This document shows, piece by piece, positions 1 through 64,000 of a stretch of DNA of 64,000 nt. Source of the stretch: Bacteroidota bacterium (GTDB taxonomy: Bacteria > Bacteroidota > Bacteroidia > J057 > JAJTIE01); contig JAJTIE010000005.1 of the NCBI GenBank assembly GCA_021300195.1, positions 1-64,000 of the forward strand, read 5' to 3'. Below the pieces are notes generated by a model. That model saw only the letters and a list, made by a program, of their open reading frames with translations. It had not been told where the DNA came from and searched no databases. A program made the position numbers and the translations under genes. Position 1 is the stretch's first letter, and each line of letters opens with the position of its first letter.

Positions 1-1
1 G

Positions 2-223
2 CTACACCCCAACCCGCAGCAAGCCGGCCACCGCCTAAGTGCGCACAACCCCACCAGCGGCCCCGCTCGCTACACGCTGTACAGCGCCCAGGGCCAGCAG
101 CTCAGCCAGCACCAGGTAGCGCCCGGTCAGTCACTCAGCCTCCGCCTGAGCAGCCCCGGCCTGTACAGCGTCCGTATCGAGACGGTAACCGGCACCTACT
201 GGCAAAAGCTGAGCGTGTACTAG
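2..223 (+). CDS. C-terminal end of a T9SS cargo protein (type A sorting domain), partial
   Basis: The frame is open from the window edge and ends with TAG at 221-223; only the last 73 residues are present. They hold LHPNP near the start, then YTLYSAQGQQL, and close with GLYSVRIE and WQKLSVY. A PNP motif, a beta-rich body and a terminal short strand are characteristic of the type A C-terminal sorting domain that directs proteins through the type IX secretion system and is then cleaved. The body of the protein lies outside the window, so the enzyme or adhesin it carries is unknown. The gldKLMN genes from 9663 to 15585 encode the matching export machine. A strong hairpin follows the stop at 274-304. 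Confidence 0.8.
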   Translation, partial: LHPNPQQAGHRLSAHNPTSGPARYTLYSAQGQQLSQHQVAPGQSLSLRLSSPGLYSVRIETVTGTYWQKLSVY

Positions 224-273
224 CCGCGCCCGCCCGATAGACAGACATACAGATACACACAAGCCGGAATACG

Positions 274-304
274 CACATAGGCCGCCCATTGGGTGGCCTA
301 TGTG
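274..304. terminator. Long perfect hairpin, probable bidirectional terminator
   Basis: The arms CACATAGGCCGCCC and GGGTGGCCTATGTG pair over 14 positions (one G-T) around a three-base loop. It lies between the T9SS cargo gene on + and tRNA-Arg on -, converging on it. No T-tract follows on either strand, so efficient intrinsic termination is an inference from position and stem strength. Confidence 0.55.
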
Positions 305-336
305 ATGTGGGGGGAGAGGGGAGTAGAATGGGGAAG

Positions 337-408
337 TAGCCCCGGCAGGAATCGAACCTGCATCTAAGCTTTAGGAAAGCTTCGTTCTATCCATTGAACT
401 ACGGGGCC
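337..408 (-). tRNA. tRNA-Arg (anticodon CCU)
   Basis: Read on the minus strand, the 72-nt sequence folds as a cloverleaf. The acceptor arm is GGCCCCG with CGGGGCU and an A discriminator. The anticodon stem AAGCU/AGCUU encloses the loop UUCCUAA, giving anticodon CCU, which reads the arginine codon AGG. The T-arm carries GGUUCGAUUCC. CCA is not encoded. A well-matched promoter lies just upstream at 429-457. Confidence 0.95.
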
Positions 409-428
409 ATGCAAGATTCAATGCAGTA

Positions 429-457
429 CAAAAGTAGGGATTTTTTACAGGTCACAA
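429..457 (-). promoter_or_regulatory. Promoter of tRNA-Arg
   Basis: On the minus strand TTG (455-457) is followed after exactly 18 bases by TACTTTTG (429-436), an exact match to the Bacteroidota -7 element TAnnTTTG. The tRNA 5' end is 20 nt further on. The -33 box of this promoter and that of the divergent tRNA-Phe promoter are two bases apart. Confidence 0.75.
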
Positions 458-459
458 TC

Positions 460-488
460 TTGTAGTTTTCCTCAAAGTGCTATATTTG
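460..488 (+). promoter_or_regulatory. Promoter of tRNA-Phe
   Basis: TTG at 460-462, an 18-base spacer, then TATATTTG at 481-488, an exact TAnnTTTG. Transcription should begin a few bases later, about 28 nt before the mature tRNA 5' end at 521. Confidence 0.75.
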
Positions 489-520
489 CACTCCCACTTC
501 GCAGGAGGTGGAACATATCC

Positions 521-593
521 GGTGATGTAGCTCAGATGGTAGAGCAATGGACTGAAAATCCATGTGTCGGGGGTTCGATTCCCTCCATCACCA
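521..593 (+). tRNA. tRNA-Phe (anticodon GAA)
   Basis: A 73-nt cloverleaf with acceptor GGUGAUG/CAUCACC and discriminator A. The D-arm contains GCUCAGAUGGUAGAGC. The anticodon stem AUGGA/UCCAU encloses CUGAAAA, giving anticodon GAA (phenylalanine). The T-arm carries GGGGGUUCGAUUCCCUC. CCA is not encoded. It has its own promoter (460-488) and terminator (603-634), so it is a single-gene transcription unit. Confidence 0.96.
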
Positions 594-602
594 CAGAAAT
601 AG

Positions 603-634
603 AAAGCCCCGATAGTGGGGCTTTTTCTGTTTTT
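603..634 (+). terminator. Rho-independent terminator after tRNA-Phe
   Basis: The stem AAAGCCCC (603-610) and GGGGCTTT (617-624) encloses the six-base loop GATAGT. It is followed by a T-rich stretch through 634. It lies ten bases after the tRNA discriminator. Confidence 0.85.
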
Positions 635-688
635 AGCCCGACAGGCTTAGGAGTCAGGTATCTACAGGATTATCACCCTATACAATAG

Positions 689-1222
689 ATGGCCAACCAT
701 GTATTCATTGCACATAGCCTGGATGGCTATATAGCCGACCGAAGCGGCGGGATAGACTGGCTGCCACAGCTGCCGGTGCCGGAGGGCGAGCCGGATGTGT
801 TTGCTGCCTTTATGCAGCGGATGGATGCCATTGTGATGGGCCGCCGCACCTTTCAGACCGTACTGTCTTTTGGCCAGTGGCCCTACACCAAGCCGGTCTA
901 CGTGCTGAGCCGCAGTATGCCCCCCCTGTCTGCCGAGTGGGCAGACAAGGCGCAGCTTTGGGGGGGAGAGCCCGCACGCTTACTGGACCAGCTGAAGACC
1001 CTGGGGTATCGCGAGCTGTATATAGACGGGGGGCAGGTGGTCCAGTATTTCCTGGCGCACGACTGGATAGATGAGCTGACGCTTACCCGGGTGCCTATTC
1101 TGCTAGGGGGCGGGGTGCCGCTATTTGGCGCACTGCCTTGGCCACTTCATTTTACGCATGTATCCACCCAGCTGCTGAGCGGGGGGACGCTTAGCATGAG
1201 CACGTACCATAGGCTTCGCTAG
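689..1222 (+). CDS. Dihydrofolate reductase family protein (RibD C-terminal-like)
   Basis: A 177-residue protein with the DHFR/RibD-C fold signature: an N-terminal strand then SLDGYIA near residues 10-16, GGIDWL at 20-25, IVMGRRTF near residue 50, and ELYIDGGQVVQYFL near 110-123. This group comprises stand-alone NADPH-dependent reductases such as YwjB/YyaP; the substrate is usually unknown, and true folate metabolism is not implied. The start at 689 gives a full N-terminal strand. The gene stands alone after the tRNA-Phe terminator and faces rlmB across a 190-bp gap with no other gene. I am confident of the family, not of the reaction. Confidence 0.85.
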   Translation: MANHVFIAHSLDGYIADRSGGIDWLPQLPVPEGEPDVFAAFMQRMDAIVMGRRTFQTVLSFGQWPYTKPVYVLSRSMPPLSAEWADKAQLWGGEPARLLDQLKTLGYRELYIDGGQVVQYFLAHDWIDELTLTRVPILLGGGVPLFGALPWPLHFTHVSTQLLSGGTLSMSTYHRLR

Positions 1223-1410
1223 GGGCTTGTTCCGCAAAATAGGAGCCTTCTGCTTTTTTGCTGGCCATTTCCCTTGCAGGAGCAGTTCTGCTCATCTCTG
1301 GCAAATGAAGGCCTTTTTCTCAGTCGGCCAGTTGTTCTGCAAACCCGGGATCTTATTACCTGCATACGAGCAGAGATGTTGATAGACCAAGCAGCCTACA
1401 GCCCGCCTGT

Positions 1411-2163
1411 CTACTCCTGCTCTGCAGCCAGCTGCCGCTGCATATCCACAACATAGAGCAGGATGCCAGCGGCGATACCTACATTCAGGCTTTCTACCCG
1501 CCCGCGCAGGCTTATGCTCACCTGATCATCGGTGCGTGCCAGCAGGTCGGCACGCAGGCCGGCGCCTTCGGCCCCCATGCACAGGCAGGTGGGCCCCGTC
1601 ATGTCTGCCTGCGGGGCGGTTTTCCAGGCCTTTTCGGTAGCGGCCACCAGCTGGATGCCAGATGCCCGGAGGTAGTCTGCAGCTGCCAGCAGGTTATCGG
1701 GTCTGCATACCGGCAGGTGGTGCAGGGCCCCTGCACTGGCACGTATGGCATCCTCGCCCAGGCGGGCAGCGCCATGCCGGGGCAGAATCAGGGCATGGGC
1801 ACCCAGCCCCTCGGCGGTGCGCGCCATGGCACCCACATTGCGTACGTCCGTCACCCCGTCTAGCAACAGGAAAAGTGGCACCTTGCCCTGCTCGTACAGA
1901 AAAGGCACCAGGTCCTCCAGCTGCTGATACTGGATGGCTGCTGCAAAGCCCACCACCCCCTGGTGGGGCTTGCCCCTGGCCAGGCTGTCCAGTTTTTCTA
2001 CTGGCACCTGCTGAATAGGCACCTGGTTGTTTTGCAGCCGGGCCTTTAGTTCTGGCCATGCCGGGCTGTTCAGGCCACGCCGAACCAGTACACGGTCTAT
2101 ATCCTTGTGTGCATTCAGTGCCTCCTCTATGGGGTGAACGCCGATGAGCAGGTCCTTGCTCAT
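1411..2163 (-). CDS. rlmB: 23S rRNA 2'-O-ribose methyltransferase, RlmB/TrmH (SPOUT) family
   Basis: A SPOUT-class RNA methyltransferase of about 250 residues. An N-terminal substrate-binding domain begins LIGVHPIEEAL. The SAM-binding knot includes LDGVTDVRNVGAMARTAE with the family Asn-Val-Gly, then CLCMGAEGAGL and VSISLRGRVESLNVGIAAG near the C-terminus. RlmB methylates a conserved guanosine in 23S rRNA; close relatives act on tRNA, so the exact target is inferred. I place the start at 2163 (MSKDLLIG), where the family begins. An in-frame ATG at 2244 would add 27 Pro/Gly/Arg-rich residues and overlaps the TAA of the upstream DUF2723 gene as TAATG, so translational coupling from 2244 is a real alternative. 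Confidence 0.88.
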   Translation of the reverse strand: MSKDLLIGVHPIEEALNAHKDIDRVLVRRGLNSPAWPELKARLQNNQVPIQQVPVEKLDSLARGKPHQGVVGFAAAIQYQQLEDLVPFLYEQGKVPLFLLLDGVTDVRNVGAMARTAEGLGAHALILPRHGAARLGEDAIRASAGALHHLPVCRPDNLLAAADYLRASGIQLVAATEKAWKTAPQADMTGPTCLCMGAEGAGLRADLLARTDDQVSISLRGRVESLNVGIAAGILLYVVDMQRQLAAEQE

Positions 2164-2243
2164 CTTCTCTCTGGGGCTGTGCCCTGTGTGCGGCCGGGGG
2201 CCTCCTCGTCCGGCTCCGCCTGTAGGCCTGTTTGGTGGGGCCA

Positions 2244-5200
2244 TTAGGGTTGTGCGGGGCTAGGCAGGGCAGCAGGTGCCTGTGCGGTGTCTCTGGCTTG
2301 GCCGGGGCGCCGGCCCAGGCGTACTTGCGCGTACTGGTCTACAAACTCCAGCATGCCGGGTTGCTCCTTCAGTGCCTCCTTCAGGCCCAGCATCAGGGTA
2401 TCTGCCTCCTTGGGTTTGCGCAGGCGCTGGTCGTACAGAAATGCAGCCTCCATGAGGGTATATACAGGTTGGGCAAAGAAGAAATTGTCGCGGAAGTTTT
2501 GGCCATCAAACAGCACCCCGTCTGCGGCATAGTAGCCAGCCAGATAGCGCACCTCTTGCAGGGCGCGTTCGCGCATCAGGCTTAGGTGCTGCGCACCCTT
2601 TTGGGCTTCGCCCAGGCGCTGGTACAGCTGGCCGTAGTACAGCAGTGTGCTCGGCTCGGTGGGTATTACGTTGTCGGGCATTACCTTGTTGGCATAGTCC
2701 AGCGCCTTCAGTGCCATGCTGCGATACTCCTGTATACGCGCCGCATTGCGTGCCAGGCTGTCTTGGGGTTGGCCGGCTTGTATCAGGCGGGTGTTCTCGT
2801 CTTCCAGGCGGTCTGCGGCATTTGCCAGTCCCTCGGTCAGCGAGGCAAAGTTTCGGCGCAGGTTCTGGATCATGTTTAGGGTGTTGTCATCATAGTACAC
2901 CTGGGGGTTATCCAGGTTACGATACTTATACACCTCTACCAGGTTGCGATACATGGTTCGGAGGGCCACGGTGGTTCCTTCCGTTTTTGGTTTTCGGGGT
3001 ACCACCCGGTAGGCCATCCCTTCCTGCTGCATTTGGTTGGCAAACTGATCATACTCACGTGGACTCATGGTAGATGCAAAGTACACCGGGCGCTTCCAGC
3101 CGTCTTTGGCCACATTCTCGATGATGTTTAGCACCATGTCATCCTTGCGGAAAATACCGCCGTAGCGTGGGTTCGGGCTTATCTCAAAGCGGAACGTATC
3201 GGCAATGAGGTTTTCCTCTTCCGGATCAAAGATGCCGAGGGCCTTTACGGCGGCCTTATCCACAGGCACCGCCACGGTGCGGGCTGCTACGGGGGCTATC
3301 TGGTGTCGGTCTCCCAGTATGTAGGCATCTTCGTAGCTGATGGGTACGGGCAGGGCTCCGTTCATGGGCTGTTTCATCTGCTGGATGTACCAGTCGGTAT
3401 TGGCCAGGCTCAGGTTTACTACCCGCACATCCGTTCGCACCCCTTCCACCTCCTGGATGTACCACAGCGGGAAGGTATCGTTGTCTCCATTTGTGAAGAG
3501 GATGGCATCTTTTTTACAGCTGTTCAGCAGGTTGTAGGCGCTGTCGGGTGGCGTGTACTGGCCACTTCGGTCATGGTCGTCATAGTTTTGGCTGATCATC
3601 AGGATTGGGCTAGCCAGCAGGCCTATACTGGCCGCCACTGCGCCCGCCCGTTCTTTCAGGTTCTTCTTCAGCAGGTCTGCCAGGCCCAGTACGCCCAGGC
3701 CAACCCAGATACAGAATAGCTGCATGGCACCCACGAAGGCATAGTCGCGCTCTCTGGGCTCCTGGGGGCCCATATTCAGGAAGGTGGCTATGCCAATGCC
3801 GGCCATTACCCACATGACAAGCAGGAAGGTAGCATCGTGCCGACGGCGCTGAAAGTGGAACACCACCCCAAGCAGGCCCAGCAGCAGGGGCAGGAAGTAG
3901 TAGTGATTCCTGCTGGCGCTTTCGGCATACATCTCGGGCAGTTCCGCTGGCATGCTTCTCACCAGGCCATCTTCCCACTGGCCCCCGTAGGGGCCCCACT
4001 GTATGTCGCTAGCACGGCCCACAAAGTTCCAGAGGAAATAGCGGAAAAACATATAACCCAGCTGATACTTTAGGTAGTAACGCAGGTTGTCTCCGCCGGT
4101 TATGATGTCGTCCTTTGGGTTATTGGAGTCTTGCCCCTGGTTCTTTACCATATAGGCGTAGCCATAGGGGCTTAGGCTGGTATTGTACTTGCTAGGGTCG
4201 GTATCGTACATGCGCGGGAAAAAGTGCTCCTGCTTTTGCCCATCTGGCAGCGGGCCGTACAGGTACTCATACTGGTCTACATCCTTCAGGTAGCGCTCGT
4301 GCGCCGGGTTGTTGATGTATTTAACCCCCTTTACTTTGCTATCTGTAGGCTGGCTGTTGTACTGCGGGCCGTACAGCAGGGGTCGGTCTCCATACTGCTC
4401 CCGCTTCAGGTACTGCAGCATGGAGATGATGTTTTCAGGATTATTCTCGTCTATGGGCGGGTTGGCGTTGCTCCGCAGGAAGATCATGGTATAGCTGGTA
4501 AAACCCAGGTATACCATGGCCACGCTTAGTAGGGCGGTGCTCAGGATAGGGCGTTGTTTTTTCTGCGCATAGTAGATGCCATACACCAGGCCCCCAACGA
4601 GCAGCACTGCAAACAGCAGAAAGCCAGCCCCCTTGGGCATGCCCAGTCCGGCCTTGGCTCCGGTGTCGGGGTCCAGGGTGCCTACCAGCTTTAGCTCCAG
4701 AAACTGGGCTATGTCCCAGGTCTTCTGGATAACCCCTACCTGTATGAGGCCCAGGATGCCCAGGCTGATAACAAAGGTGGCAATGCCGCCCGCCCAGGTG
4801 ATGCGCCCATACCGGCGGAAGTAGTAGATAAGCCCCAGGCCTGGCAGGATGACCAGGGCCATCAGGTGCACGCCGATGGACAGACCAACCACATAGGCAG
4901 CCAGTACAATCCACTTCAGGTTATCTGGCTCGTCGGCCCTGGCTTCCCACTTCAGCAGCAGCCAGAATACCAGGCAGATAAACATGGAGCTGGGGGCATA
5001 TACCTCAGCCTCCACCGCGCTGAACCAGAAGGTATCGCTCCAGGCCATACTGAGGGCTGCCACCACACCGGCACCAAAAATCTGGAACTGATGATTCGGG
5101 CTGGGTACATCTGTACCGGGTGCCAGTATCTTCTTGGCCAGCAGGGTGGTGATCCAGAAGGCAAAGAGCACGGCAAATGCACTGAACAGTCCGCTCAGCA

Positions 5201-5435
5201 GGTTCATCATCAGGGCCACCTGGGTGGGGTCTGAGGCCAGCAGTGTAAACAAGCGGCCTACCATCAGGTAGAGTGGGGCACCGGGGGGGTGGGGCACCTC
5301 CAGCTCGTAGGAAACGGCGATAAACTCGCCACAGTCCCAAAAACTGGCTGTGGGCGCTGCCGTAAGGGCATATACAACCATGGCCAGGGCAAATACGGCC
5401 CAGCCGAGCAGGTTATTCAAGCGGTTATAAGTCAT
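2244..5435 (-). CDS. DUF2723 family large membrane protein (GT117-like)
   Basis: A 1063-residue protein. The N-terminal half is a multi-pass membrane domain with FWDCGEF (about residues 32-38) and PHPPGAPLY (48-56), the hallmark of DUF2723 proteins, which are common in Bacteroidota and resemble O-mannosyl/arabinosyl-type lipid-linked glycosyltransferases (CAZy GT117). The acidic residues in FWDCGE are the likely catalytic site by analogy with GT-C enzymes. The C-terminal half is soluble, probably periplasmic, and ends Ala/Pro-rich. I chose the start at 5435 (MTYNRLNN), immediately before the first membrane segment; an ATG at 5507 adds 24 unconvincing residues. It overlaps rlmB by one base. 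The donor and acceptor sugars cannot be told. Confidence 0.88.
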   Translation of the reverse strand: MTYNRLNNLLGWAVFALAMVVYALTAAPTASFWDCGEFIAVSYELEVPHPPGAPLYLMVGRLFTLLASDPTQVALMMNLLSGLFSAFAVLFAFWITTLLAKKILAPGTDVPSPNHQFQIFGAGVVAALSMAWSDTFWFSAVEAEVYAPSSMFICLVFWLLLKWEARADEPDNLKWIVLAAYVVGLSIGVHLMALVILPGLGLIYYFRRYGRITWAGGIATFVISLGILGLIQVGVIQKTWDIAQFLELKLVGTLDPDTGAKAGLGMPKGAGFLLFAVLLVGGLVYGIYYAQKKQRPILSTALLSVAMVYLGFTSYTMIFLRSNANPPIDENNPENIISMLQYLKREQYGDRPLLYGPQYNSQPTDSKVKGVKYINNPAHERYLKDVDQYEYLYGPLPDGQKQEHFFPRMYDTDPSKYNTSLSPYGYAYMVKNQGQDSNNPKDDIITGGDNLRYYLKYQLGYMFFRYFLWNFVGRASDIQWGPYGGQWEDGLVRSMPAELPEMYAESASRNHYYFLPLLLGLLGVVFHFQRRRHDATFLLVMWVMAGIGIATFLNMGPQEPRERDYAFVGAMQLFCIWVGLGVLGLADLLKKNLKERAGAVAASIGLLASPILMISQNYDDHDRSGQYTPPDSAYNLLNSCKKDAILFTNGDNDTFPLWYIQEVEGVRTDVRVVNLSLANTDWYIQQMKQPMNGALPVPISYEDAYILGDRHQIAPVAARTVAVPVDKAAVKALGIFDPEEENLIADTFRFEISPNPRYGGIFRKDDMVLNIIENVAKDGWKRPVYFASTMSPREYDQFANQMQQEGMAYRVVPRKPKTEGTTVALRTMYRNLVEVYKYRNLDNPQVYYDDNTLNMIQNLRRNFASLTEGLANAADRLEDENTRLIQAGQPQDSLARNAARIQEYRSMALKALDYANKVMPDNVIPTEPSTLLYYGQLYQRLGEAQKGAQHLSLMRERALQEVRYLAGYYAADGVLFDGQNFRDNFFFAQPVYTLMEAAFLYDQRLRKPKEADTLMLGLKEALKEQPGMLEFVDQYAQVRLGRRPGQARDTAQAPAALPSPAQP

Positions 5436-5548
5436 GCAATCGCAGGAATTAAGGACGGAAAAAGGATGCGAAAGGCGAAAATAGGAAACCTTTGCTAGCC
5501 GGGGCATCTGGCCCGCAACTTTTAGCCTGCTTAGGGGGGGGCTCTGGC

Positions 5549-6046
5549 TTACCCGTCTATCCGGTGCACCAGCACGCTGGCATAGGCAGCCATTCCTTCT
5601 TTTCGGCCAAAGGCTCCCATCTGCTCATGGGTAGTGGCCTTTATGGAGATGTCTTCTTCGGCACAGCCCAGCAGGCTGGCAATGCGTGCCTGCATGCGGG
5701 GTATGTGGGGGTTTAGCTTGGGCTGTTCGGCCACCAGGGTGCAGTCAGCATTGCCCAGCTGCCATCCCTTGGCCTGCACCAGCTGGTAGGCTTGGGTGAG
5801 CAGCAGGCTGCTATCCGCTCCTTTATAGGCAGGGTCTGTGTCCGGAAAGTGGTGGCCAATGTCGCGCAGGGCCAGCGCACCCAGTAGGGCATCTGTAAGG
5901 GCGTGCAGCAGCACATCAGCGTCTGAGTGTCCCAGGAGCCCTGGGCCACCCGGCACCTCTATCCCCCCCAGTATGAGTGGCCTATTGGGGTCAAAGCGAT
6001 GAACATCATAGCCAAAGCCGATTCGTACAGTTGCGCGGGTGCTCAT
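5549..6046 (-). CDS. ispF: 2-C-methyl-D-erythritol 2,4-cyclodiphosphate synthase
   Basis: A 165-residue protein, the usual family length. It converts CDP-ME 2-phosphate to the cyclic diphosphate in the non-mevalonate isoprenoid pathway, as a homotrimer with divalent metal at the active site. GYDVHRF (residues 12-18) supplies metal ligands Asp14 and His16; HSDADVLLHAL (40-50) supplies the next conserved Asp and His48; DIGHHFPDTD and KATTHEQMGAFGR are also typical. The organism therefore makes isoprenoids, including quinones and the undecaprenyl carrier, by the MEP route. It is transcribed away from the DUF4271 gene. Confidence 0.96.
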   Translation of the reverse strand: MSTRATVRIGFGYDVHRFDPNRPLILGGIEVPGGPGLLGHSDADVLLHALTDALLGALALRDIGHHFPDTDPAYKGADSSLLLTQAYQLVQAKGWQLGNADCTLVAEQPKLNPHIPRMQARIASLLGCAEEDISIKATTHEQMGAFGRKEGMAAYASVLVHRIDG

Positions 6047-6081
6047 ATGTGGCGTAATTTACCGCAAAAATCGGTCGCCGT

Positions 6082-7536
6082 TTGCCTGTTTTTCTACTCC
6101 TCCTGGCGCTGCTGTGCACGGCCCATGCCCAGCCAGGCCGCATGATGCTGAACCATAGCTGGCATACCCCACAGGCGGAGGGTATCCTGCTGCCCTATGC
6201 GCTGCCTGCCGGGCTGGAACAGGTGGAGCTGGAGCAAGACTTTTTTCTGGACCAGGTACCCAAGGATACACTGCTGCTGCATATGCCGGGTGTGGGTGGC
6301 TGTGTGCAGGTTTTTGTGAATGGTTGCCTGGTGTACACCAGCTGCCACTCGCCCCGCCCCGTGCAGCTACTGCTACCCCCGGCTATCCTCAGCTGGCAGT
6401 GGAACCGGCTAAGCCTCCGGCTGGCCGAGCGTGCCACCGGGGCTGAGCGCCCGGTGCTGTATCGGGATATGAGCCTTCGGGTGTGGGACGGCCACTACCC
6501 CCCGCCCAGCATGGCCCTACCCGCACTGGTACTGAGGCCCGATACGACGATTACCCTCCTCCCGGTGGGGCCGGATGGGGGCTATCCGGTGGCCGATTCC
6601 ATGCGCGCGCAGCTGCTGGCAGCACGGAGATATGGCGCGGTAGCCTATTTCCCCTGGCAGCCGCCATCCGAGGTTCTGGCCCTGCTAACCGAACTGGGCT
6701 GGCGGCAGGCTGTACAGCCAGGCCCGCACAACATCCTCTGGCGACACTGGCAGGAGGCCCCCCCCCCTGGCTGGTGGTACAATGCAGCCGGAGAACAGCA
6801 GGATTCGCATGGCATGCTACATCAGGCACCATCGGCCCAGGTTGCCCAATCAGTTTCCAAACTGAGCGTGCTGGCCATCGGGCTGCTGCCTTTGCTGTTG
6901 TTGCTCCTGTGGAAGCTGGATCAGCCTAAAGATTTTAGGGCGCACATGCAGCTGGGCCATGTGCGGGCCCGCATGCTGGAGCTAAGCCGCGAGGCAAGTT
7001 TTTTTCAGCAGTCGCAGTCTACGGTTTACCCGCAGCTGGTGCGCGCCGCCCTGCTGGCCTCGGCCTTTACCTGGCTGCTTATGCTGGCCTGGCACCAGCA
7101 GTGGAGCCTGGATGTGCTACAGGCCGGCGGATACCTGGCACAGTTTAGTACCTGGTTTGTGCCGATTCCGCTCCTTTTGTACACTACGGTGGTGGCGCTA
7201 TTGCTGCTCACAGGCTTGGCTCGTTGGGTTTTCTGGTCGTTCCTGGCAGGGGTCTTTGGGCTGCGCGACCTTACGCAAAGAATCACTGGCCTCGAAACGC
7301 AGGGTGCCTTTCCTACGCTGATAATCAGCGCCTATCTGCCCATGCTTTGGCTCATTGCACCCGAAAGTAGCCAGCCTATTTTATTGTGGTTGCTCGCCGT
7401 AGCCGGCGGCCTGCACATCCTCAGGCGAAATCTGCTGCTGGTTTTGGGGCTGGATCGGGTGGTTGGTATGCACCCATTTTTGATATTTTTGTATATTTGC
7501 ACGCTCGAAATTTTACCCTGGATTCTACTCTTCTAA
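6082..7536 (+). CDS. DUF4271 domain-containing membrane protein
   Basis: A 484-residue protein with a signal peptide (PVFLLLLALLCTAHAQ), an extracytoplasmic region of about 250 residues, and a C-terminal block of hydrophobic helices matching DUF4271. That block includes GLRDLTQRITGLE and a final LFLYICTLEILPWILLF-like end. The start is a TTG at 6082; no ATG precedes the signal peptide in frame before the stop at 6055. DUF4271 genes commonly sit directly before hemD in Bacteroidota, as here. Function is unknown; an envelope role is an inference from topology. Confidence 0.8.
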   Translation: MPVFLLLLALLCTAHAQPGRMMLNHSWHTPQAEGILLPYALPAGLEQVELEQDFFLDQVPKDTLLLHMPGVGGCVQVFVNGCLVYTSCHSPRPVQLLLPPAILSWQWNRLSLRLAERATGAERPVLYRDMSLRVWDGHYPPPSMALPALVLRPDTTITLLPVGPDGGYPVADSMRAQLLAARRYGAVAYFPWQPPSEVLALLTELGWRQAVQPGPHNILWRHWQEAPPPGWWYNAAGEQQDSHGMLHQAPSAQVAQSVSKLSVLAIGLLPLLLLLLWKLDQPKDFRAHMQLGHVRARMLELSREASFFQQSQSTVYPQLVRAALLASAFTWLLMLAWHQQWSLDVLQAGGYLAQFSTWFVPIPLLLYTTVVALLLLTGLARWVFWSFLAGVFGLRDLTQRITGLETQGAFPTLIISAYLPMLWLIAPESSQPILLWLLAVAGGLHILRRNLLLVLGLDRVVGMHPFLIFLYICTLEILPWILLF

Positions 7537-7732
7537 TTGTCCTGTCTAAGTCTGGCTCTGTAAGACGGGCGGTACTAAGCATTTAAGGTCCGATGCCTGT
7601 TTGAGCCTAAAAACGCCGCCTGATACGGGCTACGATTCGGCCTGGTGCAAGAGTAACAATGAGATAAAGTTTCGCACGATAATACATAAAACAGGAGACT
7701 TTCCAAAGCCTTCTTCTACGACTGTATAACGA

Positions 7733-8479
7733 ATGAGCAAGAAGATCAAGTCTATTCTGGTTTCGCATGCCGAGCCACCTGCAGACCAATCCCCCTACGC
7801 CATACTCGAGAAGGAATTGGGTATGGATGTCGATTTTTTGAGTTTTGTGCACATAGAGGAGGTCTCTACGCCGGAGTTTCGAAAGCAAAATATTCATCCA
7901 CTCGACTTTAGCGCCATTATCTTCACAGGCAAGAACGCAATTGATCATTTCTTTCGCATCTGTACAGATCTGCGGGTAGAGATGCCGCCCGAGACCAAAT
8001 ATTTTTGTGTAACCGATAGTACGGCCAACTACCTGCAGAAACACATCACAATCCGAAAGCGGAAGCTGTATGTAGGCGAAAAAACCCCTCGTGACTTGTT
8101 GGACCTCCTGAAGAAGCACAAGAGCGAGCGCTTCTTGTACCCCACTGGCGAGAGTAGTAGCAGCACCCTCACCTCCTTTATGGCCGAGCAAAAGATCAAC
8201 TACAAGCTGGCCATGGTATACCAAACAGTGCCGAGTGACCTAAGCCCGGTGAGGGAGAAACGCTACGACCTCATCTGCTTCTTTTCGCCCATCGGTATAG
8301 AGGCGCTCTATAAGAGCTTCCCAAACTTTCAGCAGGAGGACCGGCGCATCGCGGTATTCGGAGACGCCACCCGAAAGGCCGCCGAAGACGCGGGCCTCAA
8401 AATCGATATCATTGCGCCTATGCCCGAGGCTCCCAGTATGACGATGGCATTGGAGCAGTACCTACGCAAGCAAAAATAG
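7733..8479 (+). CDS. hemD: Uroporphyrinogen-III synthase
   Basis: A 248-residue HemD-family protein. The enzyme cyclises hydroxymethylbilane to uroporphyrinogen III, the branch point to haem, sirohaem and cobalamin. Visible family features include KSILVSHAEP at the N-terminus, a central IIFTGKNAIDHFF segment, YPTGESSSST near residues 140-149 and LICFFSPIGIEAL near 180-192, then IAVFGDATRKAAEDAGL before the C-terminus. HemD is poorly conserved, but the two-domain pattern and the DUF4271 neighbour support the call. About 200 bp upstream is empty. Haem supply fits the multihaem ActA at 61150. Confidence 0.88.
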   Translation: MSKKIKSILVSHAEPPADQSPYAILEKELGMDVDFLSFVHIEEVSTPEFRKQNIHPLDFSAIIFTGKNAIDHFFRICTDLRVEMPPETKYFCVTDSTANYLQKHITIRKRKLYVGEKTPRDLLDLLKKHKSERFLYPTGESSSSTLTSFMAEQKINYKLAMVYQTVPSDLSPVREKRYDLICFFSPIGIEALYKSFPNFQQEDRRIAVFGDATRKAAEDAGLKIDIIAPMPEAPSMTMALEQYLRKQK

Positions 8480-8612
8480 GTGCTGAGCGGGGCTGGAGCC
8501 ACAAATGTCAATTTCGTTCCGGCTTTTGTGTTTTTTTGGGCGGAAGCCATGGCGCATGTGAACATTTTACTAACTTGGCAAAGATTTCAACATCCTCACC
8601 TACTAAGAGTCC

Positions 8613-9572
8613 ATGCTAAAAAAGCTCATGCTCGCTTGCTTTTGCATCGGTGTGCCCTCCGTATACGCACAGCAAGACCCGCAGCTTACCATGTACATGT
8701 TCAACCACCAGATCTTCAACCCTGGTGTGAATGGATATTTGGACGCACTTAATATAACGGGCGCTTTCCGCTCTCAGTGGGTCGGCATAGATGGCCAGCC
8801 CAACACCTTTACGCTTACGGCCAACACCCCACTGCCATTGCTGCGCGGCGGCGTTGGTGGTAGCCTGCTTTACGATCAAATCGGGCCATTTAATACCATA
8901 AAGTTTAACGGCAGTTATGCCTTCAAGCTGGAGCTGGATCCTTCCACCCGAACAAACCTACAGATAGGCGTTGCACCGGGTCTAATCAGCACCTCACTAG
9001 ATGTGGCAAATCTGCGCGCTGCAGACCCCAATGACCCTATTCTACAGGCAGGCAGCGGATCGGTTACTACCTTCAACCTCGGGGCTGGTATCTTCCTCTA
9101 TCGTCAGCGCGAAAACAACGTGCCTGAGAAATTCTTTGTAGGTGCCAGCGTGGATAACATTACCGAGCCAAGCCTGCAGTACAACGATGCCGCCACCGAA
9201 ACACAGTATACCCGCAGTATATATGGTACGGCTGGCTACCGTTTCGACCTTACCTCTAGCGTCTACCTCGTCCCGAGCGCGCTAGTACGCCTGGCGGGGC
9301 CCAACTTCAATACCGACATCAACGCAAATGTGCATATACGCCCGATGGTATTTGGCGCGGGCTACCGCGTCAACGCAGGCGATATCCTCGCCATGGTAGG
9401 TTTTAACCCGAACCAGAACCTCTTTCTTGCGTACAGCTACGACTATACCACCAGCGCCCTCGGCAATTTCACCAGCGGCTCACATGAGATCCTGCTTAGC
9501 TATACCTTTCCCAAGGTATTCCGTTACTACCCACCCGAACTGGATGTACGTGATTACAAGGATTTTCGATAA
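8613..9572 (+). CDS. PorP/SprF family type IX secretion outer-membrane protein
   Basis: A 319-residue protein with signal peptide (KLMLACFCIGVPSVYAQ) followed directly by QDPQLTMYMFNHQIFNPGVNGY, the classic N-terminal stretch of PorP/SprF proteins. The rest alternates as beta strands, ending with SHEILLSYTFP and a short tail. Family members are outer-membrane barrels that attach T9SS-exported adhesins or partner with PorK/GldK. It sits 90 bp before gldK in the same direction, as often seen in Bacteroidota. Whether it serves the core machine or a specific substrate cannot be told. Confidence 0.9.
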   Translation: MLKKLMLACFCIGVPSVYAQQDPQLTMYMFNHQIFNPGVNGYLDALNITGAFRSQWVGIDGQPNTFTLTANTPLPLLRGGVGGSLLYDQIGPFNTIKFNGSYAFKLELDPSTRTNLQIGVAPGLISTSLDVANLRAADPNDPILQAGSGSVTTFNLGAGIFLYRQRENNVPEKFFVGASVDNITEPSLQYNDAATETQYTRSIYGTAGYRFDLTSSVYLVPSALVRLAGPNFNTDINANVHIRPMVFGAGYRVNAGDILAMVGFNPNQNLFLAYSYDYTTSALGNFTSGSHEILLSYTFPKVFRYYPPELDVRDYKDFR

Positions 9573-9662
9573 ACTATCAGACTATTCACAATTTTTTTAT
9601 ACCTAGCCGCTGTCTTTTTCTTATTATTGAGCTCGTTTTCAACCTACCAAGGAATTACTAAC

Positions 9663-10865
9663 ATGAGGAGAATAGTGTTCTTATTCGCTCTCGGCCTGGC
9701 CCTCTTTGCTACTGGCTGCGATCTTTTCAAACAACAAGAGGGTAAAAATGGAGAACTTACCGGTGCCATCAACCGTCCAGGCTGGGATAATCCCGTTCCC
9801 TACGGCATGGTCAGTGTCCCGGCCGGAAGCTTCCACATGGGTCAGAATGACCAGGATGTGAACTTTTCACAGATTGCACAGAACCGCCAGGTTACGGTTA
9901 GTGCCTTCTATATGGATGAGACCGAGATCACCAACAATGAGTACCGTCAGTTTACAAACTATGTAATGGGCAGTGCTGCAGGTAGCGCCAATACAGCCAC
10001 TACAGTGCTGAATTACAATAGTACCCCCATTGACTCCATCATCCGCTTCATGACGGCTCAGTTCGAGGTGCACAAGAACAAAATCCGCAAGAAGGATGCC
10101 AAGCGCGGCCTTTTTTATGTAGATTTCAATCGGGATCGTCCGGTGCCGGGGGACACGTCTTTTGTACAGGAGGATCTTGCCTACATGATTTATCCGGACA
10201 CACTGGTGTGGGAGCGCGACTTTAGCTACAGCTACAATGAGCCCATGACCGAAAACTACTGGACGCATCCTGCCTTTGATAACTACCCCGTGGTGGGCGT
10301 AAACTGGTATGCCGCACAGGCTTTCTGCATCTGGAGAACCATCATCTACAATGAATACCGCTACGAGGCAGAGCTTGCTGCGATCCCCCGTATCCGCCTG
10401 CCAACAGAGGCTGAGTGGGAGTATGCCGCACGTGGTGGGTATGAGCACAAGCAGTATCCCTGGGCCGGACCCTACATCCGAAACTCTCGTGGATGCCTGT
10501 ATGCAAACTTTAAACCTGGCCGCGGCGACTATATAGCTGATAACTACGAGTACACAGCGCCTGCAGACCGCTATTGGCCTAACGACTACGGGCTCTACCA
10601 AATGAGTGGTAATGTGGCAGAGTGGTGCGAGGATGATTTCGCCGAGTCGGGCTACTCCTACGCGCATGACTTGAACCCCCTCTTCAAGAACCCCACCGAT
10701 ACCCGCCGCATAAAGGTGATACGGGGTGGATCTTGGAAGGACATTGCTTATTACCTGAGCGTGGGGACCCGTACCTTCGAGTATGCCGTAAACACTAAAA
10801 GCTCTGTAGGCTTCCGCTGTGTGATGGCAGAGGTAGGGCGTAGCAGTGCCGCGGTGGCTCCATAA
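9663..10865 (+). CDS. gldK: T9SS/gliding lipoprotein GldK (PorK)
   Basis: A 400-residue lipoprotein. The start at 9663 gives MRRIVFLFALGLALFATGC, a signal peptide with a lipobox and Cys19; an alternative start 12 codons upstream would spoil it. After a short linker comes a formylglycine-generating-enzyme-like (SUMF) fold: VSVPAGSFHMGQ, FYMDETEITNNEYRQF, RLPTEAEWEYAARGG, MSGNVAEWCEDDF, VIRGGSW and VGFRCV. GldK/PorK forms, with GldN/PorN, the large periplasmic ring under the outer membrane in the T9SS. First of the gldK-L-M-N-N block. Confidence 0.95.
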   Translation: MRRIVFLFALGLALFATGCDLFKQQEGKNGELTGAINRPGWDNPVPYGMVSVPAGSFHMGQNDQDVNFSQIAQNRQVTVSAFYMDETEITNNEYRQFTNYVMGSAAGSANTATTVLNYNSTPIDSIIRFMTAQFEVHKNKIRKKDAKRGLFYVDFNRDRPVPGDTSFVQEDLAYMIYPDTLVWERDFSYSYNEPMTENYWTHPAFDNYPVVGVNWYAAQAFCIWRTIIYNEYRYEAELAAIPRIRLPTEAEWEYAARGGYEHKQYPWAGPYIRNSRGCLYANFKPGRGDYIADNYEYTAPADRYWPNDYGLYQMSGNVAEWCEDDFAESGYSYAHDLNPLFKNPTDTRRIKVIRGGSWKDIAYYLSVGTRTFEYAVNTKSSVGFRCVMAEVGRSSAAVAP

Positions 10866-10975
10866 GGGAAACGCGCCCTTCTTTTGAAACTTTTAGTATA
10901 CATGGGGTTACTTCTAGTAGCCCCATTCTATAAAATAGAAAAAGTATTATCACCCTTCTTAATTTCTGATTGATC

Positions 10976-11842
10976 ATGGCTAAAAAAGGTAAATCCATCT
11001 TTGAGTCTAAAGGCTGGAAAGTAGGCATGAAGTACCTGTATGGTATTGGTGCATCTGTTGTAATTGTTGGCGCCCTCTTCAAGATCCTTCACTTGCCTGG
11101 TGCAAACGAGATGTTGATCGTAGGTCTGGGTACAGAGGCGGTTATCTTCTTCTTCTCTGCCTTTGAGCCCCTGCCTGCCGAGGAAGAACACTACGACTGG
11201 GCCAAGGTATTTCCCCAGCTGAAGGTAGAAGACGATGATCTGGACGAGTTTGATCTCGACGAGCTGGGAACAGGCGGAGCCGTACTGGGCAGCGGTGGTG
11301 GTCTGCCAGGCCTGAGTATCGACCAAAAGACCGTGGAGAGCATGCAAAATACCATGACTCCAGAGCTGTTTGATTCGCTTAATGAGTCAGTAAAAGCACT
11401 GAAGAACAACGTGGAGAATCTTGCTGATATCTCTGATGCAACGGTTGCTACCAACGAGTTTAGCCAGAAGGTTCGTGCTGCTTCCTCTAAGATGGACCAG
11501 CTAAGTGCCGGGTATAGCGTTACCGTAGATGCAATGAATGCCATGGGCAATTCAGTAAATGATGTAAAGCAGTACCAGGAGCAGATACAGGGTGCGGCCA
11601 GAAACTTGAGCAGCCTGAATGCCGTGTATGAGCTGGAGCTTCAGGATGCACAGAAGCACTTGAATTCCATAAACAAGTTTTATGGATCAATAGCAGGAGT
11701 TATGCAGAACCTGCTGGACACCTCGAATGACACCAATCAATTACGCCAAGAAGTGTCTAACCTGGCCCAGAACATGCATAGCCTCAACAACATCTACGGT
11801 AGTATGCTGACTGCTATGGCCAGTGCGTCTGCCCGTCAATAG
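10976..11842 (+). CDS. gldL: T9SS motor protein GldL (PorL)
   Basis: A 288-residue inner-membrane protein. Two helices (about residues 18-37 and 45-63) are separated by KILHLPGANEM. The second helix holds Glu54 in GLGTEAVIFF, the likely counterpart of the proton-carrying glutamate known in characterised GldL proteins. A cytoplasmic tail follows, with acidic and coiled-coil segments (residues about 120-288). Five GldL surround two GldM to form the rotary motor powered by the proton gradient. Start 10976 (MAKKGKS) is chosen over an ATG two codons upstream. Gap to gldM is 44 bp. Confidence 0.95.
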   Translation: MAKKGKSIFESKGWKVGMKYLYGIGASVVIVGALFKILHLPGANEMLIVGLGTEAVIFFFSAFEPLPAEEEHYDWAKVFPQLKVEDDDLDEFDLDELGTGGAVLGSGGGLPGLSIDQKTVESMQNTMTPELFDSLNESVKALKNNVENLADISDATVATNEFSQKVRAASSKMDQLSAGYSVTVDAMNAMGNSVNDVKQYQEQIQGAARNLSSLNAVYELELQDAQKHLNSINKFYGSIAGVMQNLLDTSNDTNQLRQEVSNLAQNMHSLNNIYGSMLTAMASASARQ

Positions 11843-11886
11843 CACCCGGTGCCAATATCCAACCTTGAACTCTAACCCCCAAGAAA

Positions 11887-13578
11887 ATGGCAGGCGGTAA
11901 AGTATCCCCCAGGCAGAAGATGATCAACATGATGTACCTCGTGTTGACTGCCCTTCTGGCCCTGAACGTAAGTAAAGAAGTCCTCCTTAGCTTTCAGGTT
12001 ATCGGGGATTCCCTCAGTCGTTCAGCAAGTGAGCTGAATAAAAAGAACGACAAGGAGGGATCTCTGATCATGGAGCAGGTAGACAAGGAAGTGGCTTCCG
12101 GCAAGAAGCGACTCGCCTGGATAAAAGGTGCTGTGCAAGAAGTACTGGATAAGAGCGATGCCATCATCGTAGTTATCGAGGGCCATGTTACAAAAATGTA
12201 TTCTGACGAGGTGGCCGGTACGGAGCCGGAAACTGGTGCCATTGCCAAGATGGATGAGGTTGAAACCAACTACAATTATTGGATGATCGGCAAGGGTGGT
12301 TTGGATACAGATAATAACGGTCGTGGATCAGGCGAAGCGCTCAAGCTGCGCAAGCAGCTGGAGGACTATGTGCTTTTTGCCAACAAACTGGGTGCGCGAT
12401 TTGAGCCCGGAGATGATGATGAAAACTGGAAGCGCTATCAGAAAGAAGGGATGCGTTTTCTGCCCATCGCTCCGGATCCGAAGGACATGCCGAATATCAA
12501 GAAAAATTCGGATGCCTATAGCCAGAAGTGGGAGTACTACATCTTCCACAATAGTCCTGCCATTGCCAACGTAGCCATTCTACAAAAGCTGAAGAATGAT
12601 GTACGTCACATTGAGACCGAGCTACTGGAGATGTCAAAGATCGCCCTTAGCGAGATCCCCTTCAAGATTGACAGCTTGGTGGTAGTGGCGGCACCTTCTG
12701 CTAATATTGTGCCCGCAGGCATCCCCTTCACGGCAGATCTCTATGTAACTACCAGTTCCAGTGGCCCCGGTGCCAAGCCCAGGTTTGGCGGTAGCGGAAA
12801 GATAAACCTGAAGGATGGTGGCAACTCGGCTACGCTTGAGATTGCTACTACTAACCTGAAGGCAGGTAGGCAGACCTACACCTATACGGCCCAGGTGCTT
12901 AAGTCTGGCGAGCCCAAAACACTGAGTGGTAAGGGCGAGTTTGAGGTAGTTACCCCGGGTGTAAAGGTACAGTCTGGCCAGGTGAACAAGCTGTACTACG
13001 AATGCTACAACCTGCTGGAGGTAACATCTCCGCTCCTGCGTGAATTTTACAATCCCAAGTTCACCGCAACAGGCGGAGAGGCCATACAGAGCACCAGCAA
13101 GAAAGACGAGGTACTGCTGGTACCCAGCTCGGGCAAGATGGTTCTGCGCGTGTTTAACAACTTCAATGGGCAGACCATGAAGCTGGATGAAATTACTTAT
13201 GGGGTTACCAAACCCCCACGGCCAGGTATTGGCATCAAGGTGGGCGGGCAGATATACCAGGGCACGCCTGTTCCCAAGGCTTTGGCTACTTTTCAGCTGG
13301 TACCCAACGGAGATTTTGCCCGTACGAACCCCAAGGATGCCAACTACTTCTTTGAGGGCTATGAGGTGCTCGTTCGCAAGGGCCTAACCGGACCCAAAAC
13401 AGTAGACAGAGGGGGCGGTACGGCCGTTGCGGTTATTGACCTGGCTTCCATACCCGCAGATCGGGGCGAGTCCGTTACGGTTCGTTTTACAGGTGTGAAG
13501 CGGAAGAATTTTCAGGGCAAGATCCTGGACGAGACTTTTATCCCGAGTGAGCTGGTAACGGTGTTTACCATCAAATAA
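11887..13578 (+). CDS. gldM: T9SS motor protein GldM (PorM)
   Basis: A 563-residue protein beginning MAGGKVSPRQKMINMMYLVLTALLALNVSKEVL, shown here only to mark the short cytoplasmic N-terminus and the single membrane helix (about residues 12-32). A long helical stretch and then beta-rich periplasmic domains follow, ending ELVTVFTIK. This matches the family length of about 510-560. GldM spans the periplasm and transmits motor torque from GldL to the GldK-GldN ring. The next gene starts four bases after its stop, so tight co-translation is likely. Confidence 0.95.
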   Translation: MAGGKVSPRQKMINMMYLVLTALLALNVSKEVLLSFQVIGDSLSRSASELNKKNDKEGSLIMEQVDKEVASGKKRLAWIKGAVQEVLDKSDAIIVVIEGHVTKMYSDEVAGTEPETGAIAKMDEVETNYNYWMIGKGGLDTDNNGRGSGEALKLRKQLEDYVLFANKLGARFEPGDDDENWKRYQKEGMRFLPIAPDPKDMPNIKKNSDAYSQKWEYYIFHNSPAIANVAILQKLKNDVRHIETELLEMSKIALSEIPFKIDSLVVVAAPSANIVPAGIPFTADLYVTTSSSGPGAKPRFGGSGKINLKDGGNSATLEIATTNLKAGRQTYTYTAQVLKSGEPKTLSGKGEFEVVTPGVKVQSGQVNKLYYECYNLLEVTSPLLREFYNPKFTATGGEAIQSTSKKDEVLLVPSSGKMVLRVFNNFNGQTMKLDEITYGVTKPPRPGIGIKVGGQIYQGTPVPKALATFQLVPNGDFARTNPKDANYFFEGYEVLVRKGLTGPKTVDRGGGTAVAVIDLASIPADRGESVTVRFTGVKRKNFQGKILDETFIPSELVTVFTIK

Positions 13579-13582
13579 TTTC

Positions 13583-14503
13583 TTGACCTTTCTCAGGTTC
13601 AGGAACCTGCTGGTGGCGGTTAGTTCGTTTTTCGGGCTAACCGCTACTGCGCAGTATAACCCTGCCTCACTTTCGCCTATCCGGGCTGTAGATGTTTATT
13701 TTCAGCGTCGCGTCCTCCTGCGGATCGACCTGAAGGAAAAGCTCAACTCACCACTTGCCGCTGGTCTGTCAGCTTCGACCTATGTCCCAGCGGAGGTTCC
13801 ATACCGATACCAGCAGGGCCTGGTAGCAGGTTTGCTGCACGCGTATGCTCAGCTCCGGATTGTTGGCTATCAGCCAGATACGCTCAATCAATTGCTCCCA
13901 TACACCGATTTTTTGGCGGGCATGAAGGGGCGGTTGGACCTGGCGATACTGGGGAGTGAGCAGGACTTGTCCGATTTTGACGAAGACGATTCCGGGATGG
14001 GCGCCGATGCGGATTCTTTTTTAGAGGATCCATTTCAGCTTTACCAGGATACGAGCCTGGCTGATGCCGAGAACCGCGCGCAGCCGGAGTTGGGTGGTGC
14101 GCGTCCACAGGGCGGGCACCCCGTTGACTATTTGGCGAAGATATTGCCTGGCTTGTGCTATGTAGTCGAATTCATCGAGGATCAGTTGTTTAATGACGGC
14201 TGTAGCTGCTGGCAGCACCGTATCCGGTACGTCCGCCTCCTGCATGTATCATCCATTCCGGGCCTGGATGTCCGGGCGGTTGTGGCCTTCCGCTTTGACG
14301 ATATTCGGCATGTGCTTGCCAATATGTATGTGCCGGAGGCCGGGAACGATGCCAGCCGAGCCAGTATGCTGGACGTGCTGGATCAACGGCGTTTTTCTGC
14401 TACGATCCTGAACCTCTCTGGTGAGCCGGTGTATACCCTGGAGCAGGCCGAGCGGCGAAGACGACAGTTGCTTGACTATGAACAGGCACTTTGGAGTTTT
14501 TAA
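13583..14503 (+). CDS. gldN: GldN/PorN family protein, first of two tandem copies
   Basis: A 306-residue protein with a signal peptide (LRFRNLLVAVSSFFGLTATAQ) and the GldN body: RRVLLRIDLKEKLNSPL, YQPDTLNQLL, then C-terminal VVAFRFDDIRHVLANMYV, ILNLSGEP and RRRRQLLDYEQALWSF. All of these have clear equivalents in the next gene. It starts with TTG at 13583, four bases after gldM stops; a GTG ten codons on would shorten the signal peptide badly. It lacks the Gly/Asp/Phe-rich insert of the second copy and carries an acidic DFDEDDSGMGADAD stretch instead. Paralogous gldN/gldO pairs are known in Flavobacterium. Which copy is the main ring subunit is unknown. Confidence 0.88.
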   Translation: MTFLRFRNLLVAVSSFFGLTATAQYNPASLSPIRAVDVYFQRRVLLRIDLKEKLNSPLAAGLSASTYVPAEVPYRYQQGLVAGLLHAYAQLRIVGYQPDTLNQLLPYTDFLAGMKGRLDLAILGSEQDLSDFDEDDSGMGADADSFLEDPFQLYQDTSLADAENRAQPELGGARPQGGHPVDYLAKILPGLCYVVEFIEDQLFNDGCSCWQHRIRYVRLLHVSSIPGLDVRAVVAFRFDDIRHVLANMYVPEAGNDASRASMLDVLDQRRFSATILNLSGEPVYTLEQAERRRRQLLDYEQALWSF

Positions 14504-14565
14504 TTCGGACATAGCTTGCATTACATTAAATTTTTCCCTTGTTTTAACCCAAATTCGCTAAAAAC

Positions 14566-15585
14566 ATGAAAAAGGCATTTGTTGCAATCCTGCTGCTCTT
14601 TGCAGGGAGCGTTGTGGCGCAGAGTTGGTCTCACATCCCTGTGGTAGATCGCCCGAGGGAGGAAGACCACATGTGGCGGAAGCGTGTGCTCATGCGCGTT
14701 GACCTGAAGTCTAAGCTGAATGAGCCACTACAGTCTGTTGCTTTTCAGAACGATGTGAGCGTGTATAATCAGAGTACCGATGGCTATTATCGAAATACGA
14801 AGGGGATGATGTTGGCAATCCTCAATGCTTATCTCAATAGCAAGGGCACGGCCGAGGCATTTGCTGCTTACAATCCGGATACGCTGGATCGCGAGATCAG
14901 CATGGACCAGGTGAAGAAGATGTTGAAGGAGCGTTCCAACGAATACTACAAGGAGATAGCAGCCAAGGCGCTGGTGGAGGAGAGCGGTAAGATTGAAGAA
15001 GGGGATAGCGGTAGCGCAGAGGAAGGTGGCGGAGACGACTTTGGTGGTTTTGGTGATTTTGGCGACTTCGGCGGGGATGACTTCGGCGGAGATCTATCCG
15101 GCTTTGGTACAGGCGACGACCTGAGCAGCGATGCCGGTACGGCTGATGTGGCTGGTACAGATGCAGGCTCAGCGTCGGCTGCCTCTGATGGCGCATTTAA
15201 GCAGGCCTATCTGGAGTCGAAGGGTGAGACCTATTATCCTATCTTTGAGATTGTAGAAGACCGGATCTTTGATCGCAGCAAGTCCAGCATGTACTACGAC
15301 AAGCTGTACATCCGTATCTTTCACGTGCAGCCACAGTCTACGGGTACAGAGATGCGCCCAGTGTGTGCCTTTCGGTTTAGCGATGTGAAAAACATATTGG
15401 CCAATTGCATGTGGAAGAATCCGAACAACGATGCGGAGGCTCGCAACGCACTCGAGATTCTCGATTCTCGCGAATTTGATGCCATGATTCTGAACCTGAG
15501 CGGGGAGTCTGTCTCCAGCATCCAGGTGGCTGAAAAGCGGCGCATACAGCTGGTGGAGTATGAGCACCATCTCTGGCAGTATTAA
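14566..15585 (+). CDS. gldN: T9SS periplasmic ring protein GldN (PorN), second copy
   Basis: A 339-residue protein. Signal peptide KKAFVAILLLFAGSVVAQ, then MWRKRVLMRVDLKSKLNEPL, TKGMMLAILNAYL and YNPDTLDREI. The C-terminal half has YPIFEIVEDRIFD, LYIRIFHVQ, VCAFRFSDVKNILANC, MILNLSGES and a final EYEHHLWQY. GldN binds GldK to form the outer periplasmic ring. Residues 141-209 are an unusual low-complexity insert rich in Gly, Asp, Phe, Ser and Ala, between the two conserved halves. The gene has a 62-bp spacer after the first copy and is followed by a strong terminator, so it ends the operon. Confidence 0.94.
   Translation: MKKAFVAILLLFAGSVVAQSWSHIPVVDRPREEDHMWRKRVLMRVDLKSKLNEPLQSVAFQNDVSVYNQSTDGYYRNTKGMMLAILNAYLNSKGTAEAFAAYNPDTLDREISMDQVKKMLKERSNEYYKEIAAKALVEESGKIEEGDSGSAEEGGGDDFGGFGDFGDFGGDDFGGDLSGFGTGDDLSSDAGTADVAGTDAGSASAASDGAFKQAYLESKGETYYPIFEIVEDRIFDRSKSSMYYDKLYIRIFHVQPQSTGTEMRPVCAFRFSDVKNILANCMWKNPNNDAEARNALEILDSREFDAMILNLSGESVSSIQVAEKRRIQLVEYEHHLWQY
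15040..15108 (+). repeat. FG/GD-rich repeat inside the second gldN
   Basis: This in-frame stretch codes residues 159-181 of the second GldN. It is built of overlapping short units of the kind GFGDFGDFGG and DDFGGD. It is part of a longer low-complexity insert (14986-15192) absent from the first gldN copy. Confidence 0.8.
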
Positions 15586-15605
15586 CCGTTGCCTCTTAAT
15601 TTACG

Positions 15606-15636
15606 AAAAGGGGAAGCAGCCATGCTTCCCCTTTTT
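15606..15636 (+). terminator. Strong rho-independent terminator of the gld operon
   Basis: A perfect 13-bp stem, AAAAGGGGAAGCA (15606-15618) with TGCTTCCCCTTTT (15623-15635), around the loop GCCA. The 3' arm ends in a run of five T. It lies 20 bp after the second gldN stop and before der. Confidence 0.92.
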
Positions 15637-15653
15637 AGCTTTAGCTATTAGAT

Positions 15654-16961
15654 ATGAAAGGAGTAGTTGCTATCGTAGGTAGGCCTAATGTAGGCAAGTC
15701 CACTTTGTTTAATCGCTTAATAGAGCGAAGGGACGCGATTGTGGATGACCGGTCGGGCATTACACGCGACCGAAATTTTGGGAGTTCGGAATGGACAGGT
15801 CGTGGCTTTGATGTGATCGACACGGGCGGGTATGTAAGCGACTCCGATGATGTATTCGAGACTGCCATTCGCGAGCAGGTGCTTATTGCGATGGAAGATG
15901 CCGATGTTATCCTCTTTGTGGTGGATGGAAAGGTGGGCCTGCTGCCAGACGATGAGGCCATTGCCCAGCTGCTTCGTCGAAACCCGCGCGCGCATGTGCT
16001 GCTGGTGGTAAACAAGGTAGATAACTATCAGCGTCAACTGGCGAGTAATGAATTTTATGGGCTGGGCTTTGAGGAATTGTTCCCCATATCGGCCATGTCG
16101 GGCAGCGGTACGGGCGAGCTGCTGGATAAGCTGGTGAGCCTACTGCCCCCCGCCGATCCTGAGCTGGATGCCTGGGCGGGTATTCCCCGCCTGGCAATTG
16201 TGGGGAAGCCCAATGTGGGCAAGAGCAGCATGGTAAATGCCCTGCTGGATAAAGCCAGCAACATTGTGACCCCCATAGCCGGCACCACGCGCGACAGTGT
16301 GCACACGCACTATAAGGCTTTTGGCTTCGAGTTTATCCTGATCGATACGGCGGGCCTGCGGCGTAAGGCCAAGGTTCAGGACCAAATTGAGTTTTACTCC
16401 ACCATACGTACCCTAAAGGCGATACAGGAGAGCACGGTGGTGATGGTGATGCTGGATGCTACAGAGGGTATACAGAAGCAGGATCTGCATATCATCAGCA
16501 CCGTGGCCCGCCAGCGGAAGGGGCTGATTATTGTGGTGAACAAGTGGGACATCAGCCCGGAAAAGGATACGGAGGCATACCGCAGGCATATTGAGTCTCG
16601 CATTGCCCCGCTGCGAAATGTTCCGATCATTTTTACGTCTGCTACCGAGAAGCTGCGCATCCACAAGGCTATGCAGGCGGTGCAGGAGCTGGTGAATTCC
16701 CGTAAGCGTAAGATTCCGACACACGAGCTGAACGATTACCTGCTGCCCCTGATTGAGCAGCGGCCGCCCGCGAGCCAGCGGGGCAAGCTCATCCGCATCA
16801 AGTTTGTAACACAGGCGGATGCAGGGCATCCCACCTTCGTCTTTTTTGCCAACCATCCCAAGCTGGTAAAGGAGGAGTACCGGCGCTTCCTGGAGAACCG
16901 GATTCGCGAGAAGTATGGCTTTGACGGATGGCCCGTGAGTATCCACTTCCGCGAGAAATAG
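15654..16961 (+). CDS. der: Ribosome biogenesis GTPase Der (EngA)
   Basis: A 435-residue protein with two tandem GTPase domains and a KH-like C-terminal domain. Domain 1 has GRPNVGKSTLFN (G1, residues 9-20), DTGG (G3) and NKVD (G4). Domain 2 has GKPNVGKSSMVN (near 183), DTAG and NKWD. The C-terminal domain includes RIKFVTQADAGHPTFVFFAN and ends near YGFDGWPVSI. Der binds the 50S subunit during assembly and is essential in most bacteria. Length and motifs are complete. It lies just downstream of the gld terminator and converges on the sigma-54-type regulator. Confidence 0.97.
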   Translation: MKGVVAIVGRPNVGKSTLFNRLIERRDAIVDDRSGITRDRNFGSSEWTGRGFDVIDTGGYVSDSDDVFETAIREQVLIAMEDADVILFVVDGKVGLLPDDEAIAQLLRRNPRAHVLLVVNKVDNYQRQLASNEFYGLGFEELFPISAMSGSGTGELLDKLVSLLPPADPELDAWAGIPRLAIVGKPNVGKSSMVNALLDKASNIVTPIAGTTRDSVHTHYKAFGFEFILIDTAGLRRKAKVQDQIEFYSTIRTLKAIQESTVVMVMLDATEGIQKQDLHIISTVARQRKGLIIVVNKWDISPEKDTEAYRRHIESRIAPLRNVPIIFTSATEKLRIHKAMQAVQELVNSRKRKIPTHELNDYLLPLIEQRPPASQRGKLIRIKFVTQADAGHPTFVFFANHPKLVKEEYRRFLENRIREKYGFDGWPVSIHFREK

Positions 16962-17062
16962 CCCATCATAGGCTCTCCGCACGAAGAGCTTCGGACAAGT
17001 GCTGTACCACCAGGGAAGAGATTGGGTGGATCTGGTAGGGCAGCCTGGTCAGCCGAGCTGGG

Positions 17063-18445
17063 CTAGGCTTCTCGCTTCAGGCCAAATTTCTCTATCTTAT
17101 TGTACAGGTGGCTGCGCTGAATGTCCATCTCCTCGGCTGCTTTTGTTACGTTCCACTGGTTTTTGGCCAGCTTGTGCAGGATGAAGGCTTTTTCCATCTC
17201 GTCCTTGAAGTCCTGAAACTTTTCGAAGGAATCGAAATCGGGTCCCTCAGGGCTACTCGCGGTCTTGCGGTCTTGCAGGCTTTGCTGCCCGGGTGCGGCA
17301 TACTGGGCCACCGCCTCGGCGGTTATCTGCCGGTCGCAGAAGATGGTGAGCCGCTCCAGCACGTTGCGTAGCTCGCGTATGTTGCCCGTCCAGTCTAGTT
17401 GCTGCAGGGCTTTAATCGCATCTGGCGTGATGCTGCGCGCGGCCACACCGTAGTCGTGTGCAATATCGGCCAGGAAGGATTCGGCTAGCAGGGGAATATC
17501 CTCCTTCCGCTCGCTGAGTGTGGGTACCTTCACCACGATTACACTGAGGCGGTGGTATAGGTCTTCTCGAAAGTTTCCTTTGGCAATTTCGTCGCGCAGG
17601 TCCTTGTTTGTGGCGGCAATGACCCGTACATCCACAGTAATGTCTTTGTCTCCACCTACGCGGGTAATGCGGTTTTCTTGTAGGGCACGCAGCACTTTGG
17701 CCTGTGCCTGCAGGCTCATGTCGCCAATCTCGTCGAGGAAGAGGGTGCCGCCATGGGCTTGTTCAAACTTGCCCAGGCGCTGCTTGATGGCGCTGGTAAA
17801 GGCACCCTTCTCGTGTCCGAACAGCTCGCTCTCGATCAGTTCTCCGGGTATAGCTGCGCAGTTTACCTCTACCAGCGGGGCCGCTGCCCGTGTGCTTTTT
17901 TCATGCAGCCAGCGGGCTACCAGCTCCTTACCAGTTCCGTTGCTGCCGGTTATCAGCACCCGGGCCTCTGTGGCCGCTACCTTGTCTATTGTTTCCTTTA
18001 TGCCTCGTATAGCACTGCTATCGCCCACTATGTCGCGCACCCGGCCTACGCGGCGCTTTAGCACCTTGGTTTCGTGCACCAGGCCCGTTTTGTCCATTGC
18101 ATTGCGGATAGAGATCAGCAGGCGGTTCAGGTCCGGTGGCTTCTCGATAAAGTCGTAGGCACCCTTTCGGGTGGCCTCTACGGCCGTTTCTATGGTGCCG
18201 TGGCCGGATATCATGATGATCTGTGCTTCGTTTCGATACTCAGCACTGTGCTCCAGTACTTCCAGCCCGTCCAGTTTGGGCATTTTTACATCACAGAGGA
18301 TGACATCGTAGGTGTTTTCTTTGATCTTGTTGAGGCCCACTTCGCCATCTTCGGCTTCGTCTACCTCAAACGACTCAAACTCCAGAATCTCCCGCAGGGT
18401 GTTCCGGATGGCTCGCTCATCATCAATGATCAGGATCTTTGGCAT
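17063..18445 (-). CDS. NtrC-family response regulator with sigma-54-type AAA+ domain
   Basis: A 460-residue protein. The receiver domain (1-120) has acidic Asp8-Asp9 and the phospho-acceptor Asp52 in LCDVKMPKLDG. The AAA+ domain has Walker A GSNGTGKE (167-174) and Walker B GGTLFLDEIGDM (232-243). The sigma-54 contact loop reads GAFTSA (214-219) instead of GAFTGA. The C-terminus carries a Fis-type helix-turn-helix (NQWNVTKAAEEMDIQRSHLYNKIE). Start 18445 (MPKILIIDDE) is the usual beginning; an ATG 14 codons upstream overlaps an inverted repeat and is less likely. No histidine kinase is adjacent. The GAFTSA change raises the question of whether it still activates sigma-54 polymerase. Confidence 0.93.
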   Translation of the reverse strand: MPKILIIDDERAIRNTLREILEFESFEVDEAEDGEVGLNKIKENTYDVILCDVKMPKLDGLEVLEHSAEYRNEAQIIMISGHGTIETAVEATRKGAYDFIEKPPDLNRLLISIRNAMDKTGLVHETKVLKRRVGRVRDIVGDSSAIRGIKETIDKVAATEARVLITGSNGTGKELVARWLHEKSTRAAAPLVEVNCAAIPGELIESELFGHEKGAFTSAIKQRLGKFEQAHGGTLFLDEIGDMSLQAQAKVLRALQENRITRVGGDKDITVDVRVIAATNKDLRDEIAKGNFREDLYHRLSVIVVKVPTLSERKEDIPLLAESFLADIAHDYGVAARSITPDAIKALQQLDWTGNIRELRNVLERLTIFCDRQITAEAVAQYAAPGQQSLQDRKTASSPEGPDFDSFEKFQDFKDEMEKAFILHKLAKNQWNVTKAAEEMDIQRSHLYNKIEKFGLKREA

Positions 18446-18460
18446 AGGGAAGAGAATAAC

Positions 18461-18483
18461 ATGCGGGGTATTTTGCCCCTCAT
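18461..18483. promoter_or_regulatory. Inverted repeat upstream of the sigma-54-type regulator gene
   Basis: ATGCGGGG (18461-18468) and CCCCTCAT (18476-18483) are inverted copies, with one unpaired position in each arm, around a seven-base A/T-rich centre. The site lies 15 bp upstream of the regulator's chosen start codon, between it and frr. Its size and symmetry fit a dimeric protein operator, possibly autoregulatory; that role is inference. Confidence 0.4.
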
Positions 18484-18534
18484 GCATATACTAAGCAAAG
18501 GCTGTGCCAAACTGGGCGAAAAGCAGTGAAATGG

Positions 18535-19101
18535 CTACACATGCATGATTTCGGCCTCTTTCTCGGTGAGAATGGCGTCAACCTTGCTGTTGTAGGTTTT
18601 GGTCAGTTTTTCTACTTCGGCTTCGGCTGCCTTGGCCAGGTCTTCGGGGAATCCGTCGTCCTTTACCAGTTTCTTCAGGGCTTCCATACCGTCTCGGCGG
18701 GCGTTGCGCACGGAGATGCGGCACTCCTCGGTTACGTCCTTGGCCACCTTTACCAGCTGCTTGCGCCGGTCTTCTGTGAGCTGCGGGATGGTGATCCGGA
18801 TCACAATGCCGTCATTCTGTGGGTTGAAGCCAAGGTTGGCCTCCACGATGGCTTTCTCTATATCGCGAATGGCTCCCTTGTCGTAGGGCTGTATTACCAG
18901 GGTGCGTGCATCCTGGGCGCTTATGTTGGCCATTTGGCTGATGGGGGACTGTGTGCCGTAGTAGTTGGCACGCACGCCCTCCAGCATGATGGGGCTTGCC
19001 TTTCCGGCACGGATCTTGAGCAGTTCGCTCTCGTAGTGCTCCAGGCCTTTTTTCATTGCCTGTTCGGTACTGTCGTAGATGGCTTTAATCTCGGGTTCCA
19101 T
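18535..19101 (-). CDS. frr: Ribosome recycling factor
   Basis: A 188-residue protein of standard length. It splits post-termination ribosomes together with EF-G. Characteristic segments are LLKIRAGKASPIMLEGVRANYYG near residues 28-50, GIVIRITIPQLTEDRRKQLVK near 97-117 and VRNARRDGMEALKKL near 132-146, followed by the long helical domain. It is the second gene after pyrH, with a 19-bp gap. That gap contains TATTTTTG at 19107-19114, five bases before the ATG, so a private leaderless promoter is possible. Confidence 0.97.
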   Translation of the reverse strand: MEPEIKAIYDSTEQAMKKGLEHYESELLKIRAGKASPIMLEGVRANYYGTQSPISQMANISAQDARTLVIQPYDKGAIRDIEKAIVEANLGFNPQNDGIVIRITIPQLTEDRRKQLVKVAKDVTEECRISVRNARRDGMEALKKLVKDDGFPEDLAKAAEAEVEKLTKTYNSKVDAILTEKEAEIMHV

Positions 19102-19120
19102 AATAGCAAAAATAGAAAAA

Positions 19121-19825
19121 TTAGGATACCAGCGTGCCTACTGTTTGGCCCTCGGCCAGGCGTATCAGGCTGCCGGGCTTGTTCATGTTAAAGATGATGA
19201 TGGGCATCTTGTTTTCCTGGCACAGGGTAAAGGCGGTCATGTCCATTACGCTGTACCGGTGTTTTAGCACATCGGAAAAGGAGATGGTGTCGAACTTGGT
19301 CGCATTGGCATCTTTCTCGGGGTCGGCGGTATACACGCCGTCTACGCGGGTAGCTTTTAGCAGCACATTGGCCTCTAGCTCCATGGCGCGTAGGCCGGCG
19401 GCGGTATCGGTGGTAAAGTAGGGGTTGCCGGTACCGGCAGCCAGTATTACCACGCGTCCCTTCTCCAGGTGGCGCATGGCGCGCCGGCGTATGAAGGGCT
19501 CGCACACCTGGTTGATGGTAACGGCGCTCTGCACCCGGGTGTCTACCCCCAGGGTTTCCAGCTTGTCTTGCAGGGCCAGGGCATTCATTACCGTGGCCAG
19601 CATGCCCATGTTGTCGCTCTGTGCCCGGTCCATCCCCTTGCTGGCACCCTGCACCCCGCGAAACAGGTTGCCGCCGCCTATCACAATGGCGAGCTGTACG
19701 CCCATGTCTCGCACGGCCTTTATTTCTCGGCCATAGGTTTCCAGGGTGTGGGTGTCTATGCCAAAGGCTTGGTTGCCCATCAGGGCCTCGCCGCTGAGTT
19801 TGAGCAGGATGCGTGGGTACTTCAT
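19121..19825 (-). CDS. pyrH: UMP kinase
   Basis: A 234-residue amino-acid-kinase-family UMP kinase. It phosphorylates UMP to UDP in pyrimidine nucleotide synthesis and works as a hexamer. [11 protein letters not shown] (residues 7-17), [11 protein letters not shown] (47-57), [30 protein letters not shown] and [16 protein letters not shown] are all family signatures. It lies between tsf upstream and frr downstream, a classic arrangement, but a terminator at 19859-19885 separates it from tsf, so partial uncoupling is expected. Confidence 0.97.
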
Positions 19826-19858
19826 GGATCGATTGCGTGAACGGGTAGTAGAGGGGGC

Positions 19859-19885
19859 AAAAAAAGAGAGCCTTTTGGGCTCTCT
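19859..19885 (-). terminator. Rho-independent terminator after tsf
   Basis: On the minus strand AGAGAGCC pairs with GGCTCTCT over eight bases around a five-base loop, followed by at least six T. It lies 20 bp downstream of the tsf stop and 34 bp upstream of pyrH. Confidence 0.9.
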
Positions 19886-19904
19886 TGCTATACGAATGAA
19901 GGTA

Positions 19905-20738
19905 CTAGGCTCCGAGGTGGAAACGCTCGAATCTTTCTACCGTGAGCTTGTCGCTCTTTTCTTTCAGGTATTGGGCAATGGTCTTGCTGGGGTCTTTCAC
20001 AAACTCCTGGTGCAGCAGGGTGTTGTCTTTCAGAAACTTGCTTAGCTTGCCCATGGCAATTTTTTCCAGCATGGCTTCGGGCTTGCCTTCGGCTCGGGCT
20101 TGCTCTTTGCCTATTTCTATCTCTTTGTTCAGCACCGTTTGGTCCACGCCTTCCTTGTCTACGGCTATGGGGTTCATGGCGGCTATCTGCATGCTTACAT
20201 TTTTGCCCACTTCGCTCAGGTCTGCCCCATTGGCTCCTTTGAAGGCGGTCAGCACACCCACGCGCGCACCCGGGTGTATGTAGCAGGCTACTTTCTCCCC
20301 TGTTATCAGGGCGTATTTACTTACTTCCAGTTTTTCGCCTATGCGGCCCATGGCATCTGTCAGCGTGGCCTCCAGTGCCTTGCCACCTATCTGCATCTGG
20401 TTCAGTGCGGCCAGGTCGGCGGGCTTGTCCTTCAGGGCTTGCTGTACGATGGCCGTGCCGATGCCCTGGAAGTCATCGTTTCGTGCCACAAAGTCGGTTT
20501 CGCAGTTCAGCTCGATCATCACGGCCGTGCTGCCATCGGCAGAGATCTCGGCAAACACAGCGCCCTCAGAGGCCTCACGATCCTGGCGGCTGGCCGATAC
20601 TTTTTGTCCTTTTTTGCGCAGCAGGTCAATTGCCTGGTCAAAATCGCCCCCTGCTTCTTCCAGGGCTTTTTTGCAGTCCATCATGCCAGCGCCGGTTACC
20701 TGGCGCAGCTGGTTCACTTCTTTTGCAGATACAGCCAT
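19905..20738 (-). CDS. tsf: Elongation factor Ts
   Basis: A 277-residue protein. It is the nucleotide-exchange factor that regenerates EF-Tu-GTP. The N-terminal UBA-like domain has [37 protein letters not shown]. The core has the Thr-Asp-Phe-Val signature ([13 protein letters not shown]) and HPGARVGVL. rpsB, its normal upstream partner, is not adjacent: the next gene upstream is a 65-residue protein 87 bp away, so tsf appears to have its own promoter. A near-match to the -7 element (TACCTTCG) lies 42 bp upstream of the ATG. Confidence 0.97.
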
Positions 20739-20824
20739 TGCTCTATGAAATTCTAAAGGTGGGTTGAAATAATCCGGCGCGAAGGTAGTGCTTTTTTGTG
20801 GCTTTAGCTAGTAGGCTGGTTCAT

Positions 20825-21022
20825 CTAGCCCTTCTCCGTTGTTGCCAGGGGGTAGCGCAGCCGCCAGTCATTCAGGTAGAACTTTTTGCGTTGTTCATAG
20901 GCTGCGGCCCCCAGCAGGGCATATTCCTGGCAGATGTGCGCCCACAGCTGTGGCTCGGCAGTGGCCAGGGCGGCGGTGTCTATCTTCTTTTTCTGAAAAA
21001 AAGCAGCCAGTTCTAGTTCCAT
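20825..21022 (-). CDS. Small conserved protein of unknown function, coupled to a site-2 protease
   Basis: A 65-residue protein beginning MELELAAFFQKKKID and ending RKKFYLNDWRLRYPLATTEKG. The pattern AAFFxKKKID ... K-[KL]-F-x-x-N-x-x-R-x-x-Y-x-L looks like a small protein I associate with many Bacteroidota, and its ATG overlaps the stop region of the upstream protease gene by 10 bp, which supports translation. It has no membrane segment or Cys cluster. No function is known to me. Confidence 0.65.
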   Translation of the reverse strand: MELELAAFFQKKKIDTAALATAEPQLWAHICQEYALLGAAAYEQRKKFYLNDWRLRYPLATTEKG

Positions 21023-22239
21023 GCGTGCAGAAGGGACAGTAGGGTGGGGCTGGCCTCCAGCTCCACCAGGGTAATGGGGCTGGGGCAGAAGCAGAGCACA
21101 AAGATCGCCAGGGCCAGGCCGCCTAGCAGCATTCGCTTTCGGTCTAGCCGGTGCTCATGGGCAGCCCGGGGGTGGTCTGCCCGGATAACCTGTACGGCCA
21201 TAAAGCTATAGAACAGCCATATGTAGTTTTCGGGCGGATGTACCCACAGCTGTTGCAGCAGCTGCTGGCTCCCCAGTAGTAGCAGTAGGATGCCGGCATT
21301 GTGCCGGACGCGCTGATAGCCATACAGGCGAGAGAGGGTGAAGGCAATGAAGGCTAGGTAGAGTATCGCGCCAGGCTCCGTACCCAGTTCCTCTATCCGC
21401 AGCATGCCCAGGCCCCCGAATAGCAGCAGCCCCAGCACCGTGGCCCGGGCCACCCAGCTGCTGATGCGGGAGCCAAACATACCATACACCACATGGCCCC
21501 CATCCAGCTGGCCGATGGGCAGCAGGTTTAGAGACGTAAAAAAAAGAGCAATAAAGCCCGCAAACAGCAGGGGGTAGTGAAACAGATCGGTATGTGGCGG
21601 GCGCAGGGCCGGGCTAGCCAGGCTGTGCTCCAGCAGCCAGTACAGCAGGCTGTTGCCCAGCTGGGCTACCACCATGGGTTCATCGGGTGCTGGTGGCTCC
21701 CGGGGCAGCAGATGGGGTGGTGCGGCGGGGAGGGTAAGAAAACCCACCACGAGCAGCAGCAGTGCCACCACAAAGCCCGCCAAGGGCCCGGCTATGCCGA
21801 TATCAAAGTAAGCCCGGGTGCTCTGTGGGCGCTCCTTCAGGCGGATAATGGCCCCCAGGCTGCCAATGTTAATGGCCCCGGCTATGGGCAAGAAGAAAGG
21901 CAGGTAGTAGGGCAGGGTAGTGCGCACCCGGTGCCAGCGTGCCACCAGGTAGTGCCCAAACTCATGACAAGTAACAAAGAGCACAAAGCCCAGCATGTAG
22001 GGCAGCCCTAGCCAAAGATGCCGGAGGTGCAGCTGTAGCTGTGGGCCCGTGCTGCCCCAGCCCGGCCAGTGCCCCCCGGTTGCCAGCTCGGCCCCGGCCA
22101 GGGTAGTGGTGCACAGGGTAGCCACAAAGAGCACCAGGGGTACTAGCCAGCTGGGCACATGGCTGCGCCGTGCTGCTGCCAGCTGGGGCTGCGCCCCATC
22201 AGCGCCAGTTTCGAAAGGATATGCGTGGGTAGGCTCCAT
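21013..22239 (-). CDS. Site-2 protease family (M50) intramembrane metalloprotease
   Basis: A 408-residue multi-pass membrane protein. CHEFGHYLVAR carries the HExxH zinc site in a hydrophobic helix, and NLLPIGQLDGGHVVYG supplies the second motif with the zinc-ligating Asp. S2P enzymes cut transmembrane segments of regulators or leftover signal peptides. There is no PDZ domain, unlike RseP, so its substrate is open. Start 22239 (MEPTHAYPF) is preceded nine bases upstream by TAAATTTG (22249-22256), an exact -7 element; an ATG at 22341 would read through that element and into the divergent gene. Confidence 0.9.
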   Translation of the reverse strand: MEPTHAYPFETGADGAQPQLAAARRSHVPSWLVPLVLFVATLCTTTLAGAELATGGHWPGWGSTGPQLQLHLRHLWLGLPYMLGFVLFVTCHEFGHYLVARWHRVRTTLPYYLPFFLPIAGAINIGSLGAIIRLKERPQSTRAYFDIGIAGPLAGFVVALLLLVVGFLTLPAAPPHLLPREPPAPDEPMVVAQLGNSLLYWLLEHSLASPALRPPHTDLFHYPLLFAGFIALFFTSLNLLPIGQLDGGHVVYGMFGSRISSWVARATVLGLLLFGGLGMLRIEELGTEPGAILYLAFIAFTLSRLYGYQRVRHNAGILLLLLGSQQLLQQLWVHPPENYIWLFYSFMAVQVIRADHPRAAHEHRLDRKRMLLGGLALAIFVLCFCPSPITLVELEASPTLLSLLHAWN

Positions 22240-22248
22240 GGGCGGAGT

Positions 22249-22256
22249 CAAATTTA
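22249..22256 (-). promoter_or_regulatory. Candidate -7 element of the site-2 protease gene
   Basis: On the minus strand TAAATTTG matches TAnnTTTG exactly and ends nine bases before the ATG at 22239. No clear TTG is found 18 bases upstream of it. Confidence 0.45.
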
Positions 22257-22316
22257 GTACTTTTACCGCGCCTGTCTTTTTGGGGGATGCCGATTTCTTG
22301 ACTCTCTCTCTTCTGT

Positions 22317-23726
22317 ATGCGCACGCAGACCGATACACCACTACCGGACCTACATACCCTGGTGCAACTGTGGGACCACCAGTATGCCCACCAGCCCGTG
22401 GATACGCCCTTTCTGTACACGGGCCCTACCCAAGCGAGTAAGGCGTTTAGCCGGAAGGAGGTGAATGCCTTTGGCCACTGCCTGGCCGCCTACTTCATCT
22501 CGCAGGGGATGCAAAAGGGAGACCGTGTATTGCTCTTCGCCATCAATGGCCCGGTATACCTGTTTTATGAGCTGGCCCTGCAAATAGCCGGGCTGGTAAA
22601 TGTAACCGTAGACCACGACACCACGCCCGAACACCTGCAGCGCATATACGAGCACGTAAAGCCCCGCACCATCCTGGTGCCCAGCTATGAGGAGTACCGG
22701 GCGCACAAGGCCTGGCTGGATGCCCACGCGGCCCAGTGCCCCATCCTGTGCGAGGCAGACCCGGAGGAAGAGATGGACGAGAGCGACCAGGTAACGGTAA
22801 TGCGCAATGCCATGGAGTTTGGCAAGATATACTGGCGCGAAAACCTGGAGCAGGTGCAGGCCCGAAAACAGAGCGTAGGCCCGGCAGACATTGCCAGCAT
22901 TGTGTATGACACGCGCACAGAGGCCGCGCACCACAGGGGCGTTGTGCTTAGCCAGCAGAACTTTATGCAGGGGCTAGCCAGCATCCTCACCTGCCTGCCC
23001 CACATTGGCGGGCACCGGCGTATGCTCAGCATCCTGAGCAATGCCTACCTGCTGCAGCGGCTCTACGCCTTCTATGTGCCGCTGGCAACCGGCATGGACC
23101 TGTACTGTAGCCGGGGCGCGACCCACTACTTCAGTGAGGTGCGCGCCGACAAGCCTAAAGCCGTAGTGCTGGTGCCCGACCTGCTGCTGCTGCTGCGCAC
23201 AGAGGCACAGCGGCACTTTCGCAGGGGGCGCTGGCTGCGCCGACGCTACTATGAGCAGGCTTTTCGGCTGGCATACCGGGTGCTGAAGTGCCAGCACGCG
23301 GGCCAGCGGGTGGCCGTGGGCCAGCGCTTTCGCTACTGGCTGGCGCAGTACTTCATCATCCGCCCGGTCAGGCGGCGCTATTTCGGAAACCTCCACCTGC
23401 TGCTGTGCGACCGGCAGGGCCTGACGGAGGAGCTGGAGTACTACTGCCATGCGCTCCGGCTGCCGCTCGTTACAGGCTTTGGCCTGAATGAAACCACGGG
23501 GGTGCTAGCCATTAACCCCACACCTGCCCAGCGCCCCCTGTCTGCCGGGCAGGTGGTACCCGGCCTGGAGCTGAAGCCGGACGAAAAGGGCAGCCTGCGT
23601 GTGCGCGGCCCCCTGCTGATGGCGGGCTACTGGCAGGAACCCAAGCCCAAGGGCGAGTGGCTAACCGTATCTGCACCCGTGCAAATACGCATCCAGCAGG
23701 ACTGGATATACCTGGGCACGCAGTAG
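22317..23726 (+). CDS. Degenerate, truncated AMP-binding (acyl-CoA synthetase-like) protein
   Basis: A 469-residue member of the ANL adenylating-enzyme superfamily. The long-chain acyl-CoA synthetase fold is visible in KGDRVLLFAINGPVYLFYELALQIAG (67-92), FGLNETTG (388-395) and RGPLLMAGYWQEP (430-442). The ATP-binding A3 loop, normally Tyr-Thr-Ser-Gly-Thr-Thr-Gly with Pro-Lys-Gly, is replaced by YDTRTEAAHHRGVV (197-210). The usual Thr-Gly-Asp is replaced by VSAP (451-454), and the protein stops at the hinge after WIYLGTQ, so the mobile C-terminal domain with the catalytic lysine is absent. It is unlikely to be an active ligase but is an intact ORF. It is divergent from the site-2 protease. Confidence 0.75.
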   Translation: MRTQTDTPLPDLHTLVQLWDHQYAHQPVDTPFLYTGPTQASKAFSRKEVNAFGHCLAAYFISQGMQKGDRVLLFAINGPVYLFYELALQIAGLVNVTVDHDTTPEHLQRIYEHVKPRTILVPSYEEYRAHKAWLDAHAAQCPILCEADPEEEMDESDQVTVMRNAMEFGKIYWRENLEQVQARKQSVGPADIASIVYDTRTEAAHHRGVVLSQQNFMQGLASILTCLPHIGGHRRMLSILSNAYLLQRLYAFYVPLATGMDLYCSRGATHYFSEVRADKPKAVVLVPDLLLLLRTEAQRHFRRGRWLRRRYYEQAFRLAYRVLKCQHAGQRVAVGQRFRYWLAQYFIIRPVRRRYFGNLHLLLCDRQGLTEELEYYCHALRLPLVTGFGLNETTGVLAINPTPAQRPLSAGQVVPGLELKPDEKGSLRVRGPLLMAGYWQEPKPKGEWLTVSAPVQIRIQQDWIYLGTQ

Positions 23727-23783
23727 GGTGTGCCACACATCCTGTGTAGCTGATGCAGGCCCTGCCCGGTGCCAGCCTCTTTC

Positions 23784-24698
23784 CTACTCGGCCTTGCCAG
23801 CCTGGCTTGTCGCCACGATATCCGCCACCGCCGCCTCGGCCTGGGCATAGCGAAAGGCGTAGCCCAGAGACGAAAGCTTCTCGCTGCTCGTATACTGGCC
23901 CTCCAGCACCAGCATGGCCTGCTCGCCCAGCATAGCTTTTATGGCAAAGCGAGGTATGGGCAGCCCACTAGGCCGGTGTAGCGCCCTGCCTAGCAGGCGC
24001 GAAAATCCGCGGTTCGTCATGTGCTGCGGGGCAGCCACGTTAATGGGCCCGGACACACTCTCGTGCTCCAGCGCATAGGCATACAGGTCCACTACATCGG
24101 CTATATGGATCCAGGGGAAGGGCTGCTGCCCGTCGCCCAGGTAGCCTCCGGCATAGAACTTGAATGGGGCCAGCAGCTTGGGGAAGGCCCCCCCCTCGGG
24201 TGCCAGTACGATGCCCGTACGCAAAAGCACCGTGCGGATACCTGCATCCCCGGCGGCCTCTTCCCAGGCCACACAGGTTCGGGCCAGGAAGTCTCGGCCC
24301 GGGCCATCGGTTTCCTGGAACACTTTTTTGGGGTCGGTGCCGTAGTAGCCTACGGCGCTGGCCTGCAGCAGTACACGGGGCTTGGGGCGCTGGGCCTGTA
24401 TGTACTGCGCCACGGCCCGGGTAGCCTGCACGCGGCTATTCAGGATGATTTTTTTGTATTCGGGTGTCCACTTATGGTCGGCTATGCCAGCCCCTGCCAG
24501 GTTGATAACCGCATCCACCGGGCCCACTGCGTCGGGGTAGAGGTGCGCACCATCCCAGGGTACAAAGTGCACGGAGCCATGTGTGCTGCCGCGCTGGCCC
24601 CCGCGTGTAAGGATAAAAAGCTCATGCCCCGCGGCTACTAGCCGGGCGCTGAGCCTACTGCCTATCAGGCCAGTACCGCCTGTCATCAGGATTTTCAT
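23784..24698 (-). CDS. TIGR01777 family NAD(P)-dependent epimerase-like oxidoreductase
   Basis: A 304-residue extended short-chain dehydrogenase. GGTGLIGSRL (residues 7-16) is the nucleotide-binding glycine motif. VINLAGAGIADHKWTPEYKKIILNSR, then SAVGYYG with the catalytic Tyr, and FPWIHIADV follow the TIGR01777 (YfcH/SULA-like) pattern closely. The C-terminal DUF1731-like segment is present but appears slightly divergent. The biological substrate of this family is not established. Transcribed towards the AMP-binding gene. Confidence 0.88.
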   Translation of the reverse strand: MKILMTGGTGLIGSRLSARLVAAGHELFILTRGGQRGSTHGSVHFVPWDGAHLYPDAVGPVDAVINLAGAGIADHKWTPEYKKIILNSRVQATRAVAQYIQAQRPKPRVLLQASAVGYYGTDPKKVFQETDGPGRDFLARTCVAWEEAAGDAGIRTVLLRTGIVLAPEGGAFPKLLAPFKFYAGGYLGDGQQPFPWIHIADVVDLYAYALEHESVSGPINVAAPQHMTNRGFSRLLGRALHRPSGLPIPRFAIKAMLGEQAMLVLEGQYTSSEKLSSLGYAFRYAQAEAAVADIVATSQAGKAE

Positions 24699-24755
24699 GC
24701 TTTTCTGGGGATTGGCCAGTTGAAGATAACAAGAAATAGGACCATCTGCCGGGCC

Positions 24756-25394
24756 TTAGGCCTTCAGGGGCTGGGCCGGGTTGCCCACCACTAGCTGGCT
24801 GCTGCGCACAGGCTGCAGCACCACTGCTCCAGGGGCCACCTGGGCTTCATCCTCCAGGGTAATGCCCGGGTGGATGACGGCACCTGTGCCAATGGTTACG
24901 TGGTCGCCCAGGCTGGCCCCGGCACCTATTATGGCCCCGGCACCCAGGGTGCAGTAGCTGCCTATGCGGGCCCCACTGTCAATAATTACCCCGGCCCGGA
25001 TCACATTGTGTGCCTCGGCAGACACATCGGCACCGATGCTGCAGTGAGCCAGCACCAGGTTGCCCGACGCCAGGCTGGCGTGGCTGCTAAGTGCCACCGA
25101 GGGGTGGATAAGGCTGAGTGGCAACTTCTTGGCCGCAGAAAAAATAGCCTTGAATAGCTTTTGTCGTTGTTCGGGCTGCTCCAGCGCCAGCACATAGCTC
25201 TGCTCCGGATCTTCCAGTAGTTTCAGCACATTCTTATCCGCCAGCGTACCCAGCACGGGTATATCCCGAATCTCCGTTACATCGGTCTCTGTAGCAGCTA
25301 CAAAGCCAAGAACCATCACATCCTCCAGGCTTAGGATCTCCAGGGCCTCCTGCGCCAGGGCGCCGGTACCAATAATCAACGTGGGCTTTTCCAT
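24756..25394 (-). CDS. NeuD-like sugar O-acyltransferase (left-handed beta-helix)
   Basis: A 212-residue protein. The N-terminal 75 residues form a Rossmann-like half (PTLIIGTGALAQEALEIL) as in PglD/NeuD sugar acyltransferases. From about residue 90 a hexapeptide-repeat beta-helix is visible (NLVLAHCSIGADV, GAIIGAGASLGDHVTIGTGAVIHPG, QVAPGAVVLQ). Such enzymes acetylate amino sugars for surface glycans using acetyl-CoA; the catalytic His seen in PglD-like enzymes may be that in LAHCSIGADV. The true substrate is unknown. Start 25394 is chosen over an ATG three codons upstream. Two exact TAnnTTTG motifs lie upstream at 25420-25427 and 25457-25464. Confidence 0.8.
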   Translation of the reverse strand: MEKPTLIIGTGALAQEALEILSLEDVMVLGFVAATETDVTEIRDIPVLGTLADKNVLKLLEDPEQSYVLALEQPEQRQKLFKAIFSAAKKLPLSLIHPSVALSSHASLASGNLVLAHCSIGADVSAEAHNVIRAGVIIDSGARIGSYCTLGAGAIIGAGASLGDHVTIGTGAVIHPGITLEDEAQVAPGAVVLQPVRSSQLVVGNPAQPLKA

Positions 25395-25419
25395 ATAGAA
25401 CAAATTGCTGGGCGTGGAA

Positions 25420-25464
25420 CAAAAGTAGCACAGAATCTCCGTAACCCTGTGCTGTGCAAAGGTA
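25420..25464 (-). promoter_or_regulatory. Two candidate -7 elements upstream of the NeuD-like gene
   Basis: On the minus strand TACCTTTG (25457-25464) and TACTTTTG (25420-25427) both match TAnnTTTG exactly. They lie 62 and 25 bp upstream of the start codon. Neither has TTG at 18 bp. Confidence 0.4.
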
Positions 25465-25485
25465 GGCTTTCCCTAACTTCGAGAC

Positions 25486-26547
25486 ATGGATCCTTCTCCC
25501 CAGCAGCTGCCGCTGATAGAGTGTGTGCCCAACTTTAGCGAAGGCCGGGATGCAGAAACAATTGCAGCCCTGGCCCAGGCTGTAGCCTCGGTAGAGGGGG
25601 TATACCTGCTACACCAGGATGCAGGCCCTGATGCCAACCGAACGGTACTCACGTTTGTGGGGCCGCCCGAGGCCGTTATCGATGCGGCCTTCCGGGCCAT
25701 ACAGGTGGCCGCCCGGTGTATAGATATGCGCAGGCAGCAGGGGGCACACCCCCGCCTGGGTGCCACGGATGTGTGCCCGCTCATCCCCCTGCAGCACATG
25801 AGCACCCACGCACTGCTGCCCTACGCCGAGCGACTGGCCCAGCGGGTGGCGCAGCAGCTACAGATACCTGTGTACCTGTACGAGCAGAGCGCCCGGGCCG
25901 CACACCGCACCCGCCTGGAGCAGATCCGGCAGGGCGAGTATGAGGGCCTGGCTGCCCGCATGCTACAGCCCGGCTGGCAGCCCGACTATGGCCCCACCCA
26001 GCCGAACCTGCAGGCGGGCGCTACCGTTATCGGCGTGCGCGACTTCCTCATTGCCTACAACATCAACCTGGATACACAGGATGTGGCCATAGCCAGGGAA
26101 ATAGCAGGCCGCATACGCCAGAGCGGAACCCAGCGCCTGGGGCCGGATGGTACCCGCCTGCATGTGCCGGGCCTGCTGGCGCACGTGAAGGCCATAGGCT
26201 GGTATATGGAGGCCTACGGCTGCGCACAGGTGAGCACCAACCTGACACGCTATGCCGCCACACCCCTGCACCGGGTATACGAGGCCGTGAGCCACCTGGC
26301 CCAGGAGCTGGGCACGCGGGTAACGGGTAGCGAGCTGATTGGCCTGATCCCCAAGCAGGCGCTGCTGGACACAGGCTACTACCTGCTGCACCAGGATGCA
26401 GAACCCACGCAGGTGGACGAATCCCTGGTGATAGATAAAGCCGTGCGGACCCTAAACCTGAATACCCCCACCCCCTTTGAGCCCCAGGCGCGCATACTGG
26501 AGTATGCCCTGGCCCGCGCCCGGCAGCAGCACACGGGCAAGGGCTAG
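25486..26547 (+). CDS. ftcD: Glutamate formimidoyltransferase
   Basis: A 353-residue protein with the formiminotransferase N- and C-terminal domains only (no cyclodeaminase domain). LIECVPNFSEGRD (residues 8-20), LHQDAGPDANRTVLTFVG (44-61) and AHPRLGATDVCPLIP are diagnostic; the catalytic His is the one in AHPRLGATD (residue 88). It moves a formimino group from N-formimino-glutamate to tetrahydrofolate, the last step of one histidine degradation route. No other hut gene is adjacent. TAACTTCG, one mismatch from TAnnTTTG, ends four bases before the ATG. Confidence 0.93.
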   Translation: MDPSPQQLPLIECVPNFSEGRDAETIAALAQAVASVEGVYLLHQDAGPDANRTVLTFVGPPEAVIDAAFRAIQVAARCIDMRRQQGAHPRLGATDVCPLIPLQHMSTHALLPYAERLAQRVAQQLQIPVYLYEQSARAAHRTRLEQIRQGEYEGLAARMLQPGWQPDYGPTQPNLQAGATVIGVRDFLIAYNINLDTQDVAIAREIAGRIRQSGTQRLGPDGTRLHVPGLLAHVKAIGWYMEAYGCAQVSTNLTRYAATPLHRVYEAVSHLAQELGTRVTGSELIGLIPKQALLDTGYYLLHQDAEPTQVDESLVIDKAVRTLNLNTPTPFEPQARILEYALARARQQHTGKG

Positions 26548-26670
26548 CCCCCATGCGGCACAGCTCCCCCGCCCGGGCGCGGCCAGCAGGGGAACGCATG
26601 CATCCCCCCGCCTGTTAGTGCCTGCAACAGTGTTTCTATTTTTTGCCTTTTCTCCCCGATCTTTCGACCC

Positions 26671-28179
26671 ATGTCTACTCTCGCCCTCGAAAAAATACAG
26701 TCTCTGGGACAGCTGAAGGCAGCTGGCTACCAGCCCAAAAGCGTGAAGCAGGAACTGCGCGATAACCTGGTGCAGGCCCTGAAGGCAGGCCAAGACCCCT
26801 TTCGGGGCATCCTGGGCTATGAGGACAGCGTGATCCCCGAGCTGCAAACAGCCATCCTGAGCCGACACAACATCCTGCTGCTGGGCCTGCGCGGGCAGGC
26901 CAAAACCCGCATAGCCCGCCAGCTGGTGCAGCTACTGGATCCATACATCCCCATTGTGGCCGGCAGCGAGATCCAGGACGACCCCTTCCGGCCCCTCAGC
27001 CGTTTTGCCATCGACACCGTGCACGAGGCCGGAGAGGATACCCCCATAGACTGGCTGCACCGAGACCAACGCTATGTGGAGAAGCTGGCTACCCCAGACG
27101 TGAGCGTGGCCGACCTGATAGGCGACCTGGACCCCATAAAGGCCGCTACCCTGAAGCTGAGCTACGCCGATGAGCGAGCCATCCACTTCGGCCTCATCCC
27201 ACGCGCCCACCGGTGCCTGTTTGTCATCAATGAGCTGCCCGACCTGCAGCCCCGCATCCAGGTAGCCCTCTTCAATATCCTGCAGGAGCAGGATATACAG
27301 ATCCGGGGCTTTCGCCTGCGCTTTCCGCTGGATGTGCAGTTCGTCTTTACCGCCAACCCCGAGGACTATACCAACCGGGGCAGCATCGTTACTCCGCTGA
27401 AAGACCGCATCGAGAGCCAGATACTGACCCACTACCCCGAGTCGGTAGACGTGGCCACGGCCATCACCCGCCAGGAGGCCCGCACCCTGCCCGAGCAGCG
27501 CACCCGCGCCCATGTGCCCGAGCTGGTGGCACGCCTGCTGGAGCTGGTAGCCTTTGAGGCCCGAGACAGTGAGTATGTGGATGCCCACAGCGGCGTGAGT
27601 GCCCGCCTCACCATCAGCGGGATGGAGCAGCTGCACAGCGCCGTGGAGCTGCGCCTGCTGCAGAATGGCCAGGCACAAGACCACGCCCGCATTGGCGACC
27701 TGTACAGCGTGATACCGGCCATAACCGGAAAGATAGAGCTGGTGTATGAGGGCGAACAGGAGGGGCCAGCAGCCGTGGCCCACGCCCTGATAGGCAAGGC
27801 CATCCGCCGCCAGTTCAACGAACTGTACCCCAACCCCGAACGGCTGAAAAAGGAGAAAGAAAGCAATGTGTACGAAGCCGTCATCCAGTGGTTCAACAGC
27901 GGCCAGCAGCTAGACCTGACCCGCACACAAACCCACGGAGACTATGCCGCCGCGCTACAGCGGGTGCCTGGCCTGGCCCAGCTGGTAGAGCACCATCACC
28001 CTGGGCTGGAGGCCCAAACCCGGAACCTGCACATGGAGCTCATCCTGCACGGCCTGAGCGAGCAGAGCCAGATAAGCCGCCACCGCCTGGCACGCGGCGT
28101 ACAGTTTACCGACATGCTGGGCAGCCTCTTCAGCACCGACTTCTCCTTTGACGACGAGGAAGAAGACGACGAAGCCTAG
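26671..28179 (+). CDS. Magnesium-chelatase-like AAA+ ATPase (MoxR/ChlI type)
   Basis: A 502-residue protein. Walker A is GLRGQAKT (72-79), fitting GxxGxxK[ST]. Walker B is CLFVINELPDL, with Asn-Glu in place of Asp-Glu; I recall the same NELP form in Bacteroidota homologues. FTANPEDYTNRGSIVTPLKDRI is sensor-I/arginine-finger territory. The C-terminal ~150 residues are helical and end with an acidic DDEEEDDEA tail. Such ATPases normally work with a von Willebrand A partner that is usually encoded next door; none is present here. A role in metal insertion or protein remodelling is inference. Confidence 0.82.
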   Translation: MSTLALEKIQSLGQLKAAGYQPKSVKQELRDNLVQALKAGQDPFRGILGYEDSVIPELQTAILSRHNILLLGLRGQAKTRIARQLVQLLDPYIPIVAGSEIQDDPFRPLSRFAIDTVHEAGEDTPIDWLHRDQRYVEKLATPDVSVADLIGDLDPIKAATLKLSYADERAIHFGLIPRAHRCLFVINELPDLQPRIQVALFNILQEQDIQIRGFRLRFPLDVQFVFTANPEDYTNRGSIVTPLKDRIESQILTHYPESVDVATAITRQEARTLPEQRTRAHVPELVARLLELVAFEARDSEYVDAHSGVSARLTISGMEQLHSAVELRLLQNGQAQDHARIGDLYSVIPAITGKIELVYEGEQEGPAAVAHALIGKAIRRQFNELYPNPERLKKEKESNVYEAVIQWFNSGQQLDLTRTQTHGDYAAALQRVPGLAQLVEHHHPGLEAQTRNLHMELILHGLSEQSQISRHRLARGVQFTDMLGSLFSTDFSFDDEEEDDEA

Positions 28180-28907
28180 CACCCAGGGATCGATCGGGTA
28201 GGAGAGGGTCTTGCAGCACACCGGCGTAGGCGGGCCAGGCCAACCACCAGGCCGACTACTGCCCAAGCCGAGAGCGGGTAGTAGCCAGTGCGTGTTGCTT
28301 ATTTCCTTGGGCGGTACGGCCCCCTTGGCAGAGGCTGGGGATAAGAAGCAGGCCGTGCATAAAATGCAGAATCTTTGTATAACCAGTTGGAAATAAAGGG
28401 ATTGTTTCTGGCCTATTGCCTTTTCAACAGGGGGTGTGTACAGCCGGTGGAAAACGACTGCGGAACGTTCGCCAACTTCGCTACCCGTTCTGAAACAAGA
28501 CTGGCTTTATGTGCGCAGGCATGCTGCCTTTGTAGCCGTTTGGGTGCCCAAACTTTTCGGGTCATTCGTCTGTTTTCTTCCTGTGAGGTGTGCACAGTGC
28601 CCCCAGCAGAAAAACAGCCTCCGGCTGCATTTGGTGGAAAGTTTGTGCCGGGCGGGTCGTACGCGCCTTTTGCCGCGCTTCCCTGCGTGTTTATACACAA
28701 TGGGTGCTCAGGCAGCTGTGCTGGCCAACCTGCCTGCGTATAAGCTTTGCACAGCAAGGCTTGACGAGGGCCTACAGCAGGACGATATTTAGCAGATAAA
28801 CCCGATAGACAGGAAAACACCCATCCCGCTTACCCCCGAGGCCAGGCTGTACCGGACCGGGATGTAGATGTATAGACCGTATAATAATCACCTAGAATAA
28901 AAGCACC
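28180..28907. other. 728-bp region without a recognisable gene, upstream of nrdB
   Basis: No reading frame here resembles a protein, and the two longest overlap on opposite strands with no recognisable motifs. Notable items are TTATACACA at 28691-28699 (a perfect DnaA-box form), the palindrome TGTGCACA near 28589-28597, and AATCTTTG near 28370, one mismatch from a -7 element. It may hold a long 5' leader or regulatory DNA of the ribonucleotide reductase operon. Confidence 0.5.
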
Positions 28908-29924
28908 ATGTCGGAAATGAATCACGAAGAAATGAAAAGGAACAAGTATCTGGATTCGAACGAGCCGATCCTGCAGGATACACCGGGCCGCTTCGTGCTG
29001 TTCCCCATCCGGCACGACGATATCTGGCATATGTACAAGCAGGCCGAGGCCAGCTTCTGGACCACCGAGGAGATAGACCTGAGTGCAGACCTGATAGACT
29101 GGGAAGACAGGCTGAATGAGGATGAGCGCCACTTTATCAAGCACGTGCTGGCCTTTTTTGCCGCCAGCGATGGCATTGTGAATGAGAACCTGGTGCTGCA
29201 CTTTATGCAGGATGTAACGATCCCCGAGGCACGCTGTTTCTACGGATTCCAGATCGCGATCGAGAACATCCATGCCGAGACCTATAGCCTGCTGATTGAT
29301 ACCTACATAAAGGATACCGCAGAGAAAGACCGGCTATTCAATGCCCTGGAGACTGTTCCCGCCGTGGCCCGGAAGGCCCAGTGGGCCCTGCGCTGGATAG
29401 ACAATGCCGAGACCTTTGCCGAGCGCCTGGTGGCCTTTGCCGCCGTAGAGGGCATCTTTTTCAGCGGCAGCTTCTGCTCCGTCTTCTGGCTGAAAAAGCG
29501 CGGCCTGATGCCTGGCCTCAGCTTTAGCAACGAGCTGATAAGCCGAGACGAGGGCCTGCACTGTGACTTCGCCTGCCTACTCTTCAGCATGCTGCAGCAC
29601 CCCACCAGCGAGACCAGGGTGCGTGAGATCATCCTGGATGCGGTGCGTATTGAGCAGGAATTTGTAACAGAAGCCCTGCCTGTAAGCCTGATTGGCATGA
29701 ATGCCGAGATGATGAGCCAGTATATTGAGTTTGTGGCTGACCGGCTGATGAATGCCCTGGGCTTCGACAAGATCTACCGCACCCACAACCCCTTCCCCTG
29801 GATGGAAATGATCAGCCTGCAGGGCAAGACCAATTTCTTTGAAAAACGCGTAAGCGAGTACCAAAAGGCCGGCGTAATGTCCAGCAAGGAAGATCTGGCA
29901 TTCGACCTGGACGAGGATTTTTAG
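28908..29924 (+). CDS. nrdB: Ribonucleoside-diphosphate reductase, small (R2) subunit, eukaryote-like class Ia
   Basis: A 338-residue R2 protein. It houses a di-iron centre and a tyrosyl radical used by the large subunit to make dNTPs. Ligands visible by comparison with mouse R2 are Asp88, Glu119, His122, Glu181, Glu215 and His218, and the radical residue is Tyr126 in [34 protein letters not shown] and [15 protein letters not shown] are strikingly close to animal R2 sequences, unlike E. coli NrdB. The C-terminus ends DLDEDF, a typical R1-docking tail. nrdA follows 155 bp downstream. Confidence 0.97.
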
Positions 29925-30079
29925 TTCGCTCGCCGGGGCCTGGTGCCTGCCGCTTTATCCACTACAATCCACACATTGTGCATAATCGGCCGCTGCACCG
30001 CAGCCCACAAAGCCCGACCTTTGCACCACAATACTGATAACAATACCTAGACTAAACCGCCGATAAAACCCGCATAGCC

Positions 30080-32509
30080 ATGTTTGTAGTAAACCGCCGG
30101 GGTGAGAAAGAACCCGTACAATTCGATAAAATCGTAAACCGAATAGATGCCCTGTGCGAGGGCCTGAACAGCAAGATAGATGCCGTACAGGTGGCCCAGC
30201 GGGTAGTGCCGGGCCTCTTTGACGGGGTGAGCACCCAGCAGCTGGATGAGCTGAGTGCCGAGACGGCTGCCAGCATGGTAACCATACACCCGGATTATGC
30301 CATCCTGGCGGCACGCATTGCGGTGAGCAACCTGCACAAAACCACCGATAGCCGCTTTAGCACCACCATCGAGATCCTGCACAAGTACCAGCACCCCATA
30401 ACCGGCGAGCGTGCCAGCCTGATCAGCGATGAGGTGTATGCCGTGATAAACAAGCACGCCGCCCGCCTGGATGCGGCCATTGCCCACGAGCGCGACTTCA
30501 GCTTTGACTATTTCGGCTTTCGCACCCTGCAGCGCAGCTACCTGCTACGGGTGAATGACCACATTGTGGAGCGCCCGCAGCACATGTTTATGCGCGTATC
30601 CGTAGGCATACACATGGGGGACATAGATGCCGCCATAGAGACCTATAACCTGATGAGCGACAAGTGGTTTACCCACGCCACACCCACCCTCTTCAATGCA
30701 GGTACGCCTACCCCCCAGCTCAGCAGCTGCTTCTTGCTTACGGTGAAGGAGGACAGCATTACGGGTATCTTCGAAACCCTGAAGCAGTGTGCCGAGATCA
30801 GCAAGAGCGCCGGCGGTATTGGCCTCAGTATCCACAACGTACGTGCCAAGAGCAGCTACATACGCGGCACCAATGGCAAGAGTAACGGCATTGTGCCCAT
30901 GCTACAGGTGTTTAACAACACAGCCCGCTATGTAGACCAGGGCGGAGGCAAGCGCAAAGGCGCCTTTGCCATGTATCTGGAACCCTGGCATGCCGATATC
31001 TTCGACTTTCTGGAGCTGAAGAAGAACCACGGAAAGGAAGAGCAGCGTGCGCGCGACCTGTTCTATGCCCTGTGGGTGCCCGACCTCTTCATGAAGCGGG
31101 TGGAAGCCGATGCAGACTGGAGCCTGTTCGACCCCAATGAGGCTCCAGGCCTGTTTGACAGTTGGGGAGATGAGTTTGAGCGCAAGTATACCGAATACGA
31201 ACGCCGGGGCATTGCCCGCCGTACCGTAAAGGCTCGCACCCTCTGGAAACACATTGTGGATGCGCAGATAGAAACCGGCACCCCCTACATCCTGTACAAG
31301 GACCACGCCAACCGGAAGAGCAACCAGCAGAACCTGGGCACCATACGCAGCAGCAACCTGTGTGCCGAGGTGATAGAATACACCAGCCCCGACGAGGTGG
31401 CCGTGTGCAACCTGGCCTCCATAGCCCTCAGCCGGTTCGTGTTCCGGGGCGAGTTCGACTTTGAAAAACTACACCAGGTGACCAAGGTGGCTGCCCGAAA
31501 CCTGAACAAAATCATCGACATCAACTACTACCCCATCCCCGAGGCACGCAATAGCAACATGCGCCACCGCCCGGTGGGCATAGGGGTGCAGGGCTTGGCA
31601 GATGTGTTCATGAAGCTGAAGTACCCCTTCGAGAGCGATGAGGCACGCCTGCTGAACAAGGCCATCTTCGAAACCATGTATCATGCGGCTATAGAGGCCA
31701 GCTGTGAGCTAGCCGAACGAGAGGGAGCCTATCAGACCTTTGCCGGCAGCCCCCTCAGCAAGGGCCAGTTCCAATTCGACCTGTGGGGCGTGCAGCCCAG
31801 CCCACGCTATGACTGGGAGGCCCTGCGCCAGCGCGTGATGAAGCACGGCGTGCGAAATAGCCTGCTCATTGCCCTGATGCCCACCGCCAGCACCAGCCAG
31901 ATACTGGGCAACAATGAGTGCTTTGAACCCATTACCAGCAACATCTACAGCCGCCGTGTGCTAAGTGGAGAGTTTGTGGTCGTAAACAAATACCTGGTGA
32001 ACGACCTGGTGCAGCTAGGCCTGTGGAATGAGCAGATGAAGAACAAGCTGATAGCTGCCAACGGCAGCGTGCAGGATATACCCGAAATACCCGCCGACCT
32101 GAGGGAGGTGTACAAGACGGTGTGGGAGATCAAGCAAAAGGCCATTATCGACATGGCTGCAGACCGTGGAGCCTATGTGTGCCAAAGCCAAAGCCTGAAC
32201 ATCTACATGCGCGAACCCAGCTTCAAGAAGCTGAGCAGCATGCAGTTCTACGCCTGGCATGCAGGCCTGAAGACCGGAACCTACTACCTGCGTAGCCAGG
32301 GTGCGGCCGAGGCCATCAAGTTTAGCTTGGACCACAGCGCGGTACAGGCTGCTCAGAAGGCCCATAGTGGTACGACTGGCAGCCTACCCGCTACCGACAC
32401 CGGCGCTCAGCCCGAACAGCGGCCTAGTGCCGAGCGCTTCTTCTCCGATGACATAGAGGCAGCCGCCTGCAGCCTGGACGACCCGGACTGCCTGGCCTGT
32501 AGCGCCTAG
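30080..32509 (+). CDS. nrdA: Ribonucleoside-diphosphate reductase, large (R1) subunit, eukaryote-like class Ia
   Basis: An 809-residue R1 protein. An N-terminal ATP-cone (residues 1-90) reads out dATP/ATP for overall activity control. Active-site Asn426, Cys428 and Glu430 lie in NLCAEV; SSCFLL and AVCNLAS supply the redox cysteine pair. [20 protein letters not shown] is the conserved phosphate-binding region. The C-terminus ends [13 protein letters not shown], with the CxxC swinging-arm pair as in mammalian R1. Together with nrdB it forms the aerobic enzyme; numbering is almost that of mouse R1. Confidence 0.97.
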
Positions 32510-32552
32510 CACGCCGTGAGGCACTTGCGTATTTAGGTATAGGGGCTGGTGC

Positions 32553-32560
32553 TACCTTTG
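32553..32560 (+). promoter_or_regulatory. Isolated exact -7 element between nrdA and ung
   Basis: TACCTTTG matches TAnnTTTG. It is about 200 bp before ung and lacks TTG at 18 bp. It could give ung a long leader or start a small RNA in the 254-bp gap; I see no other support. Confidence 0.25.
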
Positions 32561-32763
32561 GGCTGTATTGGGGCAGTAGGCTTCGTATTGCTTAAGTTAG
32601 ATATAGGGTAAAAAATTCTGTAAGCCTTTGCCCTGGGGCTAATAGCCACTCAGGCCTCGAGGTTTCTCCAGATTAATAAGAGGACGATAAATCGCTACTA
32701 CTGCTTTTTCGGGATGCCCGCCCGCCCATTGGCATTCCCAGCCGCGTGCTGTATCTTGCCTGC

Positions 32764-33450
32764 ATGTCCCTAGCCGATACGGTACAGCTGGCCGCCGACT
32801 GGAAGCAGGTGCTGGCCCCCGCCCTGGAGGCGCCCAGCTTCCGGCAGCTGGTGCAGTTTCTGAAAGCCGAAAAGGCCGCCGGAAAAACCCTGTATCCCCC
32901 CGGGCCCCTTATTTTCAATGCCTTTGCGCATACGCCCTACCGGCAGGTGAAAGCGGTCATCCTGGGCCAGGACCCCTACCACGGGCCCGGGCAGGCACAC
33001 GGGCTATGCTTCTCGGTACCCCCGGGGGTGCCCATCCCGCCCTCGCTGGCCAACATCTACAAGGAGCTGCAGGCCGACCTGGGCCAGGCCCCGCCACCCC
33101 ACGGTAACCTGGAGCGCTGGGCCCGGCAGGGCATCCTGCTGCTAAATGCCACCCTGACGGTGCAGGCTGAGCAGGCGGGTAGCCACCAGCACCGAGGCTG
33201 GGAACCCTTTACCGATGCCGTTATCCAGGCGCTGAACGAACGGCCAGGGCCGCCCATTGTCTTCCTGCTGTGGGGCAGCTATGCCCAGAAGAAGGGCCAG
33301 ATCATAAACCGAAACAGGCATCAGGTGCTACAGGCACCCCACCCCAGCCCACTCTCTGCCCACCGGGGCTTCCTGGGCTGCCGTCATTTCTCGCAGGCAA
33401 ACGCGCACCTGCTCGCCAGCGGCCAGGCCCCCATCGACTGGACTCCCTAA
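32764..33450 (+). CDS. ung: Uracil-DNA glycosylase (family 1)
   Basis: A 228-residue protein that removes uracil from [11 protein letters not shown] (67-74) has the catalytic Asp70 that activates water; the region [12 protein letters not shown] precedes it, and [14 protein letters not shown] holds the His of the second motif. The length matches E. coli Ung. Start 32764 (MSLADTVQ) is chosen; an ATG six codons upstream is possible. It lies 11 bp before the M1 peptidase gene, suggesting co-transcription. Following the RNR genes it forms a loose DNA-precursor/repair neighbourhood. Confidence 0.96.
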
Positions 33451-33460
33451 TCCCCCCTCC

Positions 33461-35467
33461 ATGCCTCGCACCCTGCTTCGCTTCTCAGCCGCCCTCTTTG
33501 GCCTTATCAGCCTGTACGGCCTGCATGCCCAGCCCGCACAGGTAGACGTAACCCACTACGACCTGCACCTGGAGCTAGACCTGCCCCGGCGGCAGCTACA
33601 GGGCGAAGCGCAGATCCACTTCACCGTACTGGAGCAGCCGCTGCGGGTGCTGCGGCTATCGCTACACCAGCTAAAAGTGCAACAGGCCCGGCTGGCCGGG
33701 CACCCGGACAAACTGGTGTATGAGCAGGTGGGAGACGAACTGCTGATAGAGCTACCCCAGCCCATGTCCAGGGGGAGCAAACAGCAGCTTAGCCTGGCCT
33801 ACCAGGGTACACCCGATGCGCCCAGCCTGTTCGGTGGCGTGTATATGGCCGATAGCAGCGCCTACAACCTGGGCGTGTGGATAGAGGGCAATCCGCCCAG
33901 CTTTGGCCGAGCCTGGTATCCGTGTATAGACAATTTTACGGACAAGGCCACCTATACCACCCAGATCACCGTGCCTAGCCGCCTCATGGCCGTATCGGCA
34001 GGAGAATACCAGGGGGCCACACCCAGCCGAAAGGGCACCACCACCCACCGCTGGGAATTACAGCAGCCCATCCCTACGTACCTGATGAGCTTTGCCGTGG
34101 GCAACTATGTGGCCGTGCGGGATACGGTGCAGGGCCAGGAGCGGCCCATCCCCATTGCCCTGTGGGTGCCCCCCCACAGGGTGGCCAGTGCCCGGGCCAG
34201 CTTTCGCCAGCTGAAAGCCTGCTTCCGGGCCTTCGAGAGCTGGTTTGGCGCCTACGCCTGGCCACACATTGGCTATGTGGCCGTGCCTATGCAGGGCGGT
34301 GCCATGGAGCATGCCACCAACATAGCCTACCCCCTACAGCACATAGACGGCAGCGAACTGCAAAACACCCTGTGGGCGCACGAGCTGGCCCACAGCTGGT
34401 TTGGCAACCTGGTAACGGCAGTCAGCCCCAGCGAGATGTGGCTGAACGAGGGCTTTGCCCGCTACTGCGAAACCCTGTTTATAGAGGCCACACAGGGGCC
34501 TGCCGCCGCCCGGCACTACCAGGCCCAAACGCACTATGCTGCCCTGACCCGCTGCCCACTGGCAGACGGCGGGCACTACGCCGTGGCACATGCGCAGCCC
34601 GAGCACACCTATGGCTGCACGGTGTACGACAAGGGGGCCACTGTGGTGCACGCCATGCGCCACCAGCTGGCAGATAGCCTCTTCTTTGGCGGGCTGCGCC
34701 ACCACCTGGCCGCCTACGCCTGGCGCAACGCCGATACGGATGGCCTGCGGCATAGCCTGGAGCAGTACAGTGGCCAGGACCTGGCCGCCTTCTTTGCCGG
34801 CTGGGCCGAGCAGGGGGGCTTTCCGCACTTCCGGCTGGCCGATACCGTCCGCCTCCACCCAGACAGCCTGCGGGTAACCCTTGTGCAGCAGCTGTACCAC
34901 CGGCAGGCTCCCGTAGCCCGGGCCTATGTTCCCCTGTGGGCCGTGCACCCCCACCTGCCCACGCGCCGCTACCGGGTGGCCATTCAGGGCGAGCGCGATA
35001 CGGCTACGCTGGCCGTACCCACCGGCTACCAGCTGTGGCTAGACCCCGAGAACAGCCTGAGCGATGCCCGCCTGTGCCGCCTGGATACCCTGACCGCCGA
35101 GCAGCCCGCACACGCCTATGCAGAGCTGGAGCTGGACCTGGCAGGAACCGGCACGGCATTCAGCTGCCTGCACCTGGGCCTGCCAGACAAGGGCCCGGGC
35201 CCAGCCTATCCCCGCTGGTGGGAGGTGCAGGGCTGGACCCAGGGCGAGCTACAGTTCCGCTTCCACTACGCGGCGGCCAGGAAACCTGCCATAGAAGCAG
35301 ACAGCCCCGAACAGCCCTACCTACCCTACCTGTACTACCAGGCCAGCCCGCTGGCCGGCTGGCAGCAGCTAGCTGCCCTCCCGCTCTCGGGTCGGCACGA
35401 GATACCCCACACCGGCAGGCCGGGCCGCTACGCCATTTTCTATCTGCCCGAACCCGCTACAGACTAG
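33461..35467 (+). CDS. M1 family zinc aminopeptidase, exported
   Basis: A 668-residue protein with signal peptide (LLRFSAALFGLISLYGLHAQ). The N-terminal M1 beta domain has YDLHLELDLPRRQLQGEAQI (33-52) and AWYPCIDNFTDKATY. The catalytic domain has HELAHSWFGNLV (307-318) with zinc ligands His307, His311 and Glu330 (LNEGFARYCE). The exopeptidase motif that normally reads GAMEN is GAMEH (280-284). The last 200 residues are beta-rich with no T9SS sorting domain recognised. It probably trims peptides in the periplasm or outside. A bidirectional terminator follows. Confidence 0.92.
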   Translation: MPRTLLRFSAALFGLISLYGLHAQPAQVDVTHYDLHLELDLPRRQLQGEAQIHFTVLEQPLRVLRLSLHQLKVQQARLAGHPDKLVYEQVGDELLIELPQPMSRGSKQQLSLAYQGTPDAPSLFGGVYMADSSAYNLGVWIEGNPPSFGRAWYPCIDNFTDKATYTTQITVPSRLMAVSAGEYQGATPSRKGTTTHRWELQQPIPTYLMSFAVGNYVAVRDTVQGQERPIPIALWVPPHRVASARASFRQLKACFRAFESWFGAYAWPHIGYVAVPMQGGAMEHATNIAYPLQHIDGSELQNTLWAHELAHSWFGNLVTAVSPSEMWLNEGFARYCETLFIEATQGPAAARHYQAQTHYAALTRCPLADGGHYAVAHAQPEHTYGCTVYDKGATVVHAMRHQLADSLFFGGLRHHLAAYAWRNADTDGLRHSLEQYSGQDLAAFFAGWAEQGGFPHFRLADTVRLHPDSLRVTLVQQLYHRQAPVARAYVPLWAVHPHLPTRRYRVAIQGERDTATLAVPTGYQLWLDPENSLSDARLCRLDTLTAEQPAHAYAELELDLAGTGTAFSCLHLGLPDKGPGPAYPRWWEVQGWTQGELQFRFHYAAARKPAIEADSPEQPYLPYLYYQASPLAGWQQLAALPLSGRHEIPHTGRPGRYAIFYLPEPATD

Positions 35468-35592
35468 GGGGAGGCCATACGCCTTGTAACACCCTCCCCC
35501 ATCCTCATCCCGAACCCCAGGCAAGGAGTAGGGGAAACCAGCCAGCGGATAACAGCGCCAGGATAACAGCAAAAAATCGCTTGCCCCCGAAA

Positions 35593-35627
35593 CAAGAAAG
35601 AGCACCCCGGGGAGTGCTCTTTCTTGT
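35593..35627. terminator. Bidirectional rho-independent terminator
   Basis: The inverted repeat CAAGAAAGAGCAC ... GTGCTCTTTCTTG forms a 13-bp stem around a GC-rich loop. It sits between the convergent M1 peptidase (+) and Bax-inhibitor-like (-) genes. A/T-rich flanks serve both directions. Confidence 0.88.
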
Positions 35628-35692
35628 TCAGGAAGATCTGAAATTCCTGGCCGCAAGACCTGGCCGGCCTATACGCGCTAGCCACAGAGGGG

Positions 35693-36451
35693 CTACTCGC
35701 GGCTGCTACCCATAAAGCGCAGCAGGAAGAGGAACAGGTTTACAAAGTCGAGATACAGAGACAGGGCACCCATCAGGCTGGCTTTTTTAGCCAGAGAGGT
35801 ATCATCGCCGTACATGCCGCTCTCGCGTACAATGCGCTGCATGTCGTAGGCTGTAAGGGCGCTGAAGATGATGACCCCGGCTGCACCGTAGATATAGCCC
35901 AGCGTGCTGCTGCCTACAAACATATTCACCAGGCCCACAACCACCAGGCCAATAAGCGCCATCATGAAGTAGCTGCTGTACTTGGTCAGGTCTACCTTGG
36001 TAGTAAGGCCGATGATGGACATAATGCCGAACATGGCTGCGGTGGTGAAGAACGTAAGGGCAATGGAGCCTGCAGTATACACCACAAAGATAAAGCTCAG
36101 GCTAACCCCCATCGTGGCGGCATAGAGGCCAAAAAGTACGGCTGCTACCGGGTAGCTCAGCTTATTGATGCCAAAGCTAAGCACCAAGATAAAGGCCAGC
36201 GGCAGTAGCATAACAAAGATGCCCATTCCCGACAGGGTGCCCAGCAGGGTACCGCTTGCATCCCCGCCGTTTGCCGAGATGGTCTGTATGTCTGCCAGCA
36301 GCTGCTGACCCAGCAGATAGGCAATCACACCGGTAATGGCAAGGCCTACGGCCATGATGCCCAGCACCCGGCGCAGAAACACATTGACGGTGCTGGTGGA
36401 AAGCACAGCGCCTGTGGCCGTGCTCCAGTTATTTCCATAGTAGTTATTCAT
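35693..36451 (-). CDS. Bax inhibitor-1/YccA family membrane protein
   Basis: A 252-residue protein with about seven hydrophobic helices. Family signatures are VFLRRVLGIMAVGLAITGVIAYL near residues 25-47, then GVSLSFIFVVYTAGSIALTFFTTAAMFG, and SALTAYDMQRI near 195-205 with the conserved Tyr-Asp. It ends SLYLDFVNLFLFLLRFMG, a classic end for YccA/BI-1 proteins. Members are calcium-leak channels or regulators of FtsH; in Bacteroidota the role is unknown. Confidence 0.93.
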   Translation of the reverse strand: MNNYYGNNWSTATGAVLSTSTVNVFLRRVLGIMAVGLAITGVIAYLLGQQLLADIQTISANGGDASGTLLGTLSGMGIFVMLLPLAFILVLSFGINKLSYPVAAVLFGLYAATMGVSLSFIFVVYTAGSIALTFFTTAAMFGIMSIIGLTTKVDLTKYSSYFMMALIGLVVVGLVNMFVGSSTLGYIYGAAGVIIFSALTAYDMQRIVRESGMYGDDTSLAKKASLMGALSLYLDFVNLFLFLLRFMGSSRE

Positions 36452-36608
36452 CTTTTTGAATTAGAGTGGTTTTCGACCCAAATTAAACACAAAAAGGATA
36501 GGTTTCGTGCACGGTAGTGCGATATTTTTCGTCCCCGGGGACGCTCGCGCCCGCATCATCTGGCAGCAAAAGCCCTGCCAGCCACAGGCAGCTGCCATTT
36601 TGACGCAC

Positions 36609-36639
36609 TTGGTAGCCTGTTCCGGGCACACTATCTTTA
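36609..36639 (+). promoter_or_regulatory. Candidate promoter of the LolD-type ATPase gene
   Basis: TTG (36609-36611), 20 bp, TATCTTTA (36632-36639), one mismatch from TAnnTTTG, ending nine bases before the ATG at 36649. Confidence 0.4.
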
Positions 36640-36648
36640 CGCCTGGCT

Positions 36649-37344
36649 ATGATGTCAGAAAACACCTCCGCCCACACCCCCGGTGCCAGCCCCATCCTGG
36701 TGGTGCAGGGCATACACAAGCACTATGGCAAGCTGCCCGTACTGAAGGGGGTAGACCTGGCCCTGCACCCACGCGAGGCAGTAGCCCTGCTGGGGGCCAG
36801 TGGGGCGGGCAAGAGTACCCTGCTGCAGATAATGGGTACGCTAGACCGGCCCGATGCGGGGCAGCTGTACTATGCCGGAGCGCCGCTGCATAGCCTAAAA
36901 GCCCGGGCGCTAGCACACTTTCGCAATCAGCAGCTGGGCTTTGTGTTTCAGTTTCACCACCTGCTGCCCGAGTTTAGCGCACTGGAAAATGCCAGCATGC
37001 CAGCCTACATAGCCGGTACTGCCCGCCGCGAGGCCGAGGCCCGGGCCGAGGCCCTGCTGGTAGAGCTGGGCCTCGGCGAGCGGCTGCACCACAAACCCAG
37101 CGAAATGAGTGGCGGAGAACAGCAGCGCACGGCCATAGCCCGCGCCCTGATTAACCAGCCAAAGGTGCTGCTGGCCGATGAACCCACCGGAAACCTGGAC
37201 ACCCCCAATGGCGAAAAGCTGATAAACCTGCTGCTAGACCTGGCCGAGCGCCATGACCTGAGCATACTGATAGCCACCCACAACCATGAGTTTGCCGCCC
37301 GCTGCCACCGCCAGGTATACATGCAGGATGGTACCCTGCAGTAG
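36649..37344 (+). CDS. ABC transporter ATP-binding protein, LolD/MacB type
   Basis: A 231-residue ATPase. Walker A GASGAGKST (about 54-62), Q-loop FQFHHLLPEFSALENA, signature MSGGEQQRTAIARAL, Walker B VLLADEPTGNLD and switch His in ATHNHEF are complete. ALENASMPAYIAG and EPTGNLDTPNG are typical of the LolD/FtsE/MacB class, which drives lipoprotein release or efflux. No permease is adjacent; a LolC/E-like permease is encoded at 59645. ATGATG gives two nearly equal starts. Confidence 0.9.
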   Translation: MMSENTSAHTPGASPILVVQGIHKHYGKLPVLKGVDLALHPREAVALLGASGAGKSTLLQIMGTLDRPDAGQLYYAGAPLHSLKARALAHFRNQQLGFVFQFHHLLPEFSALENASMPAYIAGTARREAEARAEALLVELGLGERLHHKPSEMSGGEQQRTAIARALINQPKVLLADEPTGNLDTPNGEKLINLLLDLAERHDLSILIATHNHEFAARCHRQVYMQDGTLQ

Positions 37345-37401
37345 GTAGGCAGGGCAAATACTTAAAAGTGTTTACTTTGCTGCTCCTAAGCAGTCAATGC
37401 C

Positions 37402-38505
37402 ATGTCCAAGCTACCGCCCAACCCTTGGTTAAAGCCCATACGGGATGTCTTGCTAACAGGCCTGGCTCTGGTAGGGCTGTACTACGTGCTGGAGGTAGTG
37501 GTGTATTTTCTTGCGGCTGCCGCTCTCACCCTGCTGGGCAGGCCTATTCATACCCTGCTGAGGAGTGTAAGGATATCCCGGCGCTGGGGGGTGTCCAGTT
37601 CTGCAGCGGCACTCATCACCGTGCTCGGCTTTTTTGCGCTGCTGGCAGGGCTACTGTGGCTAATCGTACCGCCCGTGGTAAGCCAGGTGGTGGCCCTCTC
37701 TAACACAGACCCGCACAAGATGGTGGAGGCGCTGCAAGAGCCCCTAAACGCCCTCTACAAGCAGCTAGATAAGTGGGGGCTGGGTAGTGAGGCGAATGAA
37801 ATCATACACTCGGCCGTGGCCGACCTGCGGGCCAACCTGCTAAACAGTGGCCTGCTGGCCAGCCTGATAGCCCTGGTGGAAGACATAGGCAGCACGCTGA
37901 TCGGAATCTTCTCCATCGGCTTCATGGCCTTTTTCTTCCTCAAGGAACCCGGTACCCTGGGCCGTATTTTTATTACCCTGGTGCCCAGTGTGTTTGACCA
38001 ACGGATGGAAGAGGCACTCGTTAAGCTGAAAACACAACTCCGCCGCTACTTTTTGGGCCTGCTGGGCCAGACAGCCATCTTCACCACCTTGCTTACCTCT
38101 AGTTTGTATCTACTGGGATTCCGAGACGCGCTACTCATTGGGCTAATAGGAGGGATTCTCAACCTGATACCCTATCTTGGCCCTATGATCGGTGGCGCAT
38201 TTGGCATCCTGCTGTTTGTTGCCGGAAACATCACTATGCCCTTCCCCTTCCTACAGGAAGGTATTCTTATTCTGATAGCCGTATTCCTGGGCTGCCAGGC
38301 CGTGGACAACCTTTTTGTTTCTACCCTCATCTTCAGCAATACCTTGAAGACACACCCCTTGGAGATATTTGTGGTAAGCTTGGTAGCGGGCATACTGGGG
38401 GGCGTAGTCGGGATGGTGATTGCCATACCCTGCTACACTGCCGTGCGGGTCTTCCTCAAGGAATTTATGCCAGAAAACCGCTTCGTAAAGGCACTCTCCA
38501 GCTAG
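37402..38505 (+). CDS. AI-2E family transporter
   Basis: A 367-residue protein with about seven to eight membrane segments in the arrangement of PF01594: a pair near the N-terminus, a soluble helical region (about residues 105-150) and a C-terminal group. The latter includes GLLGQTAIFTTLLTSSLYLLGF, LIGGILNLIPYLGPMIG and LVAGILGGVVGMVIAIPCY. Family members were named for autoinducer export, but several are Na+/H+ antiporters, so a substrate should not be assumed. Separated from the ABC gene by 57 bp. Confidence 0.92.
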   Translation: MSKLPPNPWLKPIRDVLLTGLALVGLYYVLEVVVYFLAAAALTLLGRPIHTLLRSVRISRRWGVSSSAAALITVLGFFALLAGLLWLIVPPVVSQVVALSNTDPHKMVEALQEPLNALYKQLDKWGLGSEANEIIHSAVADLRANLLNSGLLASLIALVEDIGSTLIGIFSIGFMAFFFLKEPGTLGRIFITLVPSVFDQRMEEALVKLKTQLRRYFLGLLGQTAIFTTLLTSSLYLLGFRDALLIGLIGGILNLIPYLGPMIGGAFGILLFVAGNITMPFPFLQEGILILIAVFLGCQAVDNLFVSTLIFSNTLKTHPLEIFVVSLVAGILGGVVGMVIAIPCYTAVRVFLKEFMPENRFVKALSS

Positions 38506-38692
38506 GCTGCACACGCCACCTGCCTGTATGTCGCAGCGATAACCTTTCGTGGGTATGGATACGTAGACCCCAAAAGCTGGCACCCGTCCCTTGGCGGCCC
38601 GCCAGCCTGTTCCCCTCAATTCCGTACATATAAGCTCCAGGTTGTACGCTGTATACACCAGGCAACCCAGACAAAGCCAAGCAAGAGAACCC

Positions 38693-39298
38693 ATGTACCC
38701 TTCGCCCATAACCAATGCCGCAGCCTGGATGCTACTACTGGAAGCCGAGATGCGAAAGCATGTAGCCGAAGCAAAAGCCAATTTCGGCACCCTCACAACC
38801 GAGCAGCTATACGGGCATTATCAGGACGGAAAGTGGAGCCTGGCCGAGCTACTGTGCCACATGACCCGGGCCGGAGAGGCCTGGCTACCCCGGCTAGAAC
38901 AAGCAATAAAGCATAGCAAACCCGTGGAAAAGCCCCTGCGCGGGCACAGACATAGAAGGGCCGGCGGCCGACTGCTGGCACAGCTACAGAGCGAAAAGCC
39001 ACTGAAGGCACCCCGGCCCTTGCACCCGAAGCAGGGCCTGGCACAGCTGCCGGATCGAGATACGTTGCTTAAAAACTTCTGCAAAACCCAGCTCAGCATC
39101 GCAGACCTGATGGCCGGAGCGATCATGCTGGACCTGCAGCACACCCACCTGCGCCTACCCACCAGCCGCCTATTGCGCTACAACCTGGGCGATGCTTTTG
39201 CCATCCACACCTATCACGTAAGGAGGCACCTGAAACAAGCCTATGAAGGAATCCGAATGCCCGACTTCCCCCATCCGGAGCACGAGCCAGCCAGCTGA
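38693..39298 (+). CDS. DinB-like four-helix protein, first of a tandem pair
   Basis: A 201-residue DinB/YfiT-like metal-binding helical bundle. KWSLAELLCHMTRAGEAWLPRLEQAI gives the first conserved His, and a C-terminal YNLGDAFAIHTYHVRRHLKQA gives the other two. Three His in these positions normally bind a divalent metal. Proteins of this group act as thiol-dependent transferases in some actinobacteria or are damage-induced; here function is unknown. Start 38693 (MYPSPITNAAAW) is preferred to an ATG 34 codons upstream. The second copy follows at 39382. Confidence 0.8.
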   Translation: MYPSPITNAAAWMLLLEAEMRKHVAEAKANFGTLTTEQLYGHYQDGKWSLAELLCHMTRAGEAWLPRLEQAIKHSKPVEKPLRGHRHRRAGGRLLAQLQSEKPLKAPRPLHPKQGLAQLPDRDTLLKNFCKTQLSIADLMAGAIMLDLQHTHLRLPTSRLLRYNLGDAFAIHTYHVRRHLKQAYEGIRMPDFPHPEHEPAS

Positions 39299-39381
39299 AT
39301 GCAAGCTATTGGATGCCGTAACCGTTCAACCATCGTTCATTTTTTGCCTACTTTGTAGAGCTGCAAACAAGGAGGTACCAC

Positions 39382-39963
39382 ATGGCCAGACAGAACATAC
39401 CCGATGCGGGAGACTGGATAAACAGCCTGGAGGGTATAATGCGCGAACAGGTAGTGGAGGCGGCCGACCGTTTCCTTGCCCTGAGTGTTATGCAACTAAA
39501 CTGGCGCCACCAGCCCGACAAATGGAGCATAGCCGAGCTGCTACAGCATCTGAATGCCGCGGCAGACCTATACACACCCAGGCTGAATAAGGCAGTAACA
39601 CGTGCAAGGCCGGTAAAAAGTGCCCAGCGGGCGCACCGGAACGGAAGGATGGGCCAGCTGTTTATCCGTGGATTGAGAAGCAAAAAGACATTCAAAAGCC
39701 CGAAAGACTTTGAACCCGACCTGAGCAACATAGCAGACCCTCATGCAGTGGTTCGCGACTTCAGGCAGAAGCAACTGGCTATAGCCGAACTGATGGCCAA
39801 AAGCCAGCAGCTGGACCTACAGAGAACCCGGCTGAGCTCACCAAGTAACTTCCTGCTGCGCTTCAACCTGGGCGATGCCTTTGCCATCCACACCTACCAT
39901 GTGAAAAGGCACCTGGAACAGGCCCAGGAGCGAATCCAAATGTCGGGCTTCCCGCCAGCGTAG
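39382..39963 (+). CDS. DinB-like four-helix protein, second of a tandem pair
   Basis: A 193-residue paralogue of the preceding gene. The most similar segments are KWSIAELLQHLNAA (cf. KWSLAELLCHMTRA) and FNLGDAFAIHTYHVKRHLEQA, with the same putative metal-binding His residues. The remainder is clearly diverged, so the duplication is not recent. TACTTTG, a -7 element with a one-base-shorter gap, and an AGGAGG-like Shine-Dalgarno (AAGGAGGT) lie upstream; the latter is unusually strong for this window. Confidence 0.8.
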   Translation: MARQNIPDAGDWINSLEGIMREQVVEAADRFLALSVMQLNWRHQPDKWSIAELLQHLNAAADLYTPRLNKAVTRARPVKSAQRAHRNGRMGQLFIRGLRSKKTFKSPKDFEPDLSNIADPHAVVRDFRQKQLAIAELMAKSQQLDLQRTRLSSPSNFLLRFNLGDAFAIHTYHVKRHLEQAQERIQMSGFPPA

Positions 39964-40128
39964 GCATTCGCACCGCACCCACGTGGCCCACGCAGTAGCC
40001 CCACGCCGTACGGCCAGTCCCACGCAAAACAGGATCGGCCAAATAAGCGGGGGGTCGCACCGCCCTGTATACAAAAAAGATTGCGACATAAAAACCGCTC
40101 CGCCAGTGGGAGCCTAAGCCGCTTTGCC

Positions 40129-40136
40129 TAACTTTG
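40129..40136 (+). promoter_or_regulatory. -7 element immediately before purK
   Basis: TAACTTTG is an exact TAnnTTTG and ends five bases before the GTG at 40142. If transcription starts the usual few bases downstream, the mRNA begins at or next to the start codon. Confidence 0.55.
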
Positions 40137-40141
40137 ATCCC

Positions 40142-41272
40142 GTGTTTTATCGCGACTTCAAACTGGGAATATTGGGCGGCGGCCAGCTGGGAAGAATGCT
40201 GGTACAGGCCTGTGTAAACTACGATGTGGAAACCGCAGTGCTGGACTACGACCCGCAAGGGCCCTGCCGCTATAGCCCAAACTTTGCCAAAGGCGACTAC
40301 CACAAGTACGAGGACGTGATGGCCTTTGGCCAAGGCTGCGACCTGCTGACGATAGAGATCGAGCACGTGAACGTGCAGGCCCTGGAGGTGCTGGCTGCAC
40401 AGGGAAAAACCATCTATCCCCAGCCTCACATCATCCGCATGGTGCAGGATAAGGGCCTGCAAAAGCAGTTTTATGCCGAGCACGGCATCCCCACGGCCCC
40501 CTACAGGCTGGTAGAGAGCAAAGACCAGCTGCTGGCCGAAGCCGAATATCCCCTGGTACAAAAAATGCGCACCGGTGGCTACGACGGCCAGGGCGTACGG
40601 GTGCTAAACAGCTACGAAGAAGCCGCAGAATGCGCCTTCGCTGTGCCCGCCGTGCTAGAGGAAAGGATCCCGATAAAGGAAGAGATCAGCGTAATCGTGG
40701 TACGCAACCCGCAGGGAGAGATACAGAGCTACCCCCCGGTGGGCATGGTGTTTCACCCGCAGGCCAACCTGGTAGAGTACCTCATCAGCCCGGCCCCCCT
40801 GCCGGGCAAGGTGGCCGAGCAGGCCGACCAGATAGCCCGCCAGATAGCCGAGAAACTGGAGATCGTGGGCCTGCTGGCCGTAGAGATGTTCTGGACTACA
40901 GACGGGCGTCTGCTGGTGAACGAAATAGCCCCCCGCCCGCACAACAGCGGCCACCACACCATAGAGGCCAACATGACCAGCCAGTTTGAGCAGCACCTGC
41001 GCGCCATACTGGGCCTGCCCCTGGGCAGCACCCGCCACTACGGCCCGGCAGCCATGCTAAACCTGCTGGGGGCCGAGGGCCACAGCGGAAAACCCGTGTA
41101 CAACGGCTTGGAAGATGTGCTGAAAATGACCGGCGTAAAACTGCACCTGTACGGCAAAAAGGAGACTCGCCCCTTCCGCAAAATGGGGCACATCACCCTG
41201 ATAGCCGACAGCTGGGAAGAGATACTGGAAAAAGCCCGCTACATACAGCAGAACCTGACGGTAACCACATGA
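40142..41272 (+). CDS. purK: 5-(carboxyamino)imidazole ribonucleotide synthase
   Basis: A 376-residue ATP-grasp enzyme. It carboxylates AIR with bicarbonate and ATP in purine synthesis. The N-terminal [16 protein letters not shown], central [14 protein letters not shown] and [17 protein letters not shown] are signatures. I choose GTG 40142 because a -7 promoter element sits at 40129-40136; an in-frame TTG at 40124 would place that element within the coding region. Its TGA overlaps the ATG of purE (ATGA), so the two are translationally coupled. Confidence 0.95.
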
Positions 41273-41778
41273 GTACAGCCAGCCCAAAAGTAGGCATCAT
41301 AATGGGTAGCCAGAGCGACCTGCCTGTGATGCAGCCTGCCGCCGATATACTGAGGGAGCTACAGGTGCCCCACGAGCTGACTATTGTGAGTGCCCACCGA
41401 ACCCCCCAGCGCATGGCCACCTACGCCACCCAGGCGGCCGAGCGCGGCCTACAGGTCATCATAGCCGGGGCGGGGGGGGCCGCCCACCTGCCCGGTATGG
41501 TAGCCAGCTATACCACCCTGCCAGTAATAGGCGTACCGGTGAAGAGCAGCAACAGCCTGGACGGCTGGGATAGTATCCTCAGTATCCTGCAGATGCCCGG
41601 GGGCATACCTGTGGCCACCGTGGCCCTAAACGGCGGCCTGAATGCCGGCCTGCTGGCTGCCCGCATGCTAGGCCCACACGACCCCGCCCTGGCCCGACGC
41701 CTGCTGGCCTACCAGAAAAGCCTGGAAGAAAAAGTGCTAAAATCGGCCGAAGAGCATAGCCGGAACTACCAGCCCTGA
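41269..41778 (+). CDS. purE: N5-CAIR mutase (class I PurE)
   Basis: A 169-residue protein. It moves the carboxyl group from N5-CAIR to C4 to give CAIR, the step after Pur[20 protein letters not shown] (residues 7-25), SAHRTPQRM (with the catalytic His) and [17 protein letters not shown] are conserved. Overlap with purK is four bases. A large imperfect hairpin lies 44 bp downstream. Confidence 0.97.
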
Positions 41779-41821
41779 GTGGCAGGAAGCCTGGTGCAAA
41801 GCTTGGCAGGAACCTCTCCCC

Positions 41822-41871
41822 CTGTACGCACCTCCCTGGTCTCCGCTCACAAACTCGTGAGATGCGTACAG
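41822..41871. repeat. Nested inverted repeat between convergent purE and valS
   Basis: The outer arms CTGTACGCA (41822-41830) and TGCGTACAG (41863-41871) are perfect 9-bp complements. An inner pair CTCAC (41846-41850) and GTGAG (41857-41861) closes over a six-base loop, leaving a 15-base bulge on one side. No T-tract follows directly. It may be a terminator of unusual form or a structured 3' RNA element. Confidence 0.6.
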
Positions 41872-41927
41872 CTAGCTTTCTTGTCTCAGCCCAAACCTTA
41901 AACACCAGGAAACAGCTGGGCTGTTAC

Positions 41928-44600
41928 CTACGCCTGTAACAGCCCGGCCAGCTGCTGGCGCAGGGCTGTCAGTTTGGCTTCGGCATCGGCCTGCTTTTGT
42001 CGCTCCTTTTCTATGATCTCGGGTTTGGCGTTGGCCACAAAGCGTTCGTTGGCCAGCTTTTTCTGCACACTGTCCAGGAAGCCCTCGGTGTAGGCAATCT
42101 CGGCCTCCAGCTGCGTGCGCTGGGCCTGGGCGTCCTGCTGCGGGGCGGGTAGGTATAGGGTGTGTGCCCGCACCACCCGGGCCACGGTGCCATAGGGCTG
42201 GCTGGCCACCTGGCCTATCTCGCTCAGGCTACCAAAGCGCTTCAGCAGCTCGGCATATTGGGCAAAGAGGGTGGGTGCATCTGTATGCACCGCCAGGGGT
42301 AGGGGCTCCTTCATGCCCAGGCCCAGCTGCTGGCGCATGGCCCGCAGCTCGGTGATCAGGGTCTGAATCTCAGCCATTTCGGCCAGTGTATCGGGGTCGG
42401 TGGGCAGGGCTGCAGGCATGCGCAGCTGGGCTACCATCAGGCAGTCTTTGGGCTTGCGCGTGTGCACGGCCTGCCACAGCTCTTCGGTAAGGAAGGGCAT
42501 GAAGGGGTGCAGCAGCTTCAGCAGGTCTTCGAATAGTATGCGCGTGTCGTGATAGGCCCGGGCACTGATGCGGTCGCCTGCGGCAGGTTTTATCATTTCC
42601 AAGTACCAGGCGCAGAAGTCGTCCCACACCAGCTTGTATACGGCCATCAGTGCCTCACTCAGGCGAAACTGGCCGAACAGGTGATCCAGCTCGCGGCTTA
42701 CCTCGCTAATGCGGGCCTGCAGCCAGCGAATGGCTTGTTCCTCCACCACACTGGCAGGCCGGTTGGGGTCTTGGCTTTCGCCCAGGCCCACCAGCAGGCG
42801 GTAGCTGTTCCATATTTTGTTTCCAAAGTTTCGGCCCTGCTCCACATAGCTAATGTCGAACAGCAGGTCGTTTCCCGCCGGGGCACTAAGCAGCATACCC
42901 ACCCGTACGCTATCGGCCCCGTACTGGGCAATGAGGTCGAGCGGATCGGGGCTATTACCCAGGCTCTTGCTCATTTTCCGGCGTTGCTTGTCTCGCACTA
43001 TGCCGGTTAGGTATACATTCCGGAAGGGCACCTGGCCCGCATATTCCTGCCCAGCCATGATCATGCGTGCTACCCAGAAGAAGAGGATCTCGGGGGCGGT
43101 TACCAGGTCGTTGGTGGGGTAGTAGTACCGGAAGTCCTTGTTCTTGGGGTCCAGAATACCATTGAACACACTGAGGGGCCACAGCCAGCTGCTAAACCAG
43201 GTGTCTAGCACATCGGGGTCTTGCTCCAGGCCCAGCTCTACGCCCTGCTGCTGGGCCAGGTAGGCATCGGCCTGTGCCCGGGCATCGGCCTCGGTTTCGG
43301 CCACCAGGATGTGGGGCTCCTGGGGCTGGCCCTTTACGCTATAACTCAGGTACCAGGCAGGTATACGGTGCCCCCACCACAGCTGGCGGCTAATGTTCCA
43401 GTCGCGGATGTTTTCCATCCAGTGGCGGTAGGTGTTCAGAAAGCGATCCGGTATTAGCTTCACCTGGCCCTGCTCCACGACCTGCAGGGCGGGGCCTGCC
43501 AGCTGGCGCATGTCCAGAAACCACTGGTGGGTTAGGCGGGGCTCTATAACAGCGCCTGTGCGCTCGCTGGTACCCACTTTGTTTTGATAGGGTTTTTCCT
43601 GCTCCATCAGGCCCTGGGCCTTCAGGTCGGCCACCACTTTCTTTCGGGCGTTGAAGCGATCCAGGCCGGCATAGGCTCCGCCCAGCTCGTTCAGGCGGCC
43701 ATCGGGCTGCAGCACATTCAGGATTTCCAGCCCGTGCCGCTGGCCTATTTCATAGTCGGCCACGGAGTGGGCAGGGGTAATCTTCAGGCAACCCGTCCCA
43801 AACTCGGGGTCTACATGCGCATCGGCGATGACAGGGATCGTGCGGTCGGTACCGGGTATGCGCACCTGCCTGCCTATCAGGGCTTGGTAGCGGGCATCCG
43901 CTGGGTTTACGGCCACGGCCACGTCGGCAAAGATGGTTTCGGGCCGCGTGGTAGCCACCACCAGGTACTGGCCGGGTGCATCGGCATAGGGGTAGCGCAG
44001 GTAGTACAGCAGGCCATTCACCTCCTGGCACACCACTTCCTCATCGCTTACGGTGGTGCGGGCCTGGGGGTCCCAGTTTACCATTCGGTAACCTCGGTAA
44101 ATGAGGCCCTTTTTGTACAGGTCTACAAATACATGTAGCACCGATCGGCTCAGGTCTTCTTCCATGGTAAAGCGCGTACGCTCCCAGTCGCAGCTGGCCC
44201 CCAGCTTCTCCAGCTGCTGCAGGATGATGCTGCCGTACTTTTCCTTCCAGGCCCAGGCATGCTCCAGAAAGGCCTCGCGGCCAATGTCCTCCTTCCGGAT
44301 GCCTTGCTCGGCCAGCATGGCCACCACCTTGGCCTCCGTAGCAATGCTGGCATGATCCGTACCCGGCACCCAGCAGGCATTGTAGCCCTCCATCCGCTTT
44401 CGGCGGATCAGCACATCCTGGATGGTATTGTTCAGCATATGGCCCATATGCAGGATGCCGGTTACATTGGGCGGGGGGATAACGATGGTATAGGGCGGGC
44501 GGGCATCGGGCTTGCTACGAAAGAAGCCCTGGCTGCGCCAGTGCTCATACCACTTCGCCTCATACTGGGCAGGGTCTAGCGTCTTGCTAAGTTCGATCAT
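41928..44600 (-). CDS. valS: Valyl-tRNA synthetase
   Basis: An 890-residue class I synthetase. PPPNVTGILHMGHML (42-56) contains the HIGH-type motif (HMGH). The editing domain follows (ATTRPETIFADVAVAVNP), then KMSKS at about residue 541 (RRKMSKSLGN). The C-terminus (about 825-890) is the typical coiled-coil arm (AYTEGFLDSVQKKLANERF). An exact -7 element lies four bases upstream of the ATG (44605-44612), predicting a leaderless mRNA. Confidence 0.98.
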   Translation of the reverse strand: MIELSKTLDPAQYEAKWYEHWRSQGFFRSKPDARPPYTIVIPPPNVTGILHMGHMLNNTIQDVLIRRKRMEGYNACWVPGTDHASIATEAKVVAMLAEQGIRKEDIGREAFLEHAWAWKEKYGSIILQQLEKLGASCDWERTRFTMEEDLSRSVLHVFVDLYKKGLIYRGYRMVNWDPQARTTVSDEEVVCQEVNGLLYYLRYPYADAPGQYLVVATTRPETIFADVAVAVNPADARYQALIGRQVRIPGTDRTIPVIADAHVDPEFGTGCLKITPAHSVADYEIGQRHGLEILNVLQPDGRLNELGGAYAGLDRFNARKKVVADLKAQGLMEQEKPYQNKVGTSERTGAVIEPRLTHQWFLDMRQLAGPALQVVEQGQVKLIPDRFLNTYRHWMENIRDWNISRQLWWGHRIPAWYLSYSVKGQPQEPHILVAETEADARAQADAYLAQQQGVELGLEQDPDVLDTWFSSWLWPLSVFNGILDPKNKDFRYYYPTNDLVTAPEILFFWVARMIMAGQEYAGQVPFRNVYLTGIVRDKQRRKMSKSLGNSPDPLDLIAQYGADSVRVGMLLSAPAGNDLLFDISYVEQGRNFGNKIWNSYRLLVGLGESQDPNRPASVVEEQAIRWLQARISEVSRELDHLFGQFRLSEALMAVYKLVWDDFCAWYLEMIKPAAGDRISARAYHDTRILFEDLLKLLHPFMPFLTEELWQAVHTRKPKDCLMVAQLRMPAALPTDPDTLAEMAEIQTLITELRAMRQQLGLGMKEPLPLAVHTDAPTLFAQYAELLKRFGSLSEIGQVASQPYGTVARVVRAHTLYLPAPQQDAQAQRTQLEAEIAYTEGFLDSVQKKLANERFVANAKPEIIEKERQKQADAEAKLTALRQQLAGLLQA

Positions 44601-44604
44601 GGCG

Positions 44605-44612
44605 CAAAGTTA
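44605..44612 (-). promoter_or_regulatory. -7 element immediately before valS
   Basis: On the minus strand TAACTTTG, an exact TAnnTTTG, is followed by CGCC and then the ATG at 44600. A TTG lies upstream but at 22 bp rather than 18. Confidence 0.55.
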
Positions 44613-44817
44613 CACAGGATGAGACGTTGTGCGGCAACAGTACGCATACCCATGCGGGGGCAGGCCTACTCCCGCCTCGCACTCGCCCTGCTATTGGCAT
44701 AGCATTACCAGCGCACGGATGCTCAATCAGTTGTGCAGAGTACAGGAGGGTGGGGGCACGGCCAGAAACGCATCAAAACGAGGTACCCATGCAAACTAGT
44801 TGACACAAACCCATAGA

Positions 44818-44836
44818 AGCTCCTGCGAGAGGAGCT
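44818..44836. terminator. Small hairpin downstream of the broken outer-membrane gene
   Basis: A perfect 7-bp stem AGCTCCT/AGGAGCT around GCGAG, six bases after the final stop of the pseudogene on the minus strand. The following bases are T-rich but not a clean run. Confidence 0.4.
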
Positions 44837-44842
44837 GGGTGT

Positions 44843-45418
44843 CTAGAATCTGTATCCTACTAGCAGCTTGCCCGTGAAAAAATAGTCTGGTTTTCCATCC
44901 CGAGGGCCTATTATTTCCTCCCTGTTCATACCACGCAGGTACCCGGCCTGTGGGATAATATAAAAACCTTTTTTCTCGGCCGGTTTTATATCAAATCGAT
45001 ATCCGGCATTGAATTCGATGAAATGGACAAATCCTTCGTAATCCTTATCGCGGCCAAGCTTTTCGAACTCATAGATATTCCGCGTGCCCCACACATAGCC
45101 GGCTAGATACTAAGCCTCCAGGTGTAGCCCCTTGTAAAGGTAATGGCGGTAGCCGAGGGAAACAAGATGCTCGGATATTCGTTCTACCACATCATGCTCT
45201 ATGTTTGGGCGAACAAAGGCCCCGAGCATAATGTCGCCCCGCTTGCCGGGATGCTGGCCCCAGACCGTGCGCGTAACCTTGGCCGTAAATATATTTACCT
45301 CTGGTACAAATGGCTGAACGAGATCCAGCTCAGCACCCCACACAGGCGTACCCTGCTGTGCATGAACAAGACCAAGGCCCATGCAAACGAAAAGAACAAG
45401 TGCGTAAATGTTTTTCAT
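44843..45418 (-). pseudogene. Small outer-membrane-type protein gene interrupted by an in-frame amber codon
   Basis: From the ATG at 45418 the frame reads a signal peptide (KNIYALVLFVCMGLGLVHAQ) and beta-strand-like sequence to LYKGLHLEA, then TAG at 45112-45110. The same frame continues without a gap as YLAGYVWGTRNIYEFEK and runs to TAG at 44843 with an aromatic end, LLVGYRF, typical of an outer-membrane barrel's last strand. The full product would be 191 coded residues. No shift in frame is needed, so a single base change would restore it. TATTTTTG, an exact -7 element, lies upstream at 45437-45444. Family not identified. Confidence 0.75.
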
Positions 45419-45436
45419 GGCTCAATAGCTTTTAGC

Positions 45437-45444
45437 CAAAAATA
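45437..45444 (-). promoter_or_regulatory. Candidate -7 element of the interrupted outer-membrane gene
   Basis: On the minus strand TATTTTTG matches TAnnTTTG exactly, 18 bp upstream of the ATG. The remaining intergenic stretch to ftsZ (45445-45719) shows no gene and no clear terminator. Confidence 0.4.
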
Positions 45445-45719
45445 GAAGAGAAGCAGACTTTTGGCGTTAACATAGATTAAAAAATCGGAATTGGAGCAAA
45501 ATCTACTGCACTACGGCAACTCATTCGAAACCGCGTAGTTTCAATCCGTATCCTGCCTCCCCCTTTACCACACGCCACCCTAGCCCTACCGAGCAGCTAG
45601 AAGCTGTATGCCACAGGGGCAACTCAATGCTGCCCTCCTCCGGGGTGGGGGTAGCGCATCGCTTTGCCGCTACGTGCCCCACAGGGGGCTGAACTACAGT
45701 CGTTCGTACCCCCCGTCCG

Positions 45720-47285
45720 CTAGTCTACGTTGTCGAAGAGGAAGCTGTTGTTATCGCGCAGGCGGTAGCGTTCTTCTCCCTCGTCGCTCACCGTCAGGCG
45801 ACTGATCTTTCGGTTTTGCTGCACAGTTTCTTCCGGCTCTATGTCCACCTGCCTGCGCAGATAGCTGGGTACGCGCTCCAGTTCCTCCACGTCCTTGGGG
45901 TTGGTGGGGTCCAGGCGCTGGGGCCGGGATGGCTGGGGGCTATGGGGCCGAGGCGTGGGGCTGGGATCGGGCTTCGGCTGGTGATAAAAGTTGGTAGCGG
46001 GGCGCGTGCGGCCCCCTGTGTCCATGGCATCAAACAGGCTTGGTGTGTGTCGCTCAGGCTGCGGGGGCTGGGGGGCCGGTCGCCTGCGCTTAAACTTATC
46101 TACCGGTGGCTCTTCTGCTTCGGGCTGTGGCTGGTGCGCGGGGGGCAGGTCTACGCCTTCGTCCTCGTCCTCTATTTCCAGTATAAAGGGTTTTTTCTCC
46201 TTTTCCGCTGGCACCCTGGCCGGGGGGGGCGAAGCTATGGGGCCAGCCTGTATCTCCAGCTCGGGCATCGGGCGGCTTACGGGTGCTTGGTGCGGTTGGT
46301 CAAAGCCGGTGGCGATGACAGTTACGGTCAGGTCATCTCCGGCCTCATCCGTCAGCACCTGGCCCAGGATGATGCGGGCATTATCGCCCACGGCTTTGTG
46401 GATGTATTCACCTATTACCTCCACTTCGTCCATGGTAAGGGTGTCTTCACTGGCGGTAATGTTTACCAGCACGCCGGTGGCCCCGCTAATGTCTACATTA
46501 TCCAGCAGCGGGCTACTCAGGGCATCTTCCACGGCGTTGATGGCCCGGTTGTCTCCGTGGTGGGTGGCCATACCCATCAGGGCACTGCCGCTGCCTTTCA
46601 TCACCGTTTGTACATCGGCAAAGTCTACGTTCATATAGCCCTCTATGGTAATGATCTCGGCTATGCCCTTGGCGGCATCGCACAGCACCTTATCGGCCAT
46701 CTTGTAGGCATCGCGGGCCTTGATATTTCGGGGGCAGATCTCCATCAGGTTGGCGTTGTTTATCACCAGCAGGGTGTCTACCACGCGCTGTAGCTCGGCC
46801 ACGCCCGACTTGGCTATTCGGTTTCGCCAGTCGCCCTCAAACTTGAAGGGGGTGGTAACGATGCCCACCGTGAGGATGCCCATCTCTCGGGCTATTTCGG
46901 CTATAACAGGTGCAGCCCCGGTACCGGTGCCCCCGCCCATGCCGGCGGTGATAAACACCATGCGGGTATTGCCCTGCAGAATGTGGCGTACATCCTCACG
47001 GCTCTCCAGCGCGGCCTCGCGGCCTACCTCCGGCTTGGCTCCGCAGCCCAGGCCATTGGTAAGCTCCATGCCCAGCTGGAGTTTATTGGGGATGGGGCTA
47101 CCCTTTAGCACCTGCAGGTCGGTATTACAGATGTAAAAGTCTACGCCCTCGATGCCTTTTTCGTACATGGTACGCACGGCATTTCCGCCGCCACCGCCCA
47201 CGCCGATTACCTTAATGAGGTTTTCGGTGTCGAAATGTGAAGTGGCAGGATCGGAGATCGGAAAGTCAAAGTCTATGCCAGCCAT
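45720..47285 (-). CDS. ftsZ: Cell division protein FtsZ
   Basis: A 521-residue tubulin-like GTPase that forms the division ring. VIGVGGGGGNAV (26-37), GMGGGTGTGAAP (about 114-125) and the T7-loop form NVDFADVQ are all present. After the core (about residue 325) comes a long Pro/Gln-rich linker. VPSYLRRQ (about 469-476), the conserved C-terminal peptide that binds FtsA, follows. A further 40-residue tail ends NSFLFDNVD; such a tail after the FtsA-binding peptide is usual in this phylum, to my knowledge. Last gene of the ftsW-murGC-ftsQAZ run, five bases after ftsA. Confidence 0.97.
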   Translation of the reverse strand: MAGIDFDFPISDPATSHFDTENLIKVIGVGGGGGNAVRTMYEKGIEGVDFYICNTDLQVLKGSPIPNKLQLGMELTNGLGCGAKPEVGREAALESREDVRHILQGNTRMVFITAGMGGGTGTGAAPVIAEIAREMGILTVGIVTTPFKFEGDWRNRIAKSGVAELQRVVDTLLVINNANLMEICPRNIKARDAYKMADKVLCDAAKGIAEIITIEGYMNVDFADVQTVMKGSGSALMGMATHHGDNRAINAVEDALSSPLLDNVDISGATGVLVNITASEDTLTMDEVEVIGEYIHKAVGDNARIILGQVLTDEAGDDLTVTVIATGFDQPHQAPVSRPMPELEIQAGPIASPPPARVPAEKEKKPFILEIEDEDEGVDLPPAHQPQPEAEEPPVDKFKRRRPAPQPPQPERHTPSLFDAMDTGGRTRPATNFYHQPKPDPSPTPRPHSPQPSRPQRLDPTNPKDVEELERVPSYLRRQVDIEPEETVQQNRKISRLTVSDEGEERYRLRDNNSFLFDNVD

Positions 47286-47290
47286 AAGTG

Positions 47291-48628
47291 TTATTCTATA
47301 GTGGTAGTATTGCTGCCGGTTACGTTGGATTCGAACCAGTTTTTGATGCGCGATACAAGCTTTCCGCTACCCGGGTCTGCCTCGGGCAGCTGGGTGCGAT
47401 AGCCGCCTCCGGCCTGCTGTATTTTTCGCCTGGCGGGGCGGGTTTCAGCCTCGGGGCTGGCAGGGGGAGTGGCTTCTTTTTGCAGGCCATACACCACCAG
47501 GCCGGTGGCGGTGCTGTACTGTGGGTAGCGGGTTTCGGCCACCATCCCCTTGGCAAACTGGCTGCTGGGGCTACCCACGCGGCAGTCTATGCCCGTTACA
47601 TACTCTACCAGCTGGCTAATGTGGTGCAGCTGGCTGGTGCCACCGGTCAGCACGATGCCGCCCACCAGTTTGCTTCGGTACCCACTCTTGTTTATTTCCT
47701 GCTCCACAAACTCCATTAGCTCCTCTACCCGCGCCTGTATAATGTGGGCCAGGGTCAGGTTGCGGATCTCTTTGGGCGGGCGGTTGCTCAGGCCCGTGAT
47801 GGTGATAATCTCCTCCTGGTCGGCCAGGGCATCGGCTTTGGCGCTGCCATAGCGGGTTTTCAGCAGTTCGGCCTGGCGCACCATCACATTGCAGCCGTGC
47901 TTTATGTCTTCGGTAACCACCTGGCCGCCAAAGGGGATGACTGCTGTGTGGCGGATGATGCCGTCTTCGAAAATGGCGAGGTCTGTGGTGCCGCCGCCCA
48001 TATCCACCAGGCATACGCCGGCTTCCTTTTCCTCCTCGCTCAGCACCGAGTAGCTGCTGGCAATGGGCGCATACACCAGCTCCACAATCTCCAGGCCGGC
48101 GCGGCGGATGCAGCGTGCCAGGTTCCGCACGCTATTGCTGTGGGCCATTACGATGAGGTAGTTGCCCTCCAGGCGTACACCGCTCATGCCTACGGGGTCT
48201 TTTATCCCGGCCTGGGCATCTACGGTATACTCCTGGGGTAGCACATGCAGGATCTCCATGCCCAAGGGGATGGGCACGCGGTGCATGTCTGCCGCCAGGC
48301 GGTTCAGGTCTTCCTGGCAGATCTCCATATCGGGGTCGGGCAGGGTGATAATGCCCTTCTGCTGCTGGCTACGGATGTGCTCGCCGCTGATGGCCACATG
48401 TACGGCATTGATCTCCACATTGGCGTGCTTCTCCGCCTCCTCTACGGCGTAGCGGATGGCGGCCACCGTTTTGTCGATGTTGTTGATCTCACCCCGCTTC
48501 ACGCCGTCGCTATCGGCCTGCCCTTTGCCCAGGATGTCGATGTTTCCGTACTCATTGTACTTGCCCACCACCGCCACCACCTTGGTGGTGCCAATGTCCA
48601 GTCCTACTATAATGCGCTCCGTATTCAT
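47291..48628 (-). CDS. ftsA: Cell division protein FtsA
   Basis: A 445-residue actin-like ATPase that anchors FtsZ to the membrane. VGLDIGTTKVVAVVG (8-22) is the phosphate-1 motif. The SHS2/1C domain follows, with VHVAISGEHIRSQ, then CLVDMGGGTTDLAIFEDG, the phosphate-2 motif, and GGIVLTGGTSQLHHI near 325-339. The C-terminal amphipathic membrane anchor is probably RIKNWFES. It lies between ftsQ (7 bp) and ftsZ (5 bp). Confidence 0.97.
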   Translation of the reverse strand: MNTERIIVGLDIGTTKVVAVVGKYNEYGNIDILGKGQADSDGVKRGEINNIDKTVAAIRYAVEEAEKHANVEINAVHVAISGEHIRSQQQKGIITLPDPDMEICQEDLNRLAADMHRVPIPLGMEILHVLPQEYTVDAQAGIKDPVGMSGVRLEGNYLIVMAHSNSVRNLARCIRRAGLEIVELVYAPIASSYSVLSEEEKEAGVCLVDMGGGTTDLAIFEDGIIRHTAVIPFGGQVVTEDIKHGCNVMVRQAELLKTRYGSAKADALADQEEIITITGLSNRPPKEIRNLTLAHIIQARVEELMEFVEQEINKSGYRSKLVGGIVLTGGTSQLHHISQLVEYVTGIDCRVGSPSSQFAKGMVAETRYPQYSTATGLVVYGLQKEATPPASPEAETRPARRKIQQAGGGYRTQLPEADPGSGKLVSRIKNWFESNVTGSNTTTIE

Positions 48629-48635
48629 ATTCTGT

Positions 48636-49391
48636 TCACGATCTTTTGGTGGCCACTATCTGCCCGTCATACTTCAGTGCTATGGACTTGTAGTAGCGCC
48701 ATCCGCGTACCGATAGTACTTCCTGGTAGAAATGCAGCAAATGCTTTAGCTTTTTCTGGTAGTCATAGGGCGCACCGAATAGGATGCGCAGCTCGCCCAG
48801 GGTGGGATACAGCACCAGGTCTCCGGCCCTGTCTCGGTACAGCTCGCTGATGTGGGCCCGCCAAAACTCATCTTCGGCTATGTGGTGCAGCATGGGCACC
48901 AGGGTCATCAGGGTGCTATCGGCCTCAGGCTGGTGGGCCAGGTCGGGCACGTTGCCTGTCAGCAGGGGTACGCGGGCGGTGTAGGCGGTACTCAGGGGGA
49001 TGATGTGGCCCTCAGCGTCCAGGTAATAGCCGGCCATGCCATTGGGCAGCACCCGGGCCACGGGCTTGCGCAGCTGCACCTGTAGCATCAGCTGCCCATC
49101 GGTGCCGAAGTAGGCTATGGCCGAATCTACATACTGGGTAGCCAGCAGCTCCTGCTCCAGCGCCTGTAGGTCTACGGCCTGCACGGGCTGCTGTAGCACG
49201 CGGGTTTCCAGGCTCAGCAGTTCATTGATGTCGGCCACAGAGAGGAAGCATTGGTCGGGCTCTGCCTCTATCTTCACCTGGATGCGCAGCACCCGCTTCT
49301 GCTCATGGTAGAAGGTACTGGCCACAAACAGCAGGAGCGTAAGCACCGGTATGCCGATCAGCAGGGCGATATTTCGGGTTTTGCGGTTCAA
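48636..49391 (-). CDS. ftsQ: Cell division protein FtsQ/DivIB
   Basis: A 251-residue single-pass membrane protein. A short cytoplasmic N-terminus, one helix (about residues 8-26, IALLIGIPVLTLLLFVAST), a POTRA-like segment and a beta domain (VQLRKPVARVLPNGMAGYYLDAEGHIIPLS) are seen. FtsQ-type proteins have low sequence conservation; the call depends on the PVARV..G..YYLD.EG motif and location. Its ATG overlaps the stop of the murG-murC gene by four bases (ATGA). Confidence 0.92.
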   Translation of the reverse strand: MNRKTRNIALLIGIPVLTLLLFVASTFYHEQKRVLRIQVKIEAEPDQCFLSVADINELLSLETRVLQQPVQAVDLQALEQELLATQYVDSAIAYFGTDGQLMLQVQLRKPVARVLPNGMAGYYLDAEGHIIPLSTAYTARVPLLTGNVPDLAHQPEADSTLMTLVPMLHHIAEDEFWRAHISELYRDRAGDLVLYPTLGELRILFGAPYDYQKKLKHLLHFYQEVLSVRGWRYYKSIALKYDGQIVATKRS

Positions 49392-51871
49392 GCCTTGGGG
49401 AGCAGGGTTAAGAGCTTTTGTCGGATGGCGGGCACCTGGGTGTCTATGTCTCCTGCACCCATGCTCACCACTACTGTGGGGCGAGAAAGAGCGGGGAGGA
49501 TAGCATCGGCAGCTTCCTGTAAATTTATGATCTGACGATGCTCATGCGTGATTTGTTGATAAATCAGATCGACCGTAACGTTGGGTATGGATAACTCTCG
49601 GGCGGGGTAGATGTGCATAAGATACACCCAATCCGCCTGGCTCAGGCTGCGGCCAAACTCCTGGTAAAAATCGCGGGTACGGCTAAACAAATGGGGCTGA
49701 AAAAGGGCCACAATCTGGTGCTTCGGCCAGGCGGCTTTTACCGCGTTCAGGCAGGCATCTATCTCGGCCGGGTGGTGGGCATAGTCGTCTACATACACCA
49801 GATCAGCGGTATCAATCTGTAGTTCAAAGCGTCGTTTTACGCCACGAAAGTCTGGCAGCAGTTGGCGTATTTGCTCGGGTGCTACGCCTGCCTCCAGGGC
49901 CAGGCATATGGCGGCCAGGGCATTCAGCAGGTTGTAGGCTCCGGGGCGGTTCAGCACCAGGCCGGGGATGCGCAGCCCCGCTTGCACGTAGGTGAAGTGG
50001 GTGCGCACGCCTGCATAGTGCACGTCTTCGGCGCGAACATTTCCGCTATCAATGCCGTAGAATAGCAGCCGCTGCTGCGGGTGGCTGTGGATAAATGGCC
50101 GGGTGGATTCGTGCGCCACGATGGTACCCCCGGGGGCCACCTGGGCCAGCAGCTGGTTGTAGCTCTGGTGCAGGGCCTGCACCTGGCCATAGATGTCCAG
50201 GTGGTCGGGGTCCAGGCTGGTAAGGATAAGGTGGCGGGGGTATAGCTGCAGGAAGCTACGGTCGTACTCATCGGCCTCGGCCACCAGCCAGGGGCTGCCG
50301 CCAGCCCGGAAGTTGGTGTCGTAGTTGGCCATGATTCCGCCCACAAAGCAGGTGGGGTCTAGCCCAGCCTCCGTAAGCAGGTAGCCCAGCAGGCTGCTGG
50401 TGGAGGTCTTGCCATGGGTGCCTGCCACGGCCAGCGTGCTGTGGCTGCGGGCTATGCGGCCCAGCACCTGGGCGCGCTTCCACACAGGCAGGCCCTGGGC
50501 ACGCGCGGCCAGCAGGTCGGGCTGCGCTTCGCCCACGGCAGGGGTGTATATCACGCTGTCTATACCCTGCAGGTTCTGCACAGGGTTTGGCTCGTACACC
50601 AGCTGCATACCCTCGGCAGCCAGGCGTCGGGTCAGGGGGGTCTCGCTGCGGTCGTAGCCGCGCAGGCTACAGCCCTGGGCCTGCAGCTGGCGGGCCAGCG
50701 CACTCATGCCAATGCCCCCTATGCCGATACAGTACACCGCCTTGCCCGGCCCAAAGGGGTCATCCGCCTGTAGCTGCCACTGCCGTTGTATGGCCTGCAC
50801 CATGGCGGTGGCAGCAGGGGTGGCCGGCACCGCCATGGCCTGGCCCAGGCGGGCCAGCTGCTCGGGGTCCTTTGCCAGCTGGATGAGCTGCGGCACCAGC
50901 TGAGTGGGTGCCTGGGCATCGGGCAGCAGCCGGGCACCCCCCAGCTGCACCAGGCTCTGGGCATTCCGGGTCTGGTGGTCATCGGCCACATTGGGGCTGG
51001 GCACCAGGATGGCGGGCTTGCGGAGGGCCTGTAGCTCGGCCAGGGTGAGTGCACCCGCACGGCACACCACCAGGTCGGCCACGGCATAGGCAGCCCCCAT
51101 ATCTGCCACAAAGGGCAGCACCCGGATGGTTTCGCTCGCGTAGGCCTTGTACTGCTCGTAGTACCCGGTTCCGCATTGCCACAGTAGCTGTATCCCCGCC
51201 TGGGCAAGTGCCTCTGCGCCGGCGGCCAGGGCTTCATTCAGGCTACGCGCGCCCAGGCTGCCACCGGTAACAAAAACCGTAGGGCGGCCAGCCTGTAGCC
51301 CAAAGGCGGCCGCATTGGGCTGTGCGGATAGCACCGCGCTGCGCACCGGGTTTCCTGTTACCACCGCCCGCCCATGCGGAAAGTAGGGCAGGGCATCGGC
51401 ATAGCCCAGCAGGATGAGGTGGGCCCGGCGGCCATGGGTGCGGTTGGTAAGGCCGGGATAGGCATTCTGCTCGTGTATAACGCGCAGAATACCACGCATC
51501 CGGCTGGCTACACCCAGGGTGGTATAGCTGGCATAGCCCCCTACGCCGATCACCACATCGGGCCGAAAGCGCCGCAGGATCCGATAGCTCTGTAGGTGGG
51601 CCACCACCAGCTTGAGCGGCAGCAGGGCATTGCGCAGCAGGTTTCTCAGGCTCTTCTGCCGGTAGTAGCCGCTTATCCATACACCCTGGATGGGGTAGCC
51701 TGCCTGGGCCACCCAGTGCATTTCGCGCCCCCCTTTGGCACCTACAAATTGTATCTGCACCTGGGGGTCATGGGCCCGCAGGGCATCGGCCAGGGCCAGG
51801 GCAGGAAACACGTGGCCGCCTGTGCCGCCACCAGCTATCAGTACCCGCTGTATGGATCGGGGCTTGCTCAT
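49388..51871 (-). CDS. Fused MurG-MurC: lipid II-forming glycosyltransferase plus UDP-MurNAc:L-alanine ligase
   Basis: A single 827-residue reading frame. Residues 1-366 are a full MurG: GGGTGGHVFPALALADAL (14-31), GVGGYASYTTLG, HEQNAYPGLTNR (133-144) and VCRAGALTLAEL (269-280). This part attaches GlcNAc to lipid I. After a linker at about 367-376 (near 50760), residues 377-827 are a full MurC: VYCIGIGGIGMSALA (379-393), ATP loop VAGTHGKTST (482-491), EADEYDRSFL (532-541) and DDYAHHPAEI (695-704). This part adds L-Ala to UDP-MurNAc. The two are normally separate neighbouring genes. The upstream ftsW stop overlaps its ATG by four bases, as does its own stop with ftsQ. Confidence 0.93.
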   Translation of the reverse strand: MSKPRSIQRVLIAGGGTGGHVFPALALADALRAHDPQVQIQFVGAKGGREMHWVAQAGYPIQGVWISGYYRQKSLRNLLRNALLPLKLVVAHLQSYRILRRFRPDVVIGVGGYASYTTLGVASRMRGILRVIHEQNAYPGLTNRTHGRRAHLILLGYADALPYFPHGRAVVTGNPVRSAVLSAQPNAAAFGLQAGRPTVFVTGGSLGARSLNEALAAGAEALAQAGIQLLWQCGTGYYEQYKAYASETIRVLPFVADMGAAYAVADLVVCRAGALTLAELQALRKPAILVPSPNVADDHQTRNAQSLVQLGGARLLPDAQAPTQLVPQLIQLAKDPEQLARLGQAMAVPATPAATAMVQAIQRQWQLQADDPFGPGKAVYCIGIGGIGMSALARQLQAQGCSLRGYDRSETPLTRRLAAEGMQLVYEPNPVQNLQGIDSVIYTPAVGEAQPDLLAARAQGLPVWKRAQVLGRIARSHSTLAVAGTHGKTSTSSLLGYLLTEAGLDPTCFVGGIMANYDTNFRAGGSPWLVAEADEYDRSFLQLYPRHLILTSLDPDHLDIYGQVQALHQSYNQLLAQVAPGGTIVAHESTRPFIHSHPQQRLLFYGIDSGNVRAEDVHYAGVRTHFTYVQAGLRIPGLVLNRPGAYNLLNALAAICLALEAGVAPEQIRQLLPDFRGVKRRFELQIDTADLVYVDDYAHHPAEIDACLNAVKAAWPKHQIVALFQPHLFSRTRDFYQEFGRSLSQADWVYLMHIYPARELSIPNVTVDLIYQQITHEHRQIINLQEAADAILPALSRPTVVVSMGAGDIDTQVPAIRQKLLTLLPKA

Positions 51872-52989
51872 GCGGCTTCGGCTATGCTGGTTCTGCTCAC
51901 ACTCAGGATAACCCCGAAGGACATGGCCGTGAAGAGTAGTGAGGTGCCCCCCATGCTGATGAGGGGCAGGGACAAGCCCGTAACCGGTAGCAGCCCCACG
52001 GTAACCCCCATATTGATGAGGGCCTGTATAACAATAAGGAAGCTAAGCCCGGCGGCCAGCAGTGCCCCGAAGGTCTTGCTGATGGTAACGATCCCCACGG
52101 CGCGGATCATCAGCAGGATGTAGAGGGCCAGCACCACCACACCGCCCAGCAGGCCGTACTCCTCGATGATGATGGCGTACACAAAGTCGCTATACGCCTG
52201 GGGCAGGTAGTGCCGCTGCACGCTCTTGCCCGCGCCCTTGCCCAGGAAGCCACTGGTGGCAATGGCCATATTGGCCTGCTCGCGCTGAAACTGCTCGTCA
52301 TTATTGGGCTGGCCAGCCCACCAGTTTTCTATCCGATGCTGCCAGGTGGCAGAGCGCTTGAAGATATTGCCATAGATGGCTACCGTGGCTAGCAGCAGGC
52401 CACTGAGCATAAGGCCCAGCATGTGGCGGCTATTAATGCCGGCAATGAACATCAGGATAAAGCTGGTGAACATGAGCACCATGGCCGTGCTCAGGTTGTG
52501 GGGCGCGATAAGGCCGCAGATAACGAACACAGGCAGGATGGTGGGCACAAAGCTGCGGCGAAAGTCCTTGATCAGATTCTGCCGCTGGGTGAGCACCTTG
52601 GCCAGGTAGATCATGAGGCTGAACTTGGCCAGGTCGGATGGCTGAAAGCTGAGGCCGAACACACGAATCCAGCGGCGTGCCTCGTTCACCTCTGCGGCCT
52701 GGCCCTGAAAAAGGGTGTAGAACAGCAGCAGCGCACTGATAGCCAAGAGCAGGTTGGCAAAACGGGCAAAGGCTCGATAATCTATGCGATGTACCAGAAA
52801 CATCATGAGCAGGCCCAGGGCCATCAGGGCCACGTGCTTCAGCAGGTAGTACTCCGTGCTTCCCTCGCGCTGCTGAAAGGCCAGGCCACTGGTACTGGTG
52901 TACACCGCCAGCACGCTAATGAGCGTGAGGAGGGCAATGATGAGCCAGATGCCGCGGTCTCCTTTCAGGTGATAGGTAAAGACTTGCAT
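51868..52989 (-). CDS. ftsW: Cell division peptidoglycan glycosyltransferase FtsW (SEDS family)
   Basis: A 373-residue protein with about ten membrane helices. SEDS motifs include WIRVFGLSFQPSDLAKFSLMIYLAKVL (near 106-132), ATSGFLGKGAGKSVQRHYLPQAYSDFVYAIIIEEYGLLGG (near 240-280) and ALINMGVTVGLLPVTGLSLPLISMGGTS near the C-terminus. FtsW polymerises lipid II at the septum with a class B penicillin-binding protein. It is first in the operon here; the MurE/MurF/MraY/MurD genes that would normally precede it are missing from this side. RodA is a formal alternative, but cluster context favours FtsW. Confidence 0.93.
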   Translation of the reverse strand: MQVFTYHLKGDRGIWLIIALLTLISVLAVYTSTSGLAFQQREGSTEYYLLKHVALMALGLLMMFLVHRIDYRAFARFANLLLAISALLLFYTLFQGQAAEVNEARRWIRVFGLSFQPSDLAKFSLMIYLAKVLTQRQNLIKDFRRSFVPTILPVFVICGLIAPHNLSTAMVLMFTSFILMFIAGINSRHMLGLMLSGLLLATVAIYGNIFKRSATWQHRIENWWAGQPNNDEQFQREQANMAIATSGFLGKGAGKSVQRHYLPQAYSDFVYAIIIEEYGLLGGVVVLALYILLMIRAVGIVTISKTFGALLAAGLSFLIVIQALINMGVTVGLLPVTGLSLPLISMGGTSLLFTAMSFGVILSVSRTSIAEAA

Positions 52990-53106
52990 AGCAGTTTAGT
53001 AGTTTCGGGCGAGGTCTCTTCGGTAAAAATCCGGATGAATAGAGACAAGCTTATGCAAAAATACCTAAGCCTTATATTCGGTAGACGGGGGCCGCCAGTT
53101 GCACGG

Positions 53107-53119
53107 ATACACTGTGTAT
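53107..53119. promoter_or_regulatory. Short perfect palindrome upstream of ftsW
   Basis: ATACAC T GTGTAT is an odd-length perfect palindrome in the 249-bp gap between ftsW and the patatin gene. It lies 118 bp upstream of the ftsW start. Operator function is a guess. Confidence 0.3.
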
Positions 53120-53238
53120 GAAGTGGGCAACTTATCCACTGCCAGCCAGTGCATTAGCCCCCTTCGAACTACTTATACAGGCCTAGGCCAATGGACACAG
53201 GGAGGCCTGTGGGTAAGTAGGAGTAGACAGAGAAATCC

Positions 53239-54312
53239 CTATACAAAGCGCTGTGCCAGGCGCCCAGCCAGCTCTTCCAGCACCACACTATGGGACTGCG
53301 CCAGTCCTCGCCCGTGGTCCACTAGCCGCTTCAGGTTATGGGGATGTGCGTTATCCATCCGAGCCATTTTTCGGTCTGTCAGCACATGGTTAATGCGCAC
53401 ATAGGTGTCGCAAATACCCTGCTTCCAGGCCTGGGGGGTAGGGGTAGGGATGGGCGTACCCTCCGATGTAGAGCCCTCAAAAAGTGTTTCCAGCTGGTGC
53501 TGGGTTACCTCCCGCGCTCCGTCAAACATTAGGCTAATAATGGTCATATCCGGCACAATCCAGCGGATATCTCCCCAGCGTGCTACCTGGGGCCTGAAGC
53601 GTAAGGCAGAGGTGCCTGTACCCAGAGAAACCAGCAGAATGGGCCGATCTGGCGTGCCGGCCGCGGTAAGCAGCTTCTGTGCTTCTGTAAAAGCGCAGAG
53701 GGCCGGATCATTGGCGCATACCCCCCCATCTATAAAGCGGTGATGCGTGCCATCCGGTGCCTGCACCGCGTAGGGGGCGAAGTAGGTAGGTGCGGCCGAG
53801 GTAGCGGCTGCTATCTCTCTGAGCCGAAAATCGGGCCGGTCGGCCCGCGCACGGTGCCGCTTGAAAAAATAGGCTTGGGCGTTATTCAGGTCATAGCTGG
53901 TAATCAGCAGTTCATTCAGCGCCTCGCTCAGGCACTGCTCACCCAGGTACTGGCGCAGCACGCGGTCCAGCCCCCTACGGCTGTAGCTGGGGCCATAAAA
54001 CCAGCTAACCACATCCTTGCGCAGGCTCCAGCCAGGCGCAAAGATCTCGGCACCTCGGTCTTGGAAGAGCGATACCAGATCAGCAGCGCGGTAGCTCCTG
54101 CTTCCATCCGGCTGGCCGTGCGCCAGTCCGCAGGCCAGGATGGCCCCCGTAGAGGTGCCTGCCAGCAGATCAAAGGCATCAGCCAAGGCAACTGTGCGCC
54201 CCAGCTGATTGATCAGCTTCTGCTCCAGTGCCTCCAGCACCAGGGCGGGAATTATGCCGCGTATGCCGCCGCCGTCTATGGAAAGGATGGTGTAGGGAAC
54301 TGTGTACTCCAT
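53239..54312 (-). CDS. Patatin-like phospholipase
   Basis: A 357-residue patatin-family acyl hydrolase. DGGGIRG (13-19) forms the oxyanion hole; GTSTG (52-56) holds nucleophile Ser54; FIDGGVCANDP supplies the catalytic Asp of the dyad. SAAPTYFAPY and a region like those in plant patatins are visible. There is no signal peptide, so it may act in the cytoplasm on membrane lipid. No nucleotidyl cyclase or other CBASS/defence partner is adjacent, so a plain lipase is more likely than a defence effector. Divergent from the methyltransferase gene. Confidence 0.9.
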   Translation of the reverse strand: MEYTVPYTILSIDGGGIRGIIPALVLEALEQKLINQLGRTVALADAFDLLAGTSTGAILACGLAHGQPDGSRSYRAADLVSLFQDRGAEIFAPGWSLRKDVVSWFYGPSYSRRGLDRVLRQYLGEQCLSEALNELLITSYDLNNAQAYFFKRHRARADRPDFRLREIAAATSAAPTYFAPYAVQAPDGTHHRFIDGGVCANDPALCAFTEAQKLLTAAGTPDRPILLVSLGTGTSALRFRPQVARWGDIRWIVPDMTIISLMFDGAREVTQHQLETLFEGSTSEGTPIPTPTPQAWKQGICDTYVRINHVLTDRKMARMDNAHPHNLKRLVDHGRGLAQSHSVVLEELAGRLAQRFV

Positions 54313-54408
54313 GTCGCCAAGCTAGCAAAATGTATGACTTGCTGTGCCAGCTGGCCGGCATCGGAAGCCGTGAGAAAGCTGTATATTGGGCAGCCCTTTT
54401 CACTCTGT

Positions 54409-55197
54409 ATGGCCTTTGCCCACCACTTGGATATCTCGCATCAGTTTGAGCAGCAGCAGGCTGTTACACAGGCGTATATCATCCCCTTTCTGGCTCCACA
54501 CTTTCGGCCAGGGCCGGGCATGCAGGTGCTGGATGTGGGCTGTGGGGTGGGCGGGGTACTGGCCCCCTTTGTAGCAGCAGGCTGCACCTGCACCGGGGTG
54601 GATGTGGACACGGCAAGCATAGAGGTGGGGAAGCAGCTGCACGCCGACCTGATAGCTGCTGGCAGCCTAGCCCTGTATCGCCAGGATATCTACGACTGGG
54701 ATACCGAACAACGCTTTGACCTGATCCTGCTGAAAGACAGCATAGAGCACATAGCGGACCAGGCACGCATCATTGGCCACCTGAAGACCTTTCTGAAACC
54801 GGGTGGTTTTATCTTCTTTGGCTTTCCGCCCTGGGTTATGCCCTTTGGGGGGCATCAGCAGGTTATCCGGCGTAGTGCCCTGCTCAGCAAGCTGCCGTGG
54901 TACCACCTGCTGCCCATGCCGCTATACCGGGCCGTGCTGCGTGCGGGCGGCGTGGAACCGGGCAACCAGGACTTTCTGATAGAAACCAAGGAACGGGGCA
55001 TCAGCAGCTGGCGCTTCCAGCGGATATTGAAACGCACCGGCTACCGGATTGTAAAACGCACTTTCTGGCTTTTCAACCCCATCTATCAGTACAAGTTTGG
55101 CCTAAAAGGACGCAAGCAGTTTGGGCCTATCGCCCATCTGCCCGGCCTGCGCGACCTCATCAGCACCGCCGTATACTACCTGGTACAGCCCCGATAG
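54409..55197 (+). CDS. SAM-dependent class I methyltransferase
   Basis: A 262-residue protein. VLDVGCGVGG (motif I) binds SAM, followed by TGVDVDTASIEVGKQL and a DLILLKDSIEHI stretch (motif IV-like). FLKPGGFIFFGFPPW matches methyltransferase post-motifs seen in Coq3/UbiG-like and sugar methyltransferases. The C-terminal part has long basic/aromatic stretches. I start at ATG 54409; the frame stays open far upstream across the patatin gene on the other strand, but that upstream part has no recognisable domain. Substrate unknown. Confidence 0.85.
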   Translation: MAFAHHLDISHQFEQQQAVTQAYIIPFLAPHFRPGPGMQVLDVGCGVGGVLAPFVAAGCTCTGVDVDTASIEVGKQLHADLIAAGSLALYRQDIYDWDTEQRFDLILLKDSIEHIADQARIIGHLKTFLKPGGFIFFGFPPWVMPFGGHQQVIRRSALLSKLPWYHLLPMPLYRAVLRAGGVEPGNQDFLIETKERGISSWRFQRILKRTGYRIVKRTFWLFNPIYQYKFGLKGRKQFGPIAHLPGLRDLISTAVYYLVQPR

Positions 55198-55305
55198 AAA
55201 TGCACGGCCGGATTTGAGGCCAGGCTGTGTAATAAAATCCGTATTTGTACAGCTAATCTTTTCCTGTCGTTTTCTAGCAGTAACTCGGCTTCCGCATCAG
55301 CTGGT

Positions 55306-56322
55306 TTAGCCCAGTTGTTCGGGTAACCCCGGCAGGGTAGCCAGTGCCTGCTGGGCGCTGATGCCATAGCCGCAGGCAAAGTGTCCCAGCGGGCAGGCCC
55401 GCCTGCCATGCAGGCCGCAGGGGCGGCAGACCAGGGGCTCGGGCGTTTCCAGCACCACCTGGTCGTCGGCCAGTGGGCCGAAGCCAAACTGAGGGATGGT
55501 GCTACAGAAGAAGGTCGTCGTGGGGGCATTCACGCTGCTGGCCAGGTGCAGGGGGGCGCTGTCGTTGGCAAACACGCGCATGGCCTGCTGCATCAGGGCG
55601 GTGGTCTGCATCAGGCTTAGCTGGCCGGCCAGCACCTGTGCGTGGGGCAGGCCATGGGCCAGGCGGCTGCACAGGGGCTCGTCGCTAGGTGCGCCCACCA
55701 GGTAGGCCGTCAGGGTGGGGGGTAGCAGCTCCAGCAGCTGCCGCCAGCGGGCTTCGGGCCACTGCTTGGTAGCCCACACACTGGCCGGGGCCAGCACCAC
55801 ATAGGGCTGCTGCTGGTAGGGGGCTACGGCGGCCTGGTCTTCCGGGCTGGGGTGCAGGCTGGGGCGTGCGGGCTGCTCGTCGGTCCAGGGGGCTATCAGC
55901 ACCTGGTTGCGCGCGGTTTCGTGCAGCCAGTGTGCGTCTTGCTGCTGGCCTATGGGGTGCTCGGCCGCCCAGGTGTAGGCAAAGGAGAAGGGGTTTTTCC
56001 GGTAGCCCACCTTGTAGCGGGCGTGCTGCAGCCAGGTGAGCAGCCCACTGGTGCCAAAGCGGTGCAGGTTCACCACCAGGTCCCACTGGTGCTGCCGTAG
56101 CCGCAGGGTTAGCCGCAGCAGGTTGCGCAGTTTATGCTTTCTTTTCACCCATACCCATACCTGGTCTATACCTGGGTGGTGTGCCAGCAGGCCCTCATTG
56201 CCCTGGCGCACCAGGTAGTGCACCTGGGCCTTGGGGTAGTGCTGCTTCAGCTTATTGGCTACAGCCGTAGCCAGGATGGCATCGCCTATGAAAGCGGTTT
56301 GTATAACCAGGATCTTCTGCAT
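55306..56322 (-). CDS. Glycosyltransferase family 9 (heptosyltransferase-like)
   Basis: A 338-residue GT-B glycosyltransferase. KILVIQTAFIGDAILATAVA (3-22) and VHYLVRQGNEGLL fit the N-terminal domain of the ADP-heptose:LPS heptosyltransferase family. VNLHRFGTSGLLTWL, VVLAPASVWATKQWP and VFANDSAPLHLASSVNAPTTTFF follow; the last is the sugar-nucleotide site. Near the C-terminus, CRPCGLHGRRACPLGHFACG has four cysteines in a tight cluster. Likely adds a core sugar to lipopolysaccharide. Transcribed after the OmpA-sized protein at 56345. Confidence 0.88.
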   Translation of the reverse strand: MQKILVIQTAFIGDAILATAVANKLKQHYPKAQVHYLVRQGNEGLLAHHPGIDQVWVWVKRKHKLRNLLRLTLRLRQHQWDLVVNLHRFGTSGLLTWLQHARYKVGYRKNPFSFAYTWAAEHPIGQQQDAHWLHETARNQVLIAPWTDEQPARPSLHPSPEDQAAVAPYQQQPYVVLAPASVWATKQWPEARWRQLLELLPPTLTAYLVGAPSDEPLCSRLAHGLPHAQVLAGQLSLMQTTALMQQAMRVFANDSAPLHLASSVNAPTTTFFCSTIPQFGFGPLADDQVVLETPEPLVCRPCGLHGRRACPLGHFACGYGISAQQALATLPGLPEQLG

Positions 56323-56344
56323 GCCTGGGGCTAGCTAGGCCCTA

Positions 56345-56986
56345 TTAGGGGAAGTAGTAGTTGATGGAAACGGCAAAGTTGGTCAGGTCCAGGTCGGTAC
56401 GCCCGCCTATATTGGGGGTGCCAGCGCCCGAGTCGTTTGCATCCACCTCGGTTCGTACGGTGGTCAGGTTGGTCTGAAACCGGATGCCGATCGGATTATT
56501 CAGGTTCAGCACCAGTTCGCCCATCACGGCCGGAGACAGAAAGCTGGCTTGCACAGCCCCGGTCCGGTTGGTCGTTTGGTTTACGAACGGCACCCGCACG
56601 TAGGTAAAGTTTCCGCCTATCCCCAGTGCAAAGCCCACCTTGCCCTCCGAAAACTTCGTGGCACCGGCCCCTATTTTGGCGGTGATGAATACGGGGGTCT
56701 GCACCAGCAGGCCAATGGGATCGGTAAACCGTACGCCAAAGTTCAGGTTGGGCTCTATGCCCACACTCAGGAAGTCGTCGCTGTGCGCGTACACATAGTT
56801 TACCCCGCCTGATATGGCAGCAAAGTAGGCCCCGGGCGAGTCGGAGAAATAATTGCTGCCATCCGGCAGCTTCATGCCAATGTAGTCTACAAACACCAAG
56901 CCCAGGTGTGGCTGAATCTTGTCTAGCAGCTCCTGGCTGCGCCCCAGCGATACCAAGCTAATGAGTAGAAGCAGAAGGATTTTCAT
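56345..56986 (-). CDS. Exported beta-barrel-like protein of unknown function
   Basis: A 213-residue protein. Signal peptide KILLLLLISLVSLGRSQ precedes alternating beta strands ending in LTNFAVSINYYFP, with terminal aromatic residue as in outer-membrane barrels. Gly-rich turns (GVNYVY, GIGGNFTYV) fit an eight- to ten-stranded barrel. It lies 22 bp upstream of the family 9 glycosyltransferase in the same direction and 24 bp after the radical SAM gene, so the three are probably co-transcribed. No named family recognised. Confidence 0.65.
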   Translation of the reverse strand: MKILLLLLISLVSLGRSQELLDKIQPHLGLVFVDYIGMKLPDGSNYFSDSPGAYFAAISGGVNYVYAHSDDFLSVGIEPNLNFGVRFTDPIGLLVQTPVFITAKIGAGATKFSEGKVGFALGIGGNFTYVRVPFVNQTTNRTGAVQASFLSPAVMGELVLNLNNPIGIRFQTNLTTVRTEVDANDSGAGTPNIGGRTDLDLTNFAVSINYYFP

Positions 56987-57010
56987 GGTTTTTAGGTTTT
57001 GGGTACCCGG

Positions 57011-58057
57011 TCAGGCGCGGGTGCCCCACACGCGGGTACCTTCGGTGCAGTTTTTGCAAATATCTATGTTTTTTCGGTTGTGCAGCAGCTGCCGGCGGAA
57101 GCTTTTGTAGGCCGGACTGTGGTGCCACACCTGGGCAAAGCTTTGCTCGGGCACCCGGCCCATTTCATAGCGCCCATCCTTGTCGAAGCAGCAGGGCAGC
57201 ACCCGGCCGTCCCAGGTTAGCTCGGCTCCCTGCCACAGTTTCCAGCAGTGGTTTAGCAGCCTGTTTTTGATGCGGTACTGTCCGTTCACGCGCTCGTAGC
57301 GGCTGTGGCTGCCCGCCTCGGGTATCAGCGCAGGTGCCTGCTCAAAGTCGTAGATCTGGGCCGTTTTGATACGCACCCGGTCTGCGCCCAGCTGCCGCCC
57401 CAGCAGCCGGGCCTCGTGTACCTCGTGCTGGTTGTGGCTGAAGACGATGAACTGCAGGTCGATAAAGGGCGTGGCCGAGCCCAGCTGCCGCTTCCAGTGT
57501 ACCAGGCGGCGGGTGCCGTCTAGCACAGCCTGAAAGCTGCCGCCCACGCGGTACTGCTCATAGCTGGCCTGGTTGGTGCCATCTAGGCTGATAACCAGCC
57601 TGCCCAGGCCGCTCTCTACGGTGGCCCGGGCCCGGGCATCGTCCAGGAAGTGCGCATTGGTGCTGGTCATCGTGAAGATCCCCCGGTCTGTCGCATAGCG
57701 CACCAGCTCTAGGAAGCGGGGGTGGATGTAGGGCTCGCCCTGGAAGTACAGCATCAGGTAGGCCAGGTAGGGGTGCAGTTCGTCTATCACCCGGGTGTAC
57801 CGCTCCACGTCCAGGTTGCCCATGGGGCGGCTGAAGCTGCGCAGGCCACTGGGGCACTGCGGGCAGCGCAGGTTGCAGGCGGTGGTGGGCTCTATGCCCA
57901 GGGCAATGGGGTAGCCCCAGTGGATGGGCCTGCGTACTGCCCTGCTTGCCAGATAGCTCAGGTATACCTGCAGGGCATTCCACAGCTTCAGGGGGGTAAG
58001 GGTACGGGCTATCAGCCTGCCCTCGCGTACGCGGCTACCTGGGGGGCGCATGTCCAA
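57011..58057 (-). CDS. Radical SAM/SPASM domain protein
   Basis: A 348-residue enzyme. CNLRCPQC near residues 59-66 is the CxxxCxxC site for the catalytic 4Fe-4S cluster. GEPYIHPRF, LVISLDGTNQASYEQYR and a C-terminal cysteine set (HCWKLW, VLPCCFD, ICKNC) match an SPASM auxiliary-cluster domain. Such proteins can modify peptides, enzymes or polysaccharides. No small precursor peptide is visible next to it, and its neighbours are envelope genes. The start could be 58057 or 58051. It is 9 bp downstream of rsmD. Confidence 0.88.
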   Translation of the reverse strand: MDMRPPGSRVREGRLIARTLTPLKLWNALQVYLSYLASRAVRRPIHWGYPIALGIEPTTACNLRCPQCPSGLRSFSRPMGNLDVERYTRVIDELHPYLAYLMLYFQGEPYIHPRFLELVRYATDRGIFTMTSTNAHFLDDARARATVESGLGRLVISLDGTNQASYEQYRVGGSFQAVLDGTRRLVHWKRQLGSATPFIDLQFIVFSHNQHEVHEARLLGRQLGADRVRIKTAQIYDFEQAPALIPEAGSHSRYERVNGQYRIKNRLLNHCWKLWQGAELTWDGRVLPCCFDKDGRYEMGRVPEQSFAQVWHHSPAYKSFRRQLLHNRKNIDICKNCTEGTRVWGTRA

Positions 58058-58066
58058 AGATAGGCT

Positions 58067-58642
58067 TTATTCCGGCTTATTCCCTTCGGGCAAGGCGGGG
58101 GCATCTGCCGGATCGGGCCGGAAGTGCGAGAAGGCACTCTGGCCATATATCCGTTTTTCTACAAAGCACTTCATCCCCTCGTACACCTCGGCACTCGGGT
58201 GCTCCAGGATGCACAGCCCGTCGGGTTCCAGCAGCCCGAGCGACTGCCGTACCAGCCGGGCCTTGTCTGCCAGTGCGTAGGGCGGATCCAGAAACACCAG
58301 GTCGAAGACTGGGCGGGGTGGCTGCGCCAGGTAGGCCTCCACACGCTGTTGTACAATTTGCCAGCCTTCTATTTGCCACGCCTGGCGTATGCGCTGCATG
58401 TGCTGCACAGCCTTGCGCTGCTGCTCCACGGTGGTTACCTGTTGTGCACCCCGGCTTAGGAATTCCAGCGAGATGGCACCCGACCCGCCGAAGAGGTCCA
58501 GCACCCGCAGCCCGCTCAGGGCTACCTGATGCTGCAGCCGGTTGAACAGGGCCTCGCGTGCCAGGTCCGTGGTGGGGCGTATGCCCAGGCTGGTGGGGGG
58601 CTGCAGGTGCCGGCCCCGATATTGGCCACTAATGATGCGCAT
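58067..58642 (-). CDS. rsmD: 16S rRNA (guanine(966)-N(2))-methyltransferase
   Basis: A 191-residue methyltransferase. MRIISGQYRGRHLQPP, IRPTTDLAREALFN (21-34), VLDLFGGSGAISLE (47-60) and the DPPY motif (119-122) are the RsmD signatures. It modifies one guanosine in 16S rRNA. Flanked by DUF3822 upstream (17 bp), a pairing typical of Bacteroidota. Confidence 0.95.
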   Translation of the reverse strand: MRIISGQYRGRHLQPPTSLGIRPTTDLAREALFNRLQHQVALSGLRVLDLFGGSGAISLEFLSRGAQQVTTVEQQRKAVQHMQRIRQAWQIEGWQIVQQRVEAYLAQPPRPVFDLVFLDPPYALADKARLVRQSLGLLEPDGLCILEHPSAEVYEGMKCFVEKRIYGQSAFSHFRPDPADAPALPEGNKPE

Positions 58643-58659
58643 GCTGCGCGTGTTAAAGG

Positions 58660-59514
58660 CTATTTAATCAGCAGATAAGAGAATTCATCCAGATAGAAGC
58701 CTGCCTCATTCAGGTGCGTACTGGCTGGGAATAGCCTGCGCCCTGCCACATAGTGCTTAAACTGCTGTGCCAGCAGGCCCTCTACTTCGGCCCGCATGGG
58801 TGCCGAGCCCGTGGCATACGTTATTACCTGCTGTGGGTGTATGCCCAAGGTCTCGTTTACTTTCATCAGGAAGTACAGCACATCGGCTGCACCTGTTACC
58901 TTATATCTGTTTACAAAGCGCAGCTTGCCCCCCTGGTACAGGGTGTAGATCATGTAGTCGGAGAATAACTCCACATTGGCAGCAGGCTTACCCTTTAGCG
59001 GGCCTATGTGCAGCTTGTGTGCAATCTGCATCACCGGGCTTACGATGTGGGTAAAATTCATGCGTCGCCGCTCGGGCCACGCTTCTTTTACCACGGTCTG
59101 CACCTCTTGTGGCACACAGAATAGCACACTCAGGTCTAGCGTCCGCACTTCATCCCGAAACACCTCGTCTTTCATCGTGTTGGTGTCAAACAGGGTTTCC
59201 ATATACAGGCCCTCTTTGCCCCGGGTAATGAAGCTGTTGGGCACGGCCAGCCAGGGGTCTGAGCTGAGCAGGATCTCCAGCTTGTCATACTTGTGCTGCA
59301 GAATAGGCTCAGATTCGGCGAGGGATTTCAGTGCCTTCGACGCCGTGAGTCCCTCGCTGTTTGGCACATAGCGTAGGTACATGGGGGCGCTGATCTGGTT
59401 TACCACCGCAAAGTGGATGCCATGGGCAGCCAGGCTGATTATCAGCTTGTAGTTCCCTACGAAGCTGTCATCCCAGCTGCTGCTCTTGAATTCTTGAACT
59501 GCGGTCTCTGCCAT
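58660..59514 (-). CDS. DUF3822 family protein
   Basis: A 284-residue protein. SSWDDSFVGNYKLIISL at the N-terminus, a central YMETLFDTNTMKDEVF and a C-terminal HLNEAGFYLDEFSYLL are typical of DUF3822. This family is nearly always beside rsmD in Bacteroidota; I recall an actin-like ATPase fold being proposed but cannot confirm it here. Start 59514 is an ATG preceded three bases upstream by TACTTTTG (59518-59525), an exact -7 element. TTG 59520 would overlap that promoter. Confidence 0.85.
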   Translation of the reverse strand: MAETAVQEFKSSSWDDSFVGNYKLIISLAAHGIHFAVVNQISAPMYLRYVPNSEGLTASKALKSLAESEPILQHKYDKLEILLSSDPWLAVPNSFITRGKEGLYMETLFDTNTMKDEVFRDEVRTLDLSVLFCVPQEVQTVVKEAWPERRRMNFTHIVSPVMQIAHKLHIGPLKGKPAANVELFSDYMIYTLYQGGKLRFVNRYKVTGAADVLYFLMKVNETLGIHPQQVITYATGSAPMRAEVEGLLAQQFKHYVAGRRLFPASTHLNEAGFYLDEFSYLLIK

Positions 59515-59517
59515 GCT

Positions 59518-59525
59518 CAAAAGTA
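59518..59525 (-). promoter_or_regulatory. -7 element immediately before the DUF3822 gene
   Basis: On the minus strand TACTTTTG is followed by AGC and the ATG at 59514. This predicts a transcript with no leader. Confidence 0.5.
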
Positions 59526-59633
59526 CAGAACATCTGCCAAATCAGCGAGGGCCTGTTGTACACACCCGGGCCGTGGCCTGGGTTTTGTAGCCCAGCGGCA
59601 CCGGGGCGATGAGGGGGGTATGGGCTGCGGTGC

Positions 59634-59641
59634 TATCTTTG
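59634..59641 (+). promoter_or_regulatory. -7 element immediately before the LolC/E-like permease gene
   Basis: TATCTTTG is an exact TAnnTTTG and is followed by CGC and the ATG at 59645. It sits back to back with the DUF3822 promoter. No TTG at 18 bp. Confidence 0.5.
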
Positions 59642-59644
59642 CGC

Positions 59645-60871
59645 ATGATCTTCAGTGCATGGGTGGCGCGGCGCATAGCCCTGGGTGGCAGGCGCAGCCT
59701 GAGCCGCCTTACCGTGTGGATGGCGGTGGGCAGCATGGCTATCGGCATCCTGGTTATGGAGGTCAGCCTGAGTGTGACGCGGGGCTTTCAGCAGCAGCTG
59801 GCCCAGCAGCTGGTGGGCTTTACCGGCCATGTGCAGATACAATACTACCTGGCCCAGCAGGATGATAGCCTGCGCACCCTACCCCTGCACGACCCCACGG
59901 TGGCAGGCCTGCCCGCGCAGTTTCCGGCCATACGTCACATTACCCCCTACATCCAGCAGGATGCCATGCTGAAGAGCACTACGGGCATAGAGGGCATACG
60001 CACCCTGGGCCTAAACCACCGCTGGGATACGGTTTTTTTCGCTTCGTCCCTGGTGGCGGGCCGGCTGCCCCGCTTCCCGCAGGGCGATACCCTAGGCTAT
60101 GAAGTGCTGCTGGGCCGGCGCCTGGCACGGCAGCTACAGGTGCAGGTGGGCCAGCCGGTCAAGCTCTATTTTCAGACCCAGGGCCGCATCCGCAGCCGCA
60201 CCCTCAGGGTGGTGGGCCTGTACGAAACCGGCTTTGCTGAGTTTGACCAGAGCGTTATCCTATGCCACCTGGGCCTGCTACAGCGGCTGCTGGGCCTGGC
60301 GCCCGACCGGGTGCAGGGCTTTGCCCTGCGCCTGGATCCCGATGCCGTCCCCGATGCCCTTACAGCAGCCATCCACCCCCGCCTGGCACCCGACCAGCAG
60401 GCCATGGGCCTGCGCCAGCGCCATGCCGACCTCTTCCAGTGGCTGGACATGATAGACCAGACCCTGCTGATTATTATGGGGCTGATGCTGTTTGTGGCGG
60501 TGCTGAATATGGCTGCAGCCCTGATGATGCTGATTACCGAACGGACTACCCTGATTGGCATCCTGAAGGCCCTGGGTGCCAGCGGCAGGCAGGTGCAGCG
60601 GATTTTCCTGTGGAATGCGGCGCTGCTGCTGCTGCGCGGGCTACTGCTGGGCAATGCCCTGGCCCTGCTGCTGCTGCTGCTGCAAGACCAAACCGGCCTA
60701 GTGCAGCTAGATGCCGATAGCTACTACCTGAATGAGGTGGCAGTGGCCTGGCCCTGGTGGGACTTTCTGTGGCTAAATATCTTCACGCTGGCTTTCTGCC
60801 TGCTGTGTATGTACCTGCCCGCACGCGTGGCACAGCGCCTGCCCATCACCCGCGCACTGCGCTTCCGCTAG
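59645..60871 (+). CDS. ABC transporter permease, LolC/LolE type
   Basis: A 408-residue protein. An N-terminal helix (about 24-46) is followed by a large periplasmic MacB-like domain (about 50-255) and an FtsX-type core of three helices near the C-terminus. ITERTTLIGILKALGASGRQVQRIFLWNAALLL and MYLPARVAQRLPITRALRFR are typical. The family moves lipoproteins from the inner to the outer membrane with LolD. The only LolD-like ATPase in the window is at 36649, so the pair is split. I start at 59645 as the -7 element is three bases upstream; a GTG/ATG at 59609 would place the element inside the gene. Confidence 0.88.
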   Translation: MIFSAWVARRIALGGRRSLSRLTVWMAVGSMAIGILVMEVSLSVTRGFQQQLAQQLVGFTGHVQIQYYLAQQDDSLRTLPLHDPTVAGLPAQFPAIRHITPYIQQDAMLKSTTGIEGIRTLGLNHRWDTVFFASSLVAGRLPRFPQGDTLGYEVLLGRRLARQLQVQVGQPVKLYFQTQGRIRSRTLRVVGLYETGFAEFDQSVILCHLGLLQRLLGLAPDRVQGFALRLDPDAVPDALTAAIHPRLAPDQQAMGLRQRHADLFQWLDMIDQTLLIIMGLMLFVAVLNMAAALMMLITERTTLIGILKALGASGRQVQRIFLWNAALLLLRGLLLGNALALLLLLLQDQTGLVQLDADSYYLNEVAVAWPWWDFLWLNIFTLAFCLLCMYLPARVAQRLPITRALRFR

Positions 60872-61096
60872 GGGGCACCGGTGGGATGGGGAAACAAACG
60901 GCTGTCTGATCATAATTTAAAAGCATTCTAAATAACTGCGCTTTTCAAGGCCCGCCATGCCCCTGCGTACGGAAAACCCCCTCTTGTCTTCATAAAAACT
61001 TCATTTTTTGGCACGAAAGCGTGTGCGGCTTTCTGCCAATGTCAGTACTTTTGACCCACAACAGCCGCGTAAGATTTTGTGGTGCCCCGGCCAGCC

Positions 61097-61126
61097 TTTG
61101 TTTTATCCGGAAAGCCCTTAATTTTG
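61097..61126 (+). promoter_or_regulatory. Promoter of the actA-actB operon
   Basis: TTTG (61097-61100), 18 bp, TAATTTTG (61119-61126), an exact -7 element. Its spacing equals that of both tRNA promoters. The ATG is 23 bp downstream. A second TACTTTTG at 61046-61053 has no partner at 18 bp. Confidence 0.7.
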
Positions 61127-61149
61127 CCGACATCGTAATCGTTCGATCT

Positions 61150-62364
61150 ATGTTCAAACGTATTTTTACGCTTCTACTACTCGGCCTACTGGCGGTAGCC
61201 CAGGCACAGGATGGAGCGGCCCTACTAAAGAAGTATGGCTGTACCAGCTGCCACAAGATGGACCAGAAGATGACCGGTCCCGCCCTGCAAGGTGCCGTAG
61301 AGCGCTGGCAAGGGGATAAGGCTGAAATGAAGAAAATGATTCAGCTTGGCGCTGCCGAGTACGCCAAGACTGGCGCAAAGGGTGCCTACGTGCAGGGGCT
61401 GATAGACGAGCTGAAGCAGGTGATGGCGCCACACGCCTTTGTGCCCGAGGCTGATATTGACAATATCCTGACCTACATAGAGACCTATACCCCACCGGTG
61501 GCCAGTGCCGAGCCTGCCCCAGGTGCCGGTGCTGCCCCAGCCGGACAAGCCGCAGTAGAGCCCGGCGATACCATACTGTATGGCCTGGTGGTGCTGGTGG
61601 GCCTGCTGGTACTCATCACCCTGGTGCTGGTGGTGGTTATAGCAGCCGTACTCAGCGCCATCCGTGCACGCGAGCGCGGAGAGAAATTTACCTATGGTAC
61701 GCTGAAAGACAGTGCCACCGGGCTTATAAAGAACAAGTTTGTGCTCACCCTCATCGGCCTAATCATTGTGGGTGGGGTGCTGGATAAGGGCTACAACTTT
61801 GTAGCGCACATCGGCTTCCACGACGGCTATCAGCCCGTGCAGCCCATCCCCTTCAGCCATGCCCTGCACGCCGGCCAGTACCAGATCAACTGCCTGTACT
61901 GCCACACCGGTGCAGATAAGAGCAAGAGTGCAACCATCCCCTCTACCAACATCTGTATGAACTGCCACGCGGACGGCGCCATTGCACAAGGCCCCAGTGG
62001 TAATAGCCAGATACTGGATAAGGTACGCGCTGCGCACAACGAGGGCCGCGCCATAGAGTGGGTACGCATACACAACCTGCCCGACCTGGTGTACTTCAAC
62101 CACAGCCAGCACGTAAAAGTGGGTGGCCTGGAGTGCCAAACCTGCCACGGCCCCGTGCAGGAGATGGAGGAGGTATATCAGTTTAGCCGCCTTACCATGG
62201 CCTGGTGCGTAAGCTGCCACCGTGAGAAGGCTGTCAAGTTTAACGACAACGCCTACTACCAGCACGTGTACCACAATGTACGCAACGACCTGCAAGAGGG
62301 CCGTATCGACTCGGTAACCGTAGCGCGACTAGGCGGACTGGAATGCCAACGTTGTCACTATTAA
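61150..62364 (+). CDS. actA: Alternative complex III multihaem cytochrome c subunit ActA, with extra N-terminal cytochrome domain
   Basis: A 404-residue protein. After a signal peptide (FKRIFTLLLLGLLAVAQAQ), residues 21-112 form a monohaem cytochrome domain with CTSCH (31-35). An Ala/Pro linker and one membrane helix (about 142-170) precede a pentahaem domain with CLYCH (248), CMNCH (269), CQTCH (329), CVSCH (353) and CQRCH (399). Six haem sites in all. ActA carries electrons within alternative complex III, which oxidises quinol. Start 61150 fits the signal peptide. actB follows 19 bp downstream. Confidence 0.93.
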   Translation: MFKRIFTLLLLGLLAVAQAQDGAALLKKYGCTSCHKMDQKMTGPALQGAVERWQGDKAEMKKMIQLGAAEYAKTGAKGAYVQGLIDELKQVMAPHAFVPEADIDNILTYIETYTPPVASAEPAPGAGAAPAGQAAVEPGDTILYGLVVLVGLLVLITLVLVVVIAAVLSAIRARERGEKFTYGTLKDSATGLIKNKFVLTLIGLIIVGGVLDKGYNFVAHIGFHDGYQPVQPIPFSHALHAGQYQINCLYCHTGADKSKSATIPSTNICMNCHADGAIAQGPSGNSQILDKVRAAHNEGRAIEWVRIHNLPDLVYFNHSQHVKVGGLECQTCHGPVQEMEEVYQFSRLTMAWCVSCHREKAVKFNDNAYYQHVYHNVRNDLQEGRIDSVTVARLGGLECQRCHY

Positions 62365-62383
62365 TCTTCGAATCTCTCCTGCC

Positions 62384-64000
62384 ATGAAGCAAAAGAAATA
62401 CTGGACCTCAGAGGCGGATCTGAACCTGGATCCGGCGGAGAAAAAGCAGCAGCAAAAGGAGTTTGCTGTAGACCCCATCGAAGAGATGCTACAGGAAAAC
62501 GGCCGTAGCAGCCGCCGAGACTTCCTCAAGGTTATGGGCTTTAGCATTGGTGCCTCTGCCGTGCTGGCCGCCTGCAGCAAGAGCCCGGTTAAATACGCCC
62601 TGCCCTATACCAACAAGCCTGCCGAGGTAACCCCCGGTGTGCCCAACTACTATGCCAGCACCTTCTTCGACGGTAGCGAGTATAGTAGCGTGCTGGTAAA
62701 GGTGCGCGAGGGTAGGCCCATCTTCATAGAGGGGAACCCCGATAGCAGCATTACCCAGGGGAGCCTGGGTGCCCGGGGCAACGCCGCCGTGCTGGACCTA
62801 TACGACGGACACCGGATACAACGCCCACAGACCGTGACTGGCGCAGCTGGCTGGGATGAGGCAGACAAGCTGCTAAAAGAACGCTTCAAAGACCTGAGCA
62901 AGCAGGAGGCCGGTGTACGCCTGGTTACAGGCTCCATCCTTAGCCCCAGCACCTTGCAGCTGATCGCCGAGTTTGGCAGCAAGCAGGGCAACTTCAAGCA
63001 CATAAGCTACGATGCGGACAGTGCCAGCGGCATTATCCTGGCGCACGAGCGGCACTACGGACAGCGCATGCTGCCCCGCTTCCGCTTCGACAAGGCAGAG
63101 ATGATCGTGGGCATAAACGCCGACTTTTTGGGCACCTGGATCTCTCCCATCGAGTTTACCCGCCAGTACGTGCAGCACCGCACGCCCAGTAAGGATAACG
63201 TGAAGATGAGCCGGCACGTGCAGATAGAAAGCACCATGACCCTAACGGGTGCCAATGCCGATCAGCGTCTACCCATCAAACCCAGTATGGAGGGTGCCCA
63301 TGTGCTGGCCCTGCACGACGCACTAGCCGCCCTGGCGGGCCGCACTGCCTACGGCGGCGGACAGCAGCTACCTGGCAAGTACGAGGAAAAACTGGCTGCC
63401 GAGCTGTGGGCACAGCGGGCCAAGGCCCTGGTGGTGTGTGGCAGCAATGACGCTGCCGTGCAGCAGCTGGTTATCGCCATCAACCAGATGCTGGGCAGCT
63501 ATGGCACTACCATCGATGCCAGCAGTCCCAGCTACCTGCGCCAGGGCGTAGACACAGATTTTCAGGCGCTGATCCAGGAAATGGAGCAGGGCAAGGTGGG
63601 TGCGGTTCTCTTTTACGACTGCAACCCCGCCTACACCTACGCTTTCCCTGCTCAGTTTGCCTCTGCGCTGAAGAAGGTGAAGACCCGTGTGGCCCTCACA
63701 GCCAGCGAAAATGAAACCTCGGCGCTCTGCACCTACAAGCTGCCCACCCCCCACTGGCTGGAGAGCTGGGGAGATGCCCAGCCCTACAAGGGCTATTACA
63801 GCCTGCAGCAGCCCACTATACCCAGGCTGTACGACAGCCGCTCGTTTCAGGATGTGCTGCTGACCTGGATGGACAGCGACAAAGACTACCTGGCTTACCT
63901 GCAAAACTTCTGGAAGAGCCAGCTCTTCTACGGCCAGGCGGAAGGCTTGTCTGCCGATCAGTTCTGGGTCAAGTCGCTAGAAAAAGGCGTTTTTGAGCAG
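62384..64000 (+). CDS. actB: Alternative complex III iron-sulfur/molybdopterin-like subunit ActB (partial, runs off the edge)
   Basis: Open from ATG 62384 to the window end in one frame, 539 codons. SSRRDFLKVMGFSIGASAVLAACS (about 42-65) is a twin-arginine signal with a lipobox-like Cys; ActB proteins carry such a Tat signal. The remainder matches molybdopterin-oxidoreductase-like sequence (GNPDSSITQGSLGARG, YDGHRIQRP, LVTGSILSPSTLQLI, VLFYDCNPAYTY), without the cofactor in known ActB. The ferredoxin-like cluster domain, normally at the C-terminus, lies outside the window. With actA it forms the quinol-oxidising membrane complex. Confidence 0.93.
   Translation, partial: MKQKKYWTSEADLNLDPAEKKQQQKEFAVDPIEEMLQENGRSSRRDFLKVMGFSIGASAVLAACSKSPVKYALPYTNKPAEVTPGVPNYYASTFFDGSEYSSVLVKVREGRPIFIEGNPDSSITQGSLGARGNAAVLDLYDGHRIQRPQTVTGAAGWDEADKLLKERFKDLSKQEAGVRLVTGSILSPSTLQLIAEFGSKQGNFKHISYDADSASGIILAHERHYGQRMLPRFRFDKAEMIVGINADFLGTWISPIEFTRQYVQHRTPSKDNVKMSRHVQIESTMTLTGANADQRLPIKPSMEGAHVLALHDALAALAGRTAYGGGQQLPGKYEEKLAAELWAQRAKALVVCGSNDAAVQQLVIAINQMLGSYGTTIDASSPSYLRQGVDTDFQALIQEMEQGKVGAVLFYDCNPAYTYAFPAQFASALKKVKTRVALTASENETSALCTYKLPTPHWLESWGDAQPYKGYYSLQQPTIPRLYDSRSFQDVLLTWMDSDKDYLAYLQNFWKSQLFYGQAEGLSADQFWVKSLEKGVFEQ

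Follow-up and report, generated by a model that had tools for sequence, protein, structure and literature searches.

A single-frame MurG-MurC fusion in Bacteroidota: rare, patchy and of repeated origin

Introduction

Can a single gene encode both MurG and MurC, two cell-wall enzymes whose steps are not consecutive, and if so, is such a gene an oddity of one assembly or a recurrent arrangement? The question is raised by a long open reading frame in a Bacteroidota genome, lying within the 64,000-nucleotide stretch of DNA analysed here (the window), which an earlier inspection without database searches (the sequence-only reading) had interpreted as a fusion of two complete enzymes. MurG is a peripheral membrane enzyme. 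MurC catalyses the first ligase step; since MurA and MurB act earlier, it does not stand at the beginning of the pathway, where that reading had placed it. Fusions of murG and murC have been identified before, with the one of Cellulomonas gilvus drawn (Laddomada et al. 2016, PMC4929429), and MurG/MurC is cited among the known Mur fusions (Laddomada et al. 2019, PMC6420597); both papers present these fusions, without characterisation, as support for a Mur complex.

Results

One frame encodes complete MurG and MurC families

The 827-codon frame was present at 49388-51871 as claimed, on the minus strand, which had not been specified; it starts with ATG at 51871 and ends with a stop codon at 49388-49390, and a plus-strand reading of the same interval contains many stops. 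It is embedded in an operon of the order ftsW-murGC-ftsQ-ftsA-ftsZ, all on the minus strand. Upstream, ftsW (51868-52989; PF01098) overlaps the fusion gene by 4 nt, and downstream an ftsQ-like gene (48636-49391; PF03799, weak but above the cut-off) overlaps it by a further 4 nt, followed by ftsA (47291-48628; PF14450, PF02491) and ftsZ (45720-47285; PF00091, PF12327).

Both halves of the protein were assigned to their families by NCBIfam models above the curated cut-offs. Residues 7-358 matched TIGR01133 (MurG) with 282 bits (cut-off 250), covering model positions 5-349 of 353, and residues 379-812 matched TIGR01082 (MurC) with 390 bits (cut-off 335), covering model positions 2-444 of 449; these scores exclude a chance match. 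The Pfam domains were, in order, the two GT28 domains of MurG (PF03033, PF04101) and then the three Mur-ligase domains (PF01225, PF08245, PF02875), and solved homologues aligned along both halves. A complete MurG (about residues 7-361) thus precedes a complete MurC (about 378-812) in one unbroken frame. The protein does not belong to the MurC-Ddl family, since it scored 218 bits with NF011171 (cut-off 1015) and contains no Ddl part.

The three motifs named in the sequence-only reading were all found: the glycine-rich loop GGGTGGH of MurG (residues 14-20; 51812-51832, minus strand), its HEQN motif (residues 133-136; 51464-51475, minus strand) and the ATP-binding loop GTHGKTST of MurC (residues 484-491; 50399-50422, minus strand). 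Conservation was assessed in an alignment of 53 sequences, comprising 13 fused proteins and 40 split same-frame relatives, the latter read through their stop codon solely as an alignment aid. In this set, residues 15-20 of the MurG loop were 100% conserved and G14 91%, and position 133 was Q in most relatives. Invariant residues of the MurG half were H20, E134, N136, R177, E279, Q300 and N303, including residues of the donor and acceptor sites; those of the MurC half, which belong to the ATP loop and to ligase motifs in its middle and C-terminal domains, were G484, H486, K488, T489, E532, E535, H557, N650, R681, D696, H699 and R731.

The dcw cluster of this genome is divided between two places, with ftsW-murGC-ftsQ-ftsA-ftsZ in the window (45720-52989) and the remainder on contig C32 of the same genome (G000; about 54700-62500, L186), where murE, mraY and murD accompany a gene for an FtsI-like penicillin-binding protein. 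The mraY gene there (L186:7516-8898) is long, encoding 460 aa, and matched TIGR00445 in two stretches, which suggests that it carries an internal insertion absent from the model. Elsewhere in the window, a plus-strand open frame of 485 aa (53740-55197) has its N-terminal part opposite a patatin-like gene, and its portion downstream of about 54300 looks methyltransferase-like by eye; its true start is probably internal.

The predicted structure joins two folded enzymes by a short loop

An AlphaFold2 model of the fusion protein had a mean pLDDT of 93.1, with both halves confident and no disordered segment. The last MurG helix spans residues 353-369 and the first MurC strand (378-382) begins at residue 378, which divides the gene into a MurG part (residues 1-369; 50765-51871), a linker in coil conformation (residues 370-377; 50741-50764) and a MurC part (residues 378-827; 49391-50740), all on the minus strand. 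The linker had been put at about ten residues; it is indeed short, although slightly shorter in the model, at about eight. Foldseek gave separate matches for the two halves: the MurG half matched 1f0k (TM-score normalised by target, 0.81) and 3s2u (0.85), the MurG proteins of E. coli and P. aeruginosa, and the MurC half matched E. coli MurC, 2f00 (0.86). The pTM of 0.68 and the domain-wise matches mean that the relative orientation of the halves is not fixed by the model, which defines no specific interface. The protein is accordingly predicted to consist of two well-folded enzymes connected by about eight loop residues.

The fusion is rare and patchy in Bacteroidota

The sequence-only reading had proposed a count of fused against split cases. 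Among 22 genomes of the window's order, the genes were fused only in the two genomes of the window's own family; the other readable genomes had separate murG and murC, several with a 4-nt ATGA overlap. The second family member (G001), which belongs to another genus, carries an unbroken fused orthologue of 62% identity, in a locus where ftsW, murGC, a gene in the ftsQ position, ftsA and ftsZ follow the same order with 4-nt overlaps from ftsW to ftsA. In a sample of the class, a full-length match without a stop was found in 5 of 395 genomes, which were verified as the window's genome, G001 and three members of one genus (g117) in family f56. This genus was fused in three of the four genomes covered, the fourth having no match to MurG or to an orthologous MurC, and the other genera of f56 were split. 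A phylum sample of 395 genomes, mostly from other classes, yielded no further unbroken full-length match.

Nine more fused loci came from a scan of named genome contigs, which is biased towards high-scoring same-frame loci and gives no rate; they include the cultured Imperialibacter sp. EC-SDR9 (L052), a Tannerellaceae MAG and several Bacteroidales MAGs. The number of fused loci in Bacteroidota verified at the DNA level is 14, in about seven groups. Seven other genomes (G359, G301, G077, G099, G191, G078 and G318) had offered open frames of about 840-900 aa as candidate fusions and were rejected, as their DNA contained separate frames or an in-frame stop between the two genes. The MurG-MurC fusion is rare and patchy in its distribution. 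Many Bacteroidia (L005, L006, L007, L009, L049, L053 and others) have murG and murC in the same frame, separated by one stop and 0-40 nt, so that a single mutation would lead to fusion or readthrough. One further locus, L102, lies on a contig titled Phycisphaerales bacterium (Planctomycetota), yet its MurG and MurC group with Chitinophagaceae; the genome is probably misnamed or mis-binned.

Phylogeny indicates repeated origin, probably from adjacent genes

On a tree of 139 concatenated MurG and MurC sequences, the fused state required eight changes, and well-supported branches forced every one. Another tree, of 51 rows and built under a mixture model with split members of f56 added, again gave eight changes, seven of which were forced. 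The fused groups are the window's family, genus g117 of f56, Imperialibacter, L058, L061 together with L091, a Bacteroidales set (L054, L074, L109 and L103) and L088; the Bacteroidales set involves either a loss or several gains. Since these state changes fall in about seven groups, we conclude that the fusion arose repeatedly in Bacteroidota. A single fusion event behind the cases in the window's family and in f56 had been considered and was dropped once the split f56 members entered the tree. Within the Bacteroidales, the split L062 and L112 nest among the fused L054, L074 and L103 on both trees, and a fused gene may here have been split again.

The linkers of the fused loci, measured across the aligned junction, are about 13 to 63 residues long, vary in composition and are not conserved in sequence, as would be expected from separate events. 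In nearly all relatives, murG and murC are adjacent and either overlap or share a frame that is interrupted by a stop and a few intervening bases, so that a lost stop or a small indel would be enough to join them, and the fusions would have arisen in this way. In the window's family, the source was probably the adjacent murG and murC of an ftsW-murG-murC-ftsQ-ftsA-ftsZ operon. The fusion gene contains the tetranucleotide ATGA at its junction in another frame (50760-50763, minus strand), resembling the overlaps of split relatives (L010, L011 and L012). It is tempting to regard this as a relic of such an overlap, which is speculative, as four bases prove nothing.

This mode of origin bears on why the fusion exists. 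It could be a neutral accident, in which a lost stop codon or a short indel joined neighbouring genes and the product was tolerated with no functional gain; such an accident is compatible with a bifunctional protein. The single stop or ATGA overlap that separates the genes in so many split relatives, the scatter of fused cases on the trees and the unconserved linkers all favour it. Against it, the fusion has persisted through the divergence of two genera in the window's family and is held by most of the sampled genomes of g117. Repeated origin itself fits neutral and beneficial views alike. Because the fusion is rare, patchy and variable in its linker, we regard neutrality and benefit as about evenly balanced on present evidence, and so low a frequency, 5 of the 395 genomes sampled from the class, gives no indication of a strong, general benefit.

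The junction argues against two separate products

The locus might still yield two proteins, through an internal MurC start or a post-translational cut. The earlier statement that the junction lacks start-like spacing was mostly right; one in-frame GTG, at V378, directly precedes the MurC core. This codon lies four codons ahead of the MurC glycine loop, and the split MurC proteins of relatives begin just a few residues further upstream, both of which would suit internal initiation. However, G001 has no start at the corresponding place, its nearest candidates being a TTG at -10 and a GTG at -24, and L074 has no in-frame start between MurG and the MurC loop except an ATG inside GIGGIGM. With no start codon common to both genera, and none in the junction of L074, an internal start is disfavoured. 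Cleavage finds no better footing, as no conserved cleavage motif was apparent in the variable linkers of the aligned fused loci. We therefore consider the production of two proteins unlikely.

The fused gene is the only source of MurG and orthologous MurC

The window's genome (2.67 Mb, 98.6% complete) contains a single MurG, the one in the fusion. The next MurC-like protein (L187:1817-3235, on contig C6 of G000) is 27% identical to the fused MurC and scored below both relevant cut-offs, with 231 bits against 335 for TIGR01082 and 164 bits against 389 for Mpl. Its existence allows the reading that the MurC half is no longer a working enzyme but a structural appendage, the contig C6 protein doing its job. 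This is highly improbable: the fused half retains all catalytic residues and scores far higher with TIGR01082, and weaker MurC-like proteins of the same kind also occur in most of the split relatives with a full MurC, for which reason we take the contig C6 protein to be a paralogue. An Mpl-like function in recycling is one possible role for it.

Least credible is an assembly or sequencing error near 50760 that conceals a stop and a second start, for although the assembly is fragmented (71 contigs), neither half loses alignment around the junction and the independent G001 genome is fused without a stop at 62% identity, which excludes such an error, a false join in both genomes being not credible.

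Discussion

With its single frame, intact families and motifs, two predicted folded domains, conservation in a second genus and recurrence in the phylum, the locus very likely encodes one bifunctional protein of about 90 kDa that would be held at the membrane through its MurG half and would serve as the only MurG and orthologous MurC of the cell. The N-terminal MurG would transfer GlcNAc to lipid I on the cytoplasmic side of the inner membrane, and the C-terminal MurC would carry out the ATP-dependent addition of L-alanine to UDP-MurNAc. Since MurG sits peripherally on the membrane, its fusion partner MurC should be kept there too, always in 1:1 proportion to MurG. Direct substrate channelling between the two is not expected, because their steps are not consecutive; co-localisation and a fixed ratio would be the plausible gains, and any gain in catalysis is an inference. 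These expectations are in keeping with a published model in which MurG acts as a scaffold for the Mur enzymes and MurG/MurC is listed among the fusions joining non-consecutive steps (PMC6420597).

The sequence-only reading knew of no characterised MurG-MurC protein. In the open-licence PMC literature, we likewise found no enzymatic study, though subscription papers may exist, and no reports of the fusion beyond the two Laddomada papers; the fusion type itself had nevertheless already been reported there (PMC4929429, PMC6420597). Compared by description, the Cellulomonas gilvus fusion likewise joins adjacent dcw genes for non-consecutive steps, murG and murC, in one frame. It comes from an actinomycete, whereas the present cases are from Bacteroidota, a phylum that the Laddomada papers do not name for MurG/MurC, and the patchy distribution makes separate origins likely. 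The MurE-MurF protein of Bordetella pertussis also combines two Mur enzymes in one chain and binds MurG, for which a Mur complex has been proposed, but it differs in that its ligases are consecutive and biochemically studied and MurG is a separate protein (PMC6420597). In the MurB-MurC fusion of Verrucomicrobium spinosum, whose function was tested by complementation in E. coli, the partner is MurB and MurC is N-terminal (PMC4803751). Chlamydia MurC-Ddl (NF011171) similarly fuses MurC to an enzyme that is not its pathway neighbour, but here the partner is Ddl, at the C-terminus. This study contributes the Bacteroidota examples, evidence that they arose repeatedly and an estimate of how rare they are, the kind of fusion being already known. 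Annotation pipelines may take this as a warning, as our NCBIfam scan showed models for MurC-Ddl and MurE-MurF and none for MurG-MurC.

Whether the cytoplasmic Mur enzymes form a complex on MurG is a debate of many years, fed by localisation data, binding studies and gene fusions. As one natural chain, MurG-MurC would provide a stable 1:1 pair that is open to expression and assay, and with about seven separate groups in the phylum the fusion can be tested comparatively, as was not possible with the single named actinomycete example. A bolder reading, which we hold only tentatively and think rather doubtful, is that selection has repeatedly favoured the fusion in Bacteroidota as a way of coupling the first of the ligases to the last cytoplasmic enzyme, which is bound to the membrane; precursor synthesis would then proceed in a Mur complex attached there. 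Should the fusion have no effect, gene fusions would become weaker evidence for channelling; if the bolder reading is true, these natural fusions would put the long-debated notion of a Mur complex directly to the test.
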